From positions 1 through 22,227 of the IMG/VR virus record IMGVR_UViG_3300018432_000052: a DNA stretch of 22,227 bases. One strand, 5' to 3'. The DNA comes from a virus. Made by a program: the position numbers and the translations under genes. Below the pieces are notes generated by a model. It had not been told where the DNA came from. It was given only the letters and a program-made list of their open reading frames with translations, and did no database searches. Shown piece after piece: positions 1-22,227 of the stretch; positions within the stretch are counted from its first letter, which is position 1; the number at the start of each line of letters is the position of its first letter.

Positions 1-1
1 A

Positions 2-178
2 CTCATAAGCCTTTCGGACGACACAGTACTGATGGGTAAGCTAACCGGTAGGTACCCGGCAATGTGGGCTGCATATTGGTATAATGGACATGGCCCGGTT
101 GATCATAAATATACACACAGAGAGGTGACCCATTGGATGCCCTTACCCCAGCCCCCTAAAGACCATACAGAGAGATGA
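2..178 (+). CDS. DUF551 protein, C-terminal part (5' end outside window)
   Basis: An open frame runs from the left edge to a TGA at 176-178 and has no start codon that would make it a complete gene, so only the last 58 residues are present. The C-terminus reads VTHWMPLPQPPK, the signature ending of DUF551, a small domain common in phage and prophage early regions and of unknown biochemical role. Aromatic residues before it (MWAAYWYNGHGP) fit the second half of that domain. The stop overlaps the next start as ATGA, so the two genes are translationally coupled. The family call rests on the C-terminal motif alone; the N-terminal half lies outside the window. Confidence 0.75.
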   Translation, partial: LISLSDDTVLMGKLTGRYPAMWAAYWYNGHGPVDHKYTHREVTHWMPLPQPPKDHTER

Positions 179-420
179 AAACAGAAGAAATAACCATCCC
201 TGAAAACATTCAGGACATATGCCGAGAGTTCGCAACGATTGCGCTCAAGCACGAATTGCATAATTTTTCATTAAGCTTTCGTCCATCTTTTGATCAGGGA
301 TGGGGTGGAGAAGTTGCGTGTCGTTGGGAATGGGGAAGGCATGGTGATGATTCGCAAAGATTGGTAATACAATCGTCATTCAGCGTCCATACAAAAGCTT
401 CGATTGAAGTTAAACCGTAG
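175..420 (+). CDS. hypothetical protein, 81 aa
   Basis: A short acidic protein of 81 residues that I do not recognise. It begins at the ATG overlapping the stop of the DUF551 gene (ATGA), the same coupling seen through most of the window, which supports it being real. The centre is rich in aromatic and tryptophan residues (GWGGEVACRWEWGRHGDD) and the C-terminus is short and polar. There is no signal peptide or membrane segment. The next small gene starts three bases after its stop. By position it belongs to the accessory cluster of small genes upstream of the packaging module; no function can be assigned. Confidence 0.6.
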   Translation: MKTEEITIPENIQDICREFATIALKHELHNFSLSFRPSFDQGWGGEVACRWEWGRHGDDSQRLVIQSSFSVHTKASIEVKP

Positions 421-423
421 CCC

Positions 424-552
424 ATGTCTAACACACCAGAAACAGAAGTAATGAATAAAAAAGCCCTATCGAAGGACAGGGCTTTGAAGGGAATGGATAT
501 AATTCCATTAAAATCCCGACTCGCAGTGATAAAGTTAATAAATGTTTTATGA
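424..552 (+). CDS. small hypothetical protein, 42 aa
   Basis: An ATG at 424, three bases after the previous stop, opens a 42-codon frame ending in TGA at 550-552. That stop overlaps the ATG of the next gene at 549 as ATGA, the same junction used by real neighbours, and without this ORF there would be an unexplained gap of about 130 bases. The product begins MSNTPETEVMNKKALSKDR and ends IIPLKSRLAVIKLINVL: a polar, lysine-rich first half followed by an apolar-basic tail. No family is recognised. A GC-rich hairpin (460-467 with 478-485) lies inside the coding sequence. The call rests on gene packing rather than homology. Confidence 0.5.
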   Translation: MSNTPETEVMNKKALSKDRALKGMDIIPLKSRLAVIKLINVL

Positions 553-1037
553 CCAACAAAACAGAAGTACTAAGAATATCAGGGAATGTAAGGCTCGAAA
601 CTGAAGATGTTCAGATTTTCAAACTGAGTTTCTATGAATTGATCGAAAAGTTTGAAGGCAATTTCGCAGGCTCCATAGTTCCCCAAGATGACCCATCAGG
701 AATGAGGCTTTACAGAGTAGAGGACGTTGAAGCTTATCAGCGCCTTAATCATAATTACGAGGAACAGATCATCAACCTGAATAAAACTAAATCTGAGAAC
801 GACAAACTAACTCTCTCCCTCTCCGAAGAATTAGCACAGGAGAAGATAAGCAGAAAGAATCAGTATGTCATGTTATCAGATGAAATTACCAGGCTGTACT
901 ATGACAAGCAGTCCCTACTGAAAATTATATCATCCCTTGAACTAAGATTAAGATCGAAAGAATCTCGTTGGAGAACTTTTATAAAATGGTGGAAGGAACT
1001 ATGGACAAGGGAAGAAGAACCGAAATCGGCAAACTGA
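549..1037 (+). CDS. coiled-coil hypothetical protein, 162 aa
   Basis: The start at 549 overlaps the stop of the preceding 42-residue ORF. Residues 1-65 look like a small folded domain (SFYELIEKFEGNFAGSIVPQ, then SGMRLYRVEDVEAYQRL). From about residue 68 to 135 the sequence has heptad-like spacing of I, L and M among charged residues and is almost surely a long coiled coil. The tail is basic and tryptophan-rich (RWRTFIKWWKELW), which could touch membrane or nucleic acid. No family is recognised. Its last 37 bases overlap the next gene. It may be a structural or DNA-associated accessory protein, but this is speculative. Confidence 0.65.
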   Translation: MTNKTEVLRISGNVRLETEDVQIFKLSFYELIEKFEGNFAGSIVPQDDPSGMRLYRVEDVEAYQRLNHNYEEQIINLNKTKSENDKLTLSLSEELAQEKISRKNQYVMLSDEITRLYYDKQSLLKIISSLELRLRSKESRWRTFIKWWKELWTREEEPKSAN

Positions 1038-1213
1038 AGTTTAAAAAGCGATTGAAAAACTACAGGCTCAAACAGCAGAAGCCGAACGATTTCAATTGCT
1101 ACAGGACAACCGGGAAACCATGTTCATGCAGCATGTGCAGCCCGAAGGATGAAAAACCAAAACTCGCGGAAGCTAAAAAACGAGCTAAAAAAGAACTGAT
1201 TCTATGGAACTAA
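1001..1213 (+). CDS. small basic Cys-rich protein, 70 aa
   Basis: The frame could open at TTG 968 or ATG 986, but I chose ATG 1001 because a purine-rich GGAAGGA lies just before it and this start gives a natural N-terminus (MDKGRRTEIGKLKF). The product is very basic and carries a compact cysteine cluster, NCYRTTGKPCSCSMC, at about residues 32-46, which looks like a metal-binding knuckle; I associate this small-protein pattern with Bacteroidota phages, from memory and without a search. It overlaps the coiled-coil gene upstream by 37 bases and the next gene by ten. RNA or DNA binding is a reasonable guess from charge and the Cys motif, but it is not shown. Confidence 0.6.
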   Translation: MDKGRRTEIGKLKFKKRLKNYRLKQQKPNDFNCYRTTGKPCSCSMCSPKDEKPKLAEAKKRAKKELILWN

Positions 1214-1395
1214 CAGCAAAGGAGATACTAGAGAAGCACTTCGGTAATGAGGCAATATTAGCGGCTATGAAAGAGGCTTGTGAGCTGGCTTGGGATACCT
1301 CTTGGAAGCGGTTCAGGCAGGAAGAGTACGCAAAAGAAGTAACAGCCCCCACTAAGCACGAATTTATCAACTCACTATTCCCTGAAAGCAAATGA
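1204..1395 (+). CDS. hypothetical protein, 63 aa
   Basis: A 63-residue, predominantly helical and acidic protein (MELTAKEILEKHFGNEAIL...AACELAW-like helices), starting at an ATG inside the end of the preceding gene. No domain is recognised. It ends in ESK, and its stop overlaps the next start at 1392 as ATGA. The 15 bases spanning this junction recur exactly at the following gene junction. It is part of the packed small-gene block; I infer a real gene from coupling and compactness only. Confidence 0.55.
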   Translation: MELTAKEILEKHFGNEAILAAMKEACELAWDTSWKRFRQEEYAKEVTAPTKHEFINSLFPESK

Positions 1396-1397
1396 CA
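1383..1397 (+). repeat. 15-bp direct repeat at a gene junction, copy 1
   Basis: TGAAAGCAAATGACA spans the stop/start junction of the genes ending at 1395 and beginning at 1392. An identical 15-mer lies at 1715-1729 at the very next junction. Both encode ESK-stop for the upstream gene and Met-Thr for the downstream gene. This is either a shared translational-coupling signal or the scar of gene insertion or duplication at the junction. Confidence 0.7.
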
Positions 1398-1727
1398 CAG
1401 TACAGAAAGAAGCCGGTAGTTATTGAGGCAATGCAATTCACCGATGAAACAAAAGATCAGTGCTACAATTTTGTAAGATGTAACACACAGGCAGATTTCG
1501 AAGACGGTAAACCAGTGTTGCGTATACAAACTTCTGAAGGCATCATGACGGCAAAAATAGGCGATTACATCATCAAAGAACCTTTTGCTACACCCGATCG
1601 GCAGTTCTACCCATGTAAGCCTGGTATTTTTGAAGCAACTTACGAGAAAGTGGAAATTAAGCAGCCACAAGCTCAAGAACTAACAACGAGGTTTTATGAT
1701 GACAGATTAACCATTGAAAGCAAATGA
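1392..1727 (+). CDS. phage protein of the YRKKPVVIEAMQF / GDYIIKEPF type
   Basis: This 111-residue protein begins MTQYRKKPVVIEAMQFT and carries LRIQTSEGIMTAKIGDYIIKEP, then FYPCKPGIFEATYEKV. That order of motifs is a very widespread small phage protein family, usually annotated only as a phage or hypothetical protein, which folds as a compact beta-rich domain; no biochemical function is established that I know of. The last 20 residues or so (QPQAQELTTRFYDDRLTIESK) extend beyond the usual end of the family. Both ends are coupled by ATGA junctions. The family match is clear; the role is unknown. Confidence 0.75.
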   Translation: MTQYRKKPVVIEAMQFTDETKDQCYNFVRCNTQADFEDGKPVLRIQTSEGIMTAKIGDYIIKEPFATPDRQFYPCKPGIFEATYEKVEIKQPQAQELTTRFYDDRLTIESK

Positions 1728-1729
1728 CA
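1715..1729 (+). repeat. 15-bp direct repeat at a gene junction, copy 2
   Basis: Exact second copy of TGAAAGCAAATGACA, spanning the stop at 1725-1727 and the ATG at 1724. The two copies bracket the 111-residue gene at 1392-1727 so that recombination between them would remove or insert exactly that gene. Confidence 0.7.
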
Positions 1730-1939
1730 AACACAATAGACGATCTCAAGCAAATTGACACTTCAACAAACGAAGGTCAGTATTTAATGGCCGCGCTGGC
1801 CCTCATAACAACAACGAGCCGAACTGATAAAACGCCATACGAAGTTTTGGATGAACTGACAATTTTAAAAAATAAAATGTATCCCGGAATAGTAGTTTCT
1901 AACGGTATAACATCAACAGAAGATCCGTTCGGAAAGTAA
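1724..1939 (+). CDS. hypothetical protein, 71 aa
   Basis: A 71-residue protein beginning MTNTIDDLKQIDTSTNEGQ, started from an ATGA overlap with the previous gene. The central segment (YLMAALALITTTSR) is apolar but too short and too close to a charged stretch for a confident membrane helix; TPYEVLDELTILKNKMYPGI follows, probably helical. No family is recognised. About 100 bases without a gene follow (1940-2039), in which I see neither a convincing promoter nor a terminator. Confidence 0.55.
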   Translation: MTNTIDDLKQIDTSTNEGQYLMAALALITTTSRTDKTPYEVLDELTILKNKMYPGIVVSNGITSTEDPFGK

Positions 1940-2039
1940 AACGGTCATTGGGAAAGAAACAGCAACGATACCACTAAAAAGGGCGTTTATTTGAATAACT
2001 AAACCGGGGAACAGCGAAAGATACTGAACAAAAAAAGTT

Positions 2040-2528
2040 ATGAGAAAGTTAGTATTAGTAACAGTAACGTATGACATCGGAAACTCTGAGCCATCTCAGC
2101 AGAATCACCTGGTAGCATTGAACGTAAACAAGCTTGACCATTTTACCGCTAATCAGGAAATGGAGATGGCCACAACGAAAGCAAGGATCTTTTACGAAAT
2201 AAAGTATCCTCACGCTAAGATCATAAGCATCGTTCCCAGTGAGACAATATCCTCAGACTATCCAAAGGAAGAAGGAACTGATTCAGTGTTATTATTCACC
2301 AACTTCCACCCTATGTCAGAGATCCCGGAGCTTAATCCAAAAGAAGAGGAAACTAGCTTCGATGTACTGATAGATATAGACGGATGGCGGAAAGACTTTT
2401 ATATCGGATGTTATCATACTGACTTCAAAGAATGGAGGCTTAAAAAGGAGGATACTGACGATTACGAAATAGACCTTGATAACGCAAGATGGACTTACCT
2501 CCCCCATACAGCGAGGGATAAAAAATAG
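2040..2528 (+). CDS. hypothetical protein with a C-terminal DUF551-like domain
   Basis: A 162-residue protein with two parts. Residues 1-80 (MRKLVLVTVTYDIGNSEPSQ...ATTKARIFYEIKYPHAKIISI) look like a small alpha/beta domain with an N-terminal beta strand. From about residue 88, MSEIPEL leads to DVLIDIDGWRKDFYIGCYH, then a tryptophan segment and ARWTYLPH. That order (MS-x-IPEL, DVL, a gap, W-x-Y-LP) resembles DUF551, whose usual ending is HWMPLP. A true DUF551 end occurs at the left edge of the window, so the region may hold two members. It is the last gene before the terminator-like hairpin at 2543-2602. Confidence 0.6.
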   Translation: MRKLVLVTVTYDIGNSEPSQQNHLVALNVNKLDHFTANQEMEMATTKARIFYEIKYPHAKIISIVPSETISSDYPKEEGTDSVLLFTNFHPMSEIPELNPKEEETSFDVLIDIDGWRKDFYIGCYHTDFKEWRLKKEDTDDYEIDLDNARWTYLPHTARDKK

Positions 2529-2542
2529 TTAGTTGAGAGGTT

Positions 2543-2602
2543 AAAAGAGTCCGTCCCTTTTTTCGGAAGAGGTAACCGAGGGCTTGGGGCGGCTCTTTTT
2601 TT
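2543..2602 (+). terminator. long structured terminator/attenuator ahead of terminase genes
   Basis: AAAAGAG at 2543-2549 pairs with CTCTTTT at 2593-2599; after a bulged T, CCG (2551-2553) pairs with CGG (2590-2592) and TCCC (2554-2557) with GGGG (2586-2589, one wobble). A small inner hairpin, TCGG 2563-2566 with CCGA 2576-2579, sits in the loop. The outer stem is about 14 bp and runs straight into seven T residues (2596-2602), as in an intrinsic terminator. The ribosome-binding sequence AAAGGAG and the ATG of the small terminase gene follow within 17 bases. It probably separates the small-gene block from the late operon; the interrupted stem would also suit attenuation. Confidence 0.65.
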
Positions 2603-2618
2603 AAAGGAGAAATAAATT

Positions 2619-3113
2619 ATGGCAAAAAAAGAGATAGGAAGACCATCAATATTCGACCAGGACATAGCAGATAAGCTTTGCGAAGAGATAGCGACATCCT
2701 CTAAAAGCCTTAGAACTATCTGCAAGGAAGAAGGAATGCCGTCAGTAAGAACAGTATTGTCATGGCTATCAGCGGGTGATAAGGAAGATGGAAACCCATT
2801 GTTTAAAGCTTTTCTGCGTCAATACGCGCGCGCGCGCGAAGAACAAGCGGATTTTCTTGCTGAGGAAATCATTGAAATCGCTGACGATGGGTCAAACGAC
2901 CTAATGACAGTGGGTAAAGGTGATGCCTCTTATGAAACTGAAAACAAGGAAGTAACAAATAGATCAAAGCTCAGGGTGGATGCCCGTAAATGGATTGCCA
3001 GCAAGCTTAAGCCTAAGAAATACGGGGATAAATTGGACATGGACCTCAATCTACCCGATACAGTTAAGTCATTTCTAATCAAGCCAGCGAGTGAACGGGA
3101 CAAAGGAGCTTGA
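2619..3113 (+). CDS. terS: terminase small subunit (Sf6-like)
   Basis: Recognises viral DNA and recruits the large subunit to start genome packaging. The 164-residue protein has the layout of the Sf6-type family: GRPS at 7-10, an N-terminal helix-turn-helix region (LCEEIATSSKSLRTICKEEG then MPSVRTVLSWL), the central YARAREEQADFLAEEI helix with IADD, and the C-terminal RSKLRVDARKWIASKLKPKK block followed by KYGD. Length is normal. It has one of the few good ribosome-binding sites in the window (AAAGGAG 9 bases before ATG). A pure (CG)7 run at 2825-2838 encodes the ARAR part of the conserved motif. Its end overlaps the large subunit by 23 bases, the classical pairing. Confidence 0.92.
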   Translation: MAKKEIGRPSIFDQDIADKLCEEIATSSKSLRTICKEEGMPSVRTVLSWLSAGDKEDGNPLFKAFLRQYARAREEQADFLAEEIIEIADDGSNDLMTVGKGDASYETENKEVTNRSKLRVDARKWIASKLKPKKYGDKLDMDLNLPDTVKSFLIKPASERDKGA

Positions 3114-4362
3114 GGTAAATGATAAATACATCCCTCTTATTGGGCTTGCTATCCGGCATTTGGTACTGTATGGTGGATCAGGATCAGGGAAAAGTAAGTT
3201 CGCGGCATTTAAAATATGCTTGAGAACTACCACGGAGAAGGGACATAAGTTTTTAGTGCTACGGAAGATAGCCGATACGATAAAGGAAAGTGTTTTTGCG
3301 GAATTAAAAAGTATGTTGTCAAGAATGGGGTGTTTACACGAATTTAAGATTAACGAAACAGATAAGACATTTAAGCATGTCCCGTCCGGTAATATGATCC
3401 TTTGCAAGGGGCTGGATGAACCGGAAAAGATAAAATCAATCGAGGGTATAACCGGGATGTGGGTAGAAGAAGCCACTGAATTTACTTCAGATGACCTTGA
3501 TCAGCTTGACCTTCGCATCCGTGGTGAAAAACCAAATTACGTTCAATACATCTATTCATTCAATCCTATTTCAGAAGATAACGAGACAGTTAAACGATTC
3601 GTGACCGTTGCCACGCTGCCGGCTAATACTTATGTCATCCACACCACACATGAGGATAACTTTTTCCTTACAAATGAAGACAGGCAGGTGCTTTATGACC
3701 TGAAGGAGAAAAACCCACTATTCTATGACGTTTACTGCCTTGGTATTCCGGGAGTAGTTGATAAATCAGGCAAATTCCTATACTCATACAAAAATGAACA
3801 GGCTATTGAAGGTCTGAAACTGAACGACAATCTGCCTATCTGGTTCACATTTGACTTTAACATCGATCCAATGACGGTGACCGTAGCGCAGCGGGACCAC
3901 ATGAAGAAGCTGACCTGCGTCAAGAATATACAGCTTGATAACTCTGACATCTACCAAATGACCGACCGGATTAAAGCGGATTATGCGGGAAGATATTGGA
4001 TAGTAACCGGTGATGCATCCGGGCACAACAGAACCGGGGCAGTAAGGGGAAAAACATCTTACTGGAAGATCATTAAATCAGAATTGAAGCTGAAAGACTT
4101 ACAAATGAAGGTCAGGCATAAGAACCTTAGCCACATTGAAAGCCGGGTTTTGTGCAATGCCGTAAATCAGACTGTGGATATCACCTTTGATAAAACCGGG
4201 TGCGCACCGCTTATAAACGATTGCAAATTTGGAAAGGTAGACGACCACGGAGAATTGATCAAGGACCGTAAGAAACAGAAGCTTGACTTCCTTGATGGTT
4301 TCCGCTACCTGGTAGATGCAAACTTTCATGATTACTTAAACAATCCTAAAAAATACAGATGA
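3091..4362 (+). CDS. terL: terminase large subunit (PBSX-type ATPase/nuclease)
   Basis: The packaging motor: an ATPase that drives DNA into the prohead and an RNase H-like nuclease that cuts concatemers. In 423 residues I see Walker A GGSGSGKS (28-35), Walker B MWVEEA (123-128), the coupling motif SFNP (156-159), then nuclease acidic residues D255 in FDFNIDP, D308 in GDASG and the D399/D402 pair in LDFLDGF. This matches Terminase_3 plus Terminase_3C, and both active sites look intact. The start is a GTG at 3091 within the small-subunit gene; the ATG at 3119 is out of frame. There is no clear ribosome-binding site, so translation is probably coupled to terS. Its stop overlaps the first sugar-cassette gene. 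Confidence 0.95.
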   Translation: MNGTKELEVNDKYIPLIGLAIRHLVLYGGSGSGKSKFAAFKICLRTTTEKGHKFLVLRKIADTIKESVFAELKSMLSRMGCLHEFKINETDKTFKHVPSGNMILCKGLDEPEKIKSIEGITGMWVEEATEFTSDDLDQLDLRIRGEKPNYVQYIYSFNPISEDNETVKRFVTVATLPANTYVIHTTHEDNFFLTNEDRQVLYDLKEKNPLFYDVYCLGIPGVVDKSGKFLYSYKNEQAIEGLKLNDNLPIWFTFDFNIDPMTVTVAQRDHMKKLTCVKNIQLDNSDIYQMTDRIKADYAGRYWIVTGDASGHNRTGAVRGKTSYWKIIKSELKLKDLQMKVRHKNLSHIESRVLCNAVNQTVDITFDKTGCAPLINDCKFGKVDDHGELIKDRKKQKLDFLDGFRYLVDANFHDYLNNPKKYR

Positions 4363-4892
4363 TCTGTCATATCATAGGTTGCGGTGAAAGCGGTAAGTAT
4401 TGGGACGGCAATGGCTTTTCCATCGGGGTAAATGACTGCTTTAAATTTGGTCATCATCCTGATATTTTAATTGTAGTGAATAATATGCGAAGATTCCAGG
4501 AAAGGAAAAAGATTATCGATGCTACGCGCCCACGGGTAAAACTGTACGGGCTTGGGTCATGGTCAAACCATCCAAACTATCAGCATATCGACTACATGAA
4601 CATTTGGAAAGGTGATCTTAAAAAAGGGAAGCTTTATAAAAGCAAAACTTCCCCGTTCATAGCGGTAACAATGGCTTATTCATTAGGATATGATAAGATA
4701 GTTCTTTGGGGGGTTGACTTTGTTAATCACAGGATTGTAAAGGGATCGAAGCTAAAAAGTGAGGTTTCAAATTTTGAATCATTACAAAAGGCTTTACTAA
4801 AGAATGGAGCTTCAATGTATTTAGGTGGAACGAATGAGTTTACGAACCAGGGAGCTTTGAAAGATGCATTACCAAATTTTATACAGATATGA
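4359..4892 (+). CDS. GT42/DUF115-like putative glycosyltransferase
   Basis: A 177-residue Rossmann-like protein. The start MICHIIGCGESGKYWDGNGF looks like a nucleotide-binding loop (G7, G9), followed by IGVNDCFKFGHHPDILIVVNN. Later TSPFIAVTMAYSLGYDKIVLWGVDF (97-121, written here as two joined motifs) closely resembles the conserved part of Cst-type sialyltransferases (GT42) and of DUF115 proteins, where a comparable Thr-Ser stretch and a G-x-DF motif sit in the CMP-sugar fold. It is shorter than bacterial sialyltransferases (about 250-290 residues), so it could be a reduced member or a relative with a different donor. It is ATGA-coupled to terL and to the next gene, which opens the sugar cassette. 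Specificity is not predictable. Confidence 0.5.
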   Translation: MICHIIGCGESGKYWDGNGFSIGVNDCFKFGHHPDILIVVNNMRRFQERKKIIDATRPRVKLYGLGSWSNHPNYQHIDYMNIWKGDLKKGKLYKSKTSPFIAVTMAYSLGYDKIVLWGVDFVNHRIVKGSKLKSEVSNFESLQKALLKNGASMYLGGTNEFTNQGALKDALPNFIQI

Positions 4893-5089
4893 AAAACAGT
4901 ATTGAAAATCGTTTCAACTGCCCTAAGAGGCTTTGGAATAAGTTCAGTGACAAAGGTAAGATTGCTTACAACAACGTACGAGGCGTTAAGCCAGATATGA
5001 TTATGCCTAACCATAATGCCTTGATGGGGCCGGTTGGATGGGAAACTGTGTCCCATAATTATGCATGCTTCGCTGCCTGGGAGTTCTAA
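4889..5089 (+). CDS. small conserved phage hypothetical protein, 66 aa
   Basis: A 66-residue protein starting from an ATGA overlap. It reads ENRFNCPKRLWNKFSDKGKI, then an asparagine-rich middle, and ends GWETVSHNYACFAAWEF. The pattern FNCPKRLW-x-KFS, a PNH segment and a terminal SHNYACFAAW resembles short phage proteins I recall with two helices separated by a His-containing loop, but no family name or function is known to me. It ends just before a 140-base segment without a gene that contains a structured RNA candidate. Confidence 0.6.
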   Translation: MKNSIENRFNCPKRLWNKFSDKGKIAYNNVRGVKPDMIMPNHNALMGPVGWETVSHNYACFAAWEF

Positions 5090-5112
5090 GATACATTTGG
5101 TGTTTTAGCCTT

Positions 5113-5198
5113 GGGTATGGGAAGCCATACTTAACCAGGGTACGGGTCGGGATCATCTTCGGGTGAGTTCGTGACGAACAAGGGGGAATCCGATCACC
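5113..5198 (+). ncRNA. candidate structured RNA / leader of the glycosyltransferase gene
   Basis: The 140 bases between genes (5090-5229) hold no ORF but several helices. GGGTATGG (5113-5120) pairs with CCATACTT (5125-5132) across a GAAG loop. GGTCGG plus AT (5145-5150, 5152-5153) pairs with ATCCGATC (5188-5195), with G5151 bulged. GTTCG (5167-5171) pairs with CGAAC (5175-5179). GGTGA (5162-5166) can instead pair with TCACC (5194-5198), which competes with the second helix for bases 5194-5195, so two mutually exclusive folds exist. I cannot match it to a named RNA family. It could be a cis-acting leader of the gene at 5230, a small RNA, or chance. Confidence 0.35.
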
Positions 5199-5229
5199 TC
5201 GCGTCAAGCCAAATTAAAAAAAGAAACGA

Positions 5230-5868
5230 ATGAGTTTTTGTACAATAACACCAGACAGGAACGACCGGCCAGAATTCACAGAGTTCTGTAAACACCAGTT
5301 ATCGCGAATGACGGTTAAGCCGGATCATTCCTATTTTATCGACTATGCCCCGGTATCAAAAGGCGTTGATCTTATCGAACGGTTTGAAAAAGGTGTAGCA
5401 CGGGCGAAAGCAGACGGATTTGAATATGTGTATGTAATTGAAAACGATGATTGGTATCCGGCAAACTACTTTGAAAAGATGCATTTCGGTTACCCTGATG
5501 GCCTGCAGTACGACATAGTAGGCATTCCGTTCAGCCATTATTACCATATAGGCAACAGAAGGCATCAGTTATTAAACCACCCGCTCAGAGCTTCTTTGTT
5601 CTGCACAGGCTTTAAAACTAAGATTCTGAAAGACTTCAGACATGGACAAAATCTTGACATATCCATTTGGAAGCATATCCGAGAAACCCGCTGTAGTCTT
5701 AAATTTGTGTATGATTTATTACCGATAGGAATAAAGCACGGAATGGGGCTTTGTGCTGGAATGGGGCATAATAAGATGAAATTAAAGAATGAGGATAAAG
5801 ATATGAGCTGGCTGAGATCACACGTGGATTCTGATGCATGGACATTTTACAACACTTTGAAACTATGA
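5230..5868 (+). CDS. GT-A fold putative glycosyltransferase, 212 aa
   Basis: Probably transfers a sugar from a nucleotide donor. The N-terminus MSFCTITPDRNDRPEFTEFC resembles the opening beta strand of GT2-type enzymes (ITP-x-R-x-DRP), followed by YVYVIENDDWYPANYFEKM; the ENDDWY at 71-76 sits where the DXD metal/nucleotide-binding motif should be. The next conserved-looking block, SLFCTGFKTKIL, resembles the acceptor-loop region. At 212 residues it is about the size of a bare catalytic domain, with no transmembrane or second domain, so it is cytoplasmic. No ribosome-binding sequence is evident; the preceding structured segment may control it. Its stop is ATGA-coupled to the next small ORF. 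Substrates are unknown. Confidence 0.6.
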   Translation: MSFCTITPDRNDRPEFTEFCKHQLSRMTVKPDHSYFIDYAPVSKGVDLIERFEKGVARAKADGFEYVYVIENDDWYPANYFEKMHFGYPDGLQYDIVGIPFSHYYHIGNRRHQLLNHPLRASLFCTGFKTKILKDFRHGQNLDISIWKHIRETRCSLKFVYDLLPIGIKHGMGLCAGMGHNKMKLKNEDKDMSWLRSHVDSDAWTFYNTLKL

Positions 5869-6002
5869 AAGAAATTAAAGACAAAAAGAAAATTGAGGTA
5901 TCCAAAAAACTACTCGGATTAAAAGTAGTTGAGGAAAAATTAGATCGTAAACCGTTAACCCCAACGGGTCACAGGCGCGGTTGTAACTGCGGAGGAAAGT
6001 AG
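5865..6002 (+). CDS. small basic protein with C-terminal CNC motif, 45 aa
   Basis: The ATG at 5865 overlaps the previous stop as ATGA, and the 45-codon frame ends in TAG at 6000-6002, just ahead of the next gene at 6006. The product is lysine-rich (MKEIKDKKKIEVSKKLLG...) and ends RRGCNCGGK, a two-cysteine C-terminal tail that looks deliberate rather than random. The last codons also supply GGAGGAAAG, a good ribosome-binding site for the downstream membrane protein. No family name is known to me. Coupling on both sides and the patterned terminus support it. Confidence 0.6.
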   Translation: MKEIKDKKKIEVSKKLLGLKVVEEKLDRKPLTPTGHRRGCNCGGK

Positions 6003-6005
6003 GTC

Positions 6006-6320
6006 ATGAGCGCACAAGATTTACTGACAACATTAATCATATCCGCTGCATGGTGTATAGGCTTTCATACTTTCATAAAGAAGGTTGTCTTTGCTGAGAT
6101 CATCGGATATGAGATTGAGGATAAATGGGAAGGCTATCCGTGGTATCTGAAAGTCATAATGAAGCCGTTATTCGCCTGCCCTTACTGCATGGCATCGATC
6201 CACGGCACTGTAATATTCTTTGCCTTCGTTCGCGGGTATCTTCCTTTGATAATGTGGGTGCCGTTCTGTATCTGTCTTTGTGGTCTGAATTACTTTTTAA
6301 CTCAATTTTTTACTGAATGA
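6006..6320 (+). CDS. small inner-membrane protein with CxxC motif, 104 aa
   Basis: A 104-residue membrane protein. Apolar segments lie at about residues 6-20, 62-76 and 80-98 (LTTLIISAAWCIGF; GTVIFFAFVRGYLPL; MWVPFCICLCGLNYF), suggesting two or three membrane spans. Between the first and second is KPLFACPYCMASIHGT, a CxxC motif of the kind seen in small phage membrane proteins. The start at 6006 is supported by GGAGGAAAG upstream. It lies within the glycosyltransferase cassette, so it could anchor or flip a lipid-linked sugar, as small flippase-like proteins do in O-antigen conversion modules; there is no sequence proof of that. Confidence 0.6.
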   Translation: MSAQDLLTTLIISAAWCIGFHTFIKKVVFAEIIGYEIEDKWEGYPWYLKVIMKPLFACPYCMASIHGTVIFFAFVRGYLPLIMWVPFCICLCGLNYFLTQFFTE

Positions 6321-7126
6321 TAGTGACCGTCCGATCCACCCGTAACCCTGATATAACAAAGCAGATGTCTTTGCAAATGGCAATGAGACATCCCAAGAGG
6401 TGGAAAGTTCTCGATCAGATAGACATTGTTTCGGTTAATTATGAACCTGTCACTGTGCCGGTTCCTGATGGAGTTAAAATCGTTGTCGCGGTAATAGTCT
6501 ACAACCGATTCAAAAACATTCAGGAGTGGGTAAGATGCTGGCAAAAGTCAATCACTGATAACGCGCAATTGGTCGTAATCCATAATTACAAAACACCACA
6601 GGAGAAAAAGAGTTATGGTGACTTCTGCCGGAAAAATGGTATCGGTTATGTTCCCAGGGAAAACATCGGTTTTGATATTGGGGCACTGCAGGACGTTTCA
6701 AAACAGCGCTTAAAAGGCTTCCCAGAATATGACTACCTGCTTTGGTGTACTGATGACCTTTGGCCTCAACGTAAAACATTCATTCAGGAATATTGGGCAG
6801 TATACAAAGAAGACGTGAAAGCCACTTGTTACGAGATCAGCAAAGAAGTTAACCCACATATCCGCACTACTGGATTTATGATGAAAAAGGAAGATGTACA
6901 GCGGATAAAATTCAACGTTGACCCGATAATAACAAAGTCCCAATGTTACGACTTCGAGCATCGGGATAAAGCAAATTCATTGATTGATCAGGTTAAAAAA
7001 TTCGGGGCACCTGTACAGATTTGCAATATCGAATGCTCCCCTATGTGGGACACTGGACACAATAGTTTTGAAGCTAAAATGAGAAGGTCAAGAAGGGAAA
7101 AGGAACATACTGAGAATTTCAAATGA
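6317..7126 (+). CDS. putative glycosyltransferase, 269 aa (paralogue of 7251 gene)
   Basis: The main domain (about residues 52-260) starts KIVVAVIVYNRFKNIQEWVRCW, continues with RENIGFDIGALQDV, and has LLWCTDDLWPQRK with the DXD-like TDD at 145-147, then HIRTTGFMMK (181-190), ITKSQCYDFEH and MWDTGHN. The same blocks appear in the same order in the gene at 7251, so the two are paralogues. The overall plan is that of GT2-like or rhamnan-synthesis-type enzymes. The first 50 residues (MIVTVRSTRNPDITKQMSLQ, then HPKRWKVL) are an extra segment missing from the paralogue, perhaps a small partner-binding module. It is cytoplasmic and ATGA-coupled on both sides. Donor and acceptor are unknown. Confidence 0.6.
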   Translation: MIVTVRSTRNPDITKQMSLQMAMRHPKRWKVLDQIDIVSVNYEPVTVPVPDGVKIVVAVIVYNRFKNIQEWVRCWQKSITDNAQLVVIHNYKTPQEKKSYGDFCRKNGIGYVPRENIGFDIGALQDVSKQRLKGFPEYDYLLWCTDDLWPQRKTFIQEYWAVYKEDVKATCYEISKEVNPHIRTTGFMMKKEDVQRIKFNVDPIITKSQCYDFEHRDKANSLIDQVKKFGAPVQICNIECSPMWDTGHNSFEAKMRRSRREKEHTENFK

Positions 7127-7254
7127 GCAAAGCAAAAAAATTCTTACAGAAATTAAAAAAGCACCTCAAAGAAAGCGGCAAGCAAATGCAGGAAACTTTG
7201 AATGGATGGAAGAGTATTGAAGAAAGGTTGAGAAAAAAAGCTGAGAAGGGATGA
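7123..7254 (+). CDS. small basic helical protein, 43 aa
   Basis: An ATG at 7123 overlaps the stop of the glycosyltransferase upstream, and its TGA at 7252-7254 overlaps the ATG of the next glycosyltransferase at 7251, so this 43-residue ORF exactly bridges two genes with ATGA at both ends. The sequence (MSKAKKFLQKLKKHLKESGK, then LNGWKSIEERLRKKAEK) would form one or two amphipathic, strongly basic helices, with about 15 lysines or arginines. No homologue is recognised. It may be a membrane-surface or nucleic-acid-binding peptide, or a simple coupling peptide. The exact fit between neighbours is the main evidence. Confidence 0.6.
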   Translation: MSKAKKFLQKLKKHLKESGKQMQETLNGWKSIEERLRKKAEKG

Positions 7255-7898
7255 GAATACTGATAGTTGTCTGTATTTACGACCGGCTTGAGAACCTTAA
7301 AAAATGGGTTCACTCCTGGAATTTATGCGATAAGATGGGGGCAAAACTTGTGATTGTTCACAATGTGGATAAGTTTAAAAGCAATCCTTTTGCAAAGATT
7401 TGTAAGACTCACGGGATAACATATATCAGGCGCCATAACATCGGCTACGAAACCGGCATAATTCAGGACGTATTTTTAAACAGGCTACCAGTGCGGTACA
7501 ATTGGGATGCCCTCCTATTCTGCACTGATGACACTATACCAATGCGCAAAAATTTCCTGAGCTATTATATCAACGAGATTTCAAAGCCTGACGTAGGGGC
7601 CGCATGTATGGAGGTATCAGGAGTTTGGACACCGCACATAAGAACTACCGGATTTTGTGTTACCCGTGAGGTAGCAAATAAAATTCATTGGATTCATGAT
7701 CCGGTAAGCACAAAAGAGCATTGTTATTTTTTCGAGCATCAAGGATTTGAAGACACTATAATGTCGCAAGTATTAAAAATGGATAAGCGAGTTATCCAGT
7801 TGTCATCTATAAAAGAAAGTGTATTGTGGGATACTGACCATACCGCGCTCGATAGAATGGATGAGTGGAGGAAAGAGTTCAATTTAATGTCAGAATGA
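7251..7898 (+). CDS. putative glycosyltransferase, 215 aa (paralogue of 6317 gene)
   Basis: This protein begins directly with the catalytic domain (MRILIVVCIYDRLENLKKWV) and carries RRHNIGYETGIIQDV, LLFCTDDTIPMRK with TDD at 92-94, HIRTTGFCVTRE (129-140), STKEHCYFFEHQ and VLWDTDHTALD. Each block has a counterpart in the 269-residue gene upstream, whose N-terminal extension it lacks. The divergence is high enough that the duplication is old or the two were acquired separately. It is predicted to be cytoplasmic, with GT-A fold and metal-dependent if TDD acts as DXD. The stop overlaps the start of the reductase/methyltransferase gene, which may supply its modified sugar. Confidence 0.6.
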   Translation: MRILIVVCIYDRLENLKKWVHSWNLCDKMGAKLVIVHNVDKFKSNPFAKICKTHGITYIRRHNIGYETGIIQDVFLNRLPVRYNWDALLFCTDDTIPMRKNFLSYYINEISKPDVGAACMEVSGVWTPHIRTTGFCVTREVANKIHWIHDPVSTKEHCYFFEHQGFEDTIMSQVLKMDKRVIQLSSIKESVLWDTDHTALDRMDEWRKEFNLMSE

Positions 7899-9841
7899 AA
7901 ATTATTGTTTTCGGAGGAAATGGAACATTAGGAAAAGAGTTACAGAAAATAAACCCTGCTTTGATTTGCCCCACAAGCGAAGAGGTAAATATTCATGATG
8001 AGTTCAGGATAAACCACTTTATCGAAACACATCACCCGGACATTGTAATTAATGCTGCTGCTATAATTGATAACCGGGTACTGGAAAACCAGCCGGCCAA
8101 ATCCATACAAACCAACATCATCGGGGCCGCTAACATCGCCAATGTCTGCATAGAGCATAATATCAGACTTGTTTACATCTCCACGGATTACATATACAAA
8201 GGTGATCGCGGAAACTATCTTGAATCTGATGAAATACTACCTTTCAACTTCTATGCATGGACAAAATTAGGCGGGGAATGCTCCGCGCATGGTGTAAAGA
8301 ATTACCTTATAATCCGTTGCTCTTTTGGGAAGTCAGACTTCTCATATCCCCAGGCCTTTATTGATAAATGGAGTTCAAAGGATTATGTAGATATTATCGC
8401 TCCGATGATTTACGAGGCCACAGTAAGCCCGCTTACCGGTGTGCTGAATATAGGAACCGATCGTAAAACGCTATTCAATTACGCCAAGCAACGCAATGAA
8501 AACGTCAAAGGTGTAAAACTTGCGGATACTAATTTCTTTACTCCTTACGATACATCCTTAAATCTTCAGCGGTGGTTTAATTACAAAGCATCAAATCCAA
8601 TAGCCAAACCACACACGCACTGCCGCGCATGCGGATCGGAGTCCATGGTCAAATACTTGGATCTCGGATTAATGCCGCTGGCAAACAATCTTGAGCAAAC
8701 ATCACTTCGGGCCAAAGAGGTCGAAAGATTCCCTTTGCAGGTGATGTTTTGCAAGGATTGCGGACTAAGCCAGCTATCAGTGATTATCGACCCTGAAAAG
8801 ATGTATTCTTATTACACCTACCGATCAGGCATTAATTCAGGGTATATTACCCATTGTAAAGAAATGGCCCGGCAATTACTCGGTAGGTATCAAAAGCCTG
8901 AAAGCTTCTTTCACATCGACATAGCCGGGAATGATGGCACCCTTCTAAAATGCTTCAAGCAAATTGCCTCTTATGATTACTCCTGTCTTAATGTGGATCC
9001 AGCTTCAAACCTTGCGGCCATCGCAGAGCATGATGGCATACCTTCCCTTGTTGATTTCTGGGGATTGGATACCGCCTCAACCATTTCAATAACGTACAAT
9101 GAAGCAGACCTGATTACTGCGACAAACGTATTTGCCCACGTTGACAATATTACTGACTTCCTCATGGGCGCAATCATGGCCTTAAGGGATGAAGGGGTTT
9201 TAGTTATAGAGTGCCCTTACATTATAGACTTCATTGAAAACTTTGAATTTGATACCGTTTATTTTGAGCATTTAAGCTACATGAGCGTTTTGCCTATAAA
9301 GAACCTTTGCGATAAAGTAGGCTTAAAATTGATCAGCGTAGAGCGTCAGACCATCCACGGGGGAACTATCCGGATGACAATTACCCCGAAAGTATCTACC
9401 CATAACACTGAAAAATCAGTTGAAGAGTTTTGCAATAAAGAGCTATCAGGCGGGTATAACTTAATATCCACATATCAGCAGTGGAGTACCGATGTAAAAA
9501 CAGCAATTCAAACATTCCATAACAGCCTTTTGGACATGAAGAAAAGCGGTTACAAGATTGCCGGCTATGGCGCATCAGCGAAGGGAAACACGTTATTAAA
9601 CAGCGCTGGCATCAATACAGACATCGTTGATTATATCATTGATTCCACACCTGAGAAGATAGGTAAGTTCAGCCCAGGAACAGGGATACCGATTAAACAC
9701 CCTCAAGAATTACTCAAAGCAGAACCGGATTTCCTTCTGATTCTAGCCTGGAACTTCAAAGATACCTTGATGGATAATGCCCGGAAATTAGGGTTCAAGG
9801 GAAAGTTTATTATACCCATACCAACATTTGAGATAATATGA
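7895..9841 (+). CDS. fusion of RmlD-like sugar-nucleotide reductase and sugar C-methyltransferase
   Basis: A 648-residue bifunctional enzyme. Residues 1-230 are an extended SDR domain of dTDP-4-dehydrorhamnose-reductase type: GGNGTLG (7-13), VYISTDYIY around 96-101, catalytic Y120 and K124 in YAWTK, and VLNIGTDRKT near 183-192. Residues 240 onward match NovU/TylCIII-type NDP-sugar C-methyltransferases: a zinc site with C243/C246 and C286/C289, a SAM-binding block IDIAGNDGTLLK (341-352), and the C-terminal domain GYGASAKGNT (557-566), DYIIDSTPEK and LAWNFKD. The expected product is a reduced, C-methylated branched deoxysugar nucleotide. A GTG at 7865 would extend it, but ATG 7895 overlaps the previous stop as ATGA and starts the Rossmann strand, so I prefer it. 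A biosynthetic fusion of this size is unusual in a phage. Confidence 0.85.
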   Translation: MKIIVFGGNGTLGKELQKINPALICPTSEEVNIHDEFRINHFIETHHPDIVINAAAIIDNRVLENQPAKSIQTNIIGAANIANVCIEHNIRLVYISTDYIYKGDRGNYLESDEILPFNFYAWTKLGGECSAHGVKNYLIIRCSFGKSDFSYPQAFIDKWSSKDYVDIIAPMIYEATVSPLTGVLNIGTDRKTLFNYAKQRNENVKGVKLADTNFFTPYDTSLNLQRWFNYKASNPIAKPHTHCRACGSESMVKYLDLGLMPLANNLEQTSLRAKEVERFPLQVMFCKDCGLSQLSVIIDPEKMYSYYTYRSGINSGYITHCKEMARQLLGRYQKPESFFHIDIAGNDGTLLKCFKQIASYDYSCLNVDPASNLAAIAEHDGIPSLVDFWGLDTASTISITYNEADLITATNVFAHVDNITDFLMGAIMALRDEGVLVIECPYIIDFIENFEFDTVYFEHLSYMSVLPIKNLCDKVGLKLISVERQTIHGGTIRMTITPKVSTHNTEKSVEEFCNKELSGGYNLISTYQQWSTDVKTAIQTFHNSLLDMKKSGYKIAGYGASAKGNTLLNSAGINTDIVDYIIDSTPEKIGKFSPGTGIPIKHPQELLKAEPDFLLILAWNFKDTLMDNARKLGFKGKFIIPIPTFEII

Positions 9842-10245
9842 TTTGTGAAGCAGTGATGAAGATGTTTGTAAACCGTACCATGATAAGGTATAAATCTGAA
9901 ACATGGGAATGCATAATAAACAACCGGTATAAAGCCACTTTTGCCAAAGTCGAAAGCAATGGTGAGCTGAATGTTTCGGTTTTAAAGATCCTGAGCAATG
10001 ACATTCTGAAATATTTTAATAACGAGGAAATAAAGATTCTTTTTGATCCCAGGAAAGAGAAAGAGCGTCAGGAAGAATTATCTTTACAAGGCAAGCGGCA
10101 CTGCCAGGACTGCGGATGCGATAAACCGATAAAAGATTTTCACCATGACCACGGAAAGCCTACGTATAGCTGTATAAGATGTTGGAATAAAGTTTCCCGG
10201 TATTGGTCACCGGAAGGAAGAAGAATTTTAAGAATGAGAGCATGA
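9838..10245 (+). CDS. zinc-ribbon phage protein, 135 aa
   Basis: A 135-residue protein coupled by ATGA to the sugar-enzyme gene. The first 70 residues are beta-rich (MIRYKSETWECIINNRYKAT). After a charged helix (ERQEELSLQGK) comes a metal-binding region: C89, C92 and C94, histidines at 102, 103 and 105, then C112 and C115 in CIRCWNK. The C-x2-C ... C-x2-C arrangement with F and HG between resembles the zinc ribbons found in HNH-type and related small phage proteins, but no catalytic HNH triad is clear. It sits immediately upstream of the putative tail-chaperone gene. DNA, RNA or protein binding are all possible. Confidence 0.6.
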   Translation: MICEAVMKMFVNRTMIRYKSETWECIINNRYKATFAKVESNGELNVSVLKILSNDILKYFNNEEIKILFDPRKEKERQEELSLQGKRHCQDCGCDKPIKDFHHDHGKPTYSCIRCWNKVSRYWSPEGRRILRMRA

Positions 10246-10931
10246 AAGCAAAAACAAAACAAAGTAAGATTTCAAAAAATACATTCAAACGCATCCCAGG
10301 GGTAAAAGCCAATTTAAAAGGAATGCGAAAACGCGCTAACTCCTTTATTGCGGATCAGGTAGGTAAACCTGTCATAAACGACAAAATCTACAACCTCCAT
10401 CACCCGGACTTTCACGGTAAAACAGAATTTGCCTTTGAATCTCAAGGGGTAAAATATTACAACTTTGGAAAGGATACTGATGTAAGATATATGCGGTACG
10501 TATTCATGCAGAACTTCCTACAAGAGGTCAACTTACGGGCCAGCCTGGAAACCTTACAGGAAGAAAACAAGATTATGACCGCATGGCTTGACGGTTCAAA
10601 AGGCAATATCAACATCGGCAAAGCCCTGGAAATACTCTCCATCCAACGCCAAAGGTGCAATCTATCCTTTGAGCCGGAAACAGTGTTCAGGCTTGCTTCA
10701 TGCCTTTATTTCGATGAAACAGAGGATTTAAGGGATTGGAACAAGGATCACAACGAGAAAAAGATAAAGCAGTGGAAGGAGAGCCACACCATAGATTTTT
10801 TTTTCCACAAACTATTTCAAGAATTGACCGGCTTGAAAGATATATCTCGAACCGCTTTGCAAAACTATTTAGCTCAGGTTCCAGAAACCTTAAAAGGGTG
10901 GCGTTTGATGGTAGACATCCTCTCGCGGTAA
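10242..10931 (+). CDS. putative tail assembly chaperone (gpG-like position), 229 aa
   Basis: Starts at ATG 10242, overlapping the previous stop (ATGA); an upstream in-frame GTG at 10203 is less likely. The N-terminus is very basic (MKAKTKQSKISKNTFKRIPG). From residue 80 it is helical: DVRYMRYVFMQNFLQEV, LEILSIQRQRCNLSFEPETV, FRLASCLYFDETEDLRDW, then KKIKQWKESH and TIDFFFHKLFQELTG. The CLYFDETEDL-KKI-WK order resembles proteins I recall just ahead of the tape measure in Bacteroidota phages. Tail assembly chaperones bind the tape measure and recruit tail-tube subunits. The last quarter overlaps a long open -1 frame that begins before a T9 slippery run, as in lambda G/GT. The role is inferred from position and layout. 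Confidence 0.5.
   Translation: MKAKTKQSKISKNTFKRIPGVKANLKGMRKRANSFIADQVGKPVINDKIYNLHHPDFHGKTEFAFESQGVKYYNFGKDTDVRYMRYVFMQNFLQEVNLRASLETLQEENKIMTAWLDGSKGNINIGKALEILSIQRQRCNLSFEPETVFRLASCLYFDETEDLRDWNKDHNEKKIKQWKESHTIDFFFHKLFQELTGLKDISRTALQNYLAQVPETLKGWRLMVDILSR
10796..10804 (+). promoter_or_regulatory. T9 slippery run, possible -1 programmed frameshift
   Basis: Nine consecutive T residues lie in the chaperone-like gene. Read in its frame as GA-T TTT TTT TTC, they form the heptamer T TTT TTT, which permits -1 slippage of both tRNAs. The -1 frame is open across the site and on to the TAA at 11069-11071, immediately before the tape measure gene, the same geometry as lambda G and T. Slippage here would replace the last 42 residues of the chaperone by about 89 different ones. 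An AAAAAG at 10759-10764 is a second possible slip site. Confidence 0.35.
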
Positions 10932-11071
10932 TGCAGGATTTTATAGATAATAAGTGTGAAGAAATTAAGATTTTATCTAACTTTGATTTGTCGCTGGAAA
11001 GCGAGTTCCTAAAAATGTCCGTTTACGACTTCTTTTTTCATGTGTGGGTTAAGTCGAATCACAAAGAATAA
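10931..11071 (+). CDS. small ORF or -1 frame extension before tape measure, 46 aa
   Basis: The ATG at 10931 overlaps the TAA of the chaperone-like gene (TAATG), giving a 46-residue product: MQDFIDNKCEEIKILSNFDL, then a short acidic helix and VYDFFFHVWVKSNHKE. It lies in the frame -1 to its neighbour and in the same frame as the tape measure, whose GTG lies 40 bases past its stop. It is either an independent, re-initiated gene or the end of a longer frameshifted chaperone (gpGT-like) product; the protein-like composition of this last segment fits both. Two-component tail chaperones are the rule at this place in siphophage genomes. Confidence 0.55.
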   Translation: MQDFIDNKCEEIKILSNFDLSLESEFLKMSVYDFFFHVWVKSNHKE

Positions 11072-11074
11072 CAT

Positions 11075-11114
11075 CCACAGTCTACTTTTAAATTCTATGC
11101 TTATGAGACTGTGG
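11075..11114 (+). promoter_or_regulatory. inverted repeat covering the tape measure start codon
   Basis: CCACAGTCT at 11075-11083 and AGACTGTGG at 11106-11114 are perfect 9-bp inverted repeats with a 22-base loop. The GTG start codon (11111-11113) lies inside the downstream arm, and no Shine-Dalgarno sequence is visible. In mRNA the hairpin would hide the start, as expected for translational control of the tape measure by ribosomes reading the upstream ORF, which ends at 11071. Confidence 0.55.
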
Positions 11115-13363
11115 CAAAAAAGACAATCAATGTCATTTACAAGGTCGATGACGCTCAACTTTTAAAGCTTAAAAAATCGCTTGTTGATTCTGAGAAGGAA
11201 TCTAAAAAGTTAAGCAACGAACTTGATAAGACAGGTAAGGCCGCAAAGAATGCGGGCAAGGAAGGAAGTGACTCGTTCTTCAATCTCAGCAACATTGTTA
11301 AAGCTATTTCGGTCGCTGCCATCACTCAGCAGTTATTCAATTTTACAAAAGAGGTAATCAAGGTAAGGGGGGAGTTCCAAAAGTTTGAAGCAGTACTTAC
11401 AAACACACTTGGCAGTAAATCCGCTGCACTAATTGCCTTAGGCAGAATCAACGAATTCGCAAAATCAACTCCTTACGGGGTATCTGAATTAACAAACTCA
11501 TTCATAAAGCTTGCTAACCGTGGCGTGGAGCCAACGGTAAAAGAAATGCGAGCTATCGCAGACTTATCCGCCACACTTGGGAAAGACTTTGATCAGGTTA
11601 TTGAGGCCATCCTGGATATAAACAACCCCGAACGCTGGAAGGAAATAGGCGTTAAGGCTGAAACTGCCGGGGATAAAGTAAAACTATCGTTCAGAGATGC
11701 AAAAATAGAAGTTGACAGAACCGTTCGCGGTGTTACCGATGCGGTCGTTGCATTGGGTCAATTAAACGGGGTTGCAGGAAGCACAGAGGCTATTTCCCGC
11801 ACTTTGGCCGGTCAAACATCCAACCTTTCCGATTCATGGGAACAGCTCTTAAACACCATAGGAAAAGGTAATGAAGGGGTTTTATTCGATGCCGTAAGCC
11901 TATTGTCAAATGCTATAGACAAGGCGAATGAGCTGCTTAAAAACAACGAACAGAAATTTGAGGAACTAACATCTCAAACGCTTGCTGCCGAAGTCGATTC
12001 TTTTACCAATTGGGTTAACGTTTTGGGCGATGTTGAAAAGGCAGAGCAGATATTCAGTAAAAAAAGAGAAGCACGTTTAGCCTCAATATCAAAAAGACAA
12101 AGAGAGCTTTTAGATCAGGGGGATGCTGGTGAGGGGAATATTATCGAGCGTGAAAAAGAATTAGCCCAACTGAGAAGCTTGTATGAAATCTATGACAGCG
12201 AACTACCTAAGGCGATAGCAGAAACAGCGGCAGCACTGAAAAAGAAAGGTGGCGGGGATGAAGAAACTATTGGCTTAGTCGCTGCACTTGAAAGAAAGAT
12301 TAACGACTTAACCAAGGCCATCCAAAACACCACACAAACCGGTGATCTTGGTAAGGATGGATTACTTGTAAAACAACTTAAGGAAACCAGGGAAGAGCTT
12401 GATAAATTATTAGGTAAAGATACTCAGGATAGTAAGGCTTTCGATGAGTATATGAAGCAACTCGAAGCCGAAATGAAGGCGGAAGAGGATCTAAGAGAAC
12501 GGACCGAAAAATCAAGGCTTGATAGAGAGCGTGACAGCGCGAAAAATAGCGCTGATCTTAAAACCTATTATTATGAACTCGAGAAGAAGAAACTTCAGGA
12601 AATTGAGGATGAGAAATTTAAGATAGCTGAGGATGCTGCGGCCCGCAAAGCGGACCTTGAAGAAGATATTCGGGCTAAATCTGAAAGATTGGCTGAGTCA
12701 GTTTTTGATTTCATTCTATCAAATCGTAATGATGATATGGAGCATATCCGTGGTTATTACGATGAACAAATTGAATTGGCTGGTGACAATGAGAAAGTTC
12801 AAAAAGAACTCAGGATAAAGAGAGATAGAGACGTTGAAGCAGCCAGGGCGCGTCAGAAAGAATCAGAGAAAAAAGAAGCAAAGCAAAGAATACTGATAAG
12901 CGGACTTGTTGCTATTGCCAAAACTTTTGATCAATGGGGATACCCTGCTGGTATAATTCCAGCCGCATTAATGGCCGCTCTCACTGCTGTACAGGTTGCC
13001 ACAGTTGATAAATATAAAGACGGTGGATGGGTTAAAGGCCCAGGGGGAGAAACTGAGGACAGGGTTCCTATTCTTGCCTCTCCCAATGAATTTGTAGTAA
13101 AAGCGAGATCAGCAAAACAATCTCCACGGCTACTTGAATTAATCAATAACAGAAAGATCGATGATAGAATCCTGCAAGTAGCCAGTGGTGGCGGTTCTTT
13201 CAGTGATTCCCGTATGGTGTCGGAATTGGGCGCAATCAGAAAAGAAATTCAGAAAAACAGACCTGACGATGTAATCGAGCGTCACGGTAAGCTTATGAGG
13301 GCCACAAAGCGAGGCAAAGATTACGTGATGTACATGAAGACTAATGTAATGGGGGATTTCTGA
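11111..13363 (+). CDS. tail tape measure protein
   Basis: Sets tail length and is threaded through the tail lumen. The 750-residue product starts with GTG. It opens with a heptad-rich coiled coil (10-45), then the tape-measure domain: FTKEVIKVRGEFQKFEAVL, FAKSTPYGVSELTNSFIKLA, an AISRTLAGQTSNLSDSWEQL block, and long charged coiled coils to about 590. An apolar stretch follows (ISGLVAIAKTFDQWG, then AGIIPAALMAALTAVQVATV), and then YKDGGWVKGPGGETEDRVPI and ASPNEFVVKARSAK, a C-terminal pattern I associate with tape measures of Bacteroidota phages. At the usual rule of about 0.15 nm per residue, a siphovirus tail of roughly 110 nm would be predicted. Its stop overlaps the next start. Confidence 0.88.
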   Translation: MAKKTINVIYKVDDAQLLKLKKSLVDSEKESKKLSNELDKTGKAAKNAGKEGSDSFFNLSNIVKAISVAAITQQLFNFTKEVIKVRGEFQKFEAVLTNTLGSKSAALIALGRINEFAKSTPYGVSELTNSFIKLANRGVEPTVKEMRAIADLSATLGKDFDQVIEAILDINNPERWKEIGVKAETAGDKVKLSFRDAKIEVDRTVRGVTDAVVALGQLNGVAGSTEAISRTLAGQTSNLSDSWEQLLNTIGKGNEGVLFDAVSLLSNAIDKANELLKNNEQKFEELTSQTLAAEVDSFTNWVNVLGDVEKAEQIFSKKREARLASISKRQRELLDQGDAGEGNIIEREKELAQLRSLYEIYDSELPKAIAETAAALKKKGGGDEETIGLVAALERKINDLTKAIQNTTQTGDLGKDGLLVKQLKETREELDKLLGKDTQDSKAFDEYMKQLEAEMKAEEDLRERTEKSRLDRERDSAKNSADLKTYYYELEKKKLQEIEDEKFKIAEDAAARKADLEEDIRAKSERLAESVFDFILSNRNDDMEHIRGYYDEQIELAGDNEKVQKELRIKRDRDVEAARARQKESEKKEAKQRILISGLVAIAKTFDQWGYPAGIIPAALMAALTAVQVATVDKYKDGGWVKGPGGETEDRVPILASPNEFVVKARSAKQSPRLLELINNRKIDDRILQVASGGGSFSDSRMVSELGAIRKEIQKNRPDDVIERHGKLMRATKRGKDYVMYMKTNVMGDF

Positions 13364-15639
13364 TGACTGACAGGCTTACTTTAAGGCGTATCATACCAAG
13401 TGGAGGGACACAGGATCAAATCATTGCTGAGCCTGGCGGATGGGTAGGGCATACGATTAAGCTTGAAAGGCATAAAGAATTTCATTCCTTAGTAGAAACA
13501 ATATTCAGTGAAGGTAAATTTACTTTCGTTGGTGATGACCTCATTGATGGTAATGGCGGGGCTGACTTTATCCGGTCTGTTGAACAGATGGACGGGGTGG
13601 ACGCTGAGGTACAATTCATTGCAGAAACAGCCGAAGATGATGTAAACTTTGAAACCTATTTCATAGGCCAGCTTCAATTAGAAGGACTAGAAGAATTACC
13701 AGACAATGAGGTTGAGGTTCCTGTAATTCGTGACGATCTATGGTCAAAGCTTCTACGGCATTGGGATACGCAAGTTGACCTTACGAAGAACGAAGATATT
13801 TTTGGTAATCCGGTTGATCCTGCTATCCCAATTACCGTCACCCTTACAAGTCAAAAAGTAAGGCAAAAATATATCGGTGAATACGGGGAGGATTTTGAAT
13901 TCATTGAGTACAATCTTAATACAAATAAGTATGGGGCTGTAGATTTCGCGAAAGAAACACTTAATGAGATTGATGAAAAACACAATCTGCCAAGACTCGA
14001 CAATCCATCTAAACCATCGCCACTATACACGGTTAAGTATGCAGGCGATTACCTGATTGATATATTTATTTCAACTTCAACATCATTCATTTTTGGCGCT
14101 CCAATTGACCCGGAGGTTGACTTGTTTATACAGATAAATAATGATGCGCCAATAACGATAACAAGAACGGATTTTGCCACTACAAATAAGTTTGAATATA
14201 CCGATACCCTTTCATTACAGGCTGGTGATAGCATTATTCTTTATTTCTGGAAAGATGGCGGAACCATTGCAACTCAATGGGGCGTCTATGGTGAGTCATA
14301 TCTACACATCACGGCAGATACAGTTTTCCCAGAAACACAAGCTCAAGGGTTCTTCATTCATGATGCCATTGCTTATACGATGGCAAGGATCGGCTTAGGT
14401 GATGATATTCTGCGCTCTAATTATCTCGGAAACCCGAATACAAATGCTTGGCAATATGATGAAATCGGATGTGGGTCACGGTTCTTTGTAACCAAAGGGC
14501 TTTTCATAAGAGGCTACACACTTTCAGATAACCCAGATGACCCTACGCAAAGGTATTCACTGCAGGAAAAAGGATTTCAGATTTCATTAAAAGATATTTG
14601 GGACGGTATAAATCCTATCCTATGCTTAGGGCTTGGATATGAAACGCTTGAAGAATCACCCGAGCAACAGGTAATAAGAATTGAAGACCGGCCATATTTT
14701 TATGATAACTCAACCACTTCAATTGATTTTGATTTTGTCTATGATATTAGCAGGTCTTATGATACTGATAAAATATACAAATCTGTCAAGGTGGGATACA
14801 AGAAATGGGAAAGTGAAAAATCTTCCGGTATAGATGATCCGCAAACTAAGCGAACTTATAACATTCCATTCAAACACGTTGGTAAGGAGCTGGTTATTGA
14901 AAGCGAATTCATAGCAGCTTCCCTCGCATGGGAAACAACCCGCAGGATGTCTATTGAAAAATCATCAGATTTTAAACTTGATAATGACAATTTCATTCTG
15001 GCAATAAATATTGATGACATCACTCCTGATGAAAGTCCGGAGGTTTATCTGCCAGAATTGGATGAGAATTTTATAGCTGTTACAAACCTGCTCCATCCCG
15101 ATACACGCTATAATCTTACCTTAACTCCATTAAGGAATCTATTAAGGTGGGGACATCAGATTTTGGGATGCCTTCAGGAATACCCTTCATATTCAATAAA
15201 ATTTGGATCAGGTGAAGGTAATTATGACATGGAGTCACACTATGATTGTTCAGTAGGTGAGGAATGTATAGGCGTGATTTGCTCGTCACCGATATCAGAA
15301 AGTGATGACATAGATTTATCGGTACATGGCGAAACTATAGGATATACACATCTACCAATGGAATATCCTGTAAACCTTCCAATGTCTTTGGATGAGTATA
15401 AAACAATATCAGAAAATAGAAATATTTCATTCGGGATTTCCAAAACAAACACCGGTCACACGAAATTTTTCATTAAGGAATGCACTTATAATAAGCGTGA
15501 TGGTACTGCTGATCTTTTAGGATGGCCGGTAACATTCTTTAACGTCAATTCCGCAGAGGCAGCATTGTATGCATTCTTACTTGAAGATGAATCAGGGTAT
15601 ATAGCCCTTGAAAATAATGAATTACTTATAAGAGAATAA
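13363..15639 (+). CDS. large tail protein, probable tail hub/baseplate component
   Basis: A 758-residue protein directly after the tape measure, overlapping it by one base (TGATG). In siphophages this position holds the distal-tail/tail-hub proteins. It looks beta-rich throughout, with an N-terminal region (MTDRLTLRRIIPSGGTQDQI) followed by many short strands, a lectin- or insertion-like segment around 225-330 (SPLYTVKYAGDYLIDIFIST ... SYLHITADTVFP), and a helix-poor second half including DRPYFYDNSTTS and FIKECTYNKRDGTADLLGW. The terminal YAFLLEDESGYIALENNELL resembles repetitive phage tail termini. I recall similar large tail proteins from Bacteroidota prophages but cannot name a domain. Hub role is inferred from order. 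Confidence 0.6.
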   Translation: MTDRLTLRRIIPSGGTQDQIIAEPGGWVGHTIKLERHKEFHSLVETIFSEGKFTFVGDDLIDGNGGADFIRSVEQMDGVDAEVQFIAETAEDDVNFETYFIGQLQLEGLEELPDNEVEVPVIRDDLWSKLLRHWDTQVDLTKNEDIFGNPVDPAIPITVTLTSQKVRQKYIGEYGEDFEFIEYNLNTNKYGAVDFAKETLNEIDEKHNLPRLDNPSKPSPLYTVKYAGDYLIDIFISTSTSFIFGAPIDPEVDLFIQINNDAPITITRTDFATTNKFEYTDTLSLQAGDSIILYFWKDGGTIATQWGVYGESYLHITADTVFPETQAQGFFIHDAIAYTMARIGLGDDILRSNYLGNPNTNAWQYDEIGCGSRFFVTKGLFIRGYTLSDNPDDPTQRYSLQEKGFQISLKDIWDGINPILCLGLGYETLEESPEQQVIRIEDRPYFYDNSTTSIDFDFVYDISRSYDTDKIYKSVKVGYKKWESEKSSGIDDPQTKRTYNIPFKHVGKELVIESEFIAASLAWETTRRMSIEKSSDFKLDNDNFILAINIDDITPDESPEVYLPELDENFIAVTNLLHPDTRYNLTLTPLRNLLRWGHQILGCLQEYPSYSIKFGSGEGNYDMESHYDCSVGEECIGVICSSPISESDDIDLSVHGETIGYTHLPMEYPVNLPMSLDEYKTISENRNISFGISKTNTGHTKFFIKECTYNKRDGTADLLGWPVTFFNVNSAEAALYAFLLEDESGYIALENNELLIRE

Positions 15640-15643
15640 AAAA

Positions 15644-16852
15644 ATGGCAAACGAGAAAATTTCCGGGCTTGAGGCGCTTACCAGTATTAATGGTACTGAA
15701 GAGATACCTGTGGCTAAAGGTGGGGCTAATTATAAAATTAAAATTCCCCGAATAGTAACACCTGAATTATTTGACGCTGTGGGCGATGGCGCTACAGATG
15801 ACACCACCCCATTGCAAAACGCTATCAATTCAGGTAACGTGGTTTTCCTTGCCAATAAAAATTATAGGATTACGTCCACCCTGCAGCTACCACAAGGCTG
15901 TCATATAATGGGTTCCGGTGAATTCTCCACTATTTCAACCGTGGCAGATATTACCATGTTGAATGTTGATGGCCCTGCAGGGGATGACTCACAAGTTTAC
16001 CTTTCAAACTTTACTTTGCTAGGCGATGGACAATCAAATCAAATAGGGTTTTACTGTGTAGCTACAGGAACCGACTTCTTCACAAAGAACAAACTTTACA
16101 ATATCAACTTCCTGGAATTAGGGGGCAGTGGACTTTTTATAGGTAGTGAGCAAATTTCCTTTATCGGATGTGTTGATGCTGTAAGTTGTTTCGCTCAAAA
16201 CTGCGGGGTCGGGTTTAATGTAGATATAAAATGTGAATACAACCACTTTTTAGACTGTAAAGCTTTCTCAAATACAGTGGGCGTTAAGATCGCAGGCGGG
16301 AACAACTCTTGGGTAGGTGGGGGTATCGAGTTTAACGACATTGGCATCCAAATGCGCACCGGATTGAACTCAGGGAAAAGCATATTCGAAGGCGCTACCA
16401 TGAATCACAATGTGCAACTATTGGATTTGTTAGGAGTAACCGCAGGTGTAAAGTTTCAGGGAAATTACATGGTGTTTGGTTCATGGTCTATCGAGGACTG
16501 CAATAATGTAAAGTTCTACAATAACACAATTAACACAGTGACTGATACCATAACCATTACAAACTGTACGCTGACAGAATTTAAGTGCAACAACTTCACC
16601 ACAGATCATACGCTTGCAATTACTGGGGATCTTCCTTTATGGTTAGGTAATACTTGGGATTTAGGGAATGTGCCAGCAGGTGTTTATGAATCTGTACAGG
16701 CATCACTGGCACTTATGAATTCGTCAGGACTCTATTGGGACGATCCAAACGTTGACGGAACATGGAGATTAATTCAGTCAGGAGATAACCTTGTTTTCCA
16801 GCAACGGGAAGCAGGTTCTTACGTGACTAAAAGTACTATAAGCGGGGCTTAA
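15644..16852 (+). CDS. right-handed beta-helix tailspike / receptor-binding protein
   Basis: A 402-residue tailspike. Residues 1-35 form a short attachment module (MANEKISGLEALTSINGTEE then IPVAKGGANYKIKI), a form common in phage fibre N-termini. At 43-61 is the pectate-lyase-3 signature FDAVGDGATDDTTPLQNAI, which opens a beta-helix seen as repeating short strands with Asn and aromatic stacking (QISFIGCVDAVSCFAQNCGVG, CNNVKFYNNTINTV). The C-terminus after 360 (NVDGTWRLIQSGDNLVFQQR) forms a small separate domain. This fold binds or cleaves surface polysaccharides; the active-site residues cannot be placed by eye, so depolymerase activity is possible but unproven. It lies four bases after the hub-like gene and before another tail gene. 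Confidence 0.8.
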   Translation: MANEKISGLEALTSINGTEEIPVAKGGANYKIKIPRIVTPELFDAVGDGATDDTTPLQNAINSGNVVFLANKNYRITSTLQLPQGCHIMGSGEFSTISTVADITMLNVDGPAGDDSQVYLSNFTLLGDGQSNQIGFYCVATGTDFFTKNKLYNINFLELGGSGLFIGSEQISFIGCVDAVSCFAQNCGVGFNVDIKCEYNHFLDCKAFSNTVGVKIAGGNNSWVGGGIEFNDIGIQMRTGLNSGKSIFEGATMNHNVQLLDLLGVTAGVKFQGNYMVFGSWSIEDCNNVKFYNNTINTVTDTITITNCTLTEFKCNNFTTDHTLAITGDLPLWLGNTWDLGNVPAGVYESVQASLALMNSSGLYWDDPNVDGTWRLIQSGDNLVFQQREAGSYVTKSTISGA

Positions 16853-16856
16853 AAAT

Positions 16857-17609
16857 ATGACAATATCTAATGCGCAGCCTATTCAATTTTGGCTAATAGA
16901 TGAGGACACATTTAATGAAACGGAAGTTGAAGGTATAAATCATACTTGTTGGTGTCAACCGTTTAATTGTGATCAAGAAATCCCTGTAGAGGTCACGGAC
17001 ACCGAAGGACTGACTTATCAACTTGACATCTTGGAAGGTGAGGATGTTATTGAAACATTAGACCTGGAAGAGGTGGAGAATGGATTGTATAGGCTGATTT
17101 TTAACCATGATGATATTACCCCGGAAATCTGTAATACAAAAATCGCTTATCAATTAAAGAAAAACAGTGTATCGGTTTATAAATCAGATTGCGCACATGT
17201 TAAAACCAACCACTCAAATACCGTACTTATTGAATATTGGAATAATCGGAACTTTGCCGGCCTGGTATACTCAGACACCTCACCGGTAACTCATTTCTTC
17301 CTTCGTGTCCCTTGTGTTTTCTTTCACAATAGATTTCCGCAGGAAGATAAAGCTTTTGAGCGCACAAGCTCAACCGTAATCACAGCATCCAAGATCAAGA
17401 AGCAAAGATTGATGCAGATTGAGCACGCACCCGATTACTTTCATGAAAAGCTTTTATTGGCATTAACTCACCACAATGTTTTAATAGACGGTAAGTACTG
17501 GAAGAAAGAAGAAGCCTACGAAAAGGATGAAGGTGACATAAAATACCCTTTGAAAAAGGCTACTGTTTGGCTGACTGAGAAAAATTCACCTGTTAGGAAT
17601 GTTTTATAA
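16857..17609 (+). CDS. conserved tail-associated protein of Bacteroidota phages, 250 aa
   Basis: A 250-residue protein placed after the tailspike and ending before a terminator. It has a Cys-rich N-terminal segment (CWCQPFNC, about 31-38) followed by a beta-sandwich-like stretch (YQLDILEGEDVIETLDLEEV, GLYRLIFNHDDITPEICNTK), then CAHVKTNHSNTVLIEYWNNR, FAGLVYSDTSPVTHFFLRVP, and a C-terminal KKATVWLTEKNSPVRNVL. I recall the same order of blocks in tail or baseplate-region proteins of Bacteroidota prophages, without a name. Ig-like or carbohydrate-binding folding would fit the beta content. It is the last gene of the tail transcript. Confidence 0.6.
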   Translation: MTISNAQPIQFWLIDEDTFNETEVEGINHTCWCQPFNCDQEIPVEVTDTEGLTYQLDILEGEDVIETLDLEEVENGLYRLIFNHDDITPEICNTKIAYQLKKNSVSVYKSDCAHVKTNHSNTVLIEYWNNRNFAGLVYSDTSPVTHFFLRVPCVFFHNRFPQEDKAFERTSSTVITASKIKKQRLMQIEHAPDYFHEKLLLALTHHNVLIDGKYWKKEEAYEKDEGDIKYPLKKATVWLTEKNSPVRNVL

Positions 17610-17651
17610 GTTAATTTTTTTATATTTTTACATTGAATTGGCACTTCTGTG

Positions 17652-17680
17652 CGCCTTTATCCAAAAAGGCGTAGTTTTTT
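17652..17680 (+). terminator. rho-independent terminator
   Basis: CGCCTTT (17652-17658) pairs with AAAGGCG (17665-17671) around a six-base loop, followed by TAG and six T residues (17675-17680). It lies 43 bases after the stop of the tail-associated gene and about 30 before the next start, closing the upstream tail transcript. The gap (17610-17711) must therefore also carry the promoter of the next gene or receive read-through; no clear TTTG/TAnnTTTG pair is visible. Confidence 0.8.
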
Positions 17681-17711
17681 ATCTTCTTAATTTTTTTCAT
17701 TCACATACAAC

Positions 17712-18251
17712 ATGGCTGATATTTTTTGCAGCACTGATGTAGATGACTACACTCAGAAAGACTGCGGAATTGATAGAGCTGGTATCGTTGCTATTGCTTT
17801 TATTGACCCGGACGCGTACTCGGATGTACCGTCAAATGTAAACCTTGAAACCGCTTCATGGTGGACCGATCTTCAAGCGGAAAGCCCTCCTAATATTTTC
17901 ATCGCGACTAAAACACGCGGAGAATACCAGGGAGGCACACCTACTGAAGAAGAAGGATTCGGGCAATCACCTACACAAGTGACGGGAGCAAACCACGAAT
18001 TACCAATTGAATTTGAAGGCCTCGAAGAAAACAGGGATTTCGTTGAAGGGATCAACCGGAGAAAATGGAGGGTTGCCTTCGTTACTTCTGGCGGATTACT
18101 TCACTACGTTCACACACCTGGCACCGCTTACTTTACCGAAAAGATTGCTAAGGCTCCAACGTCTGGCGCTTTCTGGGGTGGCGTTGTTAAGTGGCAGGAC
18201 TATTCAAACCCTGTTATCGTTGAAGCACCGGATGACGTTTTTGACGAATAA
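17712..18251 (+). CDS. probable major tail (tube) protein
   Basis: A 179-residue protein of roughly tail-tube size. It begins MADIFCSTDVDDYTQKDCGI, then GIVAIAFIDPDAYSDV, a middle TKTRGEYQGGTPTEEEGFGQ with the glycine and acidic pattern of tube subunits, NHELPIEFEGLEENRDFVEG, and a C-terminal strand-rich KWRVAFVTSGGLLHYVH. Its isolation between a terminator upstream and one that begins at its stop suggests a strongly, separately expressed structural gene, typical for tail tube or major capsid proteins. Capsid is less likely from length and composition. The start at ATG 17712 has an A/T-rich leader, normal for Bacteroidota. Confidence 0.55.
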   Translation: MADIFCSTDVDDYTQKDCGIDRAGIVAIAFIDPDAYSDVPSNVNLETASWWTDLQAESPPNIFIATKTRGEYQGGTPTEEEGFGQSPTQVTGANHELPIEFEGLEENRDFVEGINRRKWRVAFVTSGGLLHYVHTPGTAYFTEKIAKAPTSGAFWGGVVKWQDYSNPVIVEAPDDVFDE

Positions 18252-18279
18252 AGGAGGGGGGTTCTCTCCTTTATTTTTT
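18250..18279 (+). terminator. rho-independent terminator overlapping a stop codon
   Basis: AAAGGAG (18250-18256) pairs with CTCCTTT (18266-18272), extendable by one wobble and one G-C pair (18257-18265, 18258-18264), and six T residues follow at 18274-18279. The 5' arm begins inside the TAA stop of the probable tail tube gene, so transcription ends immediately after it. The portal gene starts at 18298. Confidence 0.8.
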
Positions 18280-18297
18280 CTTTTCTGAAATTCTGCA

Positions 18298-20118
18298 ATG
18301 GAATATCTAAATGATGATATAGAAAAATTCCTGAAAAAGGTATGTGTCCCGCATGATGAAAAGGACGCTCACAAAACCCTTCAGGAAAATTGCCATCAAG
18401 CCTATAAAGACGCATGCGACCATTATGAAGAAATGGCCGTGCATGTCTATGGTACACAACCGCGCTCACTGCTTGAAAAGATCAGGCCCAGGGAAGACCC
18501 TGAAATAAGAGAATACCGGCTTGCGTCTTATCGCCCTATTACAAAATCGACTTGTAAAAAGGCCATCAACGTAATCAATAAAATCTTCAACCCTAAATTT
18601 TCATCAATAAGGTTTGAGGATAACGCCAAGGCGCAATTATTAAAAAGGTATTCATTGGAGGATTACCCACGATTTAACAGTGTGGTAAATTACCTTTCAG
18701 ATTACGCTTTAAAGAAAGGCTTCGCTGATCCAAATGCAATATTTTTAGTCCAGCCTTACAAGCTTCCGTACTCCACTACAGAAAGGATAATGCCTTATGT
18801 TTCCTGCTACCTCAGTAAGAACATACATTATATCGATGAGAATTACGCACTTCTTTTCGAGAAATACGAAAGGGATGAAAAGGCGCAAAGATGGTATTAT
18901 ACCTTTGCTGATAAAGTAGGGGTGTATAATCTTTTGATAGAGAAAACGACCTCACAGGATGCCGTAATCACAGAGATCGGCAGGTACATGCACAACCGCG
19001 GTAAACTTCCTTTCTGGTTTTTAGGTGGGGAGTATTCCGAAAAATATGAAGGGTTATTTGAATCATTCATCTACCCCGCTGTGCCTTTCTGGGATGAGGT
19101 TATCATGGATCATTCCGACCTTCGCGGGTCTATCCGCATGCACATGTTTCCTCAAAAATGGGAAGTGGCTGATGAATGCGATTATATTGAAGATGGTAAA
19201 TATGGTTGTGAAGGCGGTATAATTTCTCCGGATAAAGGCAAGCCGCACACCTGCCCATCATGTAACGGGGCTGGACGTAAGTCAGTTAAAAGCCCTTATC
19301 AAACATATTGGGTGCCTAAAGACAGGTTTAATAATCCCGATGGTTCGTCAACTGGTTTCAGCGCCCCTTTTGGCTACGTTGAGCCAGGCACAGAGACAAC
19401 CAAATTACTGAAAGAGGAAAGGGACTTAGGATTAAGGAACGGGCTTTCAGCACTTAATATGGATGTTTTAAACAACATGGGAACAAATCAATCAGGTATA
19501 TCAAAAGACATTGACCGGAGAACTGAACTGCAGGAGTTTTTACAGAAAATAGCTGATCAATACTTTTGTGTACATCTTCCCAATATATTTGATTGGTTCG
19601 CGTGGTATATGTTTGGGGTTGAAGAATCAAACAATGAGGAAAGCGTTCGTAAAATTCAGCCAGAGATTTCAAAGCCTGCTGAATTCGATGTGTATACAAC
19701 CGGTGAACTCACCGCGCAGTTACAACAGGCCAAAACCGCAAAAGTAAATCCTTCTTACCTTGCAGTAAAACAAGCCGAAGTCCAGAATAAAGAATTTCAG
19801 ACACACCCTGAGCTATTACTCCCCCTTAACCTAGAATTGAAGCTTGACCCGCTGGCTGAACAAACCAGGGAGGATGTTACTATGATGCTGATGAATCAGA
19901 CGGTTACAAAACATTCAGCTATTATTCATGACAATATCCGGGCTTTCGTAAAACGTGCTTTAGAAGAGGATGAAAGTTTTGCAGACAAGGAGTACTCCGA
20001 GCAAATGGAAATCCTGAAAGGCTTTGCTGAAGAAATTATTGAAGAAAATCAGGTTCAGCTTGACATGACTTTATTGGAAGATCCGATAGAAAAAGATGAA
20101 CCTATCCCCGCTGAATGA
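18298..20118 (+). CDS. portal protein
   Basis: Forms the dodecameric ring through which DNA enters and leaves the capsid. The 606-residue product opens with acidic helices, contains SYRPITKSTCKKAINVINKI and YSLEDYPRFNSVVNYLSDYA (portal clip/wing region), and later TGELTAQLQQAKTAKVNP and the helical C-terminus EDVTMMLMNQTVTKHSAIIH. Between them is a metal-binding insert: C294, C304, C319 and C322 in CPSCNGAGRKSVKSPYQTYW, a CxxCxGxG knuckle that I recall in portals of Bacteroidota phages. Length is at the upper end for the family. It is coupled to the Mu gpF-like gene by ATGA, the usual portal-minor head pair. The portal call rests on that pairing, length and the C-terminal helices. Confidence 0.75.
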   Translation: MEYLNDDIEKFLKKVCVPHDEKDAHKTLQENCHQAYKDACDHYEEMAVHVYGTQPRSLLEKIRPREDPEIREYRLASYRPITKSTCKKAINVINKIFNPKFSSIRFEDNAKAQLLKRYSLEDYPRFNSVVNYLSDYALKKGFADPNAIFLVQPYKLPYSTTERIMPYVSCYLSKNIHYIDENYALLFEKYERDEKAQRWYYTFADKVGVYNLLIEKTTSQDAVITEIGRYMHNRGKLPFWFLGGEYSEKYEGLFESFIYPAVPFWDEVIMDHSDLRGSIRMHMFPQKWEVADECDYIEDGKYGCEGGIISPDKGKPHTCPSCNGAGRKSVKSPYQTYWVPKDRFNNPDGSSTGFSAPFGYVEPGTETTKLLKEERDLGLRNGLSALNMDVLNNMGTNQSGISKDIDRRTELQEFLQKIADQYFCVHLPNIFDWFAWYMFGVEESNNEESVRKIQPEISKPAEFDVYTTGELTAQLQQAKTAKVNPSYLAVKQAEVQNKEFQTHPELLLPLNLELKLDPLAEQTREDVTMMLMNQTVTKHSAIIHDNIRAFVKRALEEDESFADKEYSEQMEILKGFAEEIIEENQVQLDMTLLEDPIEKDEPIPAE

Positions 20119-21014
20119 CACCGGATGAACTCAGTGATGAACTTGATGGTATAGCCGGCCGCGCTCAATCCAGGCTATTAAAGCAGATTGCCAAAACTAA
20201 TAAAGCTCTATTCAATCAGATGGAGCTTTTACTGGTTAAACTGGAATTATCACCTGATGGGACAATAAAGCAAAGCCAATTTAACCGTAAAATACTTGCT
20301 AAAGTAGATCAGTACTTTAACCGGGCATTTACCAATTCAGGGTATTACCAAAACCTGAATATTCTTACAAAGGTTGTTCTGGAAATGACCGATAAGAACG
20401 CTCTTTACTTTGACTTCATCCTCGACAATTTTACCAAAGATGCGAGGTACCTTAAATCCCTTCAGCGGGAAACAATAAAAACGGTTCAAAGTTATCTGGC
20501 AAATGAAGGGCTTGAAGCCGCAATGAAAAGGCCCATCATTGAGATAATGAACCAAAATTTAAACACCGGGGCGTCCTATAATGATTTGTTGCGGCAAACC
20601 AGGGAGTTTATTTTGGGTTCGGATAAACTCGATCCTACCCTTGTCAGGTATTCAAAACAGATCACCACAGACACCCTTTTTAACTATAACCGGGCACTTC
20701 AGGAAGCAGTAAGCCAGAATGCCGGACTACAATTTTATTACTACTCAGGCGGTGTTATAGACGATACCAGGGACTTCTGTATTTCAAGGGTTGGGAAGTA
20801 CTATCACAAGTCAGAGATTGAACAGTGGGCAAAATTAAGCTGGCAAGGCAAGCGCAAAGGAACGACAGCCAGTACGATCTTTATCTTTGCCGGTGGGTAT
20901 AATTGCCTTCATAAAACAATAGCGGTATCCGAACTTATGGTTCCGGCAGAAGTAATTGAAAGAGCTAAAACTAAAGGATATTACCGCGAGAATGTGAAAT
21001 TGATACCCGCCTGA
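20115..21014 (+). CDS. minor head protein, Mu gpF-like
   Basis: A 299-residue protein following the portal with an ATGA overlap. The N-terminal 200 residues are helical (LLKQIAKTNKALFNQMELLL, IIEIMNQNLNTGASYNDLLR). The C-terminal part carries the Mu gpF / SPP1 gp7 type motif: YYYSGGVIDDTRDFCISRVG at about 210-229, KYYHKSEIEQW, a STIFIFAGGYNCLHK segment and PAEVIE. In that family a Cys/His cluster (C-x-GG-x-NC-x-H form) probably binds metal. The protein is a minor capsid component packed near the portal. The last 34 bases overlap the convergent minus-strand gene. Confidence 0.85.
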   Translation: MTPDELSDELDGIAGRAQSRLLKQIAKTNKALFNQMELLLVKLELSPDGTIKQSQFNRKILAKVDQYFNRAFTNSGYYQNLNILTKVVLEMTDKNALYFDFILDNFTKDARYLKSLQRETIKTVQSYLANEGLEAAMKRPIIEIMNQNLNTGASYNDLLRQTREFILGSDKLDPTLVRYSKQITTDTLFNYNRALQEAVSQNAGLQFYYYSGGVIDDTRDFCISRVGKYYHKSEIEQWAKLSWQGKRKGTTASTIFIFAGGYNCLHKTIAVSELMVPAEVIERAKTKGYYRENVKLIPA

Positions 21015-21442
21015 TATAATCCACCAAATACATTACTTAACGGGTGGTTGTATCTTGTGACTATCTCAAATCTTTTAATTGAATAAGAAATCCCGGCAAC
21101 GGCATCCATCTTCCCTTGGCTTAAAGGTTCGGATTCGTCAGTAACATTGTGCGATCCATAAACACCTATCTGAAAGCCGGCATTTAAACTGAGGTTTTTG
21201 ATAGGATAAAACCGGTATGCGAATGTGCCGTTCAATGAGTTGTTTTCAAGCATCCCTGATTTTTGGGATATAAATTGAATTTCTCCAAGGAAGCCGGAAT
21301 GATCTGACATCTTTTTGGTTGTTCCGATGGTGGCGTAATAACTTACTTCTTCCGAATAAGTAGCCCCGGCACCAATGTAATACGATTGTGAAAAGCTTGA
21401 GATGGTGACAAAAACAAAGAGGATTGATAATAGTGTTTTCAT
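20981..21442 (-). CDS. outer-membrane beta-barrel protein (moron)
   Basis: The only convincing minus-strand gene. I chose ATG at 21442 (minus): it gives a textbook signal peptide, MKTLLSILFVFVTISSFSQS, with cleavage probably after SQS; longer frames upstream are poor. The 153-residue product then shows alternating strands with aromatic girdles (YYIGAGATYSEEVSYYATIG; GFQIGVYGSHNV) and ends AGINFTFSR, consistent with an eight-stranded OmpX/OmpA-like barrel of Bacteroidota type. A reverse-oriented, self-contained gene among head genes is a classical moron; lambda Lom is a known analogue. Possible roles are superinfection exclusion, adhesion or receptor masking. A palindrome, TTACAATGTAA at 21486-21496, and a terminator hairpin lie upstream. 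It overlaps the gpF-like gene by 34 bases. Confidence 0.8.
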   Translation of the reverse strand: MKTLLSILFVFVTISSFSQSYYIGAGATYSEEVSYYATIGTTKKMSDHSGFLGEIQFISQKSGMLENNSLNGTFAYRFYPIKNLSLNAGFQIGVYGSHNVTDESEPLSQGKMDAVAGISYSIKRFEIVTRYNHPLSNVFGGLYQAGINFTFSR

Positions 21443-21485
21443 GACTTTTTTCTTTAAAGGTAATCGAATACCGTGCCAGACGACA

Positions 21486-21496
21486 TTACAATGTAA
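21486..21496. promoter_or_regulatory. palindrome in the leader of the beta-barrel gene
   Basis: TTACA-A-TGTAA is a perfect 5+1+5 palindrome, 44 bases upstream of the barrel gene start on the minus strand, between its upstream terminator and the coding region, where a promoter must lie. It could be an operator. Short palindromes of this size arise by chance at appreciable rates. Confidence 0.25.
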
Positions 21497-21507
21497 GGAA
21501 ATCAAAC

Positions 21508-21549
21508 AAAAAAAAGCCCTATCCTCTAAGTCAACACGGATAGGGCTTT
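21508..21549 (-). terminator. strong terminator, T-tract on the minus strand
   Basis: AAAGCCCTATCC (21513-21524) and GGATAGGGCTTT (21538-21549) form a perfect 12-bp stem with a 13-base loop. On the minus strand the stem is followed by eight T residues (complement of 21508-21515), an ideal intrinsic terminator. On the plus strand only TTTG follows, so it works weakly there, if at all. It lies about 65 bases upstream of the barrel gene, shielding it from minus-strand read-through and implying its own promoter between 21443 and 21507. Confidence 0.7.
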
Positions 21550-21697
21550 GTATTTCCTCACCTGTATTAGTTGATGTCACAGGGCACTGTAAAGATAAGG
21601 CATTTTATGAAAATTGTCGAATGTGGATATACTTATTCTTTAATGCCGGTCGAAAAGTATGTTGATTTACCTAACATTTTTAATCAGTTTCTTTTTT

Positions 21698-22033
21698 ATG
21701 GCAGCTCCAACGATACAAATTCAAAAGAAGTCCAACCCGGCAGTGAAGAAAAAAATACAGGAAAAGGCACTCAGTCTTTTTGTGAAAAGGGGATGGGAAC
21801 TTGCTTCCGGTGAAACAGTTTCAAGAGTTGCCGTTACGGAGACAAAAAAAAAGGATGTAGAACCTGCGGGAAAAGATGAACACGTTACCGATTCAGTGGC
21901 GACCACTGATGACGAAAAAACAGTTGATCAACTCCGCGAGGAATACGAAACAATCTCCGGTAAAGAACCAGACAAACGCTGGAAAGAACCTAGACTGAAA
22001 GAAGAAATTGAAAAATTAACAACTCAAAAATAA
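21698..22033 (+). CDS. small head-region protein with LREEYE-KRW-LKEEIE C-terminus, 111 aa
   Basis: I start it at ATG 21698 (MAAPTIQIQKKSNPAVKKK) rather than at 21659, because the extra segment there (MLIYLTFLISFFF) is apolar and unlike a cytoplasmic head protein. The centre is charged and low-complexity (TETKKKDVEPAGKDEHVTDS, VATTDDEKTVD), and the end is LREEYETISGKEPDKRWKEP followed by RLKEEIEKL, which resembles SAP/LEM-type DNA-binding mini-domains that appear at the ends of small phage proteins. It stands between the minor head gene and a probable scaffold gene. A head-assembly helper or DNA-binding protein is the likeliest role. Confidence 0.55.
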   Translation: MAAPTIQIQKKSNPAVKKKIQEKALSLFVKRGWELASGETVSRVAVTETKKKDVEPAGKDEHVTDSVATTDDEKTVDQLREEYETISGKEPDKRWKEPRLKEEIEKLTTQK

Positions 22034-22037
22034 GGAT

Positions 22038-22227
22038 ATGCCGATCAGTGCAAGTGATTTTTTGAGAGAGATAACCGGCCCTTTGGGTATTAAAGACAAT
22101 GACCTAGAATCTGCTTTGCAGGCTTCAGGTTTAAAGGAAATAATGCTTCCCGATGTTGTTAAATCAAAATTCAATGAAGGATATCTTACCCCGGATCGCG
22201 CTGCATCGGATGAGAAGGTTTTAAGCA
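22038..22227 (+). CDS. probable scaffold or head maturation protein, N-terminal part
   Basis: The gene opens at ATG 22038, four bases after the previous stop and with AAGGAT upstream, and is cut by the right edge after 63 residues. The visible part is MPISASDFLREITGPLGIKD, NDLESALQASGLKEIMLP, DVVKSKFNEGYLTPDRAASD. A short helix, a leucine-rich second helix and a DVV-x-KF-EGYLT-x-D-A pattern resemble the N-termini of scaffold-type proteins that follow portal and minor head genes in related phages. Capsid protein should follow beyond the window. The call depends on position and on this partial sequence. Confidence 0.4.
   Translation, partial: MPISASDFLREITGPLGIKDNDLESALQASGLKEIMLPDVVKSKFNEGYLTPDRAASDEKVLS

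Follow-up and report, generated by a model that had tools for sequence, protein, structure and literature searches.

To our knowledge, glycosylation of the particle has been shown for tailed phages in only a few systems. In mycobacteriophages, virion glycosylation has been observed on the particle itself (Freeman et al., 2023, cited in PMC12619734); jumbo cyanophages carry multi-gene glycosyltransferase clusters, interpreted as modifying the host capsule or O antigen (PMC7824862); and the Megavirinae possess rare-sugar pathways for their glycosylated capsid fibrils (PMC10117803). The author of an earlier note on the DNA described here, made from its letters alone, knew of single glycosyltransferases in phages but of no such set, and left novelty to a search. 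Given the cyanophage clusters and the mycobacteriophage case, this remark has to be qualified. Nevertheless, while phage glycosylation clusters are known, the module characterized below—a glycosyltransferase family, F, paired with a sugar C-methyltransferase—appears to be an undescribed variant.

Organization of the late operon

The window—that is, the whole stretch of DNA analyzed—is a 22.2-kb IMG/VR record (IMGVR_UViG_3300018432_000052; 22,227 nt) of a virus whose hosts are probably Bacteroidota bacteria. Letters A–J name the ORFs between 4359 and 10245, and all genes discussed lie on the + strand. Every ORF listed in the earlier note was found where it had been placed, apart from the starts of D, moved to the ATGA at 5865 (45 aa), and I, moved to 7895 (648 aa). 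The head-to-tail packing described there was also confirmed, with eight junctions (terL/A, A/B, C/D, E/F, F/G, G/H, H/I, and I/J) read base by base as 4-bp ATGA overlaps. The 140-nt gap at 5090–5229 stands as an exception to this packing, and the supposed four bases at 6003–6005 are actually a 3-nt gap.

On the left, the assignment of 3091–4362 as the resident large terminase gene, terL, was borne out by a match to Terminase_3 (E 1.6e-46), and a full-length homologue, 34% identical, is found in the cassette-free phages L052, L053, and L056. On the right lies the resident tape measure gene (11111–13363; PHROG tape measure, E 1.1e-38), whose product is 40–51% identical in L051–L061. A putative tail-assembly gene (10248–10931) is probably related, though distantly, to its positional counterpart in the cassette-free phages, judging from a single sequence comparison (19% identity, E 0.001). 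The small CxxC membrane protein E (6006–6320) had previously been counted as a cassette member; it is instead a resident late gene, outside the cassette, because the related phages without glycosylation genes (L051–L056) carry a homologue at the same place (37% over 71 aa). A role of E as a GtrA-like flippase was ruled out by this presence in cassette-free relatives and by the lack of a GtrA match.

The related phages L051–L056 keep the order terL, E-like ORF, tape measure, portal, with no glycosylation gene; therefore, the rest is an insertion into the late operon, not a chimera. The earlier note would have abandoned the cassette had relatives lacked it and the contig proved to be an assembly chimera. 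Such relatives do exist, but their conserved flanks show insertion. The cassette would consist of two inserted blocks, 4359–6002 and 6317–10245, around the resident 6006–6320 in the terL-to-tape-measure interval, a position from which it follows that the genes are expressed with the late virion genes. This arrangement forms part of the best explanation proposed below, which as a whole we favor, if only modestly.

The reductase/C-methyltransferase fusion

The fusion of a sugar reductase with a C-methyltransferase that had been read in I (7895–9841) is real: RmlD_sub_bind (E 1.3e-31), Methyltransf_13 (E 1.8e-16), and Methyltransf_14 (E 4e-47) all match and each exceed their gathering scores. On the basis of Pfam and PDB matches, residues 1–230 are assigned to a shortened RmlD-like NDP-sugar reductase, and residues from about 240 to 648 to a TylC3/TcaB9-like sugar 3-C-methyltransferase. 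The zinc-binding Methyltransf_13, SAM, and Methyltransf_14 domains scored 60.5, 33.1, and 160.4 bits against cut-offs of 31.3, 27, and 23.5, respectively, and similarity to the D-mycarose 3-C-methyltransferase TylC3 (PDB 4rv9) extends over 410 aa (E 3.5e-76). The YFEH of I aligns with the YHEH of TylC3, an instance of Y-x-E-H, which we take to be the catalytic motif of TylC3-type C-methyltransferases. This motif is in register with that of I in at least 33 of 37 phage C-methyltransferases; in the other four the pattern search halted at an earlier match, and two of these show YFEH when aligned. In the reductase part, the Rossmann motif GGNGTLG and the YxxxK motif (YAWTK) are intact, the best PDB matches are 3sc6 and 1vl0, and the RmlD_sub_bind/extended SDR superfamily test was passed (110.2 vs 27 bits), with the score remaining below the cut-off of the RmlD equivalog TIGR01214 (101.9 vs 224 bits). 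From homology to TylC3, and without an enzyme assay, I is inferred to methylate C3 of an NDP-4-keto sugar.

A predicted GT-A family with no existing profile

F (6317–7126; 269 aa, with the domain starting at about residue 54) and H (7251–7898; 215 aa) are paralogues, as had been proposed (37% identity over 211 aa, E 1e-48). Neither belongs to any Pfam or PHROG family, and both miss the Glycos_transf_2 (Pfam GT2) cut-off; E values below 0.01 were obtained with this profile for only two of 49 family members, neither of them a protein of the contig. The case for their being glycosyltransferase-like, likewise made in the earlier note, is supported by fold: the AlphaFold model (pLDDT 88.6) retrieved GT-A enzymes as its top Foldseek matches (E about 1e-7, probability 1.00), and 304 PDB matches were found at E ≤ 0.001, the best all glycosyltransferases. 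W71, W75, D146, D147, R183, and E214 are invariant in the 49 members, so that the GT-A test was passed by both predicted fold and an invariant acidic metal/donor motif, D146–D147. F and H are accordingly predicted with confidence, from the structural model, to be GT-A glycosyltransferases, with donor and acceptor only inferred; alignment with non-carbohydrate families, which would have counted against the cassette, was not encountered among its proteins.

The F family was not found in 85,000 prokaryote genomes by a scan of limited recall, which used two peptide patterns that would themselves recover only 20 of 47 viral loci, nor was it found in plasmids. So far, and within the limits of this negative result, the family has been seen only in viruses.

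The remaining ORFs

The earlier label of A (4359–4892; 177 aa) as GT42/DUF115-like is backed by weak profile matches only (Pfam MptE-like, E 0.0069; WaaZ, E 0.035; PHROG alpha-2,3-sialyltransferase, E 0.16), below the GT42/MptE-like cut-off (16.6 vs 34.6 bits), and its AlphaFold model from the single sequence reached a pLDDT of 35. In L015 and L023 a positional analogue precedes F or the C-methyltransferase (hhalign E 5e-4, single comparison), that of L015 matching MptE-like at E 0.0018; A is thus retained as a putative, weakly supported MptE-like/DUF115/GT42-type sugar transferase. The GT2-like label of C (5230–5868; 212 aa, with an ENDD motif) is similarly weak by Pfam (Glycos_transf_2, E 0.15), but is helped by homologues, 26–31% identical, within the cassettes of L015, L023, and L041, the last of which matches Glycos_transf_2 at E 0.006.

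B (4889–5089; 66 aa) is ATGA-coupled to A and matches no Pfam or PHROG family. D (5865–6002) is a tiny ORF whose 45 aa were fixed by the junction check, and G (7123–7254) is a lysine-rich ORF of 43 aa, defined by the ORF list and its ATGA junctions. J (9838–10245), a small zinc-finger-like protein, weakly resembles Lar and endonuclease VII (PHROG E 4e-4 and 0.0016), and no homologue was found in the cassette-free relatives. The gap between B and C contains an untranslated, strandless stretch (5106–5212) whose GC content, 55%, exceeds that of any other 107-nt segment of the contig. The idea that the gap encodes a structured RNA was considered and rejected, there being no Rfam match, a fold z of only −1.0 to −1.4, and no BLAST relative.

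Recurrence in other phages

The F family occurs in 47 other IMG/VR contigs, spread over several unrelated lineages of phages, and in 38 of these a C-methyltransferase lies within 1.2 kb of F on the same strand. Distances in the two families correlate (Mantel r 0.53; permutation maximum 0.29). An RmlD-like gene is present in 19 F-family loci, fused as in I in 10, and sibling cassettes also hold GT2, GT8, GT21-like, TOD1-type, and Glyco_tranf_2_4 transferases, methyltransferases, and a sulfotransferase. Many other phages have their homologous cassettes next to terL, portal, or capsid genes: the median distance to such a gene is 1.6 kb, and 21 of 23 cassettes lie within 5 kb and 21 of 23 on the same strand. 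These figures cover only the 23 records in which such a gene could be detected, and in short contigs the distances are bound to be small. The relatives came only from F-family alignments and a tape measure query, single-protein scans of IMG/VR with terL, F, A, and portal having retrieved none; since many contigs are fragments, absences are weak evidence.

An assembly chimera or a chance run of ORFs has nothing in its favor, save that no close DNA relative of the contig was found in the phage collection searched, and can be regarded as already refuted. GC across the cassette is even (0.39–0.43) and the gene pair is repeated in 38 of 47 contigs, so the arrangement is not one of chance or misassembly; furthermore, ATGA overlaps couple the cassette to phage genes at both ends, and the cassette-free relatives share its flanks. 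The central claim of the earlier note, a carbohydrate-modification cassette among late phage genes, therefore stands on the GT-A fold of F and H, the TylC3-like nature of I, and homologous late-gene cassettes elsewhere. As judged by sequence comparison, the core of the module is F/H together with I, and it recurs in dozens of uncultured phages.

Proposed pathway and acceptor

We lean, without great assurance, towards a horizontally spread phage module by which a host NDP-4-keto-6-deoxyhexose is C-methylated, reduced, and attached most likely to a virion protein. The host would supply the substrate, probably dTDP-4-keto-6-deoxyglucose made by its RmlA and RmlB. The C-terminal part of I, inferred from TylC3 homology and its conserved domains and active-site motif, would methylate C3 of the keto sugar with SAM, and the N-terminal RmlD-like part may then reduce the 4-keto group to give an NDP-3-C-methyl-6-deoxyhexose; the fusion of the two domains would fit channelling. 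F and H, aided by C and perhaps A, would transfer the branched sugar and neighboring residues, with donor and acceptor inferred. In roughly half of the sibling cassettes no RmlD-like gene is present, so that their end product may be another sugar, or the reduction may fall to a host reductase.

A virion protein is the likeliest acceptor, given that the module lies repeatedly inside head/packaging operons and that no DNA or lipid-carrier acceptor system was found. The glycan, so far only predicted and measured on none of these phages, might protect the particle or modulate adsorption. The main rival, in our view unlikely but not to be dismissed, is that the genes alter the host surface glycan (LPS or capsule) late in infection, for example to keep progeny from re-adsorbing to debris or to shut out other phages; the sugar chemistry would be unchanged, with a host polysaccharide as acceptor. 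The jumbo cyanophage clusters of glycosyltransferase and nucleotide-sugar genes have been interpreted in this way (PMC7824862), and two F-family members show weak similarity to RgpF (rhamnan synthesis). Apart from antibiotics, some lipopolysaccharides are known to contain C-methylated deoxysugars. However, neither a GtrA flippase nor a tyrosine integrase was detected in 36 records, the contig included, with positive controls, and thus there is no lysogenic-conversion (GtrABC-type) apparatus; late co-transcription with head genes would also, we infer, leave little time for envelope rebuilding.

That the transferases instead glycosylate phage DNA bases against restriction is given little credence. 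We know of no dedicated C-methyl sugar pathway for DNA glycosylation. Thymidylate synthase/hydroxymethylase (PF00303) was absent from the contig and from all 40 records searched, seven of them longer than 100 kb, and a Tet_JBP oxygenase, also absent from the contig, was found in one of 40 (L016, about 4.5 kb from its cassette, a point in favor of this reading); although the records are often fragments, a T4-type supply of acceptor bases was not found. Virus-encoded DNA-hypermodifying transferases are nonetheless known (Pyle et al., 2024, as referenced in PMC12619734). It also seems improbable that a small diffusible glycoside is made, or a host protein modified, instead of the virion or envelope. 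In favor are the extra decorating enzymes of sibling cassettes and the C-methyltransferase family itself, whose best-known members (TylC3, TcaB9) serve the making of antibiotic deoxysugars; against it, genes for an aglycone, such as polyketide or peptide-synthetase genes, were not recognized beside the cassettes.

Returning to virion decoration, the broader proposal is that a mobile module, combining a virus-restricted glycosyltransferase family with a phage 3-C-methyl-6-deoxysugar pathway, made its way into late operons across many unrelated phages and gives tailed phages a dedicated methyl-branched particle glycan. We put this forward tentatively, as a possibility not far short of an even chance.

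Comparison with known systems

If true, phages would own a branched-sugar pathway for building a particle coat. The pair of F and C-methyltransferase in head/packaging operons (38 other contigs) offers a searchable signature for particle glycosylation, F defines a glycosyltransferase family that neither Pfam nor PHROG models, and the chemical prediction is specific, namely a methyl-branched deoxysugar on the particle.

With the jumbo cyanophage clusters, the module shares several phage glycosyltransferases and NAD-dependent epimerase/dehydratase-type enzymes (PMC7824862). Those clusters are large, occur in large phages, and combine several known glycosyltransferase families with full sugar production, whereas the present module is a compact F plus C-methyltransferase (plus RmlD), built on a GT-A family with no existing profile, in head/packaging operons of mostly smaller phages. 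Mycobacteriophage virion glycosylation likewise concerns tailed phages, with capsid or tail proteins as the proposed target; the difference is that the glycan, observed on the particle there, is only predicted here and that the C-methyl sugar pathway is phage-encoded here. TylC3 and TcaB9 (PDB 4rv9 and 3ndi) share with I full-length similarity, the zinc-binding and both methyltransferase domains, and Y-x-E-H, but I is phage-encoded and fused to an RmlD-like reductase, and its substrate is inferred. RmlD (dTDP-4-dehydrorhamnose reductase) has the same Rossmann and YxxxK motifs, although the reductase part of I spans about 230 residues rather than 285–300 and scores far under the TIGR01214 cut-off. 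Finally, the Megavirinae pathways are also virus-encoded and provide bacterial-type rare sugars for the particle (PMC10117803); unlike the present phage, these are eukaryotic giant viruses, and the F family was seen to resemble giant-virus proteins only in fold.

Gene organization and insertion site

The record, probably a fragment, encodes terS (2619–3113; Sf6-type, E = 1.2e-36), terL (3091–4362), the tape measure (11111–13363), and the portal (18298–20118), together with a virion structural protein and a tailspike-like protein. The ORFs that the earlier note had listed between terL and the tape measure are present, with starts corrected for ORFs D (5865) and I (7895). The note's description of packing by ATGA junctions with two exceptions also holds—that is, eight junctions of this run are 4-bp ATGA overlaps, and the others are a 140-nt gap (5090–5229) and a gap at 6003–6005, which measures 3 nt and not four bases. 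No other 107 nt of the contig are as GC-rich as 5106–5212 (55% vs. 41%), a hairpin-rich, untranslated region between ORFs B (4889–5089) and C (5230–5868) for which no relative was found in Rfam or by BLAST.

An SD-like motif precedes 2 of 26 window genes (8%; background rate, 13%), as expected under Bacteroidota translation. A 199-aa ORF on the minus strand (20981–21580), opposite to all other genes, has a Bacteroidota-like signal peptide in its interior (MKTLLSILFVFVTISSFSQ) and a pattern resembling that of a beta-barrel; it has no PHROG match, and is possibly a phage-encoded outer-membrane protein. A Bacteroidota host is inferred from the SD scarcity and this signal peptide.

Searching with the window tape measure retrieved 11 further contigs, with F, C-methyltransferase, and RmlD genes absent from all 11 stretches examined. 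Three of these relatives (L051, L052, and L055) have the tape measure, portal, and next head gene in common with the window, and terL is also common to the window and L052, L053, L055, and L056. In cassette-free L056, the genes after terL are one of 124 aa, a homologue of the CxxC membrane gene E (6006–6320), one of 211 aa, and the tape measure, the terL-to-tape measure interval being about 1.6 kb, compared with 6.7 kb in the window. Because this homologue occupies the matching place, E, previously counted as a cassette member, is on comparative gene-order evidence resident, with the cassette flanking it on both sides. The order in L051 is as in L056 from a 125-aa gene onward; just upstream, a SAM methyltransferase gene (716–1267; Methyltransf_23, E = 4e-12) occupies the interval equivalent to the window's first cassette block, making this position a possible modification-gene hot spot. 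ORF J (9838–10245) is ATGA-coupled to the cassette end and has no homologue in the cassette-free relatives. Its product is small and zinc-finger-like, weakly similar to Lar/endonuclease VII, and the gene may have arrived with the insertion as a homing-type or anti-restriction function. In a distant Flavobacterium phage relative of another cassette-bearing group (L006; capsid 32% identical), the capsid gene is directly followed by small and structural genes; L006 carries its cassette at that place.

Enzymes of the cassette

ORF I (7895–9841) comprises a shortened RmlD-like extended SDR fused to a three-domain sugar C-methyltransferase. The closest solved structures are TylC3 (4rv9, E = 3.5e-76), other sugar 3-C-methyltransferases (5t64), and TcaB9 for the methyltransferase, and dTDP-4-dehydrorhamnose reductases for the N-terminal part. 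ORFs F (6317–7126) and H (7251–7898) are paralogues (37% identity) without a significant match in Pfam, PHROGs, or NCBIfam. An AlphaFold model of F, built from a 49-member alignment, has a mean pLDDT of 88.6, and its Foldseek top list consists throughout of GT-A glycosyltransferases (cellulose synthase, chondroitin polymerase, SpsA, GT8, RmlT, and others), with RgpF-like and GTA-type proteins among viral models, consistent with the glycosyltransferase-like label proposed from sequence. ORF C is GT2-like and has homologues within three sibling cassettes, while the GT42/DUF115-like label of ORF A (4359–4892) rests on weak similarity only (MptE/DUF115/GT42). A protein of A's weak type lies just upstream of the C-methyltransferase or F gene in two sibling cassettes (L015 and L023).

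Recurrence in other viruses

The first F alignment, which included four domains of the 595-kb phage LR756511.1, retrieved four IMG/VR loci, and an enlarged alignment retrieved 47. The earlier note had proposed searching other Bacteroidota phages for the same gene order; among the F loci, a C-methyltransferase gene lies within 1.2 kb of F on the same strand at 38 of the 47 loci, as well as in the window. An RmlD-like gene is present at 19 F loci, and the reductase/C-methyltransferase fusion at 10. Pairwise distances of F and the C-methyltransferase are correlated (r = 0.53; 0 of 2000 permutations above 0.29), suggesting that the two tend to travel together. In relatives, F is frequently fused to GT2 or GT8 domains; in L003, for example, its fusion partners are GT8, another F domain, and Methyltransf_24. 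Sibling cassettes further contain TOD1-type, GT21-like, Stealth-like, and Glyco_tranf_2_4 transferases, methyltransferases, and one sulfotransferase. In LR756511.1 (5099–11540), four F-type domains follow one another, three being fused within a single 969-aa protein behind a GT2-like region; they lie near an HldE-like sugar kinase/nucleotidyltransferase. In L032 (10297–11518) and L033 (8439–9592), the C-methyltransferase coding sequence is broken up among two or three reading frames, owing either to sequencing errors or to module decay.

Two peptide-pattern scans of 84,980 prokaryote species genomes yielded no F homologue, and none was found in PLSDB plasmids. Since the short patterns used on the genomes would detect no more than 20 of the 47 F loci in viruses, restriction of the F family to viruses is likely, but not proven. 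Among deposited phage records, full F domains occur only in one uncultured huge phage, and C-methyltransferases of the ORF I type in a few others too, including Synechococcus phages.

Acceptor of the sugar and relation to known systems

With regard to DNA as acceptor, a thymidylate synthase/hydroxymethylase gene was found in none of 40 records, nor in the window, and Tet_JBP in one of 40, in a search that lacked a positive control genome, though this record matched. The oxygenase gene of that record (L016; 16096–16503) lies about 4.5 kb from its cassette, and DNA modification could be involved in that phage. With regard to a lipid-linked host glycan altered by lysogenic conversion, GtrA and tyrosine integrase were each detected in 0 of 36 records, with positive controls. 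These negatives leave as acceptors a virion protein, or a host glycan altered by soluble transferases. Gene maps place the F loci in several unrelated phage backgrounds; where terL, portal, or capsid genes could be recognized (23 records), the median distance from the cassette to the closest of them is 1.6 kb (within 5 kb in 21, same strand in 21), a figure biased downward by short contigs. This placement in head/packaging operons favors, by inference, the virion as acceptor; jumbo-cyanophage clusters have been interpreted to the contrary (PMC7824862), in keeping with the host-glycan alternative.

Phage glycosylation clusters are already known (PMC7824862), as is phage virion glycosylation (Freeman et al., 2023, as cited in PMC12619734), and rare-sugar production for the particle is a feature of giant viruses (PMC10117803). 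No description of the F and C-methyltransferase gene pair was found in searches of the open-access literature, subscription papers being outside the scope.
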